DNA of 64,000 nucleotides. Source: Aggregatilineales bacterium. Lineage in GTDB: Bacteria; Chloroflexota; Anaerolineae; Aggregatilineales; Phototrophicaceae. A model generated the notes under the pieces. It searched no databases. It worked only from the letters and a program-made list of their open reading frames with translations, and was not told the DNA's origin. The stretch covers positions 248,001 through 312,000 of the forward strand of contig JAUQWZ010000011.1 of the NCBI GenBank assembly GCA_030834905.1, written 5' to 3'. The translations under genes and the position numbers were made by a program. Shown here piece by piece: positions 1 to 64,000 of this stretch (the stretch's first letter is position 1; each line of letters starts with the position of its first letter).

Positions 1-2
1 TG

Positions 3-704
3 AAGCGCAACGTGCTGGTCAAGGGCATCGGCAAGGACGACACCATCGAGCCGGATCTGATGACGTTTCGCCTTCAACCCGGCGACAAAATCGTCATGTG
101 TTCGGACGGCATGAGCGATAAAGTGGAACTGCACGAAATTGCCGAGGCAGTAACCCACCGCGATCTGCGCGACGTTCCGGCGTTCCTTGCCAACCTGGGC
201 GATCAGCGTGCCAGCCGGGACAACGTCAGCGTTATCTTCGTCGAAGCGGGCACGCAGGCAGTCCCGCAGGACTGGCATCCGCTGGCGCAGGAACGGGCAT
301 TTCTGGGCTTCAACTCCGGCTGGCGAATCGCGCTGAACAGCCGCGAGGCGGTCGGCGGCGGGACATCCACCCGCGCCCGCAATCTGCTGATCGGCGTCGC
401 GCTGGTCGTGGTGATCGCCATCATTGGCTTTCTGGTGCTCCAGGGACGCGGCGACGGCACCGCCCCGATTATGGCGCAGCCACCCGCCACCACCGCCGCG
501 CCCGACGAACCAACCGCGCCCCCAACCGACACGCCAACGATTACGCCGACGCCGTCGGACACGCCGACCCCAATGCCCACACTTACGCCGACCAATACAC
601 CGATACCGCCCACCAGCACGCTTGTCCCAACTCAAACGCTGCGTCCCAAACGGTTTGAGAGGCTGGCGGCTGATCGCGCAGGCTTAAGCAAACGAACGCC
701 CTGA
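3..704 (+). CDS. PP2C-family protein phosphatase, C-terminal part, membrane anchored (5' end outside window)
   Basis: The frame is open from base 3, so the N-terminus and most of the catalytic domain lie outside the window. What remains carries PP2C landmarks: a CSDGMSDKV segment (metal-binding Asp-Gly) near visible residue 33, and RASRDNVSVIFVE near residue 70, where the DN is the late metal-binding motif. One membrane helix follows (about residues 126-147), then a Pro/Thr-rich tail of TPT repeats that probably sits outside the membrane. PP2C enzymes remove phosphate from Ser/Thr. This one is the likely opponent of the kinase at 21429-24479 and would reset FHA-dependent contacts in the locus. 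The pairing is inferred from neighbourhood. Confidence 0.8.
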   Translation, partial: KRNVLVKGIGKDDTIEPDLMTFRLQPGDKIVMCSDGMSDKVELHEIAEAVTHRDLRDVPAFLANLGDQRASRDNVSVIFVEAGTQAVPQDWHPLAQERAFLGFNSGWRIALNSREAVGGGTSTRARNLLIGVALVVVIAIIGFLVLQGRGDGTAPIMAQPPATTAAPDEPTAPPTDTPTITPTPSDTPTPMPTLTPTNTPIPPTSTLVPTQTLRPKRFERLAADRAGLSKRTP

Positions 705-783
705 GCGCACGGGCGCGCAGTTGAGGCGAAAACTGTCTCTGTCCTGCAATATTGAGTCGTATTTTGAAGATTGGAGTTTGATT

Positions 784-2892
784 GTGACTTTGTACAGAAT
801 TCTCCGTCGGGCGCTTGGTACCACAGCGCTCATCGCGATCAGCCTGAGCCTGTGTCTTTCGGTGTCGGCGCAGACTGCCGGTCTCAATACCACTTCAACC
901 GGGGAATTTCTCGCCTACACCTGCACCTATAACGGCGGAACAAATCTGGCGGAAGTCCATGCCAGCGTCGCCGGACCCGACGGCGTGCCGCTGAACCCGC
1001 AGACCTACACCATCAACGTCACCAACGCAGCGGGTGAAGCCCTGCCGCCCGACGCGGCGGCGGTCACGCCGGCTGCCGCGCGCGCGCCTGTCCGCGTGAT
1101 CATGGTGCTGGATACCACGTCAACCATGCCGATCAACGAGGTGCGTAACGCCATCCGCGATCATCTGCTGCCGCGCCTGCTGATCGAGGACGAAATGGCG
1201 CTGCTTCAGTTTGATACCACCATTGCCCCGCTGACACAGTTCTATACCGATAAAAACGCCCTCTACAACGAACATATCGCCGATATTGAACTGCGCGAAG
1301 GCGACAACCGGCTGTACGACGCCGTGCTTCAGGCGGCAACCCTGACACAGCCAAACAGCCCGCTTCGGCAGGTCATCCTGGTGATCACCGATTCGCGGCG
1401 CGGCGCGCTGCCACAGGCGGGACAGTCGGACATCGTCACCCGCGCTCAGGCATCAAAAGCTCAGATTTTCACCATCGGTTTTGAATACGAGGACTATCCT
1501 GATCGGGAAGAATTGTTCGCGATTGCCGACGCCACGCGCGGTCGCGGGTGGGATTATCGCGGCGAGCGCTCGCGGTCAGCCGTCGAATCGGCGGTTGGCA
1601 CCAGCCTTGAGGCATTTTCCGCCACGCTCAATTCAGAAGTGATCATTGCCGTCGATATCGAGCGACAAACGCCGGATGAAACCGGACTGGTTCCGCTGAC
1701 TATCAGCCTGCTGCCCACCAGCGGCGGCGCGGCGCTCACCGATACCATAAGCTGCCCCATCACCGGACCCGCCCCCGAAACCGAAGCCAACGACCCGGCG
1801 GCGCTGCCGACCTTTACCATCGCCTTTGCCAACATCGTCAACAATCTGGTCGTCAATGAGCCGGTCAACGTCGAAGTCAGCGCCCAACCCGAAGATATCC
1901 CGCTTGAACTGCGCTTCGTCTTCTGGCTGGACGATGAAATGGACGATCAGTTCCCAGATGGCATTTACATCCTCGATACGCCGAGTCTGACGCCGGGCAA
2001 TCACACCCTGCGGGCGCAGCTTCGCGACGCGACCGACACTGTGGTCGCCTCGACTTCAACGGTCAACCTGGTGGTGCAGCGCGAGTTCCAGCTCAGCCTT
2101 GCGGGAGACAGCGCTACCAACCTCAGCGGTCCCGTCCAGTTCAACGTGTCGGGGGCTGAAGGGCTGCCGAGCGTCGAGTTTCTGGTCGCTTCCGCCGTCA
2201 ACCCAATCGTGACTCAGCCGCTTGGCACCGCCGAAGTAGCCGACGACGGCACTGCTTCGCTGACCATCCCGAACATTCAGGAAGACGCCAACCGCCTGTT
2301 CCCGAATCAGCAGACCTGGGAGCTTCAGGTCGTGGCGCGCGCGCCCGGCGAAACTGAAGATCAGCCCTTTGGCTTGAGCAATACCCTGCCTATCGCCGTC
2401 GCCGCTATTCCGCAGACGACCATCCCGCCAATTCTGCTGCCAATCGGGGTGTCGCTGCTGCTGGTAGGACTCAACTACGCCCTGCTGCGTCAGGTGCGCA
2501 GCGCCCGCATTCGCCGTTTTATCGAGTCGCCCGGCAGTCAGGATCTGGACGCCGAGCTGATGTCGGTCACCGTCAACCGCGCGGGCGTGAAACAGACCTA
2601 CACGCTCACGAAAAAGACGATGTTCGTCGGGCGCGGCTCCGGCAACGACATCAGCCTGGAAGACGATTCCAACGTCTCGCGTCAGCATGGCGTGCTCCTG
2701 TGGCGGCGCGGCACGTGGTGGTTCGCCAACCGCAAGCCGAAGGTCAAGACCAAGATCGACGGCAAGGTCTATCGCGGGTACACGCTGCACAAGCTGAAGC
2801 CGATGATGGAAATTCAGATCGGCGATTTCCAACTGGTGTTCCATTCGAACGCCCAGCGTGACATGTCTGACTTAATCAAAACCAACCTGTGA
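784..2892 (+). CDS. Secreted/membrane VWA-domain protein with C-terminal FHA domain
   Basis: I chose the GTG at 784 over an upstream TTG (721) because GGAG lies 8 bases before it and the protein then begins with a clean signal peptide (VTLYRILRR, hydrophobic run, VSAQ). The 702 residues hold a VWA domain (about 100-270) with a MIDAS-like DTTST at residue 110, Ig-like beta regions, a membrane helix (about 548-568), and a cytoplasmic FHA domain (about 606-685) with GRGSGNDI and SRQH motifs. The layout is an outside adhesion or sensor domain joined to an inside phospho-Thr reader. It starts 80 bases after the PP2C gene and is followed at once by another FHA protein, so it probably shares their transcript. 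The exact role is unknown. Confidence 0.82.
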   Translation: MTLYRILRRALGTTALIAISLSLCLSVSAQTAGLNTTSTGEFLAYTCTYNGGTNLAEVHASVAGPDGVPLNPQTYTINVTNAAGEALPPDAAAVTPAAARAPVRVIMVLDTTSTMPINEVRNAIRDHLLPRLLIEDEMALLQFDTTIAPLTQFYTDKNALYNEHIADIELREGDNRLYDAVLQAATLTQPNSPLRQVILVITDSRRGALPQAGQSDIVTRAQASKAQIFTIGFEYEDYPDREELFAIADATRGRGWDYRGERSRSAVESAVGTSLEAFSATLNSEVIIAVDIERQTPDETGLVPLTISLLPTSGGAALTDTISCPITGPAPETEANDPAALPTFTIAFANIVNNLVVNEPVNVEVSAQPEDIPLELRFVFWLDDEMDDQFPDGIYILDTPSLTPGNHTLRAQLRDATDTVVASTSTVNLVVQREFQLSLAGDSATNLSGPVQFNVSGAEGLPSVEFLVASAVNPIVTQPLGTAEVADDGTASLTIPNIQEDANRLFPNQQTWELQVVARAPGETEDQPFGLSNTLPIAVAAIPQTTIPPILLPIGVSLLLVGLNYALLRQVRSARIRRFIESPGSQDLDAELMSVTVNRAGVKQTYTLTKKTMFVGRGSGNDISLEDDSNVSRQHGVLLWRRGTWWFANRKPKVKTKIDGKVYRGYTLHKLKPMMEIQIGDFQLVFHSNAQRDMSDLIKTNL

Positions 2893-2901
2893 GCGAGATT
2901 G

Positions 2902-4203
2902 ATGGCAACGATTCGACTCCCGACCCAGATGGTACATGCCCGCCAGCAGTACGCCCTCACACTGAATGAATCGGTGACGGCGGGGCGGCTGGCGCGTTAT
3001 CTCTCGCAGCAGGAAGCCTACGTGGACGCGAGCACGCTCGAAGTGGCGCGCCCGGTGCTGCCCACGCAGCGCATTCAGGACGTTGACGTTCAGCCCGGCG
3101 ACCGGCTGGTCATCTTTACCGGCGACGCCGATAACGCCGAGCTTGCCGCCCCGCTGCGTCCGGGCGATAAGCTGGTAAAGTTTGCCGTTGGCGATGTCAT
3201 GGTTGCGTCACGCGGCAAGAAAAGCCTGCTCATCGGCAAGCCCGACGGTCCCCGCGAGACGGCAGTGGACATTGACCTGCGCAACTTTATCTCGCCAAAG
3301 TCGCTGAACTTCATCTCGCGCGAATGTCTGCGCCTGGACTATGACGAACGTAACAAGACCTGGTTCGCTAACAAAGTGGGGCGCACCCGCGTGCTGCTGG
3401 ACGAGTATGAAATCGGGGCGGATAAAGTGCCGCTGGGCGACCACGTCATGCTGCGCTTCTACCGCGCCAACGACGACCCGCGCACGACTCGCCCGCTGGG
3501 CGAAATTCGCGCTATGGTCGAAACCGTGGAGTCGCGCGACGACATCCTCTATATCGAACAGGGAAGCCACTTCGTCAACATGCAGGTGGGCGTGCCGCGC
3601 GAGAGCGTCGCCCTCAATGTTTCGGAGAATGTGCTGCTGGCGCAGATCGTCACCGGGCTGGCAGCCTTCCACCGCGCCGGTATTCCCCAGAACGCAACGC
3701 TGTACCTGCTGCGGCTGCTCGCGCCGGAAACGCGCGTCGGCGAAATCACGCTTGGGCAGGACGAGTTCCTCTATACTTCGCGCAGCCAGTCATATGCCCA
3801 TAACCTGCTTGTCCTGCGCGATATTCACGACCCCGAACGCCTGTTTGAGCTGTCGGCTGGCTTGGAAGACGACGAAAAGCTGGTGGGGCGGCGCTCCGAT
3901 TCCAATGCTGAAGACCCGGAACTGGATGTCGATCTGTTTGCGGTGCTGGTCGGGCGCAGCAATAACCCCGACGCCTTCAAGAGCATTTCGCGCCGCCAGC
4001 TTCGGATTTACTACCGCGCCGCCGAAAATACCTGGTGGATACGCCCTGAGGAGCGCAGTTCGGTGCCGGTGTTCCTCAACAACACCCGCGTCACCAGCAG
4101 CACGCCTACGCAGATGACGTCAGGCGATGTGATCAGCATCGGGCAGACGGTCGATAATTACTATGCCCGGCTGGAAGTCGAAATCACGTCCAAAGCAGAG
4201 TGA
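2902..4203 (+). CDS. Multi-FHA-like cytoplasmic protein with possible ubiquitin-like N-terminus
   Basis: The start is ATG 2902, three bases after a TTG alternative and 9 bases after the upstream stop. The protein has 433 residues, no signal peptide and no membrane helix. Residues 1-75 look like a beta-grasp/ubiquitin-like fold (beta strands, 'VGRLARYL'-like helix, '..VQPGDRLVIF' end), reminiscent of EsaB/YukD of type VII systems. This is a pattern impression only. Residues about 105-195 and 350-425 resemble FHA domains: LLIGKP...FISRECLRL and LVGRSNN...SISRRQLRIYY...PVFLNNTRV. The middle section is helical and unassigned. It probably acts as a phospho-dependent scaffold with the VWA-FHA protein upstream. 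Confidence 0.65.
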   Translation: MATIRLPTQMVHARQQYALTLNESVTAGRLARYLSQQEAYVDASTLEVARPVLPTQRIQDVDVQPGDRLVIFTGDADNAELAAPLRPGDKLVKFAVGDVMVASRGKKSLLIGKPDGPRETAVDIDLRNFISPKSLNFISRECLRLDYDERNKTWFANKVGRTRVLLDEYEIGADKVPLGDHVMLRFYRANDDPRTTRPLGEIRAMVETVESRDDILYIEQGSHFVNMQVGVPRESVALNVSENVLLAQIVTGLAAFHRAGIPQNATLYLLRLLAPETRVGEITLGQDEFLYTSRSQSYAHNLLVLRDIHDPERLFELSAGLEDDEKLVGRRSDSNAEDPELDVDLFAVLVGRSNNPDAFKSISRRQLRIYYRAAENTWWIRPEERSSVPVFLNNTRVTSSTPTQMTSGDVISIGQTVDNYYARLEVEITSKAE

Positions 4204-4230
4204 GGTGCGCAGGTCACGAATTGGCAGGGT

Positions 4231-4275
4231 GTGGGGAAAAACGCGGGCGTGCCGCGCCCCCACTGTCCCTTTTTG
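4231..4275. terminator. Candidate bidirectional terminator between convergent genes
   Basis: A GTGGGG/CCCCAC outer stem and a CGCGG/CCGCG inner stem (4231-4263) are followed by CCCTTTTT. It lies between the ends of the FHA gene (plus) and the PAAR gene (minus). Confidence 0.45.
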
Positions 4276-4290
4276 ACTCAATGCTTGTCT

Positions 4291-4683
4291 CTACCCGATC
4301 ATCACGGTGCTGATGGCGAGCACCTTCCCCACCGGCATATCGGCGGGATCGTTACAGGTCATTGCGGTATCGCCGTTGCGCGCCGCCGGTTTGTTGTTGA
4401 TAAAGACCGTCGTGCTGCCCATGATAATCTTCCCCTGGTTGGATGGCGGTTTCTGGAAGGGACCCCCCTGGGGAATGTGCGGCGGCGTATTCATCGCCGT
4501 ACTGCCTACAGTCGCGGCAGGCATACTCATAATCTTGACGTTGGTGCTGCAGTCGCCGTTGATAATGCCAACGAACGGATGCGGCAGCGGCGTAGGCACG
4601 GGCCCACCCGGACTCGGAATCATGATGATATGCGTATCAGTAGCCATAATCTGATCGCCCTGTTTGGCGGCTGGCTGTCCCAT
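4291..4683 (-). CDS. PAAR-domain spike-tip protein
   Basis: The 130 residues carry a literal PAAR motif (NNKPAARNGD, residues 97-106) within a Gly/Pro-rich beta repeat pattern (IPSPGGPVPTPLPHPF, KIIMGSTTVFINNKPAAR). PAAR proteins form the sharp, often metal-stabilised cone that caps VgrG-like spikes of contractile systems. Here the partner would be the spike encoded at 15076-16812. It is the only CIS gene on the minus strand, read away from the AAA+ ATPase gene across a 314-base divergent spacer. An AAGGAG ribosome site precedes the ATG. There is no fused effector domain, so it is a bare tip. Confidence 0.85.
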   Translation of the reverse strand: MGQPAAKQGDQIMATDTHIIMIPSPGGPVPTPLPHPFVGIINGDCSTNVKIMSMPAATVGSTAMNTPPHIPQGGPFQKPPSNQGKIIMGSTTVFINNKPAARNGDTAMTCNDPADMPVGKVLAISTVMIG

Positions 4684-4997
4684 GTTTACGTGACTCCTTC
4701 GGATTTCCGGGCATTCGTAAGAACGAATTTTTACAACTTCTGTACAGAATCTTTAATGGTTCACGCGACAATGTCGCTTGCTCCTTAAATGAGAATAAGC
4801 TAAGATGCTTTCTAGGGCAAGCTGCCCAACTAACTATTTTCGCCGTCAACAACTCCAATATTTCCAGCATCCCGAACGCATCCTGATCCTGGAGCGAGAG
4901 GGCATTGTCGTGAACCAGCGTATTTTATGGAAGAAAACGCGGTTGTTTGTCATTCATATGATTAATTCCGAGACGTTCATCGGAGAGGTATGACCCG
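4684..4997. other. Divergent AT-rich spacer between PAAR and AAA+ ATPase genes
   Basis: This 314-base stretch is clearly more AT-rich than its flanks and should hold the promoters for both directions. It contains a small inverted repeat ATTCGT-aaga-ACGAAT followed by T's (4713-4732) and GGCAAGCTGCCC (4817-4828). A 62-codon open frame (4805-4993) crosses it, but it has no convincing ribosome site or recognisable family and I do not call it a gene. Confidence 0.5.
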
Positions 4998-7052
4998 ATG
5001 AATGTTGCCAATCTACTCCACCTTCAATCCGCTCTGGTCTGGGTCGATGACCTGATACGAGCAGCGGCAGCGCGCGCGCAGGCATCTGGTCAGGACCCGA
5101 CCGATGCGCTGCGCGGGCTGATTATCTCCGACGAAGATGTCGCCACAAACCTCGCGCGCACCGCCATGGAAGGACAATGGGCGCAGCATGGCGAGGCGTT
5201 CCAGCTTCCCGAATTCCCGATACCGGATGATCCTGAACTGCCGCTTGCCCGGCTGATTCGCCTGTTTGACCTGAGTTCGCTCGACTGCTACATCCTGATG
5301 CTCTGCCTTGCGCCAGAGCTTGACCGGCGCTACGAACGGCTGTACGGCTACTTGCAGGACGACGTTTCGCAGCGCCGCCCCACTGTCAACCTGATGATGA
5401 ACCTGCTCGGCGGCACGATCCCTGAGCGTTTTACAGTGTGGGAACGGCTGACCCCGACCATGCCGCTTCGGCTGCATCACCTGATTGAGTGCCTGCCCGA
5501 TCCCGGTCAGCACCATCCGATCTTCCTCGCGCACCATCTCAAGGTCGATCATCGCATCCTCGCCTACCTGCTGGGCGACGCCGAGACAGATCAGCGGCTA
5601 AAGCTGGCGATTCAATATCAGAAACCGGGCGAAAACCAGTTTCTGCCCGACTCCATCCGGCGCGTATTTGACGAATCGCCGATGATTTACCTTCAGGGGC
5701 GCAGGGGCATCGGTCGCGCCGGTGCTGCCGCGGCGTTGTGCGCCGAATTTGGGCTGTCGCTGCTAAGCGTCGATCTGGCGCAGTTGGCGAAGCTCGAAAT
5801 CCCGCTGTCGCTCGGCTGGAAACTGGCGCTGCGGGAAGCGCGGCTGGCAAACGCGGCGCTGCTGCTCGACTCGTGGGAAAGCTGCCTCGATGAAAACGAT
5901 CTGCCGCCTGCCGAACTGTGGTCGGACTTGCAGACCTTCGAGCGACCGCTGTTCCTGTGCAGCACCGAGTCCTGGGAACCGCAAAACGCCGACCGTATGC
6001 GCCGTATGCTGCGCATCACCTTCACGGTGCCCGGTTATGATGAACGCCGCCGCGCCTGGGAATCGGCGCTCGGCGTGCAGGGCGTGGCGGTGGATGAAAG
6101 CTCGCTGGACGAATTGGTCACCAAATTCAAACTGACGCCTGAGCAGATCGCCAACGCGGTGCATACGGCAGTCGATCTCGCGATTTCGCGCGGCGAGGAA
6201 GTCCGCGCCGCTGACCTGTACGCGGGCGCGCAGGCGCACACCGGCATGAAGCTGGGACGTCTTGCCCGCCGGATTATGCCGCGCTACACCTGGAGCGATC
6301 TCGTCCTGCCGCCGGATCGTCTGGAGCAGCTTCAGGAAATCTGCGCCCGTATTCGCTACGCCCACACCGTCAACGAGCGCTGGGGCTATATCCGCCGCGT
6401 GGCGGCGTCGCCGGGCGTGACCGTCCTGTTCGCCGGTGAAAGCGGCACCGGCAAAACGCTCGCCGCCGAAGTCATCGCCAACGATCTGGGGCTGGCGCTG
6501 TACAAGATCGATCTGTCCACCGTCGTCAGCAAGTACATTGGCGAGACGGAAAAGAACCTGGCGTTAGTGTTCAACGCCGCCGAAGCCAGCAACGCCGTCC
6601 TCTTTTTTGACGAGGCGGACGCGCTGTTTGGCAAGCGTTCGGAAGTGAAGGACGCCCATGACCGCTACGCCAATTTAGAGGTCGCCTATCTGCTTCAGCA
6701 GTTAGAAGCTTACGAAGGCGTGGCAATTTTGGCGACCAACTTACGACAAAACCTGGATGAGGCGTTCACGCGCCGCCTGAGCTTCATGGTGGACTTTCCG
6801 TTTCCAGAGAAAGAATACCGGCTGCACATCTGGGCGTCTCATTTCCCGTCAGAAGCGCCGCTTGGGGGCGATGTCAGCCTCAACGAACTGGCGGATCGCT
6901 ACCCGCTGGCGGGTGGCAACATTCGTAACGCGGCAATCGCCGCCGCTTATCTGGCGGCAGCCGACGGCGGCGTTATCACGATGGCGCACGTTCGCAACGC
7001 CATCCGGCGCGAGCATCAAAAAATGGGCAGGTTACTGGACGACACAAATTGA
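4998..7052 (+). CDS. CIS-associated AAA+ ATPase (Afp15/Pvc15-like)
   Basis: GGAGAGG precedes ATG 4998. The 684 residues comprise an N-terminal helical domain (1-200), a degenerate AAA module (about 215-410) whose Walker A is eroded (GRRGIGRAG, lacking GK[ST]), and an intact C-terminal AAA+ module with Walker A GESGTGKT (480-487), Walker B VLFFDEADALFG (about 533-544) and an arginine-rich sensor region. CIS and phage-like particles often encode such an ATPase. Afp15/Pvc15 is required for assembly or stability of the particle, probably by remodelling sheath or other subunits. It starts the main plus-strand CIS operon, 16 bases before the cap gene. Confidence 0.88.
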   Translation: MNVANLLHLQSALVWVDDLIRAAAARAQASGQDPTDALRGLIISDEDVATNLARTAMEGQWAQHGEAFQLPEFPIPDDPELPLARLIRLFDLSSLDCYILMLCLAPELDRRYERLYGYLQDDVSQRRPTVNLMMNLLGGTIPERFTVWERLTPTMPLRLHHLIECLPDPGQHHPIFLAHHLKVDHRILAYLLGDAETDQRLKLAIQYQKPGENQFLPDSIRRVFDESPMIYLQGRRGIGRAGAAAALCAEFGLSLLSVDLAQLAKLEIPLSLGWKLALREARLANAALLLDSWESCLDENDLPPAELWSDLQTFERPLFLCSTESWEPQNADRMRRMLRITFTVPGYDERRRAWESALGVQGVAVDESSLDELVTKFKLTPEQIANAVHTAVDLAISRGEEVRAADLYAGAQAHTGMKLGRLARRIMPRYTWSDLVLPPDRLEQLQEICARIRYAHTVNERWGYIRRVAASPGVTVLFAGESGTGKTLAAEVIANDLGLALYKIDLSTVVSKYIGETEKNLALVFNAAEASNAVLFFDEADALFGKRSEVKDAHDRYANLEVAYLLQQLEAYEGVAILATNLRQNLDEAFTRRLSFMVDFPFPEKEYRLHIWASHFPSEAPLGGDVSLNELADRYPLAGGNIRNAAIAAAYLAAADGGVITMAHVRNAIRREHQKMGRLLDDTN

Positions 7053-7068
7053 GGCAGCGAAACGACTA

Positions 7069-7752
7069 ATGATTCAGGACCTGGACAAAACGATTGAGAA
7101 GCTTATTTACGAGCGCGGCAAGCTGAACCGGAACGAGATCGATATTTCGTTCGAGCAGCCAACCGGCGAATGGTCGGCGCGTTTGAACCGCCCTACGCTG
7201 AGCTGCTGGTGCTACGACTTGCGCGAAAATGTAAAGTTGCGCAGTATGGATATGAACGTAACACAGCGCGATGCCAACAACGCTCGTATTTCCCTGCGCC
7301 CACTGCGCTACGATGTCATGTATCTCGTCACCGCGTGGGCACGCCGTATCGAGGACGAGCACCAGCTCATCTGGCGCGCGCTGGGGGCGCTGGTACAGGT
7401 GCCGAAGCTCGATCCCGATGAATGTGAGGGCGCGCTGCGCGACCAGGCGTTTGATATTCCACTGGTCGTCGCCAACGTCACCGACCGAATGCCGAGCATG
7501 ACTGACCTGTGGAGCGTGCTCGACAACCAGATGCGCCTGGGCTTCTCCCTTGTGGCAACCCTGGCGCTCGACAGTGGGCGCGGTTTCGACGCGCCGCTGG
7601 TGTTCGAGCGCGTCATCGGTGTGGGTCAGGCTGAACACCCCGAAGAGCGCCGCCTGACGGTGCCAGACGATGAGATTCGCCGCAAGGTCGAACCCGCGTC
7701 CGGTGAAGACGGAGCGCCTCCGCGAGGCGGACGCTCCACCAGAAAGAAGTAA
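7069..7752 (+). CDS. DUF4255/Pvc16-N family CIS cap (tail terminator) protein
   Basis: I place the start at ATG 7069, inside a longer open frame, because the family signature begins there (MIQDLDKTIEKLIYERG) and the upstream part only shadows the ATPase gene. The 227 residues follow the DUF4255 pattern: an N-terminal helix, ISFEQP (residues 25-30), a central YDVMYLVTAWA segment (about residues 82-92), then LGRxL-like and VVANV strands. Family members such as Afp16/Pvc16 cap the distal end of tube and sheath and stop elongation. The last 30 residues are charged and disordered (EDGAPPRGGRSTRKK). A hairpin with a T tract follows the gene. Confidence 0.85.
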   Translation: MIQDLDKTIEKLIYERGKLNRNEIDISFEQPTGEWSARLNRPTLSCWCYDLRENVKLRSMDMNVTQRDANNARISLRPLRYDVMYLVTAWARRIEDEHQLIWRALGALVQVPKLDPDECEGALRDQAFDIPLVVANVTDRMPSMTDLWSVLDNQMRLGFSLVATLALDSGRGFDAPLVFERVIGVGQAEHPEERRLTVPDDEIRRKVEPASGEDGAPPRGGRSTRKK

Positions 7753-7758
7753 GCACGC

Positions 7759-7779
7759 CTCAGCCAGCGGCTGAGTTTT
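7759..7779 (+). terminator. Hairpin with T-tract between cap and sheath genes
   Basis: CTCAGCC-agc-GGCTGAG followed by TTTT forms a 7-bp stem with a 3-base loop. It could terminate or attenuate the ATPase-cap message, so that the abundant sheath is made from its own transcript or a processed end. Confidence 0.6.
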
Positions 7780-7843
7780 GCAGCCAGGGCATCCAACCCA
7801 GGGTGTCCGCCGTACTTGTCCGAACTTAATAAGGAGAGTTTCA

Positions 7844-9442
7844 ATGTCGCCGAGCTATCTTTCACCGGGTGTCTACGTTGAAGAAGTAGACAAAGGCACT
7901 AAGCCAATTGAAGCCGTCGGCACCGCCGTCGCCGCTTTCGTTGGCTACACCGAGCGTGCCGCCGATCTGCGCGATGACGAGGTCATTTCGCTGCTCGGAA
8001 AGCCGACGCTCGTCACCAACTGGAGCCAGTATGTCCAGAAGTACGGCAGTTTCGTCGAGGGCGCGTTCCTGCCCGATTCGGTGTACGGGTATTTCGCCAA
8101 CGGTGGCGGCAACTGCTATATCGTCAGCATCAAGACGCTCGGCGCTTCGGATGATCCCGAACTGTCGTCGTCGGCGGCGGTTGCCGTTCCCAGCCTGGAT
8201 GGCAAGACGCAGAACCTGCTGGAATTCACCGCCCGACAGGGTGGCACGTCTGGCAATGGTCTGCGGGTAGACGTTCGTCATGCGCCCGCAGCCAAGGACA
8301 AAGCAGCCGAAGCGTCCGGCAAGGAACTGGCACCGTCCGAATACACCGTCGTCGTCAGCCTTAACGGGCAGGCGATGGAAACCTTCGATGGTCTGACCAG
8401 CGGCAAAGGCGAGAAGGGTGTTGAAACTGCCGTCAAGACCCGTTCCAAGCTGATCGATGTCAAGGTCACCGGCAAGGGTGATATGATCCCGGCGGAGGGC
8501 ACTTACCAGCTCGAAGGCGGCGAGATCAAGACCAAAGCCGTCACCCTCAAGGACTATCAGGGCAGCGTCTCGGAGCGCAGCGGTATCGGCGGGCTTGAGC
8601 CGCTGGACGACGTCACCATGATCTGCGTGCCGGATCTGATGGCAAGCTACTCGGCTGGCGAGATCGACATGAAGGGCGTGCAGTCGGTTCAGCAGGCGGT
8701 CATTGACTACTGCGAGAATGTTCGCTACTGCTTCGCCGTCCTCGACTGCCCTCCCGGCTTGATGCCGCAGGAAATGAAAGAATGGCGCAATACCGTCAAC
8801 TATGACAGCAGCCGCGCCGCCGTTTACTATCCCTGGATCGAAGTCGCCGACATGACCGGCAGCAATGGGCGCACCCGCCTGATTCCGCCGTCGGGTCACA
8901 TGGCAGGTGTTTACGGTCGCGTCGATGGCACCCGTGGCGTTCACAAAGCGCCGGGCAATGAAGTCATTCGCGGCGCGCTGGGGCTTGAAGTCCAGGTCAC
9001 TAAGGGCGAGCACGACATCCTCAACCCGATTGGCGTCAACGTTATCCGTTCGTTCCCCGGTCGCGGCATCCGTATCTGGGGCGCGCGCACGCTGTCGAGC
9101 GATCCGTCATGGCGCTATATCAACGTTCGCCGTCTGTTCAACATGGTCGAGGAAAGCATCGAGCGCGGCACTCAGTGGGTGGTGTTCGAGCCGAACGACC
9201 AGAACCTGTGGGCGCGTGTCCGCCGTGACGTTTCGGCGTTCCTCAGCCTGGTATGGCGCAGCGGCGCGCTCTTTGGCACGACGCCAGAAGCCGCCTTCTA
9301 CGTCAAATGCGACGCCGAGAACAACCCGCCAGAAGTGCGCGACGTCGGTCAGTTGATCGTGGAAGTGGGACTTTCGCCCGTGAAACCGGCAGAATTCGTG
9401 ATCTTCCGTATCAGCCAGTGGGCTGGTCCCAGCTCTGAGTAA
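7844..9442 (+). CDS. Contractile tail sheath protein
   Basis: AAGGAG sits 8 bases before ATG 7844. The longer frame back to 7778 lacks a ribosome site. The 532 residues start with the classic sheath opening SPGVYVEEVDKGTKPIEAVGTAVAAFVGYTERA and end with the conserved handshake region (FEPNDQNLWARVRRDVSAFLSLVWRSGAL...VEVGLSPVKPAEFVIFRISQ), the part exchanged between sheath subunits. Residues about 120-260 form a variable outer domain. Sheath hexamers surround the inner tube and contract to drive it through a membrane. Only one sheath gene is present, unlike Afp/PVC particles, which encode two or three. Confidence 0.95.
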   Translation: MSPSYLSPGVYVEEVDKGTKPIEAVGTAVAAFVGYTERAADLRDDEVISLLGKPTLVTNWSQYVQKYGSFVEGAFLPDSVYGYFANGGGNCYIVSIKTLGASDDPELSSSAAVAVPSLDGKTQNLLEFTARQGGTSGNGLRVDVRHAPAAKDKAAEASGKELAPSEYTVVVSLNGQAMETFDGLTSGKGEKGVETAVKTRSKLIDVKVTGKGDMIPAEGTYQLEGGEIKTKAVTLKDYQGSVSERSGIGGLEPLDDVTMICVPDLMASYSAGEIDMKGVQSVQQAVIDYCENVRYCFAVLDCPPGLMPQEMKEWRNTVNYDSSRAAVYYPWIEVADMTGSNGRTRLIPPSGHMAGVYGRVDGTRGVHKAPGNEVIRGALGLEVQVTKGEHDILNPIGVNVIRSFPGRGIRIWGARTLSSDPSWRYINVRRLFNMVEESIERGTQWVVFEPNDQNLWARVRRDVSAFLSLVWRSGALFGTTPEAAFYVKCDAENNPPEVRDVGQLIVEVGLSPVKPAEFVIFRISQWAGPSSE

Positions 9443-9464
9443 TCTTGCAGGTTAAACCAAGGCG

Positions 9465-9478
9465 GCGGGTTCGCCCGC
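9465..9478 (+). promoter_or_regulatory. Intercistronic UUCG-loop hairpin between sheath and tube genes
   Basis: GCGGG-TTCG-CCCGC can fold into a very stable UUCG-capped stem 23 bases after the sheath stop. No T tract follows, so it is better read as an mRNA stability or processing element than as a terminator. Confidence 0.4.
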
Positions 9479-9526
9479 GCCATCCTTAGTGCGATTTTTC
9501 CAGACTTACCTTAGGGAGGGCATGCA

Positions 9527-9973
9527 ATGCCATCACGTGATACCGATCCTCTTATCAGTTTTAGTTTTTCGCTGGACGTTCAGGGTGTCGTGTCCGGCTT
9601 CTTCACCGAAATCAGTGGGCTTGGCTCGGAAACTGAAATTATCGAGCACAAAGCCGTTGATCCGACCGGTAAGGACTTCATTCAGAAGATCCCCGGTCGC
9701 ACCAAGTTCACCGATGTGACGCTGAAGCGCGGCATCACCAAGCTGAAGGACATCTGGCTGTGGCGCAAGATGGTGGAAGATGGCGACATCGTGGGCGCGC
9801 GCAAGAACGCATCCATCACCATGTACGACCAGTCGCTGACGCCGGTCGCCCGCTGGAATTTCCGCAACGCCTGGCCCACCAAGGTCAGCGGTCCGCAGTT
9901 CCAGTCGGACTCCAACGCCTTTGGCGTTGAAGAATTGTCGATCACTTACGAATTCATGGAACGCGATCAATAA
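9527..9973 (+). CDS. Inner tube protein (T4 gp19-like)
   Basis: AGGGAGGG precedes ATG 9527. The 148 residues match the phage tail tube/gp19 family: a short N-terminal FSFSLDVQGVVSGFFTEISGLGSETEIIEHK segment, then the GRTKFTDVTLKRGITK and W..W strand pair, and a closing IEELSITYEFMER-like edge strand (here VEELSITYEFMERD). Hexamers stack into the tube that carries the payload. It follows the sheath directly, the usual CIS order, and should be made in equal numbers with it. Confidence 0.93.
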   Translation: MPSRDTDPLISFSFSLDVQGVVSGFFTEISGLGSETEIIEHKAVDPTGKDFIQKIPGRTKFTDVTLKRGITKLKDIWLWRKMVEDGDIVGARKNASITMYDQSLTPVARWNFRNAWPTKVSGPQFQSDSNAFGVEELSITYEFMERDQ

Positions 9974-10000
9974 ATCGTCTAACGCAGGAGCCGGGGAACC

Positions 10001-10363
10001 ATGCTGCAAACGGAATTTGAGTTTGTTCTGCCAAAAGGATTTGTCGATGGACAGGGAAACCTGCATCGAGACGGCAGAATGCGCCTGGCAACTGCGATGG
10101 ACGAGATTGCGCCCCTGCGCGACCCGCGCGTGCGTGCCAATGAGGCGTATCTGGTGGTGATCCTGCTCGCGCAGGTCATCACCCGCCTCGGCACGCTGCC
10201 GAGGGTCACGCCCGAAACGGTCGAGCAGTTTTATGCCGCCGATCTCGCCTATTTGCAGGATTTCTACCGCCAGATCAACGATGTCGAAGGGCAGCAGGTG
10301 CTGGTGGTGTGCCCCAACTGCGGGCACGAATTTGAGGAGGAAATCCCCCTGCTGGGGGGATAG
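10001..10363 (+). CDS. Tail-assembly chaperone-like protein (Mu/FluMu gp41- or P2 gpE-like position)
   Basis: The 120 residues begin MLQTEFEFVLPKGFVDGQGNLHRDGRMRLATAMDEI, as in tail-assembly proteins of Mu-like phages and CIS loci, and end with a CPNCGHEFEEE half zinc-ribbon. It lies between the tube and a second tube-like gene. In tailed phages this slot encodes a short chaperone and a frameshifted long form that guide tube or tape-measure assembly. The end of the gene reads CTG GGG GGA TAG, placing a G-GGG-GGA heptamer right before the stop (see the frameshift entry). Confidence 0.78.
   Translation: MLQTEFEFVLPKGFVDGQGNLHRDGRMRLATAMDEIAPLRDPRVRANEAYLVVILLAQVITRLGTLPRVTPETVEQFYAADLAYLQDFYRQINDVEGQQVLVVCPNCGHEFEEEIPLLGG
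10334..10360 (+). promoter_or_regulatory. Candidate programmed -1 ribosomal frameshift site
   Basis: The heptamer G GGG GGA (10354-10360) fits the X XXY YYZ slippery rule and is read in frame just before TAG (10361-10363). A Shine-Dalgarno-like GAGGAGG (10334-10340) lies 13 bases upstream, a placement known to stimulate -1 slippage in dnaX. CCCCC runs on both sides could pair with the G run. The SD-like sequence has no start codon at a usable distance, which argues that it serves frameshifting. Slippage would join the chaperone to the downstream DUF6760-like frame. Confidence 0.65.
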
Positions 10364-10527
10364 TCCGCTACCCCCTTGAACGCCTGCATGAGGAGGTAGC
10401 ATTCATCGCCGCAGGACTGGGTTGGAGTTACGACGAGATCATGTCGTTTACTCACCAGGAGCGCGCGCGCTGGGTCAGGCAGGTCAACACGATGAATGTA
10501 CGGCAGAACCGCCGTCGGCAAGGGTAA
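10360..10527 (+). CDS. DUF6760/P2 E'-like extension, translated by -1 frameshift (no start codon of its own)
   Basis: This 55-codon frame reads IVRYPLERLHEEVAFIAAG followed by LGWSYDEIMSFTHQERARWV and then a basic tail. The G-W-S-x-x-E-I ... E-x-x-x-W pattern resembles DUF6760 of CIS loci and the P2 GpE' extension family. The only ATG before its last quarter would delete the conserved half, and no GTG or TTG precedes it. The frame is closed upstream at 10333-10335. It is therefore most simply made as a C-terminal extension of the 10001-10363 protein, giving a product of about 175 residues, as for phage P2 E/E+E' and lambda G/GT. An ATA or CTG start cannot be excluded. Confidence 0.7.
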   Translation: MVRYPLERLHEEVAFIAAGLGWSYDEIMSFTHQERARWVRQVNTMNVRQNRRRQG

Positions 10528-10534
10528 GTAAATC

Positions 10535-10711
10535 ATGCCGCAAACGAGGTCATCCGCCGAAAATACAGGCACTGAACGCCAGCCCAACGAAGCCGACGAC
10601 TACCGCAGGCTGGTGCAGCAGGTTGCAGATAAAGTGTGGCTCTTGTGGCGCGAAGAACTGCGCCGCGACCGCGAGCGCCGTGGAAGTGAGGTGTCAAAAT
10701 GCCGCCGGTAG
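10535..10711 (+). CDS. Small CIS protein with C-terminal RERRG helix
   Basis: ATG 10535 opens a 58-residue protein: a polar first third (MPQTRSSAENTGTERQPNE), then one amphipathic charged helix ADDYRRLVQQVADKVWLLWR and a continuation EELRRDRERRG. Its stop overlaps the start of the next tube-like gene (ATG 10699) by 13 bases, which supports real coding and coupled translation. I do not know a named family. The C-terminal helix resembles the end of the 1072-residue protein at 11151-14369, suggesting that both dock to the same partner. Confidence 0.65.
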   Translation: MPQTRSSAENTGTERQPNEADDYRRLVQQVADKVWLLWREELRRDRERRGSEVSKCRR

Positions 10712-11145
10712 GAAAGCCAATCGAAATTCACGCCGGGTTTCGCTTTGTGGTACAGGTGGACAACATCAATACCGCCGCGTTCACGGAATGCACGCTGCCG
10801 CGTCTTCAGGTCGAAACGGAAGATATTAAGGAAGGCGGCTTGAATGCTTACATTCACCGCCTGCCCGTCCGCGTGAACGCGGGGACGGTCACGCTAAAAC
10901 ACGGCGTCACTAAAAGTGATGAGCTTCTCAACTGGTACCTGCAGGTGCTGCAGGGGCAGATCAAGAACGCGACCCGCAACGTGACCCTGATTATCTTTGA
11001 CTCCACCCGCAAAGTGCAGATCGCGCAGTGGGCGTTCAACCAGGCATATCCGATCCGCTGGGGAGGTCCTACACTCCGCACCGGAGACAGCGCGGTGGCG
11101 ATTGAAGAGCTTGAACTCGCCCATCGTGGCTTTACGGTGGTGTAA
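10699..11145 (+). CDS. Second tube-like protein (tube initiator, Afp5/Pvc5-like)
   Basis: The 148 residues share the gp19-type fold pattern with the main tube protein: FRFVVQVDNINTAAFTEC, GRxx-like ...VTLKHGVTKSDELLNWYLQVLQG, and a final VAIEELELAHRGFTVV edge strand. CIS loci carry a second, diverged tube protein at this position that forms the first ring on the spike and baseplate hub. The ATG lies inside the previous small gene, so the two are translationally coupled. Confidence 0.85.
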   Translation: MPPVGKPIEIHAGFRFVVQVDNINTAAFTECTLPRLQVETEDIKEGGLNAYIHRLPVRVNAGTVTLKHGVTKSDELLNWYLQVLQGQIKNATRNVTLIIFDSTRKVQIAQWAFNQAYPIRWGGPTLRTGDSAVAIEELELAHRGFTVV

Positions 11146-11150
11146 ATATC

Positions 11151-14100
11151 ATGGCGAAGCATCCTTTTCGTTCCATCGGACAGCGAGTGCGCGATTTCGC
11201 GCGCGCGCACATCCGCAGTTATGTGCCTTCGGGGGAACTTGTCTCCCGAAGCGAACTGCCGCCTTCATGGCAGACGGACAGCGACGAGCCGCTGGTCTGG
11301 CGTGACGACGCCCCCGCGACTCCGGCGATGGGCGCGCCTGCCCCTGCCGAGTCCGACTGGGAAGCGACCGATGATACGCCAGCATCGCGCGACTTTGCCC
11401 CCACGCCGCCGGTCGTCACCCATAACATGCTCGAACGGCTGATGGCAGCCCACGAAGAACGTATGGCAAGCGAGGAGACAGCCCCGCCATCCATCAGCCA
11501 GCCTATCAGCCAGCCCACCGCCCAGCCAGCGCCGGTACAGCGCCAGGTTGAGGCACCCGCCAGCGCAGCCGATGCCAGCGAGACCGAAGCCCTACCGCGA
11601 ATCGTCACCAAACGTCGGCGCGGCGCGGTGGTCGATGTCCCGTCCCAGACGACGCCGTCAACCGGTGAAGAAGACACGCCACCCGACTTTTTTTTTCTGA
11701 ATGACGCCGCGCCAGACTCACCAGCGGTGCAGCGCGCGCCAGCTAACCCACCCGCACCGCAGACACCATCGGAACCATCGAAGCCCAGCAGCCCCGCCGC
11801 GCCTTTCTGGCGACGGTTGTTCTCGCGCGGCGACGAACCAGAGCCGCAGGTTGAGGACAGCAGCAGCGACTCAACTCCACTTTCCTCTGAAATCACCGGC
11901 GACCAGCCGTTTAGCCCGGCTGAATCGTCGTCGTTAGCATCCAGCGGCACGCCCGCCGTCCAGCGCGCTCCCGAAGACGCGCCAACCATTCTGACTCCTG
12001 ATGAGACGCCGTATTCACCCGCCGCGCCGCCAGCGCCTTCCGCGCCTGATTCGCTGCCAGCCAGCCCGACGCCGACCACGCGCCGCCGTTCATCCGGTCG
12101 GACGGTACAGCGGAGCGCCGCGCCGGAAGCCAGCCCTCCGCCGTCAGACCCGCTATCCAGCAGCACGACGCAGCCAACTGCGCCAGCGCCGCCAGTACAG
12201 CGCCAGACCGACGTGACGACGCCAGCAGCCAGCCGACAGCCGACCAGCGCTTCAACGCCAGCAGCGCCGCTCGGCGGCGAGTATCCTTCCATGCCTTCCA
12301 GTGAAGGATTCGAGAGTCAGGACATCTCACCGTCAGCCGCTTTCGAGCCATCGGAGGGCGCGCCACCCAGGTCACCTGTGATTCAGCGCCGCGCCGACAC
12401 GTCTGTTCCATCTGTACCTTCTGTACCTACTGCACCTTCCGCGCCTTCTGCGCCCACGCGCCGTCCACGCGCCGGACGCGAGAATCCGCCAGCGCAGCGC
12501 CAGACGGATGCCGCGCCAGCATCGTCGCCCGTTCAGCCGCCCGCGCCAGAAACAGTCGTCCCCGCGCACGACGCCCCGGCTTCGCCTCCGTCCAGCGTCC
12601 CTGCGCCCACGCCGAGCCAATCGGGTGAAAGCCGGGTGCAGCGCCGCGCCGAGCCGCCAGCCGAACAATCAGACGCGCCAGTGAATCCGGCACCGCCTGT
12701 TTCGGCTGCGCCGGGCGCACCGCGCGAGAACCCGCCCACGCCAGCGATCACCGGTCAGCCGACCAGCGCCTCAACGCCAGCGGTACAGCGCCAAAGCGCC
12801 GGGAATGACGATTTCCCGATAGTGCCGCTGCGCGAAACGCCCGTCACCGCCGTCCAGCGCGAGATTGACCCTGAGGCGGTCAGCGACCAGCCTGATTCGC
12901 ACGTCGAACAGCCAACCCCGCCCGCGCAAGCGTCGCAAGTGCCACCTGCGCCCGCGCAGCCTTCGAGTCCGGCGTCCACCCAGCGCGGCGCTCCGGCGGT
13001 ACAGCGTCAGTCGAATCCGGCAGGTTCCACGCCGCCGGATCAATCCTTCTCGCCGAGCCAACCGCCAGCGCCGACCAGCGCCGACCAGCCCGCGCAGGAC
13101 AGTCATGTGTTCAGCCCGGCAGCGCCCGACGCGCCCGACCTGACGACACCGTCTGTGATCCAGCGCAAGTCGGGCAGCAAACCACCTGCCCGGCGGATTC
13201 AGCGCCGCGCGAATACGCCACCGGCAGTAGAACCACCGGCAGAACCGGATGCCAGCACGCCGGAAACAGACACGTCAGCGCCGATTCAGCCAACCCTGAA
13301 CGCGCCGCCGCCTTACGATAGACCGGTTGAGTCCGGTATGGCAGATGTCCCTACCCTGCTCACGCCCGCGCCGCAGACGCCGGGCGTCCAGCGCCGCACC
13401 AGCCAAACCGAGCCATTTGGCGGCGCTTTCGAGCGCGAGCCGGACAGCTATCGACCGGACGCGCCAACCATCCTGACGCCGTCCGTGCCGCCAGCGTCTT
13501 CGCCTGTCCAGCGCCAGTCCAGCGGTGAGCCAGCGCCGGAATTTCAGTCACAGCATATCGAACGCGAGCCGCGCCATCCCGCCGCGCCGCCATCGCCCTG
13601 GTCAGCCTTCATCGAGCCGCCAACGACAGCCGCCGAAACGCCCGACGATGCAAATATGGCGCGACCAACGGTCACTGAAGTTCCGCCGAGCCAGGCGCAG
13701 CCCAGCCTTCAGCGCGCCGCGCAGCCGCCGGAATCGCCTTCGTTCCGTCCGTCGGAACCCGAACAGCCGCCCCTCTCGGAACAGCCGGTCGATCTGTTCA
13801 CCGCGATGATGGACGCTGGCATGGTAACGTCGCGGCAGCCACAGCAGTCTGCGCCGCCAGTCACCCGGCGCAGCGCTCCCGACGCCATCCGCCGGTCATC
13901 GCAGCCTTCATCACAGCCCTCACCGCAGCAATCATCGCCGCCTTCGGGCGACAGCGCGCTCCCGGCAAGTACCGGGATGCAGCCGCCCGCGCCAGAGGGC
14001 GATTCAACCGATGCCGACCTGTTATCGCTGATCGACCTGCCGCCGACGACGCCGGTCATCCGCGAGTCACCGTCCAGCCCGGTGGTATCCCGCGCCCGCC

Positions 14101-14369
14101 GTCCCGCCGCCGAGCAGCACGACCACAGCCAGCAGGCAGACACGCCAGCCGAGCCGCCTCACATCGAAACCTTCACCGACGATTGGGGCAGCATCATGCG
14201 CGCGGATACGACTGATACGATTGAAGATGCCGAACCGACCACGCCGGTTGCTGAAGGCGAAGAGACGCCTCAGGAGGATGTCAGCGTGGACAAGCTCGCC
14301 CGTGACGTTTTAGACGTTCTGCGCCAGCGCCTGCGGGTTGAGCAGGAACGTCGCGGCGGAAGACCGTAG
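11151..14369 (+). CDS. 1072-residue Pro/Ser/Ala-rich disordered protein with about 16 QR motifs
   Basis: A short ordered N-terminus (MAKHPFRSIGQRVRDFARAHI) leads into about 950 residues of Pro/Ser/Ala/Thr-rich low complexity. Through it run about 16 [VILA]QR motifs, mostly VQRQ, VQRR or VQRA, spaced 30-100 residues apart. The segment PTILTP or PTLLTP occurs three times. The final 30 residues are a charged helix (KLARDVLDVLRQRLRVEQER, then RGG). It occupies the slot between tube initiator and LysM adaptor. QR motifs of this kind are common around eCIS-core (DUF4157) domains and occur in the eCIS protein at 20489-21265. Possible roles are cargo, tape measure or luminal linker. The sequence cannot decide, and the many Thr-Pro sites could be kinase targets. 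Confidence 0.75.
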   Translation: MAKHPFRSIGQRVRDFARAHIRSYVPSGELVSRSELPPSWQTDSDEPLVWRDDAPATPAMGAPAPAESDWEATDDTPASRDFAPTPPVVTHNMLERLMAAHEERMASEETAPPSISQPISQPTAQPAPVQRQVEAPASAADASETEALPRIVTKRRRGAVVDVPSQTTPSTGEEDTPPDFFFLNDAAPDSPAVQRAPANPPAPQTPSEPSKPSSPAAPFWRRLFSRGDEPEPQVEDSSSDSTPLSSEITGDQPFSPAESSSLASSGTPAVQRAPEDAPTILTPDETPYSPAAPPAPSAPDSLPASPTPTTRRRSSGRTVQRSAAPEASPPPSDPLSSSTTQPTAPAPPVQRQTDVTTPAASRQPTSASTPAAPLGGEYPSMPSSEGFESQDISPSAAFEPSEGAPPRSPVIQRRADTSVPSVPSVPTAPSAPSAPTRRPRAGRENPPAQRQTDAAPASSPVQPPAPETVVPAHDAPASPPSSVPAPTPSQSGESRVQRRAEPPAEQSDAPVNPAPPVSAAPGAPRENPPTPAITGQPTSASTPAVQRQSAGNDDFPIVPLRETPVTAVQREIDPEAVSDQPDSHVEQPTPPAQASQVPPAPAQPSSPASTQRGAPAVQRQSNPAGSTPPDQSFSPSQPPAPTSADQPAQDSHVFSPAAPDAPDLTTPSVIQRKSGSKPPARRIQRRANTPPAVEPPAEPDASTPETDTSAPIQPTLNAPPPYDRPVESGMADVPTLLTPAPQTPGVQRRTSQTEPFGGAFEREPDSYRPDAPTILTPSVPPASSPVQRQSSGEPAPEFQSQHIEREPRHPAAPPSPWSAFIEPPTTAAETPDDANMARPTVTEVPPSQAQPSLQRAAQPPESPSFRPSEPEQPPLSEQPVDLFTAMMDAGMVTSRQPQQSAPPVTRRSAPDAIRRSSQPSSQPSPQQSSPPSGDSALPASTGMQPPAPEGDSTDADLLSLIDLPPTTPVIRESPSSPVVSRARRPAAEQHDHSQQADTPAEPPHIETFTDDWGSIMRADTTDTIEDAEPTTPVAEGEETPQEDVSVDKLARDVLDVLRQRLRVEQERRGGRP

Positions 14370-14379
14370 GAGGAATAGG

Positions 14380-15039
14380 ATGACACAGAACCTGACGCGC
14401 GGCGGCTTGCAGCCAGCCAAGATGATCAATCTTGCCAGCAACGACGAAGTGTTGTGCATGTTCAATCCGTTTGAATACAGCATCGTCAAGCAGAACACCT
14501 GGGAACGCGACGCTCAATCCGGGCAGGATGCGCCCAGCCTGACTTTCAAGCGCGGCGGTCCCATGCGGCTGACGCTGACGCTGTACTTTGACACACTGGC
14601 GGATGGCGCGGATGTGCGCCAGCACACCAACAAGCTGTGGCAGATGATGATGGTGGACAAGCCGAGCGAACATGCCAAGTCGGGCAAAAGCTCGCCGCCG
14701 GAAGTCGCCTTTTCATGGGGGCGGCTGTATTTCAAAGCCATCGTCACCAACATGACCCAGAAATTTACCCTGTTTACGCCCGAAGGCACGCCAGTGCGCG
14801 CCAACGTGAACGTGACGCTGGAGCAGTCGTTCCCGGCGCACGAATTTCCAGAACAGGAAGCGGGTGCAATCAGCACGCCAGCGGCACAGGCGATTACCGC
14901 CACCCAAAGCGACCGGATTGACAATCTGGCGGCGCAAACGGGGAATGCCAACAACATGCGGGCGCTGGCGGAGCAGAACAATATTGATAATCCGCTGAAT
15001 ATTCCCGCCGGACAGCAGTTGACGCCGCCGAGACAATAA
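14380..15039 (+). CDS. LysM-containing tube-baseplate adaptor (Afp7/Pvc7-like)
   Basis: TAGGAGGAAT precedes ATG 14380, which I prefer over an upstream in-frame start at 14338. The 219 residues have a core beta domain (CMFNPFEYSIVKQNTWE, LTLTLYFDT, AFSWGRLYFKAIVTNMTQKF, LEQSF) typical of gp53/Afp7-type proteins. A C-terminal LysM-like segment follows (DRIDNLAAQTGNANNMRALA ... IDNPLNIPAGQQL). In particles of this kind the protein binds the tube initiator to the spike hub. In this context the LysM serves as a protein-protein module. Confidence 0.88.
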   Translation: MTQNLTRGGLQPAKMINLASNDEVLCMFNPFEYSIVKQNTWERDAQSGQDAPSLTFKRGGPMRLTLTLYFDTLADGADVRQHTNKLWQMMMVDKPSEHAKSGKSSPPEVAFSWGRLYFKAIVTNMTQKFTLFTPEGTPVRANVNVTLEQSFPAHEFPEQEAGAISTPAAQAITATQSDRIDNLAAQTGNANNMRALAEQNNIDNPLNIPAGQQLTPPRQ

Positions 15040-15075
15040 TTCGCGCCAATTGGGTGAGACTTAGAGAAGAAGATT

Positions 15076-16812
15076 ATGCCATCAGAATCAGGCGTTCAAA
15101 GCGTCGTTCGTCCCATCGTCAAGGTAGACGGTGTCTATCTGACTACCGGTATCATACAGCAGTTGGTCGAATTGACGGTCGATACCAGCTTCGACGTGCC
15201 CGATATGTTCGTGATGCGCTTTCAGGATGAAGAGTTCGAGCTGATAGACGGCACGAACTTCGACCTGGGCAAAAAAGTCGAGGTTGGGTTTGTTGACAAC
15301 CTGGACCAGGAGGTGATCATCATGGAGGGCGAGATCACAGGGCTGGAGCCGCAGTACGATGAGGACCTCACATACCTGACGGTGCGCGGCTACGACAAGC
15401 GCCATCGCCTGACATTGGGCACCAAGATTCGCGTGTTTCTCAAACAGACAGACAGCGATATGGTGCGCAAGATTGCGGGCGAGGCTGGGATACCGGTTGA
15501 TATTGAAGCAACCAGCGATCGGCACGATTATGTCTGCCAGCATGACCAGACAGATTATGAGTTCATTCAGGAGCGCGCCCGGCTGAATGGCTATGAAGTT
15601 GGCTTCAAGGGTGACAAACTGACCTTCAAGAAGCCCGTCACCAACCAATCCAGCATCACGCTGAAGCGCGGTAATGAGCTGCGCACCTTCACGCCCCGGC
15701 TTTCGGCGGCAAATCAGGTCCAGAGCGTCGTGGTGAAGGGCTGGGATCCAGTGACAAAGAAAGAAGTTGTCGGGGAGGCGAGCAGTTCAGCCTCCAATCC
15801 CACAATCGGTTTTGGAAAAAACGGCGGTCAAGCCGCGCGGACAGCGTTCGGCGTAAGCGGCGCCAAGTATATCGAGGTGCGCTACAACGTCACTCAGGGG
15901 CAGGCGCTTGCCCTGGCAAAGTCGCTGCTGAACGACATCAATGCCGGTTTTGTCGAAGCCGAAGGAATGGCGTTTGGCACCCCAAGTCTGAAAGCAGGCT
16001 CCAAAGTCAAACTGGAACAACTGGGCACGCGCTTCAGCGGCACCTACATGGTCACCTCTGCCACCCACACCTTCACCAAAGATGGTTACAACACCTGGTT
16101 TCGTATTGAGGGCAGCCAGCCAAAACTGATGGCTGATATTGTCCAGGGACAGCCCGATAACCGCGTTTTCAGCCAGTGGCAGGGCGTCGTTCCGGCAGTG
16201 GTCACCAACATCTATGATGAACAGAAAACAACCCCTTCGGGACGAGTGAAGGTAAAGTTCCCCTGGCTTGATGACAGCCTTGAGAGCAACTGGGCGCGGG
16301 TCGCGGGACCCGGCGCGGGCGCTAAGACAGGTATCTGGTGGATGCCGGAAGTGAATGACGAGGTGCTGGTGGCTTTCGAGCAGGGCGATTTCAACCGCCC
16401 GGTGATCGTTGGCGGTCTGTGGAATGGCAAGGACGAGACGCCGGATACATGGGCGAACGCGGTAAAAAACGGCAAGGTCGTCCGGCGTATCTTCAAATCG
16501 CGGCTGGGACACACCATCCAGTTTGTCGATGACAGCGGCGACGAATACATCGAGATTGTCGACTCGAAGCAGGGAACGACTATCAAGCTGGACGCCCAGA
16601 AAAAGGAACTTACGGTCACGTGCGAGGGCAATATCACCATTAAGGCAAAAGGCAATACCAAAGTGGAAACGACTGGCAATACCGAGGTCAAATCCACCGG
16701 CAACCTGACGATGTCGTCAGATACCAATGTCAGCATCAAGGGCGGCGCCAACGTCAACGTCGAAGCCACCGCGCAGTTGGTGCTTAAGGGCGCGATAGTC
16801 AATATTAACTAA
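15076..16812 (+). CDS. VgrG-like central spike (gp27-gp5 fusion, Afp8/Pvc8-like)
   Basis: The 578 residues hold a gp27-like hub domain (1 to about 345, with DMFVMRFQDEEFEL and DKRHRLTLGTKIRVF), then a gp5-type OB fold (about 375-455: VVPAVVTNIYDEQKTTPSGR, RVKFPWLDD, WWMPEVNDEVLVAFEQGDF, PVIVGGLWNG). It ends in a beta-helix needle with NITIKAKGNTKVETTGNTEV-like repeats (about 510-578). Trimers form the puncturing device and receive the PAAR tip encoded at 4291-4683. There is no C-terminal toxin extension. Confidence 0.95.
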   Translation: MPSESGVQSVVRPIVKVDGVYLTTGIIQQLVELTVDTSFDVPDMFVMRFQDEEFELIDGTNFDLGKKVEVGFVDNLDQEVIIMEGEITGLEPQYDEDLTYLTVRGYDKRHRLTLGTKIRVFLKQTDSDMVRKIAGEAGIPVDIEATSDRHDYVCQHDQTDYEFIQERARLNGYEVGFKGDKLTFKKPVTNQSSITLKRGNELRTFTPRLSAANQVQSVVVKGWDPVTKKEVVGEASSSASNPTIGFGKNGGQAARTAFGVSGAKYIEVRYNVTQGQALALAKSLLNDINAGFVEAEGMAFGTPSLKAGSKVKLEQLGTRFSGTYMVTSATHTFTKDGYNTWFRIEGSQPKLMADIVQGQPDNRVFSQWQGVVPAVVTNIYDEQKTTPSGRVKVKFPWLDDSLESNWARVAGPGAGAKTGIWWMPEVNDEVLVAFEQGDFNRPVIVGGLWNGKDETPDTWANAVKNGKVVRRIFKSRLGHTIQFVDDSGDEYIEIVDSKQGTTIKLDAQKKELTVTCEGNITIKAKGNTKVETTGNTEVKSTGNLTMSSDTNVSIKGGANVNVEATAQLVLKGAIVNIN

Positions 16813-16822
16813 AGGCAGGCAG

Positions 16823-17218
16823 ATGAACCATAACAGCATTGTTGGACGTGGATGGGCATTCCCGCCCCATTTGGACGACCGGGATCGCGTGGCGCTGGCT
16901 CAGGACGACGCCGACATCCGGCAGGCAATTTATATCATCCTGATGACCGCGCCCGGCGAGCGAGTGATGCATCCTGACTTTGGCTGCCTGATTCACGAAC
17001 TCATCTTCAGCCCGGTGAACGACGAAACGGCGGCAACCGCCGAACGTTATGTACAGGAAGCGCTGGGACGATGGGAACCGCGCATCCGCCTCGAGCGCGT
17101 GACTGCCACGCCGAGCAATAACCAGTATGGACAACTGGACATTGAGATCGAATATGAGATTAAGAGTAAACACGACAAGCGCAGTCTCGTCGTGCCGTTT
17201 TATATGATCCCGGCATAG
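16823..17218 (+). CDS. Baseplate wedge protein, gp25-like (Afp9/Pvc9-like)
   Basis: The 131 residues follow the gp25/GPW family pattern: GRGWAFPPHLDD, DDADIRQAIYIILMTAPGERVMHPDFGCLIHELIF and a C-terminal VxxxxxxQLDIEIEYEIK strand. The family's EPR-like motif appears as PGERVMHPDFG. It starts 10 bases after the spike gene and ends 13 bases before the gp6-like gene, so the baseplate genes are one transcription unit. The protein nucleates sheath polymerisation at the baseplate. Confidence 0.93.
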   Translation: MNHNSIVGRGWAFPPHLDDRDRVALAQDDADIRQAIYIILMTAPGERVMHPDFGCLIHELIFSPVNDETAATAERYVQEALGRWEPRIRLERVTATPSNNQYGQLDIEIEYEIKSKHDKRSLVVPFYMIPA

Positions 17219-17231
17219 AGAGGATTGCGGC

Positions 17232-19196
17232 ATGGGACTTGAAACTCCACGCCTGGATGACCGCACGTTTCAGGACATTGTGACTGAAGCGCGGCGGAGA
17301 ATTGCGCTGTATACCCCTGAGTGGACCGATCATAACCTGAGCGATCCGGGAATTACGCTGCTTGAGCTGTTCGCCTGGATGACGGACATCATCCTTTATC
17401 GGCTCAACCGCGTGCCCGATAAGAATTACGTCAAGTTCATGGAACTGATCGGGATGCGCCTGCAAGAGGCGGAACCCGCCCGCGCGCCAATCACCTTCTG
17501 GCTGTCCGCGCCGCAGGAAACCAGCGTGACTATTCCTGGCGGCACCGAAGCGTCCACCATTCGCGTCGAGGACGAAACGGCGATTGTCTTCAGCACCGAC
17601 GCGCCGTTCGAGATCATGGTTCCGAAACTACAGCACACGCTGACCAGCTCGCAGCAAAGCGGCGGTCGCGCATTCCAGGTACACCCGATCAAGCGCGTGC
17701 TGGGCGGCTTTGAAGGCTTCGACGTGTTTGCGTCCAGACCGCCGCAGCCCGGCGACGCCATGTATCTCGGCTTTGAGGAAGACCTGAGCCATCACATTCT
17801 CGGCATTGAGCTTCAGGTGGATACGGCGGAAGGCGCGGGTATCGACCCGACCGACCCGCCTTACCTGTTTGAAGTCCTCAGCGTCGATCAGGAATGGCAG
17901 CGCGCCGAAGTGGACATCGACGGCACGCTCGGCTTGAACGTCAGCGGGCTGATCCGCATCTTCCTGCCCAAAATGGAACGCGGCAGCCGCAACAACCAGA
18001 CCGCCTACTGGGTGCGCCTGCGCCTTGACCCCGGCAGCCGCCGCAGCTATGGCGTCAGCCCCAACATTCGCCGGGTGACGACGACAAGCTGGGGCGGCAC
18101 CACCGACTCAACCAACGTCCAGCGCGTGCGCAACGAAATCCTGGGACGCTCTGACGGTACGCCGGGGCAGCGCTTTTATCTCACCCACACGCCCATTGTG
18201 CCGCGCGAAGGCGGCGAATATCTCTACGTCCGCATCGACAACGACCGCGAGGAACGCTGGACTGAAGTCAGCGATTTTTCGACCTCGCAGCCCGACGACC
18301 GCCACTATTCGCTCGACAGCGGCACCGGCGAAATTCGCATGGGTCCCGCGCTGCCGCAGCGCGATGGCAGCATCCACAGCTATGGCGCGGTTCCGCCGAA
18401 AGAATCGTTCATCGTCATGCGCAGCTACCGTTACGGTGGCGGACAGATCGGCAACGTGGCAACTGGCACGCTCAACCAGCTTCGCTCGTCCATTCCCTAC
18501 GTCGCGCGGGTGAGCAACCGCCAGCCCGCGACCGGCGGCAAGGACGCCGAGAGCCTGGAAAACAGCAAAACGCGGGTTCCCGGCTACCTGCGCTCTCTGA
18601 ACCGCGCCGTAACCGCCAGCGACTTCGAGTATCTGGCGAGGGAAGCCACGCCGGGAATGCTGGCGCGCGTCCACTGCCTGCAGCCGCCGCAAACCACCAA
18701 GGGCGAAATTCAGGTGCTGGTCATCCCACACATCCCAAATTTGATCGGCTTCATCGCCCCCGAAAGCCTGAACGTCTCAAGCGACCTGCGCAGCACCGTA
18801 TTCGCCTACCTTGACGAACGCCGCCTGCTGGCGACGAAGCTCGAGGTGCTGCCGCCCGCCTATCTGTGGGTGGATACGGAAGTTCGCTTCCGCGCCAGCC
18901 CATACTACTCGACCGAGGATGTCCGCAAATCCATCGAGGACAGGCTCTACGCCTTCCTGAACCCGATCACCGGCGGACAGGACGGGACAGGCTGGGCATT
19001 CGGGCGCGATTTGTTCGTGGCGGATGTGATGGCGATGCTGCTTGCCATCCCCGGCGTTGAGTTCATCCGCGTCGTGAAGATGTTCCCGGTTGGCTACGAC
19101 AAGGGGCAGTTCATTCGCGGCGACGAGATGCAGCACATTCAGGTGCCGCCCAACGGGATGATCGTGTCCTATCATCACGAGGTGCGCGCCGAATGA
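17232..19196 (+). CDS. Baseplate wedge protein, J/gp6-like (Afp11/Pvc11-like)
   Basis: The 654 residues open with the family signature: ARRRIALYTPEWTDHNLSDP followed by GITLLELFAWMTDIILYRLN. They continue with a beta-rich middle and the baseplate-J core (VTASDFEYLAREATPG, then IQVLVIPHI and a C-terminal DLFVADVMAMLLAIPGVEFI). Such proteins form the ring of wedges that triggers contraction. The stop overlaps the start of the FHA-tail gene by four bases (ATGA), indicating coupled translation. Confidence 0.92.
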   Translation: MGLETPRLDDRTFQDIVTEARRRIALYTPEWTDHNLSDPGITLLELFAWMTDIILYRLNRVPDKNYVKFMELIGMRLQEAEPARAPITFWLSAPQETSVTIPGGTEASTIRVEDETAIVFSTDAPFEIMVPKLQHTLTSSQQSGGRAFQVHPIKRVLGGFEGFDVFASRPPQPGDAMYLGFEEDLSHHILGIELQVDTAEGAGIDPTDPPYLFEVLSVDQEWQRAEVDIDGTLGLNVSGLIRIFLPKMERGSRNNQTAYWVRLRLDPGSRRSYGVSPNIRRVTTTSWGGTTDSTNVQRVRNEILGRSDGTPGQRFYLTHTPIVPREGGEYLYVRIDNDREERWTEVSDFSTSQPDDRHYSLDSGTGEIRMGPALPQRDGSIHSYGAVPPKESFIVMRSYRYGGGQIGNVATGTLNQLRSSIPYVARVSNRQPATGGKDAESLENSKTRVPGYLRSLNRAVTASDFEYLAREATPGMLARVHCLQPPQTTKGEIQVLVIPHIPNLIGFIAPESLNVSSDLRSTVFAYLDERRLLATKLEVLPPAYLWVDTEVRFRASPYYSTEDVRKSIEDRLYAFLNPITGGQDGTGWAFGRDLFVADVMAMLLAIPGVEFIRVVKMFPVGYDKGQFIRGDEMQHIQVPPNGMIVSYHHEVRAE

Positions 19197-20395
19197 CCGA
19201 GTTCAACGCCCTCTTTCGAGTCAGCGGACCGAATCTAGACCGCGACGAAATCACCGTCACGTCGAAAGGCTTGCAGGTCGGGCGTTCGGGCGATAACGAT
19301 CTCACGCTTCAGCACAGCGAGATCAGCCGCCAGCACCTGCGGATTTACCCGCATGAAAACACCTATGCGGTCGAGGACCTCAAGAGCAGCAACGGCGTCT
19401 GGGTCAACGACGTGCGCATCCGCACGCAGACACCTCACCCGCTGAAGCCCGGCGATGTCGTGCGGGCGGGTCCGTACCTGTTCACGCTCGATCAGCTTAT
19501 CGAGGTTGGCGAGGCTGCCGCAGCGCCCGCTGTCGCTGAGCCAGAAGCACCGCCGCCCGCCGCCGAGCCGCCTGTCAAACCGCCCGCGCCCGTTGAACAC
19601 GTGACCGCGCCGCCGCCAGAGGCGAAGCCGCCGGAAAAGCCCGCCAAACGCGAGCCTGCTCCTAAAGAGGACACCACCGGCGAAGTGGAATCGGCAGCGC
19701 CTGCCAAGCCAGCCAAAAAGCCGCCGGAAAAGCCCGCCAAACGCGAGCCAGCGGCTAAAGAGCCAGCCCGCCCGGTTGATCCCATTGAACAGGTCGAGCG
19801 TATTGATGTCGGGGCATTTATTCCGCGCGGCGCTGGCGATGCACTGGCGCGGCTGGATACGGCTCCGCCCGACGGCACGCTGCCGCCGCTGGAAACGAAC
19901 GGACACGTCACCTACCCAATCGGCGTGCCGACGGACGCCAGCAACTGGCTGAAGTATCTGCCAGCGATTTACTCGGACGACGATTTTATGGGGCGCTACC
20001 TGCTCATTTTCGAGTCGATCCTGAGTCCGATCACCTGGATGGTGGATAACTTCGACATGTATCTGTCACCTGAAGTCGCGCCAACCGAATGGCTGCGCTG
20101 GATGGCAAGCTGGTTTGACGTGCTGATCGTGCCGGAACTGCCAATTGACCGGCAGCGGGCGCTGGTCGAGCAGCTTGGCTGGCTGTTTTTCCGGCGGGGA
20201 ACGCGCGCCGGGCTGGAACGACTGCTGACGCTGTATTACGGTGTCAAGCCGGAGATCATCGAAGATGAGGATATGCACTTCACCGTCAGGCTGGCGCTGA
20301 GTGACAGCAGCGTCGATCTGGAGCGTGACATCGTGGATCGGCTGATCATGGCGCACAAGCCCGCCCATGCGTCCTACACGCTCGAACTGACATAA
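19193..20395 (+). CDS. FHA domain fused to P2 gpI-like tail/baseplate protein (Afp12-like slot)
   Basis: The 400 residues show three parts. Residues 1-100 are a clear FHA domain (VGRSGDNDLTLQHSEISRQH ... LKSSNGVWVNDVRI, all core residues present). Residues about 105-235 are a Pro/Ala/Lys/Glu-rich linker with two copies of PPEKPAKREP. Residues about 240-400 are a tail-protein-I-type domain (LKYLPAIYSDDDFMGRYLLI and the following FESILSPITWMVDNF, with EWLRWMASWFD and RRGTRAGLERLLTLYYGV). The gpI family joins baseplate to receptor parts. An FHA domain on this structural protein gives the particle a phospho-Thr reader, and the kinase at 21429 carries its own FHA domain. Confidence 0.9.
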   Translation: MTEFNALFRVSGPNLDRDEITVTSKGLQVGRSGDNDLTLQHSEISRQHLRIYPHENTYAVEDLKSSNGVWVNDVRIRTQTPHPLKPGDVVRAGPYLFTLDQLIEVGEAAAAPAVAEPEAPPPAAEPPVKPPAPVEHVTAPPPEAKPPEKPAKREPAPKEDTTGEVESAAPAKPAKKPPEKPAKREPAAKEPARPVDPIEQVERIDVGAFIPRGAGDALARLDTAPPDGTLPPLETNGHVTYPIGVPTDASNWLKYLPAIYSDDDFMGRYLLIFESILSPITWMVDNFDMYLSPEVAPTEWLRWMASWFDVLIVPELPIDRQRALVEQLGWLFFRRGTRAGLERLLTLYYGVKPEIIEDEDMHFTVRLALSDSSVDLERDIVDRLIMAHKPAHASYTLELT

Positions 20396-20430
20396 CAGGG
20401 GGACGGAAACGACCCTTTTTCGGCTGTACT

Positions 20431-20459
20431 TTCGACAATGACCGTAACCATGCTATGAT
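20431..20459 (+). promoter_or_regulatory. Candidate promoter for the eCIS-core gene
   Basis: TTCGAC and TATGAT are separated by 17 bases, 30 bases before the GGAGGG ribosome site and ATG 20489. The extended -10 TATGATCGAC also occurs 50 bases upstream of the first WXG100 gene. Confidence 0.45.
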
Positions 20460-20488
20460 CGACGTAAGCAACTGATTGGAGGGAATCA

Positions 20489-21265
20489 ATGGCTGAGCAC
20501 GTATTCGCAGACCCAAAACGTACCACTCCCGTGAACCAAACGGTGGAAACCTCCGAAAAAGAGGCTGCCATTCACCCTACGCCCGCGTCTGAAATAGCCG
20601 GTCTACAGCGCCTGCTCGGCAACCAGGGCTTGCAGCGCCTGCTGGCGCAGCGCAAGATTCAGGCGAAGCTGACGGTTGGCGCGGCGGATGACCAGTATGA
20701 ACAGGAAGCTGACCGCGTCGCCCATGATGTCATGAGCGCAGCGCCCACCACCGAAAGTGTCCAGCGCGAAGGCTTGGAAGAAGAAGAACTTCAGATGAAG
20801 CGCGCCGACATTCAGCGCGAAGATATTGAAGAAGAAGAACTCCAGATGAAGCGCGCCGACATTCAGCGCGAGGATGTCGAAGAAGAAGAGATCATGATGA
20901 AACGCGCCGACATTCAGCGCAGCGGCGATCTCAGCGGCTCGTTTGACGTGGATGGCGACGTGGAAAACCAGATCAATTCGAGCAAGGGCGGCGGTCAGGC
21001 GCTGCCGAGCCAGGCACAGGGGTTCTTTGAGTCAAGCTTCGGTCAGGATTTTGGCGATGTGCGCGTCCACGCGAATAGTAACGCCGATGCGCTCAACCGG
21101 TCAATTGGCGCGCGCGCCTTTACCAACGGCTCCGATATCTTCATGCGCTCCAACGAATACAGCCCGGACTCGTCTCAGGGGCGCGAACTGCTGGCGCACG
21201 AACTGACGCACGTTGTCCAGCAGACGGGCGGCAAGCCGGTGCAGACGAAGCGTGAAGACCAATAA
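20489..21265 (+). CDS. eCIS-core (DUF4157) protein with HExxH motif
   Basis: GGAGGG precedes ATG 20489. The 258 residues hold a QR-rich N-terminus (LQRLLGNQGLQRLLAQRK), the conserved DQYEQEADRVAHDVM helix, three tandem 17-residue acidic repeats ending in MKRADIQR, and the DUF4157 core (FESSFGQDFGDVRVHANSNA ... GRELLAHELTHVVQQTGG). The HELTH zinc-binding motif is at about residue 240. Such domains mark proteins associated with extracellular CIS loci. Some members carry C-terminal toxins, but this one stops 14 residues after the motif, so it is either a stand-alone protease-like factor or an adaptor. It has its own candidate promoter and follows the tail gene. Confidence 0.9.
   Translation: MAEHVFADPKRTTPVNQTVETSEKEAAIHPTPASEIAGLQRLLGNQGLQRLLAQRKIQAKLTVGAADDQYEQEADRVAHDVMSAAPTTESVQREGLEEEELQMKRADIQREDIEEEELQMKRADIQREDVEEEEIMMKRADIQRSGDLSGSFDVDGDVENQINSSKGGGQALPSQAQGFFESSFGQDFGDVRVHANSNADALNRSIGARAFTNGSDIFMRSNEYSPDSSQGRELLAHELTHVVQQTGGKPVQTKREDQ
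20771..20923 (+). repeat. Three tandem 51-bp coding repeats in the eCIS-core gene
   Basis: Units 20771-20821, 20822-20872 and 20873-20923 encode [GD][LIV]EEEE[LI][QM]MKRADIQR[ES]. The first two are nearly identical at DNA level and the third is diverged. Confidence 0.92.
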
Positions 21266-21313
21266 ACGACAGCCAATGTGGTACCACAGCCAATGTAGTA
21301 GATTAACACGGCG

Positions 21314-21332
21314 GGGCGCACTGTGTGCGCCC
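21314..21332 (+). terminator. Perfect hairpin downstream of the eCIS-core gene
   Basis: GGGCGCAC-tgt-GTGCGCCC is an 8-bp stem with a 3-base loop, 49 bases after the stop. No T tract follows. It probably marks the 3' end of the CIS operon, or is one of the GC hairpin repeats seen elsewhere in the window. Confidence 0.45.
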
Positions 21333-21353
21333 TTAACAGCCGGACGATCTTTA

Positions 21354-21383
21354 TTACCCGTATTACAGGTATTCACCTATAAT
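21354..21383 (+). promoter_or_regulatory. Candidate promoter for the kinase gene
   Basis: A perfect TATAAT (21378-21383) lies 45 bases before the kinase ATG. The -35 match (TTACCC) is weak. AGGTATTCACCT forms a small inverted repeat just upstream of the -10. Confidence 0.4.
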
Positions 21384-21428
21384 CGTTATCATCGTATCTA
21401 ATCCTCGTACACTTCTCCAGGAGTTGTC

Positions 21429-24400
21429 ATGGCGGAAAGTGGGCTGGTAGGCAAGACAATCGCGCAGTTTCGCATTGATCGGGTGCTCGGTCAGGGCGGA
21501 ATGGGTGCTGTCTACCAGGCGACCGATATCAATCTTGAACGTCCGGTGGCATTGAAAGTCATGCACCCCCATCTGTCCGTTCAGGAACCGTTCCAGAAGC
21601 GCTTTTTGCAGGAGGCGCGCGCGGCTGCCAGCCTCGATCATTCCGGTATTGTCCGCGTGCTGTCGTTTGATCTGGTTGACGGACAGTTGATTCTGGTGAT
21701 GGAATTTGTCACCGGCGGCAGCCTGCGCGACCATCTGAATAAGCTGGCTGAAGAAGCCGGCACGATGGAACTGGCAGATGCCATCAGCTATATCCGCCAG
21801 ATAGCGGACGCGCTGCACTATGCCCACCAGCAGGGCATGACGCACCGCGATATCAAGCCCGACAACATCCTCATGAAACCCGATCTTGAAGGCGACGGCT
21901 TCCGCCCGCTGATTACCGACTTCGGTCTGGCGAAGCTGGCGGAAAGCAACCTCCATTCCATGTCCGGGCAGCCGGTCGGCACCTATGCCTATATGTCGCC
22001 TGAACAGGCGGCGGCAGAGCGCGTTGACGCCCGCGCCGATATCTACTCACTCGGCATCATGCTGTTTGAAATGGTAGTGGGACGCCTGCCCTACCAGCCG
22101 CGCTCGATCACCGAAGCGATTCGGATGCACACCCGCGAGGCGCTGCCCAAACCATCGGAGATGCGTCCCGGAATCTCGACAGAATTGGAACGCGCCATCG
22201 TCAAATCGCTGGCGAAGAACCCCAATGACCGCTACCAGACGGCGGGTGAAATGTCGCGCGATCTGATGCGGCTTTCTGGCGGTTCCCCGGCGAGCAAACC
22301 GGTCGAAGCGCCGGTTTCGGAGCGCGCCCCTACGGCTGCCATGCCGGAAGCGCCCGCGCCCGCCCCTGCTTACAAGCCCGAACCGGCGAAGCCCGGTCAG
22401 GGGGGCGTTGATCGGCTGGTCATCTACAGCAACAGCCAGCCCACCCGCACCATCCTGCTCGATAAGCCTGTCCTGATCATCGGGCGTGATGCCGAACGCG
22501 ATGTTCAGTTGACCGGCGGCAAGGTTTCACGCTCGCACGCGCGTCTTGAGCGCGGCGCTGACGGCAAACTGCGCATCACCGATCTCGGTTCGACCAACGG
22601 CTCGTGGCTGAATGACGTGCCGCTGGTCGCCAATACGCCTCAGGTGTTCGATCCGGGGCATACCGTCCGCATCGGCGAACACTATCTGCGCGTCGAGCCT
22701 GCCGGTTCAGCTTCGGTGGGCGCCGATCCTAACCTGACCGGATTGCAGGGCGTGCCGCCGCAGTACCCGCCATCACAGCCTGCCTACCCGCCAGCGCCTG
22801 CCGCGCCGGTGTATTCACCACCACCGCCGCAGCCACAGCAGCCGCAGCCCTATTCACCACAGCCGTACTCGCCGCCGTCACAGCCGCCCGCCTACCAGCC
22901 GCAGCCATCGTCGCCCTATCCGAGCGCCGCGCCGCAGTATTCCAGCGTGCCGCCCGCTTACGGCAGCACGCCGCCGCAGTACTCCAGCACGCCGCCAGCC
23001 TATGCCAGCACACCCGGCGGCAGTATGCCGCCCGGCTCGCCGATGCTGGATAATCCCGATACGCAGCAGATCGGGCTGACGCTGATGGCGACCATGGTGC
23101 GCGTCGAGGCTGGCTCGATGGCGACGCTCGCCTTTGAGGTGAAGAACGACAGCCGTCTGGTCGATCACTTCGTGGTGCAGGTCAACGGCTTGCCCGAAGA
23201 ATGGGTCGTGCCGCCCAGCCAACCACTGTATCTGATGCCCGGCAGCCGCGACACCGCCCAGATCACCTTCCGCCCGCCGCGCAACAGCAAGAGCAAAGCG
23301 GGCGCGCACCCATTTGAAGTGCGCGTGGTGGCGCGGGCGCAGAACTTATACTCACCTGCCGAACAGGCGACGCTGGTCATCGCGCCGTTCCAGCTTTATA
23401 CCACCGAACTCGCCCCGATCCGCGTCAAGCGGCGCGGCAAGGTCGAAGTCACGCTGACCAATCGCGGCAACGCGCCCGAATCCTACACGCTGTATGCCCG
23501 TGACCGCGAGCAGAACATCAACTACGAGCTGGCGGCGACCGCCATCACGCTTGAACCTGGACAGACCGAGTATGTCGGCATCCGCATCGCGCCCAAGAAG
23601 CCGATCTATTTCGGCGCGACCGAGAGCTACATGTATGAGGTTGGCGTTTCGCCCGCCGAGGACAGCGAAACCGTTCAGAGATTGTCGGGCGAGCTGGTCA
23701 ACCAGCCGTATATCACCAAAGCGATGATCTTCGGGCTGCTTGCCACCATCGGTCTGATCAGCGGTTTGGTCGCCTACCTGATGGGGCTGGCGCAGCAGGC
23801 GCAGGTGGTCAACGCCACCGCCACGCTGGAGATTCAGGCGACGGTGAACGCCGACGCGACCGCAGCCTGGCTTGCCGCCGACGACGACGGCGACGGGCTG
23901 ACCAATGCCAGAGAACTCGAACTTGGCACCGATCTCAACAATCCCGATACCGACGGCGATGGACTTTCCGACGGCGAAGAAGTGATGGTGTGGGGAACCA
24001 ACCCGACGCTGCGCGATACTGACGGCGACACGCTCTCCGACGGGCAGGAGGCGAACGATCTCGGAACCAGCCCGACCAACGTCGATACCGACGGCGACGG
24101 CATGAATGACAACGTCGATCCCGACCCACTGCGACCGCCGGGAACGGAAGTCCCCACCGAGACACCCATCCCAACGGCAGGACCCAATGACTGCGCCGGT
24201 TCGCCCTCGCCCACCCGCCTGAGCATCGAGATGACGGCGCGTGTCGGCATCGGCGGCGTGCCTAATCGTATGCGCGCCGAGCCTGATCCGGGCGCGACCA
24301 TGCTCACCCAGGTGCCGCCGGGCGATCTGTTCCGGGTGGTTGGCGGTCCCGTGTGCGATACCACCCAGTTCCTGCGCTGGTGGGAAGTCACCTATCAGGG

Positions 24401-24479
24401 AATCACCGGCTGGATGGCGGAAGGCGTGGGGGATCGCTACTTCGTCGAAGACCCGAACGCGCCGCCGGAATCTGAATAG
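21429..24479 (+). CDS. Transmembrane Ser/Thr protein kinase with FHA, adhesion-like, calcium-repeat and SH3-like domains
   Basis: CCAGGAG precedes ATG 21429. The 1016 residues contain a PknB-type kinase: [10 protein letters not shown] (21-30), catalytic Lys43, HRDIKPDN from 139, DFG at 164-166 and a YMSPEQ segment. An FHA domain follows (about 340-415, GRDAERDV and [18 protein letters not shown]), then a Pro/Tyr/Ser-rich linker and two Ig-like domains (about 550-750). A membrane helix spans about 765-788. Next come DxDGDGLxD calcium-type repeats (about 817-895) and an SH3-like tail (about 930-1005). The FHA domain is probably bound by autophosphorylated Thr. Its likely clients are the other FHA proteins and the Thr-rich CIS proteins of this locus. 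All catalytic residues look intact. Confidence 0.93.
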
Positions 24480-24502
24480 CGAACCTTTTCCGGTGGTATG
24501 AT
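24474..24502 (+). promoter_or_regulatory. Candidate promoter for the WXG100-EccC unit
   Basis: TATGAT (24497-24502) is followed by CGAC, identical over 10 bases to the -10 region before the eCIS-core gene. The -35 box is poor. It lies 50 bases before the first WXG100 gene. Confidence 0.3.
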
Positions 24503-24551
24503 CGACAAACAATGTGCCCAGACCTTAAGTGATGAGTGAAAGGAACAATCC

Positions 24552-24833
24552 ATGCAAGGCGGCGAACTCGTAGCACGAATAGGGCAAATGCGTGATGCAG
24601 CCGGGACGATTGGCACCAGCGCCGAACGCATCAACGAAGCGGTAGACGCGGTGGACGCCGAAGTGCGCGCCCTCGGACCGGATCGATTTGCCAGCACCGC
24701 GGCAGACGCTTTCCGCGCCGAATACAACCGCATTACACCGGCGCTGCGTGAAGCGCACGAAAACCTGGTGCAGTTCAAAGACAAGCTGCTCCAATCTGCC
24801 GACGAAATCGAAGCAGCGGCACGCCCAAGCTAA
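24552..24833 (+). CDS. WXG100-like small helical protein (Trp replaced by Phe)
   Basis: AAAGGAAC precedes ATG 24552. The 93 residues form the helix-turn-helix pattern of WXG100 proteins. The turn reads LGPDRFASTAADAFRAEYN, so the W-x-G signature is missing and an Arg-Phe sits where Trp would be. The C-terminus LLQSADEIEAAARPS closely matches the end of the WXG-like domain in the CHAP protein at 30895-32184. WXG100 proteins are small secreted or chaperone partners of EccC/EssC. It is paired with the canonical member 30 bases downstream, probably as a heterodimer. Confidence 0.75.
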   Translation: MQGGELVARIGQMRDAAGTIGTSAERINEAVDAVDAEVRALGPDRFASTAADAFRAEYNRITPALREAHENLVQFKDKLLQSADEIEAAARPS

Positions 24834-24863
24834 CCGCCCGACCCTAGACGAAAGAGCGTAACA

Positions 24864-25133
24864 ATGGCTGACCTGATTCAAGTACCCTATACAGAATTAT
24901 TCCAGCGCGCGACCCGTATTCGCCAGCAGGCGGAAATCGTCCGCGGCGAGATTCGCACCCTGCAGGAGACGGTGGACAGTATTCAGTGGATCGGCACGCG
25001 GGCAGAACGCTTCTTTGGCATGTGGGACGAAGCCCGCCCCGAAATGGAAAGCTGGGTGACCATTCTCGAAAGCTTCGCCTCTGATCTCGAAAATCAGGCG
25101 CGGCGTATGCAGCAGGCAGACGAGGCGTTCTGA
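24864..25133 (+). CDS. WXG100-family protein (EsxA/EsxB-like)
   Basis: The 89 residues form two predicted helices around a W-x-G turn (SIQWIGTRAERFFGMWDEAR, Trp at about residue 41). The N-terminal helix is VPYTELFQRATRIRQQAEIVR and the C-terminal helix is FASDLENQARRMQQADEAF. The length and motif are typical of ESX substrates. It lies between another WXG100-like gene and the EccC-type ATPase that should recognise it, so a secreted heterodimer is the simplest reading. Confidence 0.88.
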   Translation: MADLIQVPYTELFQRATRIRQQAEIVRGEIRTLQETVDSIQWIGTRAERFFGMWDEARPEMESWVTILESFASDLENQARRMQQADEAF

Positions 25134-25164
25134 TCGGCGCTGTCGAAGATGAACCAGAAGATCG

Positions 25165-25198
25165 AGGCAGGGGCGTAGATGTGTCTGCGCCCCTGCCT
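25165..25198. repeat. GC-rich inverted repeat upstream of the EccC gene
   Basis: AGGCAGGGGCG and CGCCCCTGCCT form a perfect 11-bp stem around a 12-base loop, in the 188-base gap before the EccC-type gene. No T tract follows. It resembles the GGGGCG hairpins at 32251 and 38148. Confidence 0.6.
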
Positions 25199-25321
25199 GT
25201 ATCACAACGCCGCGATCCGATTTGATGACGATGTTTGCCAGGGCGGCAGCCCCGGAGCGCCACCCGTAAAAATGTGCTACCATCAATTAATCACTCAACT
25301 GTTAGCTGGGAAAGTTAAGTA

Positions 25322-28300
25322 ATGGCGAACGAAGACCGCGCCCATTCAGCCAATTTCAACCGCCCGCCGCGGATTCAGTTCCCGGAACTCGAAGCGCGCG
25401 AGGTCAATATCCCCGCCCCGCCCGCCGTCCAGGATTTACCGGAACAGAATCTGCTCGTCAGCGTCCTGCCGGTCGCGGGCATTGGCATCATGGCGATATT
25501 CTACGTCTTTCGCTCGGCGTCGTCGGGCGGCGACAGCCTGTTTTTCGCGCTGCCGATGCTGATCATGGCGTTCTTCACCATTGGGGGCACGCTGCTGGCA
25601 CAGCGCTGGCGCAAGAGCGACCACGCGCGGCGGCAGAGCGAAGCTGAACTCAACTATATTCGCGTCCTCGAAAAGAAGCGCGTCCGGCTGCAAGCCGCCC
25701 ACGACGCGCAGATCGCCATCCTTCAGCACGATTTTCCTGAGCCGGAAGCATGGCTCAACCTTGCCCTGACGCGCGACCAGCGGTTGTGGGAGCGCCGCGC
25801 CGAAGACGACGATTTCGCCAGTATGCGGATCGGCGTCGGGCGCATTCCGTCAATTGTCAAAATCAACACCCCTGATCCCGACTCGGACAGCGAAGGGCTT
25901 GACCGCGCCTTTGCGCTGGCGGACGAATATCGCTATCTCGCCCACGCGCCGGTGGTCGCCTCGCTGACCAGCGACGTTTCGATTGGCTTCTGCGGCAAGC
26001 GCGCCGCCGTCCTGAAAGCCGTTCGCGCGGCAGTCTGCGACCTGACGCTCACCCACGCGCCGCAGGATTTGCACATTCACGTCGTCGCCGCGCAGTCGAG
26101 CGCCGACGACTGGCGCTGGATGGAATGGCTGCCCCACGCCAGCCAAAGCCATCGCGGCGGCGCGGCGGATCTGGTCGCGCTGGATACCAACAACATCCGC
26201 AACCTGATGGGCAACCTCAGCCAGATCATTGACGAGCGCAAAGAGCAGAAGGGCAACACCATCCCTCACCTGCTGCTGATCATCGACGATCCGCAGCTTG
26301 TCGAGTCGGAAGCCGTCTACTCGACTATTCTGCGCGAAGGTGGCGCAGTAGGCGCGTCGGCGCTGTGTCTGGTCAACAGCTTTGAAAATATCCCGTCGCA
26401 GTGCGGTGCGGCGGTTGAAATTCGCGCCGATGAAACCTTCCGTTTCGCCCGCGTCGGCGCTGAAGGCTTCGAGATCGAAGGCAGCCGCATTGACGAGATT
26501 TCGATGCAGGACGCGGAAAACATCGCCCGCGCGCTGTCGTCAATCGTCATCCGCGAAATCGGCACCGGCGGGCGCATCCCACGTCGGGTCGATCTGCTCG
26601 ATATTTACGGCGTGCGCTATGTTGAAGAACTGCGCGAACGGATGCGCAACAAATGGAATCGCCCGATTCGTAAGGGCATGATCCCCTTCCCGGTGCCGAT
26701 TGGTCGCGAAAGTCTGGCGGTCAACACCGAGATCGCCCTCGATGAAGAAAATCACGGTCCACACGGTATGCTCGCCGGAACGACCGGCTCCGGTAAGAGC
26801 GAGCTGCTGCAAACGCTGATCTGTTCGCTGGTTATCGAACACGATCCACGCCTGCTGACGCTGCTGCTGATCGACTTTAAAGGCGGGGCGACCTTCAACG
26901 TGTTCTCCGCCCTGCCCCACACCGTCGGCATGGTGACCAACCTCGATTCGATTCGGGTATCGCGCGCGCTGGAGGCGCTCAAAGCCGAGACACAGTACCG
27001 GCAGCAGTTCCTCGAAAGCATGAACGTGCGCGACGTCAACCAGTATCACCGCTTCTACGTCAACAGCCCGGAACGCTTCAACGATCCGACCTTCAAGGCG
27101 CTGCCCCATCTGTTCATCATCGTGGACGAATTCGCCCAGTTGGCGAAGGAAATGCCTGATTTCATGCGCGAGCTGGTGCGCACCGTTCAGGTCGGGCGCA
27201 GCCTCGGCTTGCACCTGCTGCTGGGCACGCAAAGCCCGATGGACGTGATCACCGACGAGATGAACGCCAACTTACAATTCCGTATCTGCCTGCGCGTTCA
27301 AAACGTCGAAGCCAGCCGCGCCATGCTGCGCCGCCCGGACGCGGCGTTCCTGCCATCCGGCTGGCCCGGTCGCGGTTATTTCCAGGTTGGCGCGCAGGGC
27401 ATGTTCAAGCAGTTCCAGACGGCGTATGTCGGTGCCGATTACGAGCGCAAGCGCAATGACGAAGCGCCGGAAGAAAAAGTCATCCTCGAACTCATCACCG
27501 GCAGCGGCGACGTCGTCAATCTGCTGCCGGATACGCGCACGTCCTTCCCGGCGTCCACCAATGGCAGCAGCGTTCAGCCAACCGAGCCGTACACCGTCGC
27601 CAAAGCGATTTCAGAAACGATTGTCGATTTCTCCAAGACCGAATCCGTCCCCTGGATGAAGCCGCTGCTGCTGCCGCCGCTGGAAGATCGCATCAGCCTG
27701 GCAGCTCCCTTCACCAAATCCAGCGCCGTTGGCTGGAACGGCGTCGAATGGCTGGATGCGGGCGAAGATCACGAAGGCAGCCCGATTCAGACCGGCAGCG
27801 CGCCGGTGGGCATCCTGGACGATGTCTACAACCGCACCCAGCATCCGCTGTGGATCAACCTGAACACCACCGAGGGCAGCCGCACCAACCGCAAGGATGG
27901 TCACGCCATCGTCATGGGCAGCCCCGGCAGCGGCAAAACGATGTTCATCCGCACGCTGGCGGTCAGCCTCGCCCTGCTGCACCCGCCGGAAAAGCTGCAC
28001 ATGTACTTCCTCAGCTTTACCGGCACCGGGCTGGACGAACTGGGCAGCCTGCCGCACGCGGAGCGCACCATCTACGGCACCGAAACCGAGCGCGTGCGCC
28101 GTCTTTTCGGGCGGCTGATTCAGGCGCTGGATGACCGCCAGACCGGACGCGCCGAACCGTTCAGCCCGATCATTCTGGTCGCCATCGATCAGTTCGAGCA
28201 GTTCCGCGATACCTACCGCGACCAGCACATGAGCGACCTCGAACGCATCGTCAACGAAGGGCGCGCCGTTGGCATCTATCTGGTGCTGACCGCCAACAGC

Positions 28301-29587
28301 CCGAATGTGATTCCAGATCGCATCCGTTCGCTGGTGCAGCAGCGGATCGCGCTTCAGTTGGGCGACTCGACTGACTATGTAATGGCGGTCGGGCGCACCG
28401 GCGGGCATGGCGACGGCGATTTACCCAGCGGGCGCGGCTTCTTCTCCAACAGCCCGCCGCTTGCCTGCCAGCTCAGTATGCCCTGCCTGCGGATGCCCGA
28501 AGACGATCAGGACATGATGAACGGCATGACCCAGATCATCGAATCGCTGCGTCTGGGCTATCTTCAGCTTCAGAACCTCACGCTGGACGCGACTATCACG
28601 GCGGAAAACCAGCAGGCGCCCGCGCCGATTGCCGAACTGCCGACCAAGATTCCGCTGCATACGATCTACGCGCAGGTTCACCGCCAGAACGCCTATCACA
28701 TCGTTACGCCCATCGGGCGGCGCGATAACGACGCCCTGAGTCCCTACAGCGTCGATTGGTGGGAAGAGGGTCCGCATTTCATCGTCACCGGACCGCCCGG
28801 ATCAGGCAAAACCAATCTGCTCCAGGCGGCGATTCTTTCGGCGGCGCAGCAGCATTCGCCGGAACAGCTTCGCTTCCTGCTGGTCGATTTCAACGGGCGC
28901 AGCCTGCGCTCGCTCAACAACCTGAAGCACGTCATTCGCCGCGTCACCGACGTGTCAGAGCTTCAGACGCAGCTTTGCCATCTGGCGTCGGAGATGAACG
29001 CCTTTACCGAACGCTCGCGCGATCTGATGGGCGACGGCAGCGCGCCGCTGGAAATTCCGGCAACCGTAGTCATCATTGACGACTATGACCCCACCAGCGA
29101 GGCGTTGAGCGCCAACCCCGAACTGCTGACCCAGCTTCGCGATCATGTACGGCTGCACAGCGAACTGGGGCTGTATATCTGGGTGGCGGGCTATCTGGAG
29201 CGCATGAGCGACCCGCTGATCAAGCAGCTTCTGCTGCGGCGCTCCGGCTTCGGCTTGATGATCCGCGACAGCCTGCAAAAGCTGAACGTGCGCACGACCG
29301 GCTTGCCCGCCGACGCCATGCCCGAAGGGCGCGCGTACGTGCCGCAGCACAACCGCGTCGAAGTCGTGCAAACGGTGCTGATCGACAGTCCGCAGACCTA
29401 CGTGACGCAGATCAACGACAAGCTGTGGAAGAAATCTGAGCGCGCCGTCTGGCTGAACCCGGCGCAGGGCAATGCCCCGCTGCTGATGCCGGACGCGCCG
29501 GTGCGGGCATCGTATCGCGACGTCAGCATTGACACGCCGGGCTTGATTCAGGATCTGCTCGGCGGCACAGGCAAGAAGAAGAACTAA
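25322..29587 (+). CDS. Type VII secretion ATPase, EccC/EssC-like (FtsK/SpoIIIE family)
   Basis: The 1421 residues start with an EccC-like N-terminus (RPPRIQFPELEAREVNIPAP) and two membrane helices (about 44-63 and 72-93). Three FtsK-type ATPase modules follow, with Walker A motifs GTTGSGKS (486), GSPGSGKT (866) and GPPGSGKT (1157). Walker B strands read LFIIVDEFAQL, ILVAIDQFEQF and VVIIDDYDP. All three P-loops look intact. EccC/EssC proteins recognise WXG100-type substrates through the distal ATPase domains and power export through the inner membrane. There is no N-terminal FHA pair as in EssC, so it looks more like an actinobacterial single-chain EccC. No other membrane component is encoded nearby. 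Confidence 0.94.
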   Translation: MANEDRAHSANFNRPPRIQFPELEAREVNIPAPPAVQDLPEQNLLVSVLPVAGIGIMAIFYVFRSASSGGDSLFFALPMLIMAFFTIGGTLLAQRWRKSDHARRQSEAELNYIRVLEKKRVRLQAAHDAQIAILQHDFPEPEAWLNLALTRDQRLWERRAEDDDFASMRIGVGRIPSIVKINTPDPDSDSEGLDRAFALADEYRYLAHAPVVASLTSDVSIGFCGKRAAVLKAVRAAVCDLTLTHAPQDLHIHVVAAQSSADDWRWMEWLPHASQSHRGGAADLVALDTNNIRNLMGNLSQIIDERKEQKGNTIPHLLLIIDDPQLVESEAVYSTILREGGAVGASALCLVNSFENIPSQCGAAVEIRADETFRFARVGAEGFEIEGSRIDEISMQDAENIARALSSIVIREIGTGGRIPRRVDLLDIYGVRYVEELRERMRNKWNRPIRKGMIPFPVPIGRESLAVNTEIALDEENHGPHGMLAGTTGSGKSELLQTLICSLVIEHDPRLLTLLLIDFKGGATFNVFSALPHTVGMVTNLDSIRVSRALEALKAETQYRQQFLESMNVRDVNQYHRFYVNSPERFNDPTFKALPHLFIIVDEFAQLAKEMPDFMRELVRTVQVGRSLGLHLLLGTQSPMDVITDEMNANLQFRICLRVQNVEASRAMLRRPDAAFLPSGWPGRGYFQVGAQGMFKQFQTAYVGADYERKRNDEAPEEKVILELITGSGDVVNLLPDTRTSFPASTNGSSVQPTEPYTVAKAISETIVDFSKTESVPWMKPLLLPPLEDRISLAAPFTKSSAVGWNGVEWLDAGEDHEGSPIQTGSAPVGILDDVYNRTQHPLWINLNTTEGSRTNRKDGHAIVMGSPGSGKTMFIRTLAVSLALLHPPEKLHMYFLSFTGTGLDELGSLPHAERTIYGTETERVRRLFGRLIQALDDRQTGRAEPFSPIILVAIDQFEQFRDTYRDQHMSDLERIVNEGRAVGIYLVLTANSPNVIPDRIRSLVQQRIALQLGDSTDYVMAVGRTGGHGDGDLPSGRGFFSNSPPLACQLSMPCLRMPEDDQDMMNGMTQIIESLRLGYLQLQNLTLDATITAENQQAPAPIAELPTKIPLHTIYAQVHRQNAYHIVTPIGRRDNDALSPYSVDWWEEGPHFIVTGPPGSGKTNLLQAAILSAAQQHSPEQLRFLLVDFNGRSLRSLNNLKHVIRRVTDVSELQTQLCHLASEMNAFTERSRDLMGDGSAPLEIPATVVIIDDYDPTSEALSANPELLTQLRDHVRLHSELGLYIWVAGYLERMSDPLIKQLLLRRSGFGLMIRDSLQKLNVRTTGLPADAMPEGRAYVPQHNRVEVVQTVLIDSPQTYVTQINDKLWKKSERAVWLNPAQGNAPLLMPDAPVRASYRDVSIDTPGLIQDLLGGTGKKKN

Positions 29588-29644
29588 CGCGCGCCGCCGA
29601 AGAAAAGCCTGCTGATGCGGCTTAACAAATAGTGCCGGATTCAT

Positions 29645-29845
29645 TGTAGGGACACGCTAATGTAGTTTCACAAAATAATACGGGTTTTCCGTAGGGACAC
29701 GATATATCGTATCGTGTCCGCGTTATGGCGACCTTTCGGACACCCTGTATGGTGTCCCTACATGTCCCGTATTTAATCATTTGACTGCATTAACGTGTCC
29801 GTTGCCATCCATAAAAACGGACACGACAGTGTCGTGTCCCTACAT
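29645..29845. repeat. Cluster of GTAGGGACAC-type inverted repeats between genes
   Basis: The 361-base gap 29588-29948 has no gene. It holds GTAGGGACACG (29645-), a stem GGACACGATA/TATCGTGTCC (29695-29719), GGACACC/GGTGTCC (29738-29757) and GGACACGAC/GTCGTGTCC (29819-29839). A diverged copy of the same element is at 58930-59025. Confidence 0.75.
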
Positions 29846-29948
29846 TCACACACAACTGCCCACTCGCTATGTTATGGCTGAGGGGGACGGGAGTGAGGTT
29901 TGTTAGCAGTTTCTGCGGTTCAACACTGTTTTTGCGAGCGAGGTTTGT

Positions 29949-30878
29949 GTGCATCCGAAACTGATCAAAGCCAACATCGCGCTCTTTAACGGCGCGCGCT
30001 CCGAAGCGCGGCGGCTGCTCGACGAATATCGCGCCGAAGCCGCCGACGCCAAACCCACGCCGATGGTGCTGTGGATTGACGCGCAGGCGCAGGATACGCA
30101 CGACGAACGCATCGAGCGCCTGCGCGGGCTGATCGAAACGACGGGCGAGAACGACCCCTATGCCCAGCAGGCGCGGGCGTTTATCGAGGACGAGCGCAGT
30201 CTGGGCGATGAAGCAGCGCCCGGCGCGCGAAGCAGCCGTTCGGGCGGCATTGCCGGCGTGCCGTTTGGCAAAGCGGCGCTGTTCGCAGCCGCGGGCGCGG
30301 CGGTGGCGTTCATCGTCTTCAGCGTCCTCAACCCCGGAACTGGCGCGACACCGCTGCCGCAGGCAACCCAATCGTCTGGCGTCGCCACCGCTGCCGATGC
30401 CACGCTGGGCGCAGCCGCCTCAACGCCCCTCGATCTGCCGGATCGCAGCGTGACGGTGGCTAATCCCGATAATTTCACGGCGCAGTATACCCAGGGCGTG
30501 CTGCAAATCACCGCCTATGAGGATCAGTCTGAGCGCGCGGCGAATATCCGCGATCTCGTCGTCCTCAACCCGACCACTGGCGCGCGCTTCTACGCCCTCA
30601 AGCTGCTGTTTGAATGCCGCGCCGAACTGTGCCAGGACCCGCCTGAAGCCAGCCTGACTCTGGAGTTGGAAAACGGCAGTCAGATTCCCGCCATGCCGGA
30701 CGTAGGCGTACACGGCGAAACCCTGTTACAGCCGCGCGCCCGCGGACGCAGCACTAACGGATGGGTGGTATTCGAAATCGCGGCAGACAGCGTGCCCGCC
30801 CGGCTGATCATCACGCCAGCCACCAGCGCCATTTCCGAGACGCCACAACCCCTATTCATCGATCTTCCGGCGTTATAG
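29949..30878 (+). CDS. One-pass membrane protein of the T7SS-like unit, function unknown
   Basis: The start is GTG 29949 with GAGG just upstream. The 309 residues divide into a helical, TPR-like cytoplasmic N-terminus (LIKANIALFNGARSEARRLL, residues 4-95), a membrane helix (about residues 98-121, AALFAAAGAAVAFIVFSVL), and an external beta-rich domain (about 160-309) ending FIDLPAL. Two Cys (CRAELC) may pair outside the cell. It ends 16 bases before the WXG-CHAP gene and so may be its accessory or immunity protein, or a T7SS core subunit not recognisable by sequence. Confidence 0.7.
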   Translation: MHPKLIKANIALFNGARSEARRLLDEYRAEAADAKPTPMVLWIDAQAQDTHDERIERLRGLIETTGENDPYAQQARAFIEDERSLGDEAAPGARSSRSGGIAGVPFGKAALFAAAGAAVAFIVFSVLNPGTGATPLPQATQSSGVATAADATLGAAASTPLDLPDRSVTVANPDNFTAQYTQGVLQITAYEDQSERAANIRDLVVLNPTTGARFYALKLLFECRAELCQDPPEASLTLELENGSQIPAMPDVGVHGETLLQPRARGRSTNGWVVFEIAADSVPARLIITPATSAISETPQPLFIDLPAL

Positions 30879-30894
30879 AGTTGGTGAGGAAACC

Positions 30895-32184
30895 ATGAGC
30901 CAACATGAAGTACGTGTCCGGTTAAGCGAGCTTCGCACCGCATCGGACAACCTGAATTCCGTTGCCGATAAGGTCGATGCCGCCGTCACCACCACCAATG
31001 ATCTGGTAGACAGCCTGATGGCGCGCGGCTTCGTCAGCCCCGCTGCTACGGCGTTCCACACCCGTTTCCTCGGCAAGGTCACCTGGATGGATGAATGGCC
31101 CCTGCACGTGCGCGAATTCGCCGAGCGCCTTACCGAAGCGGCTGACGAAATCGAAGCGGCAATCAGTGACACGATGGATACCAACCCGACGCCCGATTCG
31201 GGATCAGGTGATGGTTCATCGTCGCACGATGGCGGCACTTCTCCTGGCGGCTTTCCGCTGCCAACGCCCACCGGAACCGGACACGGCACGACCACCGGCG
31301 GCAACAGCACTGGCAGCGGCACTTCCTCTGGCACGTCCTCTGGAACATCCGGCACTGGCAGCGGTTCGTCGCGCAGCCGCAGCCAGAACGCGGGTTCCGG
31401 TTCGACTGAGCAGGATGAGCCGGAAGCCCCGCCCGAAGTCGCGCCGCTGGAAGCCTATCTCTCGGCTGCCAACCGCCCGCTTTACGACCAGATCGCCAAC
31501 ACGCAGCAGCAGATCGTGACTGAGGAACAAAACCTCAATCTCATGCGCACGCGCCGCCAGTCGCTTCAGGAACAGTACGACGATTTGAGAACGCGGCTGG
31601 AAGCGGTGGGTGGCAACACCTCGAACGCCCGTATGCAGGCGCTGCTGGACGAAATCGCCCTCCTTGATGGCGACATTGCCGCCTCAGAGGCGCGGATCGC
31701 TGAAATGCAGACCAGCATCGGCGATCTGCAAATGCGGCTGGAGCGCGTGCGTCCGGGCGCGGGCGCTGACCTTGAATTGATCGCCAGCCTCGAAGGCAGC
31801 CGGACGATTGACGCCATCCTCAACGCCACCCGCCAGGCGGATAATTCGGTCAACTGCGTCAACTGGGTCTGTTCGCGGATGCCAATCCCGCCGGGCATTC
31901 CCGGCAACGCGATGACGTGGATCGACAATGCGATTGCCAACCCTGAATACGGCATCACGGTGGGCAGCGAGCCGCTGGTGGGATCGGTGATCGTCATGCA
32001 GCCGGAACACTCGTTCGCGCATGATGTGTTCGGGCATGTGATGTACGTCGAGCGCGTGGAAAACGGGCAGATCTGGGTGACGGACAACTTCCATCACCAG
32101 CCGGTGCTGCTCAATTCGATGACCGACGAACTCTCGGGACCGTATATTCAATATATGTACTTCCCCTGGCAAACACAGGGGTAG
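30895..32184 (+). CDS. WXG100-like/CHAP fusion: candidate secreted peptidoglycan hydrolase
   Basis: The 429 residues show three parts. Residues 1-92 form a WXG100-sized helical hairpin (LSELRTASDNLNSVADKVDA ... TAFHTRFLGKVTWMDEW ... RLTEAADEIEAAISD). Residues about 95-185 are a Gly/Ser/Thr-rich linker and 190-285 a coiled coil. Residues about 315-429 form a CHAP-type domain with Cys321 (NCVNWVC), His381 (GHVMYVE) and Asn near 399 (TDNFHH) as a plausible catalytic triad. CHAP enzymes cut peptidoglycan amide bonds. With no signal peptide, the WXG-like head is the likely export tag for the EccC ATPase. It may be an antibacterial effector or a wall-opening enzyme. Confidence 0.83.
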   Translation: MSQHEVRVRLSELRTASDNLNSVADKVDAAVTTTNDLVDSLMARGFVSPAATAFHTRFLGKVTWMDEWPLHVREFAERLTEAADEIEAAISDTMDTNPTPDSGSGDGSSSHDGGTSPGGFPLPTPTGTGHGTTTGGNSTGSGTSSGTSSGTSGTGSGSSRSRSQNAGSGSTEQDEPEAPPEVAPLEAYLSAANRPLYDQIANTQQQIVTEEQNLNLMRTRRQSLQEQYDDLRTRLEAVGGNTSNARMQALLDEIALLDGDIAASEARIAEMQTSIGDLQMRLERVRPGAGADLELIASLEGSRTIDAILNATRQADNSVNCVNWVCSRMPIPPGIPGNAMTWIDNAIANPEYGITVGSEPLVGSVIVMQPEHSFAHDVFGHVMYVERVENGQIWVTDNFHHQPVLLNSMTDELSGPYIQYMYFPWQTQG

Positions 32185-32250
32185 GCGAGAACGCCCACAC
32201 CCTGAGCAATCTACGATTGCCACTCTCTGCCGCCAGGAAAACTGGTGTAT

Positions 32251-32283
32251 AGGGGCGGTTCGCGAACCGCCCGAACCGCCCCT
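32251..32283. repeat. GGGGCGGTTCG nested palindrome between convergent genes
   Basis: AGGGGCGGTTCG ... CGAACCGCCCCT pair as outer arms, and a 20-base perfect palindrome is nested inside (32253-32272). It may act as a bidirectional terminator or a REP-like element. Confidence 0.6.
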
Positions 32284-32368
32284 ACAATAACGCGCATGAA
32301 TTGTTGCCGGTCAACAATCAAAGGTGTCCTCTCCTCAGCTCTGAGAGAGAATTAGCAGGGGGTGAGGG

Positions 32369-34624
32369 CTAGCCGCCCGCGTTCATCCGCACCCGCGCGT
32401 CCAGCGTCAGTGTCTCGCCTGAACTGAACGTCAGCGTCACCGGAAAGCTTGCCCCTGCTACCAGATCAGCCTGAAGGTTCACCAGCATCAGATGCAGCCC
32501 AAGTGGCTCGATGCGGACGGTCTCGCCGGGCGGGATGTCCAGCGCCGCGATCTGCTCCATCCGCGCTATCCCATCTTCAACCACCGTCTGATGAAGCTCG
32601 ACCCGTTCGGCAGCGCTCGTCGCCGCTTCGACCAGACGCACCGAATCAGCCGTCGGGTTGTCGATAGTCACATAGACCGCGCCCGTTTCCCCGGCAGCCG
32701 CTGGGCGCGCCCAGGCGTCAGCCGCGGTCACAGAACCGCCGGAGGCGATCAGAAGCCACGCCCCGGTCACCAGGCTGATAATCGCCACCAGCCCGATCAC
32801 GCCCACCAGCACCACGCCAACCCGGCGCGCGCGCGGCTGGACAACCGCATAGCCGCCGAGCGCCAGCAGCGCCAATCCCGCAAGGAGCGCAGCAGTTCCG
32901 CGCTGTACCGCCGGGATCGGCAGGTCGATGTCGATCTGCGGCGGCGGCGGCGCGGCAGGAATACTGGCGTCGAAATCGATCACGCTGTCAAATTCGCCCG
33001 GACGCGCCACCGTCATGCGGATCCGCCAGTCGCCGGGCAGGCTGAGGTTTGAGCCGCTGGCGCGATAAAGGCTGTTCCCCTGCGCTTCAGGGCGCAGTTC
33101 GCTTTGCCCCACATCCCCATCGAGGTGGTCAAACCGCAGCCGGATGAGAGAAGCATCGTCAATCACCGCGCCGGTCGTCTCGTCAATCAGCGACACCGTG
33201 AAGGTGTTCTCGCCCACCACGCCCGGCACGATTTCCAGATGCGCCATCAGGTGGTTGGCGCTGCGCATATCGAAGTATGGCGTCACCGCCGCCGCCGCCT
33301 CGTTAGCGGCAGCGACAGCGGCGTTCGCCGCCATTACGCCGCGCGCCGGGTTGAGCGCGGTCATCAAGCCAGCGGCTGCCAGAATACCCACCAGCAGCGC
33401 CACTTCAGCCCCAATCAACCCGCGCAGTCGCCCGATCCATGCCGGGTATCCCTTCATCAGCGCCCGGTGGGTGAGCAGCAGATTGACCGCCGCGATTGCC
33501 AGCAGCGGCAGCAGCAGCACCAGCTTGACTAACAGCGACCGCCCGTAGACCGTCGCCACCAGCGCTTCTACCGAGCCAACGTGCAGCCATGCCGCGTAAA
33601 TTCCGGTGACGACCAGCGCCGCCAGCGCCAGCCGGGCATAATTTGAAAACCAGCCGACCAGCTCGCCCACTTCAAGCGCCGTCAGGCGGGTGCGAATGAG
33701 CGCCAGCGCGAAAGCGACCAACCCGCCAACCCACAAACAGGTCGCCAGCAGGTGCAGTCCGTCGCTGGCGGCTGCCACCAGCGCGTCCGGCGCTGCCGCC
33801 GCGTGGCTTGACAGGCTGTGTAGGAACACCAGTGTCACGCTGACGACCAGCGCCGCCCAGAGCATTCGGGCGCTTGCCCTGCTCCACACCAGCAGCACGC
33901 CGCTGACCAGCCACAGCCCCGCCCGCGCCAGCCAGAGCGCCCCGTAGCTGCTGTTCGCCAGCATCTGCGAAGTTGAATTGACCGTCACGTCACCGGCAGC
34001 CGCCGCCGTTTGCAGAAGCAGCAGCAGCACCTGCGCCGCGCCCAGCAGATACCAACCCACCCAGGTAAGCACGTGCAGGCGGCGGTCAGCATCCAGCGCG
34101 CGGATCGTCACCTGCGCCGGACGCCAGACCAACAGCCGAAAGCCGAGGCTGCCCACAAACAGCGACATTGCCGCCAGATTCAGCCAGCGCCCAGCGATCA
34201 ACCCCGGCGGCGCATCCTCGCTCACCGGCGGCGCGGCTTCGCGCGCTGGCGCGGGCATCCCCACGCCAAAGGCATAGCTACCCTGCGCCAGATGCCCGTC
34301 CGTCGTAGACAGCGAACGCCACGAGACGGTGTAAACGCCGTCCGGCAGATCGTCTACCGCCAGCGTCATCTGATGCGCGTCCTCGGGATCGACGCTGCTG
34401 GGCGCTGGCGAAATGGTGTCGGCGTTCATGTCAAGCAGAGTGATGCGGCTGTAGTCCGGCTCCAGCGGTTCGGTGAACCACAGCCGTATTTCAGTCGGGG
34501 ACTCGGTCAGCGTCTCATTCGCGCCCGGAGACGACCGAGCAAGATTGGCGTGGGCAGAGGCAGGTGCTGCCAGCAGCAGCGCCCCCACCAGGGCGAAGAC
34601 CAGTCCAGCGAAGCGAACCCACAC
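32369..34624 (-). CDS. CopC-CopD-PCuAC fusion, copper uptake/handling protein (YcnJ-like)
   Basis: The 751 residues start at a GTG, with a signal peptide ending SAHA. Next comes a CopC domain (HANLARSSPGANETL ... WRSLSTTDGHLAQGSYAFGV). An eight- to nine-helix CopD membrane region follows (about 140-430), then a periplasmic beta domain, another membrane helix, and a C-terminal PCu(A)C copper-chaperone domain (about 635-745). The last carries the H..M..HxM pattern (VELHQ, ARMEQ, LHLMLV). This makes one polypeptide of a whole copper-relay chain from periplasm to cytoplasm. Its start lies 3 bases from the end of the small exported protein encoded upstream, so they form one operon. Confidence 0.88.
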   Translation of the reverse strand: MWVRFAGLVFALVGALLLAAPASAHANLARSSPGANETLTESPTEIRLWFTEPLEPDYSRITLLDMNADTISPAPSSVDPEDAHQMTLAVDDLPDGVYTVSWRSLSTTDGHLAQGSYAFGVGMPAPAREAAPPVSEDAPPGLIAGRWLNLAAMSLFVGSLGFRLLVWRPAQVTIRALDADRRLHVLTWVGWYLLGAAQVLLLLLQTAAAAGDVTVNSTSQMLANSSYGALWLARAGLWLVSGVLLVWSRASARMLWAALVVSVTLVFLHSLSSHAAAAPDALVAAASDGLHLLATCLWVGGLVAFALALIRTRLTALEVGELVGWFSNYARLALAALVVTGIYAAWLHVGSVEALVATVYGRSLLVKLVLLLPLLAIAAVNLLLTHRALMKGYPAWIGRLRGLIGAEVALLVGILAAAGLMTALNPARGVMAANAAVAAANEAAAAVTPYFDMRSANHLMAHLEIVPGVVGENTFTVSLIDETTGAVIDDASLIRLRFDHLDGDVGQSELRPEAQGNSLYRASGSNLSLPGDWRIRMTVARPGEFDSVIDFDASIPAAPPPPQIDIDLPIPAVQRGTAALLAGLALLALGGYAVVQPRARRVGVVLVGVIGLVAIISLVTGAWLLIASGGSVTAADAWARPAAAGETGAVYVTIDNPTADSVRLVEAATSAAERVELHQTVVEDGIARMEQIAALDIPPGETVRIEPLGLHLMLVNLQADLVAGASFPVTLTFSSGETLTLDARVRMNAGG

Positions 34625-34626
34625 AA

Positions 34627-35148
34627 TTAGCCTTCCTGCAGCGTGGCAAGCAGCGTTTCAAGCGCGGCGATGCGCGCTTCGAGCGCGGCAATACGAGCGT
34701 CAGTCTCGATCACCGGAAACAGGATGTCGGTCAGCGGTTCGACGGTGCTGAACTCGCCGTCGGTTGAGGTGAATATTTCGTCCACTTCGTGATCGGCTAT
34801 CGTGCCAAACACGCGGAACGAATAGTCGCCGGGCAGCGCTGGAATCAGATCAGCGGCGTAATGTCCGGGTTCGTTCCGCAGCGGCTTCAGCGCCAGCGTG
34901 ATCGACTGGTCGCCAAAGCTGACCTCAACCTGCAAATCGACAGCGGTATCGGCGGGCAGCGGCTCATCATGCGAATCGTGATGGCTGATAAGGACTTCGG
35001 GACCGTTGAGCAGCCCCGCGTAAGCAGGCTCGCTTCGCCAGCCGAAGGTGATCGCGTATTCCCCGACTTCGCGCCCCTCATGGGCAGCGGCAGGCACGAC
35101 CAGCAGGCAGGCAAATACCAGACAGAGCAGAATCGTCCGCAAAGACAT
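34627..35148 (-). CDS. Small exported protein of the copper operon (YtkA-like beta domain)
   Basis: The 173 residues have a signal peptide (MSLRTILLCLVFACLLVVPAAA), a single Ig/YtkA-like domain rich in His and Asp near its start (SHHDSHDEP), and a C-terminal coiled coil (IAALEARIAALETLLATLQ). It is first in the operon with the CopCD-PCuAC gene. The His cluster suggests metal contact. The coiled coil may make it a trimer. Family assignment is by pattern only. Confidence 0.7.
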   Translation of the reverse strand: MSLRTILLCLVFACLLVVPAAAHEGREVGEYAITFGWRSEPAYAGLLNGPEVLISHHDSHDEPLPADTAVDLQVEVSFGDQSITLALKPLRNEPGHYAADLIPALPGDYSFRVFGTIADHEVDEIFTSTDGEFSTVEPLTDILFPVIETDARIAALEARIAALETLLATLQEG

Positions 35149-35278
35149 ACCTATTCTCCTGAAGAAGTAAAAGCGTCAGATACTCTAGAGCTTACCCCAG
35201 CCTCTGAGGTTTACAAACGGTTACCTATAGATACGCTCAGGCTGGCGGCATTGGATGTTCAAACGCCGCCGCTGTTGG

Positions 35279-36115
35279 TCACAGCGCGCCGATGTCCCGC
35301 CCATGCTGGCGCAACCCGTAGAGGTTGTTCATGGTCACGATTGGATACCACACGGGCAGCCCATGCTGGTCACGCCAGCCGCCATCGTCCTGCTGTGCGC
35401 CTTCAAGATAATCGAGCACCCGCGCCAGAAACTCTGGCGGCAAGGCGCGGGCGACGGGCGATTCTGGCGTCGGGACAAACCGCAGCAGCGAATAATACTG
35501 ATCTTCCGGTATCTTCAGCGCGCAGTCAACGATATTGGCGACCGCCACGGCGCGATAAGACTCGACATCGGGAAAGTCGGCACCGAAAGACCAGTCGTAG
35601 GCATGGTACGCCATGAACAGCCATTCGTTCGCCTGAATGTGGTCTGGAGTCAGATTCTGCTGCGCCCAGCGGGTCGTCGATTGCAGCAGATCGGCGCTTG
35701 CCTGACCGTATTTAGCCAGATTGCCGACAATCGAATCGGGCATCGTCTGCCCGCCGCCGTTCCACCAGGGCGCGTGCGGGTAGTCGAGCACTTCGGGCGG
35801 GTTGGCGAGCGAACCATCCTCTTGACGGCTGCGTTCCACCCAGGCGGCGACTCCATCCAGCAGATGACCAGCTGGTAAATCGTGCTGAACCATCACTGTG
35901 AGCAGATATTCCAGCGCCAGCGGATGCGAGTTCGGGCAGCGGATATCATGTTCCATCGCGTTGCCGTAACCGCCGTCGGCGTTCTGGTAGCTGCCCAGGC
36001 TGCGCTGTAAGCGGTCAATAGCGCCTCCCTGGAACTGATAGGCGAACAAGTCGCGCTCCCACAACACACCGTTGCCATAAACAAAATCGCGCGCGCGTTT
36101 CAGATCGATGGTCAT
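35279..36115 (-). CDS. Alpha-toroid (prenyltransferase/squalene-cyclase-like) repeat protein
   Basis: The 278 residues contain toroid-type repeats with QxxDGGY/W motifs (SYQNADGGYGNAM, RSRQEDGSLANPP, GAQQDDGGWRDQHG), as in terpene cyclase and prenyltransferase folds. The cyclase catalytic DxDD is absent and the length is under half that of squalene-hopene cyclase. A small hydrolase-like or binding function is possible. It has no signal peptide. It is read divergently from the hydrolase at 36384. Confidence 0.6.
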   Translation of the reverse strand: MTIDLKRARDFVYGNGVLWERDLFAYQFQGGAIDRLQRSLGSYQNADGGYGNAMEHDIRCPNSHPLALEYLLTVMVQHDLPAGHLLDGVAAWVERSRQEDGSLANPPEVLDYPHAPWWNGGGQTMPDSIVGNLAKYGQASADLLQSTTRWAQQNLTPDHIQANEWLFMAYHAYDWSFGADFPDVESYRAVAVANIVDCALKIPEDQYYSLLRFVPTPESPVARALPPEFLARVLDYLEGAQQDDGGWRDQHGLPVWYPIVTMNNLYGLRQHGRDIGAL

Positions 36116-36383
36116 GATAGTGTCCCCTTACCCGGTCATGGCTTAACTATAGTCCCCAATACAAATTGAATCGATTCGCTGCTGTGAACGGTGGTTCTGA
36201 ATGCGAACCTCAACTCAGCCCCACAGGTGAGCTGCTGCTGCCTGCGGCGGCTTGTGCGAAACACGGCGAAAGCCTATAATGAGCCGAACGTGTGTTTGCG
36301 AGGCGGCTTCGACACCCTCCAGCACAGCGACTACGCCCCTCGACAGACTGCGCCTTACCCACAACTTGTCATCGGAGTCTGGC

Positions 36384-38147
36384 ATGAACCAGCTTCGCAG
36401 ATTTCTGCTCGTTACCGGACTCGTCCTGAGCAGCCTTTACCTGTTCCGCCGCCACATCTATGCCCGGCTGCTGCGCCTGTCGCCGCCGCGCTGCCGCGTG
36501 TCGGTCGAACGGGGCGTGGTCGTGGTCACGCGCGACGGCGTGAGGCTGGTCGGTGACCTGTATCGCCCGGCGGGGCTGGATAAATGCCCGGCGCTGCTGA
36601 TGCGAACGCCCTACGGACGCAGCGGGCGCTACAGCTCGTTCGGACACTTACAGGAATTCTTCGCCCAGCGTTTCGCTGAACGCGGTTACGCGGTGCTGGT
36701 GCAGGATGTGCGCGGGCGGCTGGAATCGGGCGGCTCATTCAGCCCCTATCTGTTCGAGCGTGATGATGGCATCGACTCCGTGGAGTGGCTGGCTGCCCAG
36801 CCCTGGTGCGATGGACAGATCGGCATGTGGGGCGCGAGCTACAGCGGCATCGTCCAGTGGGCGGTTGTCCCTTCAACCCCGCTGGTCAAGGCGTTTATGC
36901 CCTCGATTACCAGCGCCGCGCTGCACGACATTCTCTACCCCGACGGGGCGCTCGATCTCGGTCTGGCGCTGCGCTGGCTGTCGATCTTCAAGACGATTGA
37001 CCACAACCGCAGCCGCGCGCCCTGGGCGAACCTGTTCCTGTTCAATGAGGTTGAGCAGATGGTGAAGCCAGCGGTGACGCACCTGCCCGTCGCCAGCGTC
37101 GATAAAGTCGCGCTGGATGAAGAAGTCGATTTCTTTCAACTGTGGCTGGAACACCCCGAAGGCGACGACGAATTGTGGTCGAAGGCGCTGGAACATCTGC
37201 GCCTTGAACAGGTGACTGCTCCGGCGCACCTGGTCGGGGGATGGTATGACTTCTTCCTGCGCGGCATGTTGCAGGACTATGCGAAACTCAAAGCCGCCGG
37301 GCAGCAGCCCTATCTGACAATCGGACCCTGGCATCACTTCGCGGCGCTGTTCAGCTTTGCCGACGTGCGCGAAGGGCTGCGCTGGTTTGACATCCATTTC
37401 AAAGGTCAGGCGAACAAACGGCGGCAGATGCCGGTGCGCGTGTTCATCCTCGGCAGCCGCCAGTGGCGCGATCTGCCCGACTGGCCCCCCACGGCGGAAA
37501 CGCGCCCGTTCTACCTCGGCGGCGAACATACCCTTTCAACCCGCGTGCCCACCAGCGCCGCGCCGCCCTACCGCTATATTTATGATCCGGCTGATCCGAC
37601 GCCCAGCATCGGCGGCAGCCAGTTCTCGCTGGACGCGGGCGCGGTCGATAACCGCCGGTGGGAACGCCGCCACGACGTACTCGCCTTCACGTCAGCGCCG
37701 CTAACACACGATCTGGAAATTATCGGCGAGGTGCGGCTGGTGCTGTACGTCCGGTCGAGTCTGGCGCACACCGATTTCTTCGGGCGGCTGTGTGACGTTG
37801 CCCCCAACGGCAAATCGACCAACATCTGCGATGGTCTGTTCCGCCTGCGCCCCGGCACCGGAGAATGCCAGCCGGACGGCACGCTGCGGATCGAGATCGA
37901 TATGTGGGCGACGGCGTATCACTTCCGCCGGGGACACCGCATCCGGTTGTGCGTCGCCAGCGGGGCGCACCCGCGCTGGAATCGCAACTTCGGCACCGGC
38001 GAGCCGTTCACCACCGGCACCAATCTTCGCATCGCCCAGCAGGCGGTGTACTGCGACCAAACGCACCCATCGGCGCTGCGGCTGCCGGTGATCGATGAAA
38101 CGCGGGCTGAACCACAGAGACACAAAGTACACGAAGAATTGGTGTAG
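36384..38147 (+). CDS. CocE/NonD (peptidase S15-type) alpha/beta hydrolase
   Basis: ATG 36384 follows CGGAG at the right distance. The longer frame to 36252 adds an unlikely leader. The 587 residues have an N-terminal membrane helix (LLVTGLVLSSLYLF), an alpha/beta hydrolase core with nucleophile Ser152 in GASYSG, an oxyanion Arg/Tyr region (RTPYGRSGRY), and the C-terminal jelly-roll domain typical of X-Pro dipeptidyl-peptidase and cocaine esterase relatives. The substrate is an ester or acyl-peptide, not predictable here. The last dozen residues are encoded by an intergenic-type repeat whose GTAGGGGCG supplies the stop. Confidence 0.85.
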   Translation: MNQLRRFLLVTGLVLSSLYLFRRHIYARLLRLSPPRCRVSVERGVVVVTRDGVRLVGDLYRPAGLDKCPALLMRTPYGRSGRYSSFGHLQEFFAQRFAERGYAVLVQDVRGRLESGGSFSPYLFERDDGIDSVEWLAAQPWCDGQIGMWGASYSGIVQWAVVPSTPLVKAFMPSITSAALHDILYPDGALDLGLALRWLSIFKTIDHNRSRAPWANLFLFNEVEQMVKPAVTHLPVASVDKVALDEEVDFFQLWLEHPEGDDELWSKALEHLRLEQVTAPAHLVGGWYDFFLRGMLQDYAKLKAAGQQPYLTIGPWHHFAALFSFADVREGLRWFDIHFKGQANKRRQMPVRVFILGSRQWRDLPDWPPTAETRPFYLGGEHTLSTRVPTSAAPPYRYIYDPADPTPSIGGSQFSLDAGAVDNRRWERRHDVLAFTSAPLTHDLEIIGEVRLVLYVRSSLAHTDFFGRLCDVAPNGKSTNICDGLFRLRPGTGECQPDGTLRIEIDMWATAYHFRRGHRIRLCVASGAHPRWNRNFGTGEPFTTGTNLRIAQQAVYCDQTHPSALRLPVIDETRAEPQRHKVHEELV

Positions 38148-38168
38148 GGGCGAGGCGCTGCCTCGCCC
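38145..38168. repeat. GTAGGGGCGAGG hairpin repeat overlapping a stop codon
   Basis: GGGCGAGGC and GCCTCGCCC (38148-38168) form a 9-bp stem, and another GCCTCGCCC follows at 38174-38182. The TAG of GTAGGGG ends the S15 hydrolase gene. Confidence 0.6.
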
Positions 38169-38190
38169 ACGACGCCTCGCCCTGAAGCGG

Positions 38191-38838
38191 TTACGCGCGT
38201 GTGGCAGTCTGTCCAGTCCACGAATCGACCAGCGCCCGCGCCCGCGAGGCGAGCGTCTCAGGCGTCCAGTTCCTGGAGACGAGCGAGCCGCCAAGCCCGA
38301 GGGCAGCCGCGCCCGCGCGCCGGTATAACCCGGCGTTGCCCGGCTCAATGCCGCCAGTCGGCACAAAGGCGATGTCGTCCAGCGGCGCGCGGATTGCTTT
38401 CAGATAGGTGGGTCCACCCAGCACGTCGGCTGGAAACAGCTTGAGCATCGCGCACCCGGCGGCAAAGGCGGTTTCCGCTTCAGTCGGCGTGGCGACGCCG
38501 GGCAGGTGCAGCACGTTCGCCGCCTGCGAGCGCGCCACCGACGCCGGATCAAAATTCGGCGAGACGATGAACTGCGCGCCGAGCGCCAGCGCCTCGTCCA
38601 CATGAGCGACCCGGCGGATCGTCCCCGCGCCGATCAGCAGATCGTCGCCAAAGCGCTGGCGCAGCGCCGGAATCGCTGCCTGCGCGTGGGTGCTGTTGAG
38701 GGTCACTTCCATGATGCGGATGCCGTTTTCCGCCAGCACCTCGCCAATGGTCAGAAAGTCGTCCACCGGGAAATCGCCGCGCATGATGGCGATCAGTCCA
38801 TGCTGGCGGATCATCTGTTCAGCAGATTGGATGGTCAT
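38191..38838 (-). CDS. eda: KDPG/KHG aldolase
   Basis: The 215 residues follow the class I 2-keto-3-deoxy-6-phosphogluconate aldolase pattern: IAIMRGD, general-acid Glu44 in IMEVTLNS, GAGTI, and Schiff-base Lys133 in MLKLFPAD. The LPGVATPTE and FVPTGGI loops are present. It cleaves KDPG to pyruvate and glyceraldehyde-3-phosphate (or related keto-hydroxy acids) in the cytoplasm. It is followed in the same direction as the SDR gene, 21 bases apart, suggesting a small sugar-acid catabolic unit. Confidence 0.92.
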   Translation of the reverse strand: MTIQSAEQMIRQHGLIAIMRGDFPVDDFLTIGEVLAENGIRIMEVTLNSTHAQAAIPALRQRFGDDLLIGAGTIRRVAHVDEALALGAQFIVSPNFDPASVARSQAANVLHLPGVATPTEAETAFAAGCAMLKLFPADVLGGPTYLKAIRAPLDDIAFVPTGGIEPGNAGLYRRAGAAALGLGGSLVSRNWTPETLASRARALVDSWTGQTATRA

Positions 38839-38859
38839 TCAAACACCTTTGTTAGAGTT

Positions 38860-39642
38860 TCAATCCATCGGGTAAAGGCTGCATCCGCCATCGACCAGCA
38901 GCACCGAGCCGGTCATGTAGCTGGCGGCAGAGCTGCACAGGAACAGAAAGGCATCGGCAACCGACTCTGGCGCTTGCAGATAGCCGAGTGGAATGGCTTT
39001 CTCCGCGCGTGCCCGGTAATCGGGTTCGGTATCCCACTGGCGTTTCGCCATGCCAGCGCCGACAATGCCGGGCGCGACGCCGTTGGCGCGGATGCCTTTG
39101 TCTGCCAGTTCGCGGGCGAACGAGCGCATCAGTTGGTTCATGGCTGCTTTGCTGGCAATGTAAGGCGCGATACCGGGCCACGGCGTCTCGGCGACCCACG
39201 AGGTGGTAAAGATGAGATGTCCCTTGATCCCATCGGCGAGCATGGCGCGGACGCTTGCCTGCCCCAGCAGAAACGCCGACTTGGTATTGACCGCCATAAT
39301 CCGATCCCATTCCGCCTCGTTGTATTCCATCAGCGGCTTGGCAATCACCATTCCAGCATGGCACAGCGTCGTATGAATGGGACCAAAGCGGGCGCGAGCG
39401 CTCTCGACAAGCTGCTCAACATCGACTGTTCGGGTGAGATCGCCGCGCAGATAGTGTATCTGCTCCGGTTGGATACCCGCTTCAGACAGGCGGCGCTGTG
39501 CTTCTTCCGGCTCGATCACATCATTGACGGTCATGGATGCGCCGTGTGAAGTCAGCGCCCGAACCACATGCAGCCCGATTGCGCCCACACCGCCCGAAAT
39601 GACGATATGCTGTCCGGCAAGTGCATCGTCGCGAAATGGCAT
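38860..39642 (-). CDS. Short-chain dehydrogenase/reductase (SDR)
   Basis: ATG 39642 is preceded by GGAGG. An ATG 24 bases earlier is less likely. The 260 residues carry the Rossmann motif SGGVGAIG (about 15-22), a catalytic YxxxK (APYIASKAA) with an upstream TTSW active-site strand, and the PG motif after it (GVAPGIVG). The substrate is probably a sugar acid or polyol, given the neighbouring KDPG aldolase. Confidence 0.9.
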   Translation of the reverse strand: MPFRDDALAGQHIVISGGVGAIGLHVVRALTSHGASMTVNDVIEPEEAQRRLSEAGIQPEQIHYLRGDLTRTVDVEQLVESARARFGPIHTTLCHAGMVIAKPLMEYNEAEWDRIMAVNTKSAFLLGQASVRAMLADGIKGHLIFTTSWVAETPWPGIAPYIASKAAMNQLMRSFARELADKGIRANGVAPGIVGAGMAKRQWDTEPDYRARAEKAIPLGYLQAPESVADAFLFLCSSAASYMTGSVLLVDGGCSLYPMD

Positions 39643-39733
39643 GGTATTTCCTCCGCGTGAGTACACCTATAGTGTACCTATCGACCATCAAGAACAAAAA
39701 CCTCGCCCAGAAACGAAAGCCGCCATCAACCGG

Positions 39734-40750
39734 TCACGGCATCCACACCGGGCTGTAATCCTGCGCCGGACTCGATAGAATCAGGCGCGGTTCGCCGCCC
39801 GGCACCTGATCGATTAGAAAAATATCGTACACCGTCCCTGACGACGAAGCATAGATCAGCCGCCCGTCGGGCGACCACGCGGGCATCATATCCGCCGCCG
39901 GGCTGCCGGTGACGTTGGTGAGTCCGCCGGTGGCGAAATCGTAGACGAAGATGTCGCCTCTGCCTTCACGCTCGGAGACAAACGCCAGCCGACCATCAGG
40001 CGACCACGCGGGCTGGGTATCTGACGCCGGATGGCTGGAGACGTTCCGCAGTTCGTCGCGCGACAGGTCATACACATACACGTCCGGGTTCTGGTCTGAG
40101 ATCGACACAAACGCCAGCCAGCGATCTTGAAACCAGACGCCGTCGTAGTTGAGTCCCTCCGGCTGGCGAATGCGGATCGGCGCAAGTGTTTCTGGATTAA
40201 TGACGGCAATCCGGTTCGTGCCGGAGACGTCATCGTCATAGACCAGCCAGCCCGCGCCAGACCAGTTTGGACGGCTGACGCTGTGGCTGCTCTGTCGGGT
40301 GACGTTGCGCGCCGTATTACCCTGGCAGCCGTCCTGCACGTAGAGGTCATAGCGCCCGGCGCTGCCGACGACATACGCCAGCTCGCCGCGCCCCGACCAC
40401 GCCGGAGATGACTCGTCCAGACGGCGACCGCTAATCGCGCAGCGCTGCCGCGTCAGCATATTCATCACCACCACATCGCGACCATCGGCATCTGCGCGGA
40501 CAAATGCCAGATCGCCCTGCCGCGACCATGCCGGATCGCTGTTTTGCACGCCACTGCGCGAAACCGGCATCGTGATCAGGTAATCGACATCGCCGAGGTA
40601 CACCTGGGCGGTGCCGCTGCGCTCGCTGACGAAGGCAATTACAGCCCGCTGGCGCAGATGCCCCACGCCGATTGCGCCGCTGGTCAGCAGAATCAAAATC
40701 AAGAGGAAGCAAGCTGTCATTCTGAGGAAGGTCGCGCGCAGAGTCTCCAT
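39734..40750 (-). CDS. TolB-like WD40/PD40 beta-propeller protein, membrane anchored
   Basis: I prefer the internal ATG 40750 (METLRATF) because it puts the hydrophobic anchor (MTACFLLILILLTSGAIG) at the N-terminus. The remaining chain holds at least five PAWSxxGxLAF/Y repeats (DPAWSRQGDLAFV, SPAWSGRGELAYV, QPAWSPDGRLAFV, MPAWSPDGRLIYA). It is a periplasmic or surface propeller of the TolB/PD40 type, used for protein or ligand binding. There is no enzyme motif. Function unknown. Confidence 0.75.
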   Translation of the reverse strand: METLRATFLRMTACFLLILILLTSGAIGVGHLRQRAVIAFVSERSGTAQVYLGDVDYLITMPVSRSGVQNSDPAWSRQGDLAFVRADADGRDVVVMNMLTRQRCAISGRRLDESSPAWSGRGELAYVVGSAGRYDLYVQDGCQGNTARNVTRQSSHSVSRPNWSGAGWLVYDDDVSGTNRIAVINPETLAPIRIRQPEGLNYDGVWFQDRWLAFVSISDQNPDVYVYDLSRDELRNVSSHPASDTQPAWSPDGRLAFVSEREGRGDIFVYDFATGGLTNVTGSPAADMMPAWSPDGRLIYASSSGTVYDIFLIDQVPGGEPRLILSSPAQDYSPVWMP

Positions 40751-40829
40751 TGTTATGGTTGTACACCGACGCCAGAGCCGAAGCAAATGACGCCGCGATA
40801 ACTGGAAATTCGACTTTATCCTACCCCAG

Positions 40830-41246
40830 ATGTTACACTATTCACTGGTTCATGGGCGGCACACGGGTATCACCTCTTTGAATTCGAGACATGTGCTTGT
40901 GGTAGATGATGATAACAGTCAGAGAATGGTGCTTGCGACGATGCTGCGACAGTTGGGGTGTACCACTACTGAAGCTGCCGATCCCAAGACCGCGCTGGCT
41001 ATTTTGCAGTCCGACCCGTCGATCAACCTGGTGTTCACCGACGTGCTGCTGCCCTGGATGAGTGGTATCAGCTTTCTCGAACGTATCCGAGAGCGGCATC
41101 CTGAAGTGCCGGTGGTGGTCATCAGCGCCAGCGATTTTTCGTTGTGGGGCGAGCAGGCACTGCAAAGAGGCGCGATCTTTTGCCTGCAAATTCCGTTTTT
41201 CAAGCGTGACCTGGCTGCCGCGCTGGAAGCAGCGCAAACCGCCTAA
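40830..41246 (+). CDS. Single-domain response regulator (receiver only)
   Basis: The 138 residues form a CheY-like receiver with the acidic triad DDD (26-28) and phospho-acceptor Asp71 (VFTDVLLP). The usual Lys-Pro after strand 5 is replaced by Gln-Ile-Pro (CLQIPFF, Gln120), which may slow or alter phosphorylation. There is no output domain, so it must act through another protein. It lies 151 bases upstream of the giant BTAD regulator in the same direction. Confidence 0.85.
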   Translation: MLHYSLVHGRHTGITSLNSRHVLVVDDDNSQRMVLATMLRQLGCTTTEAADPKTALAILQSDPSINLVFTDVLLPWMSGISFLERIRERHPEVPVVVISASDFSLWGEQALQRGAIFCLQIPFFKRDLAAALEAAQTA

Positions 41247-41397
41247 GCTTATCGTAATGTTTGGAAATATAAATGAGACTCATATTCATTGTGAACTATG
41301 TTAATTTTATGAAATGATTTAAAATTGTTGCATTACTTGCCAGGATCATGATCGCTAACGCGGTATCATCTGGTAAGTTACTTTAAGGGGTTCGTGT

Positions 41398-44300
41398 ATG
41401 CCTTTCAACCTACTCCCACATGGCAACCAGATTCCGAACCTGACTGGTGTCATAGACCGACCCCGGTTGCTGGCAAAGCTCGAAAGTGTGCTCCAGCACA
41501 AGATCACGCTCCTGTGCGCGCCCCCCGGCTACGGCAAAACAACCGTCGCCGCCCAGTATGCCCACCAGGCGAATCACCCGGTAATCTGGTATCGCTTCGA
41601 AGATCGGGAACGAGACCTCCCCACGTTCCACGATCACTGTATCGAAGCACTCAGCGCCGTCGCGCCCGCCGTGGCTGACCTCAAATATGCGCCCGGTTAT
41701 ACCCCTGTCGAACTGGCATCTTCCGTCGCCAACGCCCTGCGCGAAGGGTTTGAAACGCCGTTTGTGTTCGTGCTTGACGACGTACATACGCTGAATGGCT
41801 CCGCCGCAGTTGAACTGTGGATGCGAACTTTTGTGACGCTGGCACCCGCTAACTGTCACATCATCATCATCAGCCGTATTCTGCCCTCGCTGCCGATGAC
41901 TGAGATGATCGCCCGCCGCGAAATGGTGGCAATCGGTCAGGATCAACTGCGCTTCACCGCCGACGAGATTATGACGCTGGCGGAAACGCTGTATGATTTC
42001 CGGCTGCCGCGCGCCAATGCCGAAAAACTGCTCGGACAGCTTGAGGGCTGGCCCGCGGGAACCATTCTGGCGTTACAACCGCTGCCGCAGGATCTGGAAT
42101 TCCTGATGCTCAGCGGCGGCGAAGGTCCTGAAGCGCTGTTCTATGCGCTGGCAGACCTGATGCTTGACGCTCAGCCGCCCGGACTGCGCGATTTCCTGCT
42201 CGCTTCATCCACCCTCTCGCGTATTACCCCCGAATTGATATCCAGCGCGCTAAAACTGCCGGACAGCAGCGAATGGCTGGCGGAACTGCTCAACCGCAAC
42301 CTGTTTGTTTCCCGCAACTCGAACGGCTTGGTCTATCACCGGCTGTTCCGCGAGTACTTGCAGCAGCGCTTATCGGAACAGCGACCGGAATGGTTCAAAC
42401 AACTGCATCGCAACGCCGCCGACTGGTTCGATCACAACGGCGATTTTGACGAAGCCTTCATCCACTATATCGAGGCGGACTATCCCAGTTTCGCCGAACA
42501 AGCCATCAGCCCTCTCATCCAGGCGTACTACAGCCAGGGGCGCGTCGAAACGCTGCTGCGCTGGAATGATATGCTCGTCCGCGCCGACGTGCGTAATCCT
42601 CAGCTTCTCTATGTGTGCGCGTCCATCTACCTGACGCGATACGCCTATGACACCGCCGAAGCCCTCCTCGCCGACGCCGAGCGCCTGTTCTGTATCCAGG
42701 ACGATACCCCTGGCGTCATCAACGTGCAGCTTCAACGCGCGCTCATTAATATCCAGCGAGGGCACTATTTCCCGGCGATCACGCTGGTGCAGCCGCTGGT
42801 GCAGTCTCCGCCTGCGAACACCAAGCTTCACGGCGGCGCGCTGCGCCTGCTCGGCTTTGCCAACCTGAAGCTGGGATTGGTGGATACGGCAACACAGCAT
42901 CTGGAACACGCCCTCGAACTGTACCGGCGGGTTGGCGACCTCAGCAATACGGCGAACGTGCTGCAAGACCTCGAACTCGCTTACCTGCAAACCGGACGGC
43001 TGGAAGATGCCTCCGCCTGTCTTCAGGAAGTCGTCGCCATGCGGCGCTCGCTCGGCAGCCCGATTGGACTGGCGCACGCCCTGAACAATCTGGGCTATCA
43101 CTATCATCAATTTGGCGATTACGCGCAGGCGCAGAAGAATTTTGAGGAAGGTCTGAGCATTGTCTCTCAGGTGCAGGATCGCCGTACCGAGTGCCATCTC
43201 CTGTGGAGTCTGGGCGATCTTCAGCGCGACCGCGGCAGCTTCGACGAAGCGCTCACGCAGTATAATCGAGCGCTGGAACTGATCAGCAACTATGAGCCGT
43301 CTCTGCGCTGCAATATCCTGTTCAGCATCTCCACCCTGCGGCGCTGGCAAAACCATTTTTATGATGCTGTCGCGCTTGCCGAAGAAGCGTTAACCATCGC
43401 CGATGCCCACCAGCTCACGCGCGAAAGCGCTATGGCGCGGGCAGCGATGTGGGCAGCCCGCGCCTTTATGGGCGAGCTAACCACCGCGGCGCACGAACTT
43501 GACCTCGCCGCATCATCGCTTCAGGAAATCCACGCCAAATCCGAAATCGTCCATATCCTGACCTTGCGAGCGCTGGTCAGCTTCCTGCACAATGACCGCA
43601 GCCGCGCCGAAAGCTACCTGCGCTCGGCGGCACAGACCGCGCAAAGCGGTGCCAGCGCGCAGCCGCTGATCGCCGAGGTCGTGCATCATCCGTTCATCGA
43701 AAATCTGGTGCCGAGCGAAGCGCAGAAATTCAGCCTGGTCGCGCACGGCATTGCCCAACTGCGGAAGGCGCAGGTCAAGCCTACCAATATCATTCGGCTG
43801 CAGGACAAGCTCGATTCCGAGATGATCTACAGCCTGCGCATTCAAACGCTGGGCAAGGAAATCATCGAACGCGACGGCGTGCTGGTTCTGACAACCGACT
43901 GGCGCGCGGCGGCGGCGAAGGAATTGTTCTTCTATCTGCTGTTCATCGGCGCTGAGACGCGCGAGCAAATCAGCCTGAATTTCTGGCCCGACAGCTCATC
44001 CAACCGCGTGCGCTCAAACTTCCACACGACGCTGTACCGCGTGCGGCAGGCGTTGGGCGAGAACGTCATCATCTTCAAAGACGAAACGTACCGCGTGAAC
44101 AGCGGTCTGGATATCTGGTGCGACGCCCACGAGTTCCAAAACCTTGCCCGCCAGGCACGCCCCCTGCCAACCAGGGATGCGCGAACCGAAGACCTGTGGC
44201 GGCGGGCGGCTTCACTGTATCACGGCGATTTCCTGCCGCAGCTTGATTCCGAATGGATTCTGGCGTACCGCGAAGAACTGCGCGAAACCTATCTTGAATC

Positions 44301-44553
44301 GGTCGTGCGCCTCGGCTTGTGCGCGCAGGCGCGTAAGGACTACAAGCAGGCGATCATGATGTTCAAGCAGGCGCTGAAGCTTGATCCATACCGCGAGGAA
44401 AACCACCGCACGCTGATGATATGCTACGCCGACCAGGGCGAGCGCGGCAAGATCCAGACTCATTACCGCTATCTTCAGCGGCTGTTCGACGAAGAACTGG
44501 CGGTCGAGCCTTCCCGCGAAACTGAAGTGCTGGTGCGCTCGCTGTTGAAATAG
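41398..44553 (+). CDS. Giant STAND ATPase-TPR-BTAD transcriptional regulator (MalT/SARP-like)
   Basis: The 1051 residues comprise a STAND/MalT-type ATPase with Walker A APPGYGKTT (41-49) and Walker B FVFVLDDVH (122-130). A winged helix and about ten TPR repeats follow (400-770). The C-terminus is a SARP-type winged helix (TLGKEIIERDGVLVLTTDWR ... REQISLNFWPDSSSNRVRSN) with a BTAD domain (about 910-1051). It probably senses a ligand through the TPR region and activates nearby genes. The small exported peptide directly downstream may be such a ligand. A strong terminator follows. Confidence 0.88.
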   Translation: MPFNLLPHGNQIPNLTGVIDRPRLLAKLESVLQHKITLLCAPPGYGKTTVAAQYAHQANHPVIWYRFEDRERDLPTFHDHCIEALSAVAPAVADLKYAPGYTPVELASSVANALREGFETPFVFVLDDVHTLNGSAAVELWMRTFVTLAPANCHIIIISRILPSLPMTEMIARREMVAIGQDQLRFTADEIMTLAETLYDFRLPRANAEKLLGQLEGWPAGTILALQPLPQDLEFLMLSGGEGPEALFYALADLMLDAQPPGLRDFLLASSTLSRITPELISSALKLPDSSEWLAELLNRNLFVSRNSNGLVYHRLFREYLQQRLSEQRPEWFKQLHRNAADWFDHNGDFDEAFIHYIEADYPSFAEQAISPLIQAYYSQGRVETLLRWNDMLVRADVRNPQLLYVCASIYLTRYAYDTAEALLADAERLFCIQDDTPGVINVQLQRALINIQRGHYFPAITLVQPLVQSPPANTKLHGGALRLLGFANLKLGLVDTATQHLEHALELYRRVGDLSNTANVLQDLELAYLQTGRLEDASACLQEVVAMRRSLGSPIGLAHALNNLGYHYHQFGDYAQAQKNFEEGLSIVSQVQDRRTECHLLWSLGDLQRDRGSFDEALTQYNRALELISNYEPSLRCNILFSISTLRRWQNHFYDAVALAEEALTIADAHQLTRESAMARAAMWAARAFMGELTTAAHELDLAASSLQEIHAKSEIVHILTLRALVSFLHNDRSRAESYLRSAAQTAQSGASAQPLIAEVVHHPFIENLVPSEAQKFSLVAHGIAQLRKAQVKPTNIIRLQDKLDSEMIYSLRIQTLGKEIIERDGVLVLTTDWRAAAAKELFFYLLFIGAETREQISLNFWPDSSSNRVRSNFHTTLYRVRQALGENVIIFKDETYRVNSGLDIWCDAHEFQNLARQARPLPTRDARTEDLWRRAASLYHGDFLPQLDSEWILAYREELRETYLESVVRLGLCAQARKDYKQAIMMFKQALKLDPYREENHRTLMICYADQGERGKIQTHYRYLQRLFDEELAVEPSRETEVLVRSLLK

Positions 44554-44581
44554 CGCATCCGAGCAAAATCAGAGAGTCATT

Positions 44582-44608
44582 GGGCGTTCAATTGAACGTC
44601 CTTTTTTA
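44582..44608 (+). terminator. Rho-independent terminator after the BTAD regulator
   Basis: GGCGTTCAAT and ATTGAACGTC pair nearly perfectly (44582-44601) and are followed by CTTTTTTATT. Confidence 0.85.
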
Positions 44609-44802
44609 TTGTCGCCAACCCGCCAACCCTTAATCACTCCAAACTTCCTCAATTATTACAGCCCAATTTTGAAAATTGGTCGATCAATTTCTTTACCAAA
44701 TATGGTTTTCCCCTCAGGTTGGTAAGCACTTCGTTGTGCGGCAGCGTGTAAATTACAACTATCAATCGAAGAGCACTACTTACACTTCAACAGGAGATTA
44801 TC

Positions 44803-44970
44803 ATGAAGGCTCAACTTACATCCCTTTCTGTCCGTTTTGGCGCGAACCCCAATGCCCTGAAAATTGTCTCGGCAGCACTGTTTGTTTCGCTGACCGTGAT
44901 CGGTTTGCTCGTTCCGTCGGCTTCCGTCGCCGCAGGTCCCATCTCTGGACCGCCCGACATCTTCCGTTAA
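44803..44970 (+). CDS. Tiny exported peptide (candidate signal peptide or secreted factor)
   Basis: AACAGGAG precedes ATG 44803. The 55 residues are MKAQLTSLSVRFGANPNALK, a hydrophobic stretch VSAALFVSLTVIGLLV, and a cleavage-like SVAA followed by a short tail GPISGPPDIFR. A signal peptidase cut after VAA would release an 11-residue Gly/Pro peptide. The gene has its own AT-rich promoter region and lies just downstream of the TPR-BTAD regulator, as known peptide-regulator pairs do. It has no recognisable family. Confidence 0.6.
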   Translation: MKAQLTSLSVRFGANPNALKIVSAALFVSLTVIGLLVPSASVAAGPISGPPDIFR

Positions 44971-45053
44971 AGACATTTTCCACCAACCTGTCAATGTCAG
45001 GATAAGTATCACACATCGAGATCGAACTTTCAGCAGGTAAGGGAAAATCACCA

Positions 45054-45344
45054 ATGGCACTCAGAGAGCAGTTTGTTTCACGCAGCGCTCCGCAGAGGGC
45101 AATCAAGTTTCAACGCCCGAAGGTTTGGCAGGGTTTCCTGTTGAGCTACGAGGAACGACTGCGCATAGACCAGATGATGGGCAGCGCGATGTTGGATGAT
45201 ACATTGTGCCGCCGCCTCGTCAAAGAGCGCGATACAGCGCTGATGTCGGCATTTGATCTGTCGGCTGAAACCCAGCGATGGCTATGTAGTATCCCGGCAT
45301 CAACCCTGGACGAAATGGCGCAAGAAATCGTGATGTGTTCATAG
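45054..45344 (+). CDS. Small helical protein resembling RiPP-leader/LigA-like domains
   Basis: The 96 residues start at ATG 45054 with AAGGG 10 bases before. The region RIDQMMGSAMLDDTLCRRLV ... SAFDLSAETQRWLCSIPAST followed by LDEMAQEIV fits the D-x-x-[FL]-[CR]-R-x-L...[FY]-x-L-S-x-E pattern of Franean1_4349/LigA-like short helical proteins, some of which serve as leaders of modified peptides. The chain ends MCS. No modifying enzyme is visible nearby. The family guess is weak, but codon use and ribosome site support a real gene. Confidence 0.5.
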   Translation: MALREQFVSRSAPQRAIKFQRPKVWQGFLLSYEERLRIDQMMGSAMLDDTLCRRLVKERDTALMSAFDLSAETQRWLCSIPASTLDEMAQEIVMCS

Positions 45345-45465
45345 CAGCCTGGACAAAACCATGTCGATAGACAACCATCCCACCGGAACTGGTTTCTATT
45401 TTCAACCGGGAACCAGTTCCAAGATGGTGGCGGACACCCTGGCACAATCGGAGCATCATACGAAA

Positions 45466-45861
45466 ATGAACACTACCGTCCTCGTTGTGGATGACGATAT
45501 TAACATCCTGGCGCTTCAGCAGATTCTATTTACCCGCAATGGATATCGGGTTGAAGCTGCCAACAGCGGCTACAAGGCGCTCGAAATCCTCAACCGGCTC
45601 ATGCCTGACGTCATTGTCCTGGATGTGATGATGCCCGGACTCAGCGGTATTGAACTTTGTAGGCAGCTTCGCATGATGGCACGCACACGTCATATCCCAG
45701 TCATCATGTTTTCCGCCAAGAGCGATATCGACACGATGAAGGCGAGTATGGAAGCTGGCGCGACCGGTTTCCTGAGCAAATCTGAATCGCACCACCGCCT
45801 GTTGAGTGAAGTAAGACAGGTTACGACACTGGCAGTCGCCCACAACGGCAGCTACTACTAA
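45466..45861 (+). CDS. Single-domain response regulator
   Basis: I choose ATG 45466 (MNTTVLVVDDD), preceded by GGAG. In-frame ATGs at 45361 and 45424 would add a polar leader of up to 35 residues. The 131-residue receiver has DDD (9-11), phospho-acceptor Asp53 (VLDVMMPG) and Lys105 (FLSKSE). The Lys is followed by Ser, not Pro. There is no output domain. It shares direction with the two small genes upstream and ends before a terminator, so these may be one unit. Confidence 0.85.
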   Translation: MNTTVLVVDDDINILALQQILFTRNGYRVEAANSGYKALEILNRLMPDVIVLDVMMPGLSGIELCRQLRMMARTRHIPVIMFSAKSDIDTMKASMEAGATGFLSKSESHHRLLSEVRQVTTLAVAHNGSYY

Positions 45862-45897
45862 CCCGCCGCTTGCATTCACTCGCATTCAGATGAAAAG

Positions 45898-45920
45898 ACA
45901 GCCTTCACAGGCTGTTTTTC
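45898..45920 (+). terminator. Rho-independent terminator after the response regulator
   Basis: ACAGCCT-tcac-AGGCTGT followed by TTTT is a textbook hairpin with T tract. Confidence 0.9.
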
Positions 45921-45957
45921 GTTTCTGATGATCGCGCGCTATAATGCCCCGCAAATC

Positions 45958-46082
45958 TGAAAATTCACCTTCGTCAACTGAAGGGTGGCTAGGGTTCCGC
46001 TGTCTCAGGTCTGGACCGAGCGCCACGGAAGACCACTGCTGTGGTTCGCACCTTGAGGATGAAAATGCCAGAGGGGGTAGGT
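45958..46082 (+). promoter_or_regulatory. ykkC-type riboswitch, probably guanidine-I class
   Basis: The leader carries the conserved ykkC blocks in order: GGCTAGGGTTCCG (45987-45999), GGTCTGGACCGAGCG (46008-46022), ACGGAAGACC just after, and a downstream GATGAAAATGCCAGAGGGGG stretch. A hairpin GATGCG-tttt-CGCATC (46084-46099) lies between it and the GGAGG of the exporter gene and could be the expression platform. In this family, guanidine-I members control exporters. The ppGpp and PRPP subclasses share these blocks but control biosynthesis genes. The exporter downstream favours guanidine-I. Confidence 0.75.
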
Positions 46083-46119
46083 TGATGCGTTTTCGCATCC
46101 CTATCTGGAGGCGCGTCCT

Positions 46120-47070
46120 ATGTTCCTGTCTTCCCTCTCACCTCATGCTCGCGCAATCGCGCAGGCGCTGTTGGTGACCTTCCTGTGGTCAACCTCGTGG
46201 GTGCTGATCAAAATCGGTCTGCGCGACGAAATACCGGCGCTGACATTCGCCGGGCTGCGCTACACCCTCGCCTTCCTGTGTCTTGCGCCCATCGCCCTGC
46301 GCCAGCGTCGCGGCGTCAAGCTGCTGCCCGACCTCAGCCGCCGAAACTGGCTCAGCCTCATCATCCTGGCGCTGCTGCTTTACACGGTGGCACAGGGGGC
46401 GCAGTTTGTCAGCCTTGACTACCTGCCCGCCGCGACGGTCAACCTGCTGTTGGGCTTTAGCGCGGTGGTCGTCGCCGGGCTGGGAATCGCCATGCTTGGC
46501 GAACAGCCGTCACGAACGCAGTGGGGCGGGCTGCTCCTCTATCTGGTGGGGGCTGGCATCTTCTTCTATCCGGTATTACTGTCACAGTCGGAATATGCGG
46601 GTGTCCTGACAGCGCTGGCGGGCGTGCTGGCGAACTCAGTGTCGTCGGTGCTGGGGCGCTCGTTGAACCGGGCGCGGGTGCTGCCGCCGGTGCAGATCAC
46701 CGCCATGACGATGGGCATTGGCGGAATTCTGCTGCTCATCATCGGCATCACGACTCAAGGGCTGCCCCCCTTAAGCCTGACCAGCATCGCCATCATCGGC
46801 TGGCTGGCGCTGGTCAATACCGCCTTCGCCTTCACCCTCTGGAACGTGACCCTCAAAACCCTGTCAGCGCTTGAATCGTCGATCATCAACAACGCCATGA
46901 TGATCCAGATTCCACTGTTGGCGTGGATTTTTCTCGGCGAGGCGCTCACGGAGAAAGCCGCGATAGGGCTGCTGGTGGCGGCGCTCGGCATTCTGATCGT
47001 GCAGGTGGGACGTCTGCCGCTGCGGCTGTCGTTGGCAAACCGGATCAAATCAGAGGTTTTGTCGCCCTAA
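46120..47070 (+). CDS. EamA/DMT-family membrane exporter under riboswitch control
   Basis: GGAGG precedes ATG 46120. The 316 residues contain about ten membrane helices in two EamA halves (TFLWSTSWVLIKIGL ... LLGFSAVVVAGLGIAMLGEQP and IIGWLALVNTAFAFTLWNVT ... IFLGEALTEKAAIG). The paired EQP/GEAL motifs are typical of drug/metabolite transporters. The ykkC-type leader suggests export of guanidine or a related small cation. Known guanidine exporters are short SMR proteins, so an EamA protein in that role would be less usual. Confidence 0.88.
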   Translation: MFLSSLSPHARAIAQALLVTFLWSTSWVLIKIGLRDEIPALTFAGLRYTLAFLCLAPIALRQRRGVKLLPDLSRRNWLSLIILALLLYTVAQGAQFVSLDYLPAATVNLLLGFSAVVVAGLGIAMLGEQPSRTQWGGLLLYLVGAGIFFYPVLLSQSEYAGVLTALAGVLANSVSSVLGRSLNRARVLPPVQITAMTMGIGGILLLIIGITTQGLPPLSLTSIAIIGWLALVNTAFAFTLWNVTLKTLSALESSIINNAMMIQIPLLAWIFLGEALTEKAAIGLLVAALGILIVQVGRLPLRLSLANRIKSEVLSP

Positions 47071-47085
47071 GCTGTAGAAACGCAT

Positions 47086-47110
47086 GGGGCGCAGCGTGCT
47101 GCTGCGCCCC
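47086..47110. terminator. Hairpin between convergent EamA and PhnE genes
   Basis: GGGGCGCAGC-gtgct-GCTGCGCCCC is a perfect 10-bp stem, 15 bases after one stop and 20 before the other. T tracts are weak. It is a likely shared terminator. Confidence 0.6.
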
Positions 47111-47130
47111 AACGGAAAACCATAAATACA

Positions 47131-49206
47131 CTACGTATAGCGCTCGCGTATTGCCGCGCTGGCATAGTCAAGTACCGAGACGACGATTGCGATGGCGAGT
47201 ACCGCCACACCGGCGTCACGATAGCGCAGCAGGTTAATCTGCTGCTGAAGCAGAAAACCGATACCGCCGCCGCCGACGAAGCCGATAATGGTGGACATGC
47301 GCACGTTGATGTCCCAGCGATACATCGTGAATGAGATGTAGGGGGGGATGATCTGCGGCACGACGGCGTAGACAATCGTCTGAAGCCGGTTGGCGCCGGT
47401 GCTTTGCAGCGCTTCAATGGGACCCGAATCGATGCTCTCGATCTGCTCGGAGTACAGCTTGCCCAGCGACGCGATGGAATGCAGCGCCAGCGCCAGCACG
47501 CCCGCGAACGGACCAATGCCGACCCAGATGACGAAGACGATACCCATGATCAGCGGCTCGATGGAGCGCAGCGCGTTCAGGATGGTGCGCGTAGCCGTGT
47601 AAAGCGCGTCGCCAATGGGGAAGTTCGATTTTGTGCCTGCCAGCGCGCCGGCGATGCCGCCAATCGCCGCGCCGATCAGCATCGCCCGCCCAACATACTG
47701 GGTGATGATGACATCGCCAATGGACAGCGCCGCTGCCTGCGACGGCAGCGTGCCTTCAATCAGCGCGCGCCCGACGCTGAGCACCGAAAAGGTCAGCGCA
47801 AAGACGATGATCGAGCCTGCCAATGACAGCGCCGCTACGACGCTTCTCTCGCTGCGTCCCGGTATCGGGCTGCCGCCAGCCAACCGCCGGTAGATCATCG
47901 GCAGAATTGGCGCGGCGAGTGACGCCGCTATCACCGGCGTCAGCAGACCAAGCCAGGCTGCCACCCCGCCGACCACCGCGGTCACGCCCAGAACAATTGC
48001 ACCCGCCAGTGCTCCCAGCACCGCGCCGGAAATATGGCTGAATGCCACGCTGATGTGTTTCAGGGCGTCGCGGGTGAGCGTGCCGCCAATCGACGACAGC
48101 GTAAACGCGCCGACCAGCCCGCCCACAGCCACCAGCATCAGTTCCGCCAGATCGCCCAGAGCGCCAAAGAAGGTAGCGACGTAGCCAAGGATGCCATCGT
48201 TGATTGTGCGGTCGAGAAGCTGCCCCAACCCACCCAGCACGCCGGTGATGAGGACGATGGCGACGGCGACGATCACCGAGTTCACGATGCCGCGCAGCCG
48301 TCCGCTTGATGCCTCGTCGCTGCTGCGAAGCCGCCGCGCCGATGCCACCGAAGCGAAGCCAAACACAAAGATCACCGCCGTTCCGGCGAAGCCCTCGCCG
48401 TTGGTCAGACGCAGCGCCAGCAAGCCAAGCTGCCCAAGCAGCGCCGAGCCAACCAGCCAGCCAATTGGCAGCAGCACGATGCTAATGAGCAGGTTGCCCA
48501 GCGGAATACGCACCGGGCGCATCAGGTTACGCGCCGCAAAGAAGCTCAACGCGGCAGCCGGAGGTATCGAGATCACGGTGGCGATCAGCGCCAGGAAGAT
48601 TGTCTCGACCATCTTCTCCAGCACCGTCGTCGTTGTATTGCTGATATGAGGCGATCCCTGCGGGAATGCGCCCTGCGCTTCTACGGTGTGAATTTCACCC
48701 GCGCTGCCACGAATGCGCGGCACTTCAATCTGAACGCTGAAGGTGCCGTTATCATGGGTCACAAAGTTGTCGGCGTTAGTCTCGCGGGTTTGGCGAATAC
48801 GCCGGTCACCATCGGTCGCGATCCAGTTGATGCGGGCAAGCGAATCGGGATAGAAGTTATAGCCTTCGACGGTCACGATCTCGCCCGAACTGCCGCAGGC
48901 AGGCGTGACGACAATGTACGGCTGGTCGCTGGCGGCGGGTTCGGCAGCGGCTGGGTCTTCGACGCAGTCAATAGCGAACTGGGTGGTGGTGGTCTGGATA
49001 TCGTAGTCCTGGGTGAACACGTTCGGCGACAGCAGTTCGCGCAGCGCGTTACCGACGTTCTGCTGGCGCACCGGCTGCTGCGGCACAGCCAGATCAATAT
49101 CGGTCACCGTCCAGCCGTATGAAAAAATAACCAGCGCCGCGACTGCGCCAATTACGATAATCAGCCGCCGGAGCGCCGCCTGAGAACCTGAAGGAGTCTT
49201 GTTCAT
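47131..49206 (-). CDS. phnE: Phosphonate/phosphate ABC transporter permease, PhnE-like, enlarged
   Basis: The 691 residues are more than twice a normal PhnE. An N-terminal membrane helix leads to a periplasmic domain with an IPT/Ig-like strand pattern (VTPACGSSGEIVTVEGYNFY). A PhnE-like start follows (ETIFLALIATVISIPPAAALSFFAARNL, about 185-215). About 280 extra residues with several helices come before the rest of the permease resumes (ATRTILNALRSIEPLIMGIV followed by FVIWVGIGPFAGVLAL, then the EAA-like IEALQSTGANRLQTIVYAVVP). Core PhnE motifs are intact. It is transcribed after phnC and phnD. Confidence 0.85.
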   Translation of the reverse strand: MNKTPSGSQAALRRLIIVIGAVAALVIFSYGWTVTDIDLAVPQQPVRQQNVGNALRELLSPNVFTQDYDIQTTTTQFAIDCVEDPAAAEPAASDQPYIVVTPACGSSGEIVTVEGYNFYPDSLARINWIATDGDRRIRQTRETNADNFVTHDNGTFSVQIEVPRIRGSAGEIHTVEAQGAFPQGSPHISNTTTTVLEKMVETIFLALIATVISIPPAAALSFFAARNLMRPVRIPLGNLLISIVLLPIGWLVGSALLGQLGLLALRLTNGEGFAGTAVIFVFGFASVASARRLRSSDEASSGRLRGIVNSVIVAVAIVLITGVLGGLGQLLDRTINDGILGYVATFFGALGDLAELMLVAVGGLVGAFTLSSIGGTLTRDALKHISVAFSHISGAVLGALAGAIVLGVTAVVGGVAAWLGLLTPVIAASLAAPILPMIYRRLAGGSPIPGRSERSVVAALSLAGSIIVFALTFSVLSVGRALIEGTLPSQAAALSIGDVIITQYVGRAMLIGAAIGGIAGALAGTKSNFPIGDALYTATRTILNALRSIEPLIMGIVFVIWVGIGPFAGVLALALHSIASLGKLYSEQIESIDSGPIEALQSTGANRLQTIVYAVVPQIIPPYISFTMYRWDINVRMSTIIGFVGGGGIGFLLQQQINLLRYRDAGVAVLAIAIVVSVLDYASAAIRERYT

Positions 49207-49218
49207 CGGCGCGTTCTC

Positions 49219-49977
49219 CTAGTTAATCTCGACCTGAACCGCGTCTTCGCCATAAATCTGGCGGAAGCGGTCGTCGTCAATATCCTGTGGCAGTCCATCA
49301 AATTCCAGCTTCCCGTCTTTGAGGGCGATCACGCGATCCGAATACGCCCGCGCCAGACTGAGAAAGTGGAGGCTGCACAGGATTGTAATCCCATCTTCAT
49401 CGTTGAGTAATTGCAGATACTTCATCACCGAGTGCGAAGTCGCCGGGTCAAGGCTGGCAACCGGCTCGTCCGCCAGCATCATTTCCGGTTCCTGCATCAA
49501 CATGCGGGCAATGCCAACGCGCTGCTGCTGTCCGCCGCTGAGGGCGCTGGCGCGGTTGAAGGCTTTATCTTCAATACCAACCCGCTGCAAGGCGGCAATG
49601 GCGCGTTCGCGCTCGCTGCGCGGGAAATAGTTCACGAAGCTGTACAGCGGGTTGATGTAACCCAGCCGCCCGGCGAGGACGTTGGTCATCACGCTGGCTC
49701 GCTTCACCAGATTAAACTGCTGAAAGATCATCCCAATTCGGCGGCGAATCTGACGCAGTTCGTCGTCGGACGCCGCGGTAATGTCGATGCCGTTCCAGAT
49801 GATTCGTCCCTCGGTGGGGTCTACCAGACGGTTGATACAGCGCAGGAGGGTCGATTTTCCAGAACCGCTTAAACCAATGATGGCAACAAACTGTCCATCG
49901 GGGATTTCGAGACTGAGGTTATCCAGTGCCTTGAAGCCGTTGTCGTAAATCTTGGTCAGGTTTTCGATGACAAGCAT
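49219..49977 (-). CDS. phnC: Phosphonate/phosphate ABC transporter ATPase
   Basis: The 252 residues have Walker A GLSGSGKST (35-43), the PhnC-type Q-loop IGMIFQQFNLVKRASVMTNVL, signature ALSGGQQQRVGIARML, Walker B MMLADEPVASLDP and the H-loop SLHFLSLA. The GRLGYINPLYSFVNYFPRSER stretch is typical of PhnC. It energises import with PhnE and the PhnD binding protein. Confidence 0.93.
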   Translation of the reverse strand: MLVIENLTKIYDNGFKALDNLSLEIPDGQFVAIIGLSGSGKSTLLRCINRLVDPTEGRIIWNGIDITAASDDELRQIRRRIGMIFQQFNLVKRASVMTNVLAGRLGYINPLYSFVNYFPRSERERAIAALQRVGIEDKAFNRASALSGGQQQRVGIARMLMQEPEMMLADEPVASLDPATSHSVMKYLQLLNDEDGITILCSLHFLSLARAYSDRVIALKDGKLEFDGLPQDIDDDRFRQIYGEDAVQVEIN

Positions 49978-50001
49978 AGGGGTTTCCAGTAGATAGAAAC
50001 A

Positions 50002-50027
50002 GCGGGCAGGAAACTACTCCTGCCCGC
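50002..50027 (-). terminator. Hairpin between phnD and phnC
   Basis: GCGGGCAGGA-aactac-TCCTGCCCGC is a perfect 10-bp stem just after the phnD stop. Such stems commonly limit read-through, so that the binding protein is made in excess over ATPase and permease. Confidence 0.65.
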
Positions 50028-50058
50028 GTCAAACCAAAAGGGAGAAGCCAACGTGGTT

Positions 50059-51072
50059 TTAGCCGCCGAAAATGTCGGCTTCAGTCAGTCCGAGAATTTC
50101 GAACTGGAGACGAACGCTGTCGTAGGTGGCGTCCGTAATCGGAGCAAGCCCACTCCAGCCGTAGAAGTCCTCACTGCCGATGGACTGCGCCCACTCGTCA
50201 GTTTCAGCGAAGGCGAACAGCGCATCCAGAATCTGCGCCTTCAGTTCGGCGTCGAATTCCGGACCAAAGCTCAGGGTGTCATTCGGAATTGGCGCGCTCA
50301 GGCGCAGGATGCGAACCTGATCGACCACGTCCGGCGCGGTTTCACGAATGTTAGCCCGGGCATCGAGGATGCGAACATCACCCACCCACAGACCTTGTTC
50401 GTTGACGCGGGACTCATCGACCGTCAGGTCAAAGGGTTCGGCAAGATCGCCCACTGTCCAGGGAGCGCCGGGAACAATTGCCGGGCTGAAGAACGTCGTG
50501 CCAAAGTCGGCTTCACCGCTGTAGATCGCCTGCACCACCTGATTGTGACCACCGGCTTCTACGTGTTCGCCCGGCTCAATGCCGGCTGCCGCAAGCTCAA
50601 CCGACGGAACAACAAACCCGGAGGTCGAACCGGCATCAGGGTAAGCCCAGCTGCGCCCGGCGAGATCGCCGAAGGTATAGATGTCACTGTCGCGGCGCAC
50701 GATGTATTCCGTCCAGTAGACGTTCCAGCCGTTGCGCACTGCCGCCGCCGCCACTTCAACGCCGCAGCGGTTGCTGGCAAGCACGTAACCTGCCGCCGGG
50801 ATAAAGCCCATCGAGCTATCCGGCGCGGCGCACATCGCCTCAACCGTCGCCGCATAGGACGTCGGCACGAAGACTTCAAAATTCAGCCCGGTTGCGGCTT
50901 GCAGCGCTTCAGCCATAACTGCGCCGCCGGTGGTGATGGTTTGTGCTTCGACGGAAGGCACAAAATAGACCTGGATCGGATTATCTTCCGAACCGAGATC
51001 GCCTTGAGCGAACCCAATGTGAACAGAGGTCAGGAGAAGAATGAGGAGCAGGAGGGAAGTTCTCGCGCGCAT
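50059..51072 (-). CDS. phnD: Phosphate/phosphite/phosphonate-binding periplasmic protein
   Basis: The 337 residues have a signal peptide (TSLLLLILLLTSVHIGFAQG), then the PhnD family pattern: NPIQVYFVPSVEAQTITTGG, MAEALQAATGLNFEVFVPTS, TFGDLAGRSWAYPDAGSTSG and VVQAIYSGEADFGTTFFSP. It captures the ligand outside and delivers it to PhnE. It is first in the operon, 51 bases downstream of the Pho-box-like repeat. Confidence 0.9.
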   Translation of the reverse strand: MRARTSLLLLILLLTSVHIGFAQGDLGSEDNPIQVYFVPSVEAQTITTGGAVMAEALQAATGLNFEVFVPTSYAATVEAMCAAPDSSMGFIPAAGYVLASNRCGVEVAAAAVRNGWNVYWTEYIVRRDSDIYTFGDLAGRSWAYPDAGSTSGFVVPSVELAAAGIEPGEHVEAGGHNQVVQAIYSGEADFGTTFFSPAIVPGAPWTVGDLAEPFDLTVDESRVNEQGLWVGDVRILDARANIRETAPDVVDQVRILRLSAPIPNDTLSFGPEFDAELKAQILDALFAFAETDEWAQSIGSEDFYGWSGLAPITDATYDSVRLQFEILGLTEADIFGG

Positions 51073-51111
51073 ATTGCCTCTTCTAGTAATAAAATGTAGG
51101 TGAGTAAAAAG

Positions 51112-51139
51112 TACCTTACGATGGTTAAGTGTATGTTAA
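51112..51139 (-). promoter_or_regulatory. Pho-box-like direct repeats upstream of phnD
   Basis: On the minus strand TTAACA-N5-TTAACC is followed at the same 11-base spacing by a weaker AAGGTA. TTAACA repeats with 5-base gaps are the PhoP box of Bacillus-type systems. Another TTAACA is at 51197-51202 on the plus strand. Confidence 0.5.
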
Positions 51140-51320
51140 AAAACTTCAAAATGCAATTTGGGCTGCGTAGAAACTTCCGCCTATGAACGTTAGTCAAACT
51201 TAACATTGTCAGACTGCCAGCCCTTCGATTTGAACCCCGCCCGAAGCTGGCACAATCTCAGTGGCGGCGCGCGCGCAGATAAATGTAGAATAGGAGCACT
51301 CAACAACAAGGACATCCAGC

Positions 51321-52991
51321 ATGACCGCAAAACCTGTGATCCTGGCGATTGATGACGATTCCAACGTCCTCAACGCGGTAAGCCGTGATTTGCGCGCCCA
51401 TTATGGTGACGAGTACCGCATCGTCCGCGCCGAGTCTGGCGAAGCGGCGCTGGACGCGCTGCGGGAAATCCGGCGGCGCAGCGAACCGGTTGCCCTGCTG
51501 CTGGTCGATCAGCGGATGCCGAACATGAACGGCGTCGGCTTCCTGGTCGAAGCGATCAAAATTGTGCCCGATGCCAAGCGCGTGCTGCTGACCGCCTATG
51601 CCGACACTGACGCCGCGGTGCAGGCGATCAATCAGGCGGCGATTCATCACTATCTGACCAAACCCTGGGATCCGCCGGAAGAAAACCTGTATCCGGTTCT
51701 TGATGACCAACTCCAGGACTGGCAGGCGAACTATCGCCCGGAATTCGCGGGCATCCGCGTCATCGGGCATCGCTGGTCGCCGCCCGCGCACGACATCAAG
51801 GACTTTCTGACTCGCAACCACATTCCCTATCGCTACTACGACATCGAACTCAACCCACAGGCACAGGCGCTGCTTGATGACACCGGACTGGAGAACCCCA
51901 CCCTGCCGCTGGTCATCCTGCCGGGCGACGGCGCGGTGCTGGAATCGCCCACCGCCGCCGAAATCGCTCAGAAGATCGGATTACAGCAGCAGGCGGAACA
52001 GCCGTTTTACGACGTCATCATCGTCGGCGGCGGTCCGGCGGGGCTGGCGTCAGCCGTCTATGCCGCGTCCGAAGGACTGCGCACGCTGATGATCGAGCGT
52101 GAAGCGCCGGGCGGACAAGCGGGCACCAGCTCGCACATTGAAAACTACCTCGGCTTCCCTTCCGGGCTGAGTGGCAGCGATCTCGCTCGCCGCGCCGTGA
52201 CCCAGGCAAAACGGTTTGGCGTCGAAATCCTGTCGCCGCAGGAAGCCGTCGGCGTCCGTATCGAAGGGCAGTACCGCATCGTGCGGCTCGCCAACGGCAG
52301 CGAGGTAAGCTGTCATGTGCTGATCATCGCCGTCGGGCTGGCGTACACGACGCTGGATATCCCCGGCATTGAACCGCTGACCGGCGCGGGTGTCTTTTAC
52401 GGCGCGTCTACGCTGGAAGCGACATCCTGCGCGGCGATGCCGGTGATCGTCGTCGGCGCGGGCAACGGCGCGGGACAGGCGGCGATGCACCTGTCACAGT
52501 ACGCCTCGGACGTGTTCCTGGTCGTGCGCGGCGAAACGCTGGAAGCCAGAATGTCGCAGTACCTCGTTGACCGCATTCACGAAACGCCGAATATACAGGT
52601 CAGGCTGAACCATGTCGTCGCCGCCGTCAGCGGCACAGACCACCTCGAAACCGTCACCCTGCGCGACTGTCTGACGAACCAGGAGGCACGTTATCCCGCC
52701 ACCGGCTTGTTCGTATTCATCGGCGCGCTGCCCTGCACTGGTTGGCTGCGCGGCGTGGTCGCAATGGACGAGCAGGGCTTCATCCTGACCGGATCGCAGG
52801 TGATGAACGACGACAAGCCGCCAGCAAGCTGGACGGTATCGCGCCAGCCATACCTGCTGGAAACGAGCATCCCCGGCGTGTTCGCGGTCGGCGATACGCG
52901 CGCCGAATCGGTTAAGCGGGTTGCATCAGCCGTCGGAGAAGGCTCAATTGCAATCCAGTTCGTCCACCAGTACCTGAGCGATCTGAGGTAG
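51321..52991 (+). CDS. Receiver-glutaredoxin-like-thioredoxin reductase-like fusion flavoprotein
   Basis: The 556 residues hold a receiver domain (Asp63 in LLLVDQRMP, Lys114 in LTKPWDPP). A glutaredoxin-like segment without its Cys pair follows (about 143-222, GHRWSPPAHDIKDFLTRNHI). The rest is a TrxR-type flavoprotein with FAD motif VGGGPAG (235-241) and NAD motif VVGAGNGAGQ. Where TrxR has CxxC, only one Cys remains (EATSCAAMP). It probably uses NAD(P)H to reduce something other than thioredoxin, with activity gated by phosphorylation. The next gene starts 8 bases later and encodes the likely kinase. Confidence 0.87.
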   Translation: MTAKPVILAIDDDSNVLNAVSRDLRAHYGDEYRIVRAESGEAALDALREIRRRSEPVALLLVDQRMPNMNGVGFLVEAIKIVPDAKRVLLTAYADTDAAVQAINQAAIHHYLTKPWDPPEENLYPVLDDQLQDWQANYRPEFAGIRVIGHRWSPPAHDIKDFLTRNHIPYRYYDIELNPQAQALLDDTGLENPTLPLVILPGDGAVLESPTAAEIAQKIGLQQQAEQPFYDVIIVGGGPAGLASAVYAASEGLRTLMIEREAPGGQAGTSSHIENYLGFPSGLSGSDLARRAVTQAKRFGVEILSPQEAVGVRIEGQYRIVRLANGSEVSCHVLIIAVGLAYTTLDIPGIEPLTGAGVFYGASTLEATSCAAMPVIVVGAGNGAGQAAMHLSQYASDVFLVVRGETLEARMSQYLVDRIHETPNIQVRLNHVVAAVSGTDHLETVTLRDCLTNQEARYPATGLFVFIGALPCTGWLRGVVAMDEQGFILTGSQVMNDDKPPASWTVSRQPYLLETSIPGVFAVGDTRAESVKRVASAVGEGSIAIQFVHQYLSDLR

Positions 52992-52998
52992 GCGGCGA

Positions 52999-54411
52999 AT
53001 GGCTGACGACGTGTATCACATCCCCCTGTTTGCCGACCTCACCACCGAGCAGCTTAACTGGCTGCAAGAGGTATCGACCGAATGCTGGCTCGAAACCGGC
53101 GAATACCTGTTTAAGCAGGGCGACGAGGACGATCATTTTTACATTGTGCTTGAGGGCGCGCTTCAGATTATTCGCCTGATTCACGGCGTGCAGCGGGTGC
53201 TGGACGTAACCGGACGCGGCACTATCAGCGGCGAGCTTGCCCTGCTGCGCAGCGTTCCGCGCGCGGCAACCGCCCGCGCCGTTGCGCCCACCCACCTGAT
53301 GGTGTTTGACAGCCAGGCGTTCCGCGCCATCTTTGCCGATATGCCGGTGCTTGGGTTCCGCATCCTGCAAATCGCCGCCGAACGGTTGAGTGGCAACGCC
53401 TCGCTGGTGAATCATGACGAGAAAATGGCGGCGCTGGGCAAGTTCTCGGCGGGGCTGGCGCACGAACTCAACAATCCGGCATCGGCGGCGCGGCGGGCAG
53501 CGCAAACGCTGCAAGACCTGCTGCCCGATCTGCTGCGCCGGTCAGCGCGGCTGTGCCTGCTGGCAATGGACGACTCCCGGATTGAACACCTGCTCGCCGT
53601 AGAGCACGATTACGCCGAACGAGCGCGTCAGGCAGCGCCGCTGGCTCCGCTGGCGCGCAGTGACCGCGAAGACGAACTGACCGACCGACTGAGCGCGCTC
53701 GGCGTCGAAGACAGCTATGACTGCGCCGCGGTGTTTGTCAGCAGCGGGCTAACCCTGAGCGATGTGGACGCCTTCGTCCGGGATGCGCCAGCCGCCGCCG
53801 CCGCCGAAATCATCGGGTGGTTGAGCGCCGCGCTGAACGCGGACAGCCTGCTGCGCGAGATTGACGACAGCACCACCCGCATTTCCGATCTGGTGCGGAC
53901 GGTAAAAGAATATACCTATATGGATCAGGATCGAGAGCAGCAGGTCGATATTCACAAATCACTGGAGACAACGCTCAAGATCCTGGCGCACAAGCTCAGC
54001 GGCGTGGAAGTTTTGCGCGAATATGACCCGGATCTGCCGGTTATCACGGCAAACGGAAGCGAACTGAATCAGGTATGGACAAATCTGATTGACAACGCCG
54101 TTGACGCGCTGAAGGGCAAGCCCAACGGGCGCATCACGCTGGTCACGCGCGGCGAAAGTGACTTTGTGATGGTCGCCGTTGAGGATAACGGCGCTGGCAT
54201 CCCCAACGAAGCTCTGCCGCGTCTGTTTGAACCCTTCTTCACGACCAAAGGCGTCGGTGAAGGCACCGGGCTGGGGCTGGATATTTCCTATCGCATCATC
54301 AGCCAGCACAACGGCAGCATTGAAGTTGAGTCGCAGCCGGGCAGCACCCAGTTTATCGTGCGCCTCCCCGTCCGGCGGGGCGCTGCCATCAGTTCGGAGG
54401 CTGAAGGATGA
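52999..54411 (+). CDS. Sensor histidine kinase with N-terminal cyclic-nucleotide-binding domain
   Basis: The 470 residues have a cNMP-binding domain (about 8-130: LETGEYLFKQGDEDDHFYIV and GELALLRSVPRAATARA), then an H-box AGLAHELNNPASAARR with His155. A helical region and a HATPase domain follow (NQVWTNLIDNAVDAL, VEDNGAGIP, FTTKGVGEGTGLGLDI). It is soluble, with no membrane helix. It starts 8 bases after the receiver-flavoprotein gene and overlaps the oxidase gene by four bases, so it most likely phosphorylates the fused receiver. Confidence 0.93.
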   Translation: MADDVYHIPLFADLTTEQLNWLQEVSTECWLETGEYLFKQGDEDDHFYIVLEGALQIIRLIHGVQRVLDVTGRGTISGELALLRSVPRAATARAVAPTHLMVFDSQAFRAIFADMPVLGFRILQIAAERLSGNASLVNHDEKMAALGKFSAGLAHELNNPASAARRAAQTLQDLLPDLLRRSARLCLLAMDDSRIEHLLAVEHDYAERARQAAPLAPLARSDREDELTDRLSALGVEDSYDCAAVFVSSGLTLSDVDAFVRDAPAAAAAEIIGWLSAALNADSLLREIDDSTTRISDLVRTVKEYTYMDQDREQQVDIHKSLETTLKILAHKLSGVEVLREYDPDLPVITANGSELNQVWTNLIDNAVDALKGKPNGRITLVTRGESDFVMVAVEDNGAGIPNEALPRLFEPFFTTKGVGEGTGLGLDISYRIISQHNGSIEVESQPGSTQFIVRLPVRRGAAISSEAEG

Positions 54412-55745
54412 CCCGGTCGAAATTCCTGCTGAATCCATCCCCGGATGAAATGCCGCGTACCGCCGACGTCGTCATCATCGGCGGCGGTCCCGCCGGAACG
54501 TCAGCCGCCTGGGCGCTGGAACGACTGTCGCCGGGCATTCAGATCCTGCTGATCGAAAAGACCGAACGGCTGGGCGCTGGCAGCTCGCTTGCCTCGCTGG
54601 AAGCCTTTCGTTCGTGCTGGCCCGCCGTGTGTCTGGCAAAACAGATGGAATTCAGCCTGGAAGTCTTTCTTCACGCCGACGATTATCTGGGCGCGGACGC
54701 GGCGCAGTCGCTGGACGTGCGGCAGCGCGGCTATCTGTTCGGCGCCTTTAGCCAGCAGCACGCGACCACTCTCCAGAACGACGTGAAGCGGCTGCACCAG
54801 ATCGGGCTGAGCCATATCGAATATCTCGACGCCGACGAAGTGCGCTATCGTTTCGGCTGGCTGGGCGACCGCGTGATCGGCGCGAAGTTCGATCCTATGG
54901 CGGGCTGGCTCGATTCAAACGCGCTCATCCATGCCTATGTCCGCAGCGCCAGATCAACGCAGGTGCTGCTGAACGCGGGCGTGGTCGATCTGTGCATAGA
55001 CGGCGGGCGCGTCTCCGGCGTGAACACGCCGTTTGGGACAGTTTCAGCGCCCAGCGTCATCGTCACAGGCGGCGCGGGTGCCAACGATACCATGCTCAGC
55101 GCCGGACTAACCCTGCCGCTGCTGCTGCGCCCGCGCCAGAGCTTCACCACCGGCTGGCGACACGAGTCGTTCCCCGACGATGCGCCGATGGTGATCGCCG
55201 CGCCGCCCTTTCCGACTCATCTGCGTCCCGAAGCGCGTACTGGCGCGATTTTCGGCTGGGAATACACCTGGCACAATAAAAAGCTGGACGCCGTTTATGG
55301 CACCAGCGACACAACCGACGCCATCCGCACGCCGTTCTATCCGCTTCAGCAGTTGAAAGACCCGCGCTTTCCGTCGCTGGCGCTGCTCCGGCTGGCGCGG
55401 CAGTTCGGGCACCGCGACGGCGAAGGCTTCGCCGATCCACGGTATCTGCGCAGCATTTCGCACAATATCGGCTACTACGTGCATCGCGATTATTCGGCGG
55501 CTTATTTCACCACCACCGACGGCAGGCAGCAGCCCTACGACAGCGAGCGCGCCATCATCGACGCCTATCCGGGTATCGACGGGCTGTTTGTCTCGGTGGC
55601 GCATGTCGGACACGGCATCATGTCGTCGCCCAGCGCGGGCGATACCATCGCCTCGAAAGTGCTGGGCAAGCCCCTGCGCCATCCATCGCTGGCGGATTTT
55701 GGCTTCGACGTGCCGTATGTCGATTACGATATGGCGGTCATTTAG
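54408..55745 (+). CDS. FAD-dependent oxidoreductase, DAO (glycine/D-amino-acid oxidase) family
   Basis: The start at 54408 overlaps the kinase stop (ATGA). A second ATG at 54450 begins MPRTADVVIIGGGPAG. The roughly 445 residues contain the FAD Rossmann motif IIGGGPAGTSAAWALE and the DAO C-terminal FVSVAHVGHGIMSSPSAGD. The substrate is an amine or imino acid, unknown. It is the third gene of the redox-signalling operon. Confidence 0.88.
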   Translation: MTRSKFLLNPSPDEMPRTADVVIIGGGPAGTSAAWALERLSPGIQILLIEKTERLGAGSSLASLEAFRSCWPAVCLAKQMEFSLEVFLHADDYLGADAAQSLDVRQRGYLFGAFSQQHATTLQNDVKRLHQIGLSHIEYLDADEVRYRFGWLGDRVIGAKFDPMAGWLDSNALIHAYVRSARSTQVLLNAGVVDLCIDGGRVSGVNTPFGTVSAPSVIVTGGAGANDTMLSAGLTLPLLLRPRQSFTTGWRHESFPDDAPMVIAAPPFPTHLRPEARTGAIFGWEYTWHNKKLDAVYGTSDTTDAIRTPFYPLQQLKDPRFPSLALLRLARQFGHRDGEGFADPRYLRSISHNIGYYVHRDYSAAYFTTTDGRQQPYDSERAIIDAYPGIDGLFVSVAHVGHGIMSSPSAGDTIASKVLGKPLRHPSLADFGFDVPYVDYDMAVI

Positions 55746-55747
55746 AG

Positions 55748-55792
55748 AAGTAGAAAAAGTAGAAAAAGTAAAAGAAGTAAGCGAAGTAAAAG
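55748..55792. repeat. Five tandem 9-bp units (AAGTAGAAA type)
   Basis: Units AAGTAGAAA, AAGTAGAAA, AAGTAAAAG, AAGTAAGCG and AAGTAAAAG fill the gap between convergent genes, starting 3 bases after the oxidase stop. Confidence 0.85.
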
Positions 55793-55819
55793 CGGCGGTG
55801 CGTTATATTCACATAGTCG

Positions 55820-56629
55820 CTAGGCGTCGGCGTGGCAGCTTGTCGAGCCTTCGACCAGTTCGGCGCTGAGCAGCGTCAAGCCGCGAATGCGCAGCCCTTC
55901 CACCTGTCCCATCAACTGGCGCGCCGCCCGGCGTCCTAATTCCGACACATTGGCGGCGACGTTGGTCAGCCCTGCCGCGTCCGCTTCGGGACCGCTGCCG
56001 AAACCCACCACCGCGACTTCGTCCGGCACCGACAGACCCGCCGCCGTCAGCACGTCGATTGCCGCCAGCGCCATCAGAAAATCTGAGGCGACGATGCCAT
56101 CAAAATCGTGGGTCTGCTCGATCAGTCGCGCCAATGCCTGCGATGCCACCGAGGGGATAAAATCACCGCGCAGAATGTACTGAGGCGGGATATTGAGGTT
56201 GTAGCGCATCAGTTCCTGCTGGAAGGCGGCGTCCCGCTGGATGCCGTCGTTCTGCTCCATATTGCCCTGAATGAAGACCAGCCGCCGGCGATGGCAGTGA
56301 ACCACCAGATGTTCCACCAGAATGGCGATCCCCTGAGTGTTGTTGGGCGCAACGGCAGGAACGGGCAGATTGGGCAGGCGGTGGCTGACGAGCGATACCG
56401 GCAGACCGCCTTCGTAGAGGCGGCACAGCACGTCGTCGGGTACGGCGTTGGCGATCACCAGCAGCCCCGCCAAGCCCTCGAACGACTGATCCGGCACCTG
56501 GCGGTCGGGAACGGTGACCACCCGCACGCGGTAGCCGCGCGCGCTGGCGGCTTCTTCGACTCCGGCGATGACGTTGCGCTGGAAGACTTCGCCGGGGTTG
56601 TTGGTCATCACGCCAAGCAGCGGCTTCAT
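55820..56629 (-). CDS. LacI-type sugar-binding domain protein lacking HTH
   Basis: The 269 residues align with the periplasmic-binding-like effector domain of LacI regulators (MKPLLGVMTNNPGEVFQRNV, GLLVIANAV, DGIVASDFLMALAAIDVL, VPDEVAVVGFGSG). They begin directly at the first strand and have no DNA-binding helix-turn-helix. The start overlaps the ROK gene stop by four bases, so the two are made together. It may act as a ligand-sensing partner of the ROK repressor. Confidence 0.82.
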   Translation of the reverse strand: MKPLLGVMTNNPGEVFQRNVIAGVEEAASARGYRVRVVTVPDRQVPDQSFEGLAGLLVIANAVPDDVLCRLYEGGLPVSLVSHRLPNLPVPAVAPNNTQGIAILVEHLVVHCHRRRLVFIQGNMEQNDGIQRDAAFQQELMRYNLNIPPQYILRGDFIPSVASQALARLIEQTHDFDGIVASDFLMALAAIDVLTAAGLSVPDEVAVVGFGSGPEADAAGLTNVAANVSELGRRAARQLMGQVEGLRIRGLTLLSAELVEGSTSCHADA

Positions 56630-57807
56630 ATCAGGTCAAGTTCCTTCTGAATGGCATAGGCAGCCGCGCCAATGGCGCTCATATTCGGGGAATAGCCCAG
56701 CGAAAAGACGACGTTCTGAACCAGCGCCGGGGACAGCAGCGCTTCCGCCTTCCGAGCGACATCGTCCAGAAACGACTCGCCCAGGTTGACAATCGGGCCC
56801 ACCAGCGAAATGTGATCGGGACGCAGCAGCCCGGTCACCCAGGCGACCAACTGCGCCAGATACGACGCCAGTTCGTCGTTCAGCGCCAGCGCCAGATCGT
56901 CGCCGTTGGCAGCGCCGTAACGCAGGTGCATATACGTCAGGTCATGTTCCGGCAGAATGGTGTTTGGGTACTGATGGCGCAGTTCGGCGTGACGCGCCTG
57001 GACGTGTTCCCAGCCCAGCAGCTTATCCAGCCGCTGGCTGTTGGAGAGATGCAGGCTGCCGATATCGCCGCCGTGATGATATGCCGCCCCCTGCCAGGCG
57101 ACGCCCACTTCAACGCCCTCATTGACGAACAGCGTCACCAGATTTTCCGGCGCGGTATCGCCTTCGGTGCCAAAGGCAAACTGGGCAATGGCGATCAGTT
57201 CGCTGTTGTTGCCGATATACACCGGCACGTTGTAGTGATTGGCGAGGATCTCGACCAGCGATAGTTCCTGCCAGCCCAGGTATTCCGACTGCCGCACGAT
57301 GCCAGCGTCGTTATCCACCACCCCCGGCACGCCGACGCCAATACACAGCAGCGGCGCGTCAAGCTGGGCGATCAAGCCGTTGATGACTTCAGTCAGCAGG
57401 ACGAGCACCTCATCCCCGCGCAGGGTATCGAGGTCGGCATAGTGGCGGGCGATGATCTGCCCTGACAGGTTCGACAGCACGCCAAACGCCCGCGTCGTAT
57501 CCAGCGAGATGCCGATGACGTGACGCGCGTCGGGTACGAACCGTACCAGCATCGGACGCTTGCCGCCAATGTCGGTGGATTCGCCCAGCCCGCCTTCCTC
57601 CAGCAGCCCTGCATCGATCAGTTCCGCGATCAGGTCAGAGACGGTCGGCTTGGCAAGCCCGGTCATCTGTGCCAGGGCGGCGCGGTTATTCGCCAGATCG
57701 TAATAGACCGCCCGCAGCAAAAGCTGGCGGTTATGGCGCTTCAGTTGTTCGCGTGTGGCTTTGCCCGGCTTCATGCGTGACCAGAATTCAATGTTGCTGT
57801 GACCCAT
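56626..57807 (-). CDS. ROK-family transcriptional regulator (NagC/XylR-like)
   Basis: The 393 residues start with a winged helix (LLLRAVYYDLANNRAALAQM, GLAKPTVSDLIAELIDAGLL) and continue with the ROK fold (HVIGISLDTTRAFGVLSNLS, LLCIGVGVPGVVDND, and VYIGNNSELIAIAQFAFG). The usual ROK zinc-site Cys cluster is not seen; the corresponding stretch has His (HHGGDIGSLH). It sits between the LacI-like gene and the glycosidase/ABC genes, all on the minus strand, and probably represses them in the absence of sugar. Confidence 0.9.
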   Translation of the reverse strand: MGHSNIEFWSRMKPGKATREQLKRHNRQLLLRAVYYDLANNRAALAQMTGLAKPTVSDLIAELIDAGLLEEGGLGESTDIGGKRPMLVRFVPDARHVIGISLDTTRAFGVLSNLSGQIIARHYADLDTLRGDEVLVLLTEVINGLIAQLDAPLLCIGVGVPGVVDNDAGIVRQSEYLGWQELSLVEILANHYNVPVYIGNNSELIAIAQFAFGTEGDTAPENLVTLFVNEGVEVGVAWQGAAYHHGGDIGSLHLSNSQRLDKLLGWEHVQARHAELRHQYPNTILPEHDLTYMHLRYGAANGDDLALALNDELASYLAQLVAWVTGLLRPDHISLVGPIVNLGESFLDDVARKAEALLSPALVQNVVFSLGYSPNMSAIGAAAYAIQKELDLI

Positions 57808-57908
57808 TAAGCAAGTACCGCTGACGCTGTCGTTTGTGGTGTCAGCGTATTATATGATCAAGGTATAGCGAACCAAAGCCCGCTGTCCTATTCCGATTTC
57901 TTGTCCCC

Positions 57909-58937
57909 TCACCGGGCGCACGCTGCCGGACGATCTTCGCGCAGTACGTCCCAGTTCGCCGGATCTTCGCCGCCCAGACCCCAGATTGCGATGCCGCCGA
58001 GATCGGGGAACTGCGCGTTGATGGCGTTCACCCGCCAGGTGATAGTGTCCGCATCAGCAAAGTAGATCGTCTGGTCGGGCAAGCCGCGCACATCCAGATC
58101 GATTCGCGCTTCCTCGCCCTCGCGAATCACTTCCGGCGCAAACGAAGCAATCAGGCGCTGGGCTGCTGTCCAGGTGACCGTCGTGGCAGGCGGACGCCCA
58201 CGCAGCCAGCTGTAGCCGTAAAAGTGCAGTCCCATCCGCACCTTTGACAAATCAGTGACCGACTCGGCGTAGGTCAGCACATCGATCACCCAGTCAGGCG
58301 GCGCAATCGGACCCGGCGGCTCGTTGCGGCTGGTGTAGTCGTAAGTCATCAGCGTGAAACTATCGACTGCTGGCGCGAGTCGTTCCCAATCCTGGGCGGC
58401 TGCGCCTTCCCACGATCCGGCGTCGTCAGTCTTGGCGTGGACGGCAATCGAAAGCAGCCGACCGCGCGCGTGCAGTTCGTCCGACAGGGCTTCGATGAAG
58501 GTTGAGAAGTTATCGCGCGTGCTGAGGGCAAAGCCTTCATAGTCAATGTCGATGCCGTCGTAATCCATGCGCTCCACCAGATCGACAATCTGCCCGATGT
58601 GGAAAGCGCGGGTTTCGTCGGTCGCCAGCATCGTCCACAGGCTGCTGAAGATGCTCGGCATAATTTTCAGATCGGCTTCGCGCCATAGTGCCAACTGCTC
58701 GGCATCTTCCGCCCCAGGCTGCGCCGCCAGCGTGCCATCGAGCAGCGGCGTGTACCAGAACGGATGAATCACGTCGATCAGATCCAGATTCGCCGCCACG
58801 CTGTCCGCGCCGCCCGGATCATCCGACGAAGGATACCACACCGCGATACACCACGACGGCGTATCCTCCTGCGCCACCACCGCCGCGCTGGAAAGGAACA
58901 TCAGCAGGCAAACGGCAGCCAGCAGGCGCAGGGACAC
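57909..58937 (-). CDS. Exported glycoside hydrolase family 18 protein (chitinase/YaaH-like)
   Basis: GTG 58937 gives a proper signal peptide (SLRLLAAVCLLMFLSSAAVVAQ). A longer frame to 59054 runs through an intergenic repeat and would bury the signal. The 342 residues form a TIM barrel with the GH18 motif DGIDIDYEG, catalytic Glu134, plus the WEGAAAQDW and LMTYDYTSRNEP strands. GH18 enzymes hydrolyse chitin or related GlcNAc polymers. The neighbours (GH3 and a sugar ABC importer) fit amino-sugar scavenging. Confidence 0.88.
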   Translation of the reverse strand: MSLRLLAAVCLLMFLSSAAVVAQEDTPSWCIAVWYPSSDDPGGADSVAANLDLIDVIHPFWYTPLLDGTLAAQPGAEDAEQLALWREADLKIMPSIFSSLWTMLATDETRAFHIGQIVDLVERMDYDGIDIDYEGFALSTRDNFSTFIEALSDELHARGRLLSIAVHAKTDDAGSWEGAAAQDWERLAPAVDSFTLMTYDYTSRNEPPGPIAPPDWVIDVLTYAESVTDLSKVRMGLHFYGYSWLRGRPPATTVTWTAAQRLIASFAPEVIREGEEARIDLDVRGLPDQTIYFADADTITWRVNAINAQFPDLGGIAIWGLGGEDPANWDVLREDRPAACAR

Positions 58938-59025
58938 AATATATCGTGTCCGTTCCTGATTCAGCCGCCGGACACGACAGTGACATTCGAAGAATGTACG
59001 TGTCTCTACATTGTCCACAACAGGG
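58930..59025. repeat. Diverged GGACAC-type repeat element upstream of GH18
   Basis: GGACACAATATATCGTGTCC and GGACACGACAGTG...ACGTGTCTCTACAT resemble units of the 29645-29845 element, with an extra segment in the second hairpin. It overlaps the first codons of the GH18 gene. Confidence 0.6.
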
Positions 59026-59063
59026 GGGTGAAGCTTTAATCGCGTCATCTTCATTAGGTCGCC

Positions 59064-60575
59064 CTATCCCCCAACCTCTAGCCCTGGCAGGACAACCGGC
59101 AGAACGCCCTGCGGCTCGATCTCGCCATACAGCACCCGCGCCACCGCTTCGGTTGCCGACGGGCGAACGCTGTAGGCGCACAGATAGGTCTGCACCGCCG
59201 GGAAGGCAGTGCAGTCGTAGGGGGTGCGCAGCGAAACGACGATTGGCTGCTGCCCACGCTCGCACAGGGCGCGGATGAGTCCGGTTTGCCCTTCGTCCGT
59301 TTCGGCAGCAATCGTGCCAATGATGATCGTGTCCGCGTCTTCGAGGTAGCGCAGCGCCGCCCGCACTGCCGCGGCGTCAGCGTGCATCGGGATTTCCAGC
59401 GCTTCGGCGCGAGGCTGGCGGCGGCTGATTGCGCTCGGCAGCCCGACTCGCACCTTCGACGACGTATCCGCCGGAGTCAGGTCGGCGGTTTTCACCGTCA
59501 CGATGACTACCCGATCTTCGGGATTGGATACCAGCGGCAGGCGTCCGTTATCGCGCACTACCGTAATGGCGCGGTCGGCGATGGTCTGGGCGATCTGCCT
59601 GTGTTCGTCGCTCCCCACCACCGACAGCGGCGGCAGCTCGCGCGGCAATCGCGCCCGCGCCCTTTGAATACGGGACGCCGACTGCGGATCGAGCAGGTAC
59701 GCCAGTTTCGGAATCAGGCTGAGCTGATCGGGGATATGTCCCAGCAGCAGCAGGTCGTTACCCGCTGCCAGCGCCGCCGATAGCGACGGCAGCGTGCCTT
59801 CACGCGCGACGGCGTTCATATCCATGGCGTCGCTCACCAGCAGCCCATCGAAGCCCAGTTCCTGACGCAGCACGCCCCTCAGCACCGCCGAGGACAGCGT
59901 CGCCGGGCGGTCTTCAAGCACGCTGAAGACGATATGCCCGGTCATGACCGCATCCACGCCCGCCGAAATCGCCTCGCGGAACGGGAGCAGCTCAACGCCG
60001 CGCATGTGCTCCAGCGAGTGCGGAACCACCGGCAGCGCGAAGTGTGAATCGCTTTCGATATCGCCCATGCCTGGAAAATGCTTGGCGGTGGCGATGACGC
60101 CTTCCGCCTGAATGCCGCGAATCAGGGCGCGTCCCAGCACCGAAACCAGATTGGGATCGTCACCAAACGAGCGAATACCAATCGCCGGGTTGGCGGGATT
60201 ATTGTTGATGTCCAGCGACGGCGCGAAATTCATATTGACGCCCATTGCCAGCAGTTCGCGTCCCAGCACGCGCCCCGCCTGTTCCGCCAATTCCGGCGAG
60301 CGAGTCGCGCCCAGCGCCATATTGCCCGGAAGCTCGGTCGTGCCTTCGCTGACCGCGATCAACTGACCGCCTTCCTGATCCATGCCGATGATCGGCGGCG
60401 GCAAACCGCCCTCAGCGGCGGCGGCGTACAGCGCCAGCGTCAGTTCGCGCAGCTGCGCAGGCGAAACCACATTGAAGTTGAACAGGCAGAACGCGGCGAT
60501 TTCACCCCGCCGCACCGCCTCTCTGACCGCTTCGGGCAGCGTTGTGCCGCGAAAGCTGTGCATTAACTGGATCAC
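59064..60575 (-). CDS. Glycoside hydrolase family 3 protein (beta-N-acetylhexosaminidase-like)
   Basis: The 503 residues have the NagZ/GH3 pattern: MDQEGGQLIAVS, NFAPSLDINNNPANP, AKHFPGMGDIESDSH with the catalytic His loop, and nucleophile Asp249 in SDAMDMNAV. A C-terminal GH3 domain follows (from about 330). There is no signal peptide, so it acts in the cytoplasm on imported oligomers. It is 3 bases from the MalG-like permease gene, in one operon. Confidence 0.92.
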   Translation of the reverse strand: MIQLMHSFRGTTLPEAVREAVRRGEIAAFCLFNFNVVSPAQLRELTLALYAAAAEGGLPPPIIGMDQEGGQLIAVSEGTTELPGNMALGATRSPELAEQAGRVLGRELLAMGVNMNFAPSLDINNNPANPAIGIRSFGDDPNLVSVLGRALIRGIQAEGVIATAKHFPGMGDIESDSHFALPVVPHSLEHMRGVELLPFREAISAGVDAVMTGHIVFSVLEDRPATLSSAVLRGVLRQELGFDGLLVSDAMDMNAVAREGTLPSLSAALAAGNDLLLLGHIPDQLSLIPKLAYLLDPQSASRIQRARARLPRELPPLSVVGSDEHRQIAQTIADRAITVVRDNGRLPLVSNPEDRVVIVTVKTADLTPADTSSKVRVGLPSAISRRQPRAEALEIPMHADAAAVRAALRYLEDADTIIIGTIAAETDEGQTGLIRALCERGQQPIVVSLRTPYDCTAFPAVQTYLCAYSVRPSATEAVARVLYGEIEPQGVLPVVLPGLEVGG

Positions 60576-60578
60576 GGG

Positions 60579-61493
60579 TCACCCTTCCTTTGAGCCGGTC
60601 AGGGTGATGCCCTGAATGAAGTAGCGCTGCGTCATCAAAAAGACGATCAGCACCGGCAGCACAAAGACCATACTTGCCGCCATCACATCCTGCCAGGGCA
60701 GCGGCGACGCCTGGAGGTTAAGCTTCTGGGCGACGTAAATGGGCATGGTGAACAACTCGGAGCGCTGAAGGTAGATCAGCGGCTGCACCAGGCTGTTCCA
60801 CTGCCCCACGAACAGGAATACGGTGATGGTCGCCAGCGCCGGGCGCGACAGCGGCATGATGATATGCCACCACACCTCAAGCGGATTCGCGCCGTCGATC
60901 ATCGCCGCTTCGTCCAGTTCCCTGGGGATGCCCAGCATGAACTGGCGCAGCAGGAAGATCAGCGCCGCGCCGCCCGCGAAATAGCCGGGAATGGTGATCG
61001 GGTTGAAGGTGCGTATCCAGCCCAGGTTGTAGAACAGCACATACTGCGGCACCAGCGTCGCCTGTACCGGCAGCATCAGCGTGCCCATCATCAGGGCAAA
61101 GACGAGGTTGCGTCCTTTCCACTCCAGGCGGCTGAAGGAAAATGCCACCAGCGCGATGGACGTGACCGTCCCCAGCAGCACCAGACCGGTGATGAACAGG
61201 CTGTTGCCGAAGGCGCGGTAAAACGCATCTTCATGAAACAGCTTGTCATAGTTTGACCACTGCGGCACTGCCGGAAGCAGGTTTAGCTGCGGCTGCCCGA
61301 CCTCTTCAATCGTCTTGAGCGACGTACCCCCCATCCACACCAGCGGAAACAGGAAGAAAGCGGCAAAGGCGATCATCACCGCGTACAGCAGGATCGGACG
61401 CAGCGGCAGCGCCCGCAGAATGGATCGGATAGTCTGCGGCATACCCGCGTTCCGGCTCTCAGCGATTTTGGTTTGAGTCGATAGAGTCGTCAT
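60579..61493 (-). CDS. Carbohydrate ABC transporter permease, MalG-type
   Basis: ATG 61493 is chosen because the longer frame lies inside the upstream permease gene. The 304 residues have six membrane helices and the EAA loop (ELDEAAMIDGANPLEVWWHIIMPLSRPAL). It is the second permease of the importer. Its start is 2 bases past the end of the MalF-type gene. Confidence 0.93.
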   Translation of the reverse strand: MTTLSTQTKIAESRNAGMPQTIRSILRALPLRPILLYAVMIAFAAFFLFPLVWMGGTSLKTIEEVGQPQLNLLPAVPQWSNYDKLFHEDAFYRAFGNSLFITGLVLLGTVTSIALVAFSFSRLEWKGRNLVFALMMGTLMLPVQATLVPQYVLFYNLGWIRTFNPITIPGYFAGGAALIFLLRQFMLGIPRELDEAAMIDGANPLEVWWHIIMPLSRPALATITVFLFVGQWNSLVQPLIYLQRSELFTMPIYVAQKLNLQASPLPWQDVMAASMVFVLPVLIVFLMTQRYFIQGITLTGSKEG

Positions 61494-61495
61494 GA

Positions 61496-63457
61496 CTATG
61501 CCTCGTAGTGAACCCAGCGGCTGTAGCGGAACTGGAGCATCGTCAGCAGCACGATGATGACAGCCAGTATCCACGATGCCGCCGCGCCCTGTCCAATAAA
61601 CAACTGGCGGAACGTTCGGGTAAACAGGAAGAACGCGGCGGACGCCATGTTATCCTGCGTCTGCGGCGTCGAAATGATGTAGATCGCCTCAAAGGTTTGC
61701 AGCGCCGCAATCACGCCGATGACGATATTGTAGAACAGCGCCGGTGATATCATCGGCAGCGTGATCTTATAGAACTTCTGCCAGCGGGTTGCGCCGTCCA
61801 CTTCCGCCGATTCGTAGAAGACCTGCGGCACGCCTTTGAGCGCCGCCAGGAAGATCAGCATCCCCGCGCCCGAACTCCACATCGTGATCAGGATCAGCGA
61901 CGGCTTCGTCCACAATTCGCTGGTCAGCCACAGAGGGACACGGTTTTGGTCAGGGAACGCCCGCGTGGTATCGCGGAACAGCGAAAAATGGAAGTTCGCT
62001 TCTCCGGTCGCCGCGGAAATATTCTCAAACGCCTGGAAGTAGCGGACGCCATCCACCAGCGTCCCAACTGCCAGCAGCGCGAACACAGCAAATGCGGCGT
62101 AAATGACGTAGCGTTGGGCGCGTGGATAGCGGTTATTGGCAATCGCCAGCCCCGCCAGCACGATCACAACCGCGCCGTAAACCCACAGCGGCGAGGGCGC
62201 GGCTGCCGGGTAAGTGTCTTCCAGATAGTCGAGGTTATCCGGCTGCTCAATGGTCGATGCGAGGACAAGCGGGCGCGCAAACGTGGTAATCTGTCCACTG
62301 TCCAACTGCCCCGGCACCAGCCGCGCGACAATGATCACGCACAGCACCGCCGCCAGCGCGCCGCCAAGCACGAACTTGGGACGAGTCCATTGACCGACGA
62401 GTGACAGCGCCAGCGGCGCGGCTGAAATCAGGATTGCTGGAATATAGAGCGCCTGATGTTCCGGGCTGCCCGCGATCAGTATGGCGACCAGGGCGATGGC
62501 AAACGTCACCAGACCGCCGATCTGCCAGCCGCGAGCGCTGCGAACACGATCCTGCGACGCCGAGATCAGCGCGCCCACCAGCGCAAGCAGACCGCCCGCA
62601 TACAGCAGCGTCGGGTCCATCGGGTCGGCAATCAGCCCGCGCCCGATGAGGATGACCACCACTGTCACGCCGACCACCTCGGCGATGGTCATCAGCCGCC
62701 CGCGCCGCGATGGTGTCCACTCGCCGCGCAGCACTGACAGCAGCGCCAGCGCGCCGATGAGCGCTGGCAGCGTGTAGCTCAAGGGTCCAATCGGGTCGCC
62801 GCGCGAGATGCCGGCATAAAAGCCGTTGAAGCCTTCGACGGCGAAGATGAAGAAGCGGTAAAGCCAGTCAAACAGGAAGAAGTTCTGCGCCAGATTTTGC
62901 AGCGTGACGTTGACGAACCCGCCGTTGGCGGCGAACATATAGCGCCACGCCAGCAGCACCGCCGGACCGCCCGCCAGGATGACCGGCAGATAGAAGATGA
63001 GCCGGAAAACCTTGATGCCGCGAAGCTGCTGATTGAGCAGCACCGCCATCAGCAGCGCTGTGCCCACCTGAAGCGGCACGCCGACAATGGCATAGTAAAA
63101 CGAGTTGTACATGGCTTGCGAGAAGCGCCGCCCGTGCGCGCCTTCGCCCAGCAGCAGCTCGCGATAATTTTCAACCCCTGACCAAACCGGCGTTTCGCCC
63201 AGTTTGTAATCGGTAAAGCTGTAGTAGAGTGACGCTACCGATGGACCCAGCACGAAGATCAGAAAGCCGAGAATCCACGGACCTGCGAATAAGAACCCCC
63301 AGAAAACCTTTTTTCGTTCCGAGGCGGAAAGTCCCAGCCGCCCGCCGACCCAACTTGCCAGCCGCCCTAATAGGTAGCTACCGACCACAATGAATAATAC
63401 GGTTGCCGCCGACCAGAGGAGAGTCTCAAGATGTGGCTGTAAGCTCGTCCCCTCCAT
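61496..63457 (-). CDS. Carbohydrate ABC transporter permease, MalF-type, with about 300-residue insertion
   Basis: The 653 residues begin like a MalF permease (FWGFLFAGPWILGFLIFVLG, SFTDYKL, FYYAIVGVPLQVGTALLMAV and FRLIFYLPVILAGGPAVLLA). After RYMFAANGGFVN (about 190) some 300 unrelated residues with about eight further hydrophobic segments interrupt it. The permease resumes at MWSSGAGMLIFLAALKGVPQ followed by VFYESAEVDGATRWQKFYKI (EAA loop). Core motifs are intact. The insertion has no recognisable domain. Confidence 0.88.
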   Translation of the reverse strand: MEGTSLQPHLETLLWSAATVLFIVVGSYLLGRLASWVGGRLGLSASERKKVFWGFLFAGPWILGFLIFVLGPSVASLYYSFTDYKLGETPVWSGVENYRELLLGEGAHGRRFSQAMYNSFYYAIVGVPLQVGTALLMAVLLNQQLRGIKVFRLIFYLPVILAGGPAVLLAWRYMFAANGGFVNVTLQNLAQNFFLFDWLYRFFIFAVEGFNGFYAGISRGDPIGPLSYTLPALIGALALLSVLRGEWTPSRRGRLMTIAEVVGVTVVVILIGRGLIADPMDPTLLYAGGLLALVGALISASQDRVRSARGWQIGGLVTFAIALVAILIAGSPEHQALYIPAILISAAPLALSLVGQWTRPKFVLGGALAAVLCVIIVARLVPGQLDSGQITTFARPLVLASTIEQPDNLDYLEDTYPAAAPSPLWVYGAVVIVLAGLAIANNRYPRAQRYVIYAAFAVFALLAVGTLVDGVRYFQAFENISAATGEANFHFSLFRDTTRAFPDQNRVPLWLTSELWTKPSLILITMWSSGAGMLIFLAALKGVPQVFYESAEVDGATRWQKFYKITLPMISPALFYNIVIGVIAALQTFEAIYIISTPQTQDNMASAAFFLFTRTFRQLFIGQGAAASWILAVIIVLLTMLQFRYSRWVHYEA

Positions 63458-63573
63458 ACTGCTTGATCCCCTTTGTGAAATCGCTTACTTTAAGGTGTAG
63501 TTCTCCCGCGCGCTGGCGGGCGAAGGCGCGTGAGTGCCGGTGAACGGCACCCACGCATTGTGAGAGGTAAAAC

Positions 63574-64000
63574 TTAGTTCAGATAGCCGTTGTCTTCGAG
63601 GATGGCGTCGTATTCTTCCTTCAACGCCTGCTGTGTGTCCTCAAGGCTCTGCTGGTCGCTCAGGAACAGATTGACCTGCTCGCGGATCAGCGGGCGCAGT
63701 TCAGCGCTGGCGCGGATATCCGAGAAGCTGCGACCATATTCGACTGCCGCATCAAGCAGGCGATCCCACACCGGGTTGCTCTCGCGCAGTTCTTCCCAGG
63801 CATCCTGGCGTACTGGCGTGAAACCGGCGACCGACACCAGCGCGCTCGCGTTTTCGGTGCTGGTGATGAACTTCAGGAAATCAACTGCCAGCGTCGGGTC
63901 TTCGACATAAGCGGGTACTGCCAGCCAGTCGATGAAGATCTGGACAATCGGTGAGCCGTTTTCGCCCGCCGGATACGGTCCAATGGCGATGTCGTCCCAC
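63574..64000 (-). CDS. Extracellular sugar-binding protein of the ABC importer, C-terminal part (N-terminus outside window)
   Basis: The frame stays open to the right edge, so the start is outside. The visible 142 residues (WDDIAIGPYPAGENGSPIVQ, WLAVPAYVEDPTLAVDFLKF, ITSTENASALVSVAGF ... DAILEDNGYLN) match the C-terminal lobe of MalE-type binding proteins, including the FLKFITSxEN helix. It is first in the importer operon. The 116-base gap to the permease holds no obvious hairpin with T's. Confidence 0.87.
   Translation of the reverse strand, partial: WDDIAIGPYPAGENGSPIVQIFIDWLAVPAYVEDPTLAVDFLKFITSTENASALVSVAGFTPVRQDAWEELRESNPVWDRLLDAAVEYGRSFSDIRASAELRPLIREQVNLFLSDQQSLEDTQQALKEEYDAILEDNGYLN

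Follow-up and report, generated by a model that had tools for sequence, protein, structure and literature searches.

The window, a stretch of 64,000 nucleotides from a 5.29-Mb Chloroflexota genome, encodes a contractile injection system (CIS). The genes for the sheath, tube, CIS tube adaptor, gp25, baseplate J, AAA ATPase, and eCIS_core protein lie in a single cluster, which places the system with the extracellular-type CIS (eCIS; Table 1). Between the second tube-like gene and the CIS_tube gene, positions 11151–14369 encode a proline-rich protein of 1072 aa, which had no match in Pfam (E ≤ 1) or PHROG (E ≤ 0.01). This protein might contain a tape-measure-like part, and no tape measure protein was identified for the system in the window. 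FHA domains were found in several proteins of the cluster (positions 721–2892, 2899–4203, 19193–20395, and 21429–24479), with a fused Tail_P2_I-like region in one case and a fused Ser/Thr protein kinase in another, so phosphorylation control of the injection system is possible.

Table 1. Genes and sequence features of the injection-system cluster, in window coordinates.
Feature	Position	Strand	Family or basis
AAA ATPase	4998–7052		
Contractile sheath	7778–9442	+	PF04984, PF17482
Inner tube protein, 5′ of the chaperone	9527–9973	+	PF06841, TIGR02241
CIS tail assembly chaperone, 120 aa, CPxC zinc-ribbon-like near the C terminus	10001–10363	+	phrog_508
SD-like GAGGAGG, 13 nt 5′ of the slippery site; of doubtful role, with no conservation across the family	10334–10340	+	
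−1 open frame; predicted post-slip extension IVRYPLER...RRRQG, 55 aa	10336–10527	+	DUF6760
Slippery heptamer G GGG GGA	10354–10360	+	in phase X XXY YYZ; conserved family-wide
Zero-frame chaperone stop TAG, immediately 3′ of the heptamer	10361–10363	+	
Predicted hairpin, 5′ arm GCTACC-C-CCTT, beginning 6 nt past the heptamer	10367–10377	+	window fold; helix across homologues
Predicted hairpin, 3′ arm GAGG-A-GGTAGC	10390–10400	+	window fold; homologues
Second tube-like protein, 3′ of the chaperone	10699–11145	+	PF06841, TIGR02241
CIS_tube	14338–15039		
Spike	15076–16812		
gp25	16823–17218		
Baseplate J	17232–19196		
eCIS_core protein	20489–21265		

The gene directly downstream of the inner tube gene matched the phage family phrog_508, "tail assembly chaperone" (E 8.8e-8), as did all five further homologues that were scanned. 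Its final codons are CTG GGG GGA TAG, and the slippery heptamer that the first-pass annotation had placed immediately 5′ of this stop was seen there in phase. The −1 frame is bounded upstream by a stop at 10333–10335 and opens just eight codons before the junction. Read across the junction, it continues as GG-IVRYPLERLHEEVAF..., which is the domain DUF6760 (PF20546; E 6.7e-12, 45.7 bits against a curated cut-off of 27). The description of this 55-codon frame as one without ATG, GTG, or TTG before its conserved half was confirmed; it offers only an ATA at 10360, and its first in-frame ATG lies at 10441. A start codon of these three kinds overlapping or closely following the chaperone stop, as a separate coupled gene would have, was absent here. 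A 58-aa small ORF without a family match (10535–10711, MPQTRSSAENTG...) separates DUF6760 from the second tube gene.

To compare the junction across CIS loci, 84,980 species genomes were scanned with a chaperone alignment, so that the loci were not chosen by DUF6760. The alignment had 16 rows, one of which (P0023) carries DUF6760, and both search patterns lay within the chaperone only. Of 578 stretches confirmed, the best 80 were kept, giving a non-random sample, and a search of 251 phylum genomes for DUF6760 contributed another 22 loci. The set of 103 loci was reduced to 96 distinct ones by dropping L088, in which no DUF6760 was found downstream of the chaperone homologue, and the duplicates L021, L034, L049, L052, L054, and L101 (L034 is the same Chloroflexi-labelled stretch as L004). 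According to the labels as deposited, the scan loci came from Chloroflexi, Paenibacillus, Cohnella, Lachnospiraceae, cyanobacteria, Streptomyces, Acidobacteria, Myxococcales, Nitrospirota, Zixibacteria, Aminicenantes, several Proteobacteria, Methanosarcina, and ANME-2. Among plasmid records, the Deinococcus hits H66 and H68–H70 were chaperone homologues to which the fused query aligned with its chaperone part only.

DUF6760 was encoded in the −1 frame of the chaperone in 95 of the 96 distinct loci, bacterial and archaeal. The exception, L077, has it in +1, and its run is one G shorter than that of L060, the other Methanosarcina locus. All 22 loci of the phylum set combined DUF6760 in −1 with a G-run at the chaperone end, and in a separate set of 12 named plasmid loci outside the 96, slip site and −1 frame occurred together in 11, the exception being Haloferax larsenii. 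An in-phase slippery heptamer within the last 12 codons of the chaperone was likewise present in 95 of 96 loci, a count that includes L077 (CCCGGGG, frame +1) and L103 (where the counted site differs from the terminal GGGGGCA). Elsewhere in these genes, 12-codon windows held an in-phase heptamer in only 23 of 729 cases, and in the other two phases of the terminal region the counts were 23/96 and 9/96. Counted by codon, XXXYYYZ and GGGGAR sites occupied 29 and 5 of 10376 positions in the remainder of the gene, compared with 27 and 25 of 96 at codon −3. The heptamer ended exactly at the stop in 26 loci and one codon earlier in 49, placing 75 of 95 within one codon.

The bases of the heptamer varied with lineage: GGGGGAA (35 loci), GGGGGGG (24), GGGGGGA (17), GGGGGAG (3), TTTTTTG (4), TTTTTTA (4), AAATTTT (4), GGGAAAA (2), TTTGGGA (1), CCCGGGG (1), and none (1). 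GGGGGGA, GGGGGGG, or GGGGGAA occurred in Chloroflexota and many others, GGGAAAA at two Zixibacteria loci, and TTTTTTG or TTTTTTA in Paenibacillus and Cohnella. Loci labelled Lachnospiraceae had TTTTTTA (3) or AAATTTT (1), and AAATTTT also occurred in Anaerotruncus, Petralouisia, and one more Clostridia locus. When the first-pass proposal to check homologous CIS loci for the −1 frame and the G-GGG-GGA heptamer was followed, the −1 frame and a slippery heptamer were each conserved in 95/96, whereas the precise letters, one of several lineage-specific forms, were shared by only 17/96. The maintenance of phase and position while the bases differ suggests selection for slippage and is hard to explain otherwise.

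A conserved predicted hairpin downstream of the slippery site had been missed in the first-pass annotation. In the YP group, the loci in which the extension begins ..YP.., 62 have a GGG-type site, and at 59 of these the hairpin started 6 nt beyond the heptamer. In the 76 YP loci, the codons GGC TAC CCC and GAG GAG GTA GCC, which pair as GGCUACC-C-CCU with AGG-A-GGUAGCC, were favoured far above local codon usage: GGC in 44/46 against 43%, CCC in 52/76 against 27%, and the stem-pairing Val codon was GTA in 61/66 against 13%. The native YP sequences folded better than codon shuffles with the protein kept (mean z −2.76) and ranked at or below 0.05 in 78% of loci. The window hairpin is not exceptional by itself (codon-shuffle rank 0.133; dinucleotide z −1.50, with 15/200 shuffles equally good).

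The helix was further analysed in an alignment of 64 loci. From the 77 YP/other loci, 13 whose sites were U/A-type or unclear had been omitted by slip class before any pairs were counted. In this alignment 86.4% of cells were paired, compared with 34–55% when the helix was slid by 1–3 columns, and RNAalifold predicted the helix core unprompted, with a covariation term of just −0.29. The covariation score was 0.151 versus 0.117 in shuffles that retain relatedness, none of 500 of which scored as high, while two of five measures, both-side pair changes (201/500) and further pair types (350/500), fell within the shuffles. Much of the YP stem is invariant, and its covariation was accordingly modest. 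A single hairpin common to all loci was considered and rejected. The TYA group (19 loci, ..TYA.. in the extension) was counted separately from the YP group because its 12-bp stem is a different one, shifted in register; the TYA stem was 93.1% paired and had a codon-shuffle z of −2.40, and its covariation was weak against shuffles (cells paired 38/500, score 11/500). The YP-type stem was absent from the Firmicutes U- and A-type loci. A covariance model (R1) gave six hits at E ≤ 0.001 in 151 phylum genomes, all from its own input rows, a scan that shows specificity only. Out of sample, R1 hit the correct position in 11 of 12 plasmid loci, eight of them at E ≤ 7e-6 and the other three at 0.005–0.09, along with two weak minus-strand hits, but it scores the coding sequence as well. 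Against Rfam, nothing exceeded the cut-off, the one hit reaching 12.6 bits versus 40.

The GAGGAGG that had been noted 13 nt before the slippery site was present in the window, but it did not hold up as a conserved stimulator. In the relative L024, EEEIPLL is likewise encoded, but with GAAGAGG. SD matches of at least 5 nt upstream of the slip site were found in 37/95 loci, about 8 being expected by count. In protein-keeping codon shuffles of 94 loci, an unusually strong SD was seen in 3%, with a mean z of −0.72 (control −0.07; the window itself z −1.8, rank 0.08). Because these shuffles show little, the SD was not taken as conserved.

We then considered whether DUF6760 might be made as a separate small protein by translational coupling, with ribosomes restarting at an overlapping or nonstandard codon (GTGA or ATGA; ATA in the window). 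An ATG, GTG, or TTG within seven codons before the conserved Tyr was present in 28/96 loci (16 of the 19 TYA loci and 12 others), often as a GTG or ATG overlapping the chaperone TGA, and reinitiation or a second route is possible there. In the Haloferax larsenii plasmid (L106), the annotated DUF6760 gene begins at an ATG of its own that overlaps the stop before it (ATGA), and there is no slippery site; the 207-aa protein P0187, with its long acidic linker, looks like an in-frame fusion related to L106. DUF6760 is also annotated as a gene of its own in several plasmids. However, 68/96 loci lacked such a near-junction start, 51/96 had no ATG, GTG, or TTG anywhere upstream of the conserved Tyr in that frame, and 8/96 had not even a CTG or ATH. 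Coupling also leaves unexplained why phase-correct heptamers of varied base composition occur in 95/96 loci and why the predicted hairpin keeps a fixed 6-nt spacing. The sole heptamer-free locus of the 96, L053 (a Dormibacteraeota MAG of the TYA group), has a GTG overlapping the chaperone stop and has lost both the G-run slip site and the hairpin. On its sequence, L053 appears to be a natural loss of the frameshift signal, and the gain of a start together with the loss of site and stem is, in this single case, the association expected under a frameshift. Homologues with a start of their own, which the first-pass annotation had named as evidence against recoding, form only a minority; L106 and L053 look like separately started genes. 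Coupling as the general explanation is improbable.

Transcriptional slippage, in which the G-run gains or loses a G and yields in-frame messages, would suit the fact that most sites are G-runs of at least five. TTTTTTA/G, AAATTTT, and GGGAAAA fill the same role elsewhere, however, the latter two not being homopolymers, and a hairpin at ribosomal spacing would not be expected; we regard this explanation as very improbable. That one ORF was split by gene decay or by a sequencing error in the homopolymer is scarcely credible and already contradicted by conservation: the in-frame fused singletons P0023, P0130, P0132, P0171, and P0201 and the apparent one-base difference in the run of L077 would fit it, but the identical split recurs in 95/96 distinct loci and in complete plasmid records, fused forms number only 6 among the best-listed 120 of 6246 hits, and P0132 and P0171 seem to switch frame within the chaperone. 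These fusions were also weighed as proof of the joined product and left out of the main evidence because the five singletons are compatible with indels; P0187 is the only fusion that looks designed.

Taken together, the sequence comparisons indicate that a programmed −1 frameshift derived from phage tails very probably produces the chaperone and a minor chaperone–DUF6760 fusion. The conservation of heptamer and −1 frame supports the earlier proposal that the injection system retains the phage frameshift trick, and since the same layout is found in distant bacteria and archaea, this recoding trick probably works in injection machines too. We infer slippage, product ratio, and function from the parallel with lambda and P2 (PMC5009743). 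The predicted hairpin 6 nt downstream would cause a fraction of ribosomes to slip back one base at G GGG GGA; these would pass the TAG and append DUF6760, giving the minor fusion besides the chaperone. On the model of lambda G/GT and P2 E/E+E′, many chaperone copies may coat a tape-measure-like partner, and the few fused copies may recruit tube subunits through DUF6760 and set up tube assembly. G-runs, TTTTTTR, AAATTTT, and GGGAAAA would be interchangeable solutions that preserve the product ratio. In its wider form, which we consider likely with less assurance than the frameshift itself, a stem-loop-stimulated −1 cassette would be ancestral and near-universal in CIS with this chaperone and would come from a P2-like tail. 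Its slip chemistry would have switched repeatedly with the frame kept, and an ordinary start or a true fusion would have replaced it in a few lineages (haloarchaea and one Dormibacterota); DUF6760 would be the CIS counterpart of P2 E′, and the recoding ratio would set injection-tube assembly.

No description of frameshifting in CIS was found in the titles and abstract openings of the matches listed, which came from mainly open-access literature. The word "frameshift" was absent from PMC8213781, PMC8894136, and PMC10020575 in a term search within the text, and in PMC13222765 frameshift wording is confined to a reference title. DUF6760, a domain of unknown function, gains a predicted role, and the results suggest that two CIS assembly factors are one gene read in two ways. 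Gene tables start DUF6760 within its conserved frame (L104, Rhodococcus pWB1) or omit it (L110, Brasilonema pBOCT2, in a table incomplete by its own description); therefore, ORF-by-ORF expression constructs and gene lists may miss the fusion. Tube assembly and length control in CIS would become testable through a few synonymous changes at this predicted hairpin-stimulated frameshift site, which is widely conserved in both bacteria and archaea.

Phage lambda likewise makes a chaperone and a −1 extended chaperone, G and GT. The lambda slippery site is GGGAAAG, and the similar GGGAAAA was found at two CIS loci. According to PMC5009743, lambda makes G and GT at about 30:1, and the tail tube subunit is bound by the T domain. 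The predicted structure of the homologous fused protein P0023 came nearest to YqbN (3klu) and the HK97-type tail assembly chaperone (2ob9), with no PDB match at E ≤ 0.001 from Foldseek alone. GGGGGAA, the commonest CIS site, is also an observed motif of phage chaperones, where re-pairing of the second tRNA is explained by G:U (the PRFect paper, PMC10885494, mainly on phage genomes).

The comparison with P2 E/E+E′ that had been drawn in the first-pass annotation proved sharper than claimed, because the extension domain itself resembles P2 E′. P2 shares the gene order sheath, tube, chaperone, and −1 extension, a −1 frameshift is annotated in its record at the corresponding place after sheath and tube, and its slippery site near the chaperone end, TTTTTTG, also occurs at Paenibacillus and Cohnella CIS loci. 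In contrast to P2, the CIS site lies mostly within one codon of the stop, a predicted hairpin is conserved at G-type CIS loci, the genes are not part of a phage genome, and the CIS chaperone sequence has no match to P2 gpE (0.2% in profile comparison). PF06528 (GpE) itself was found in none of 121 phylum genomes, and tblastn of the extension against 50,697 phage records gave nothing at E ≤ 0.01; a further extension query against phages at E ≤ 10 gave a single hit, at E 10. Below the Pfam cut-off, PF06528 was matched by 5 of 8 extensions scanned (E 0.0075–0.09), and profile comparison with hhalign gave 78.8% probability over 30 columns with FHWP..W aligned. By sequence, the extension domain of the CIS chaperone may be akin to the frameshift-made E′ domain of P2.
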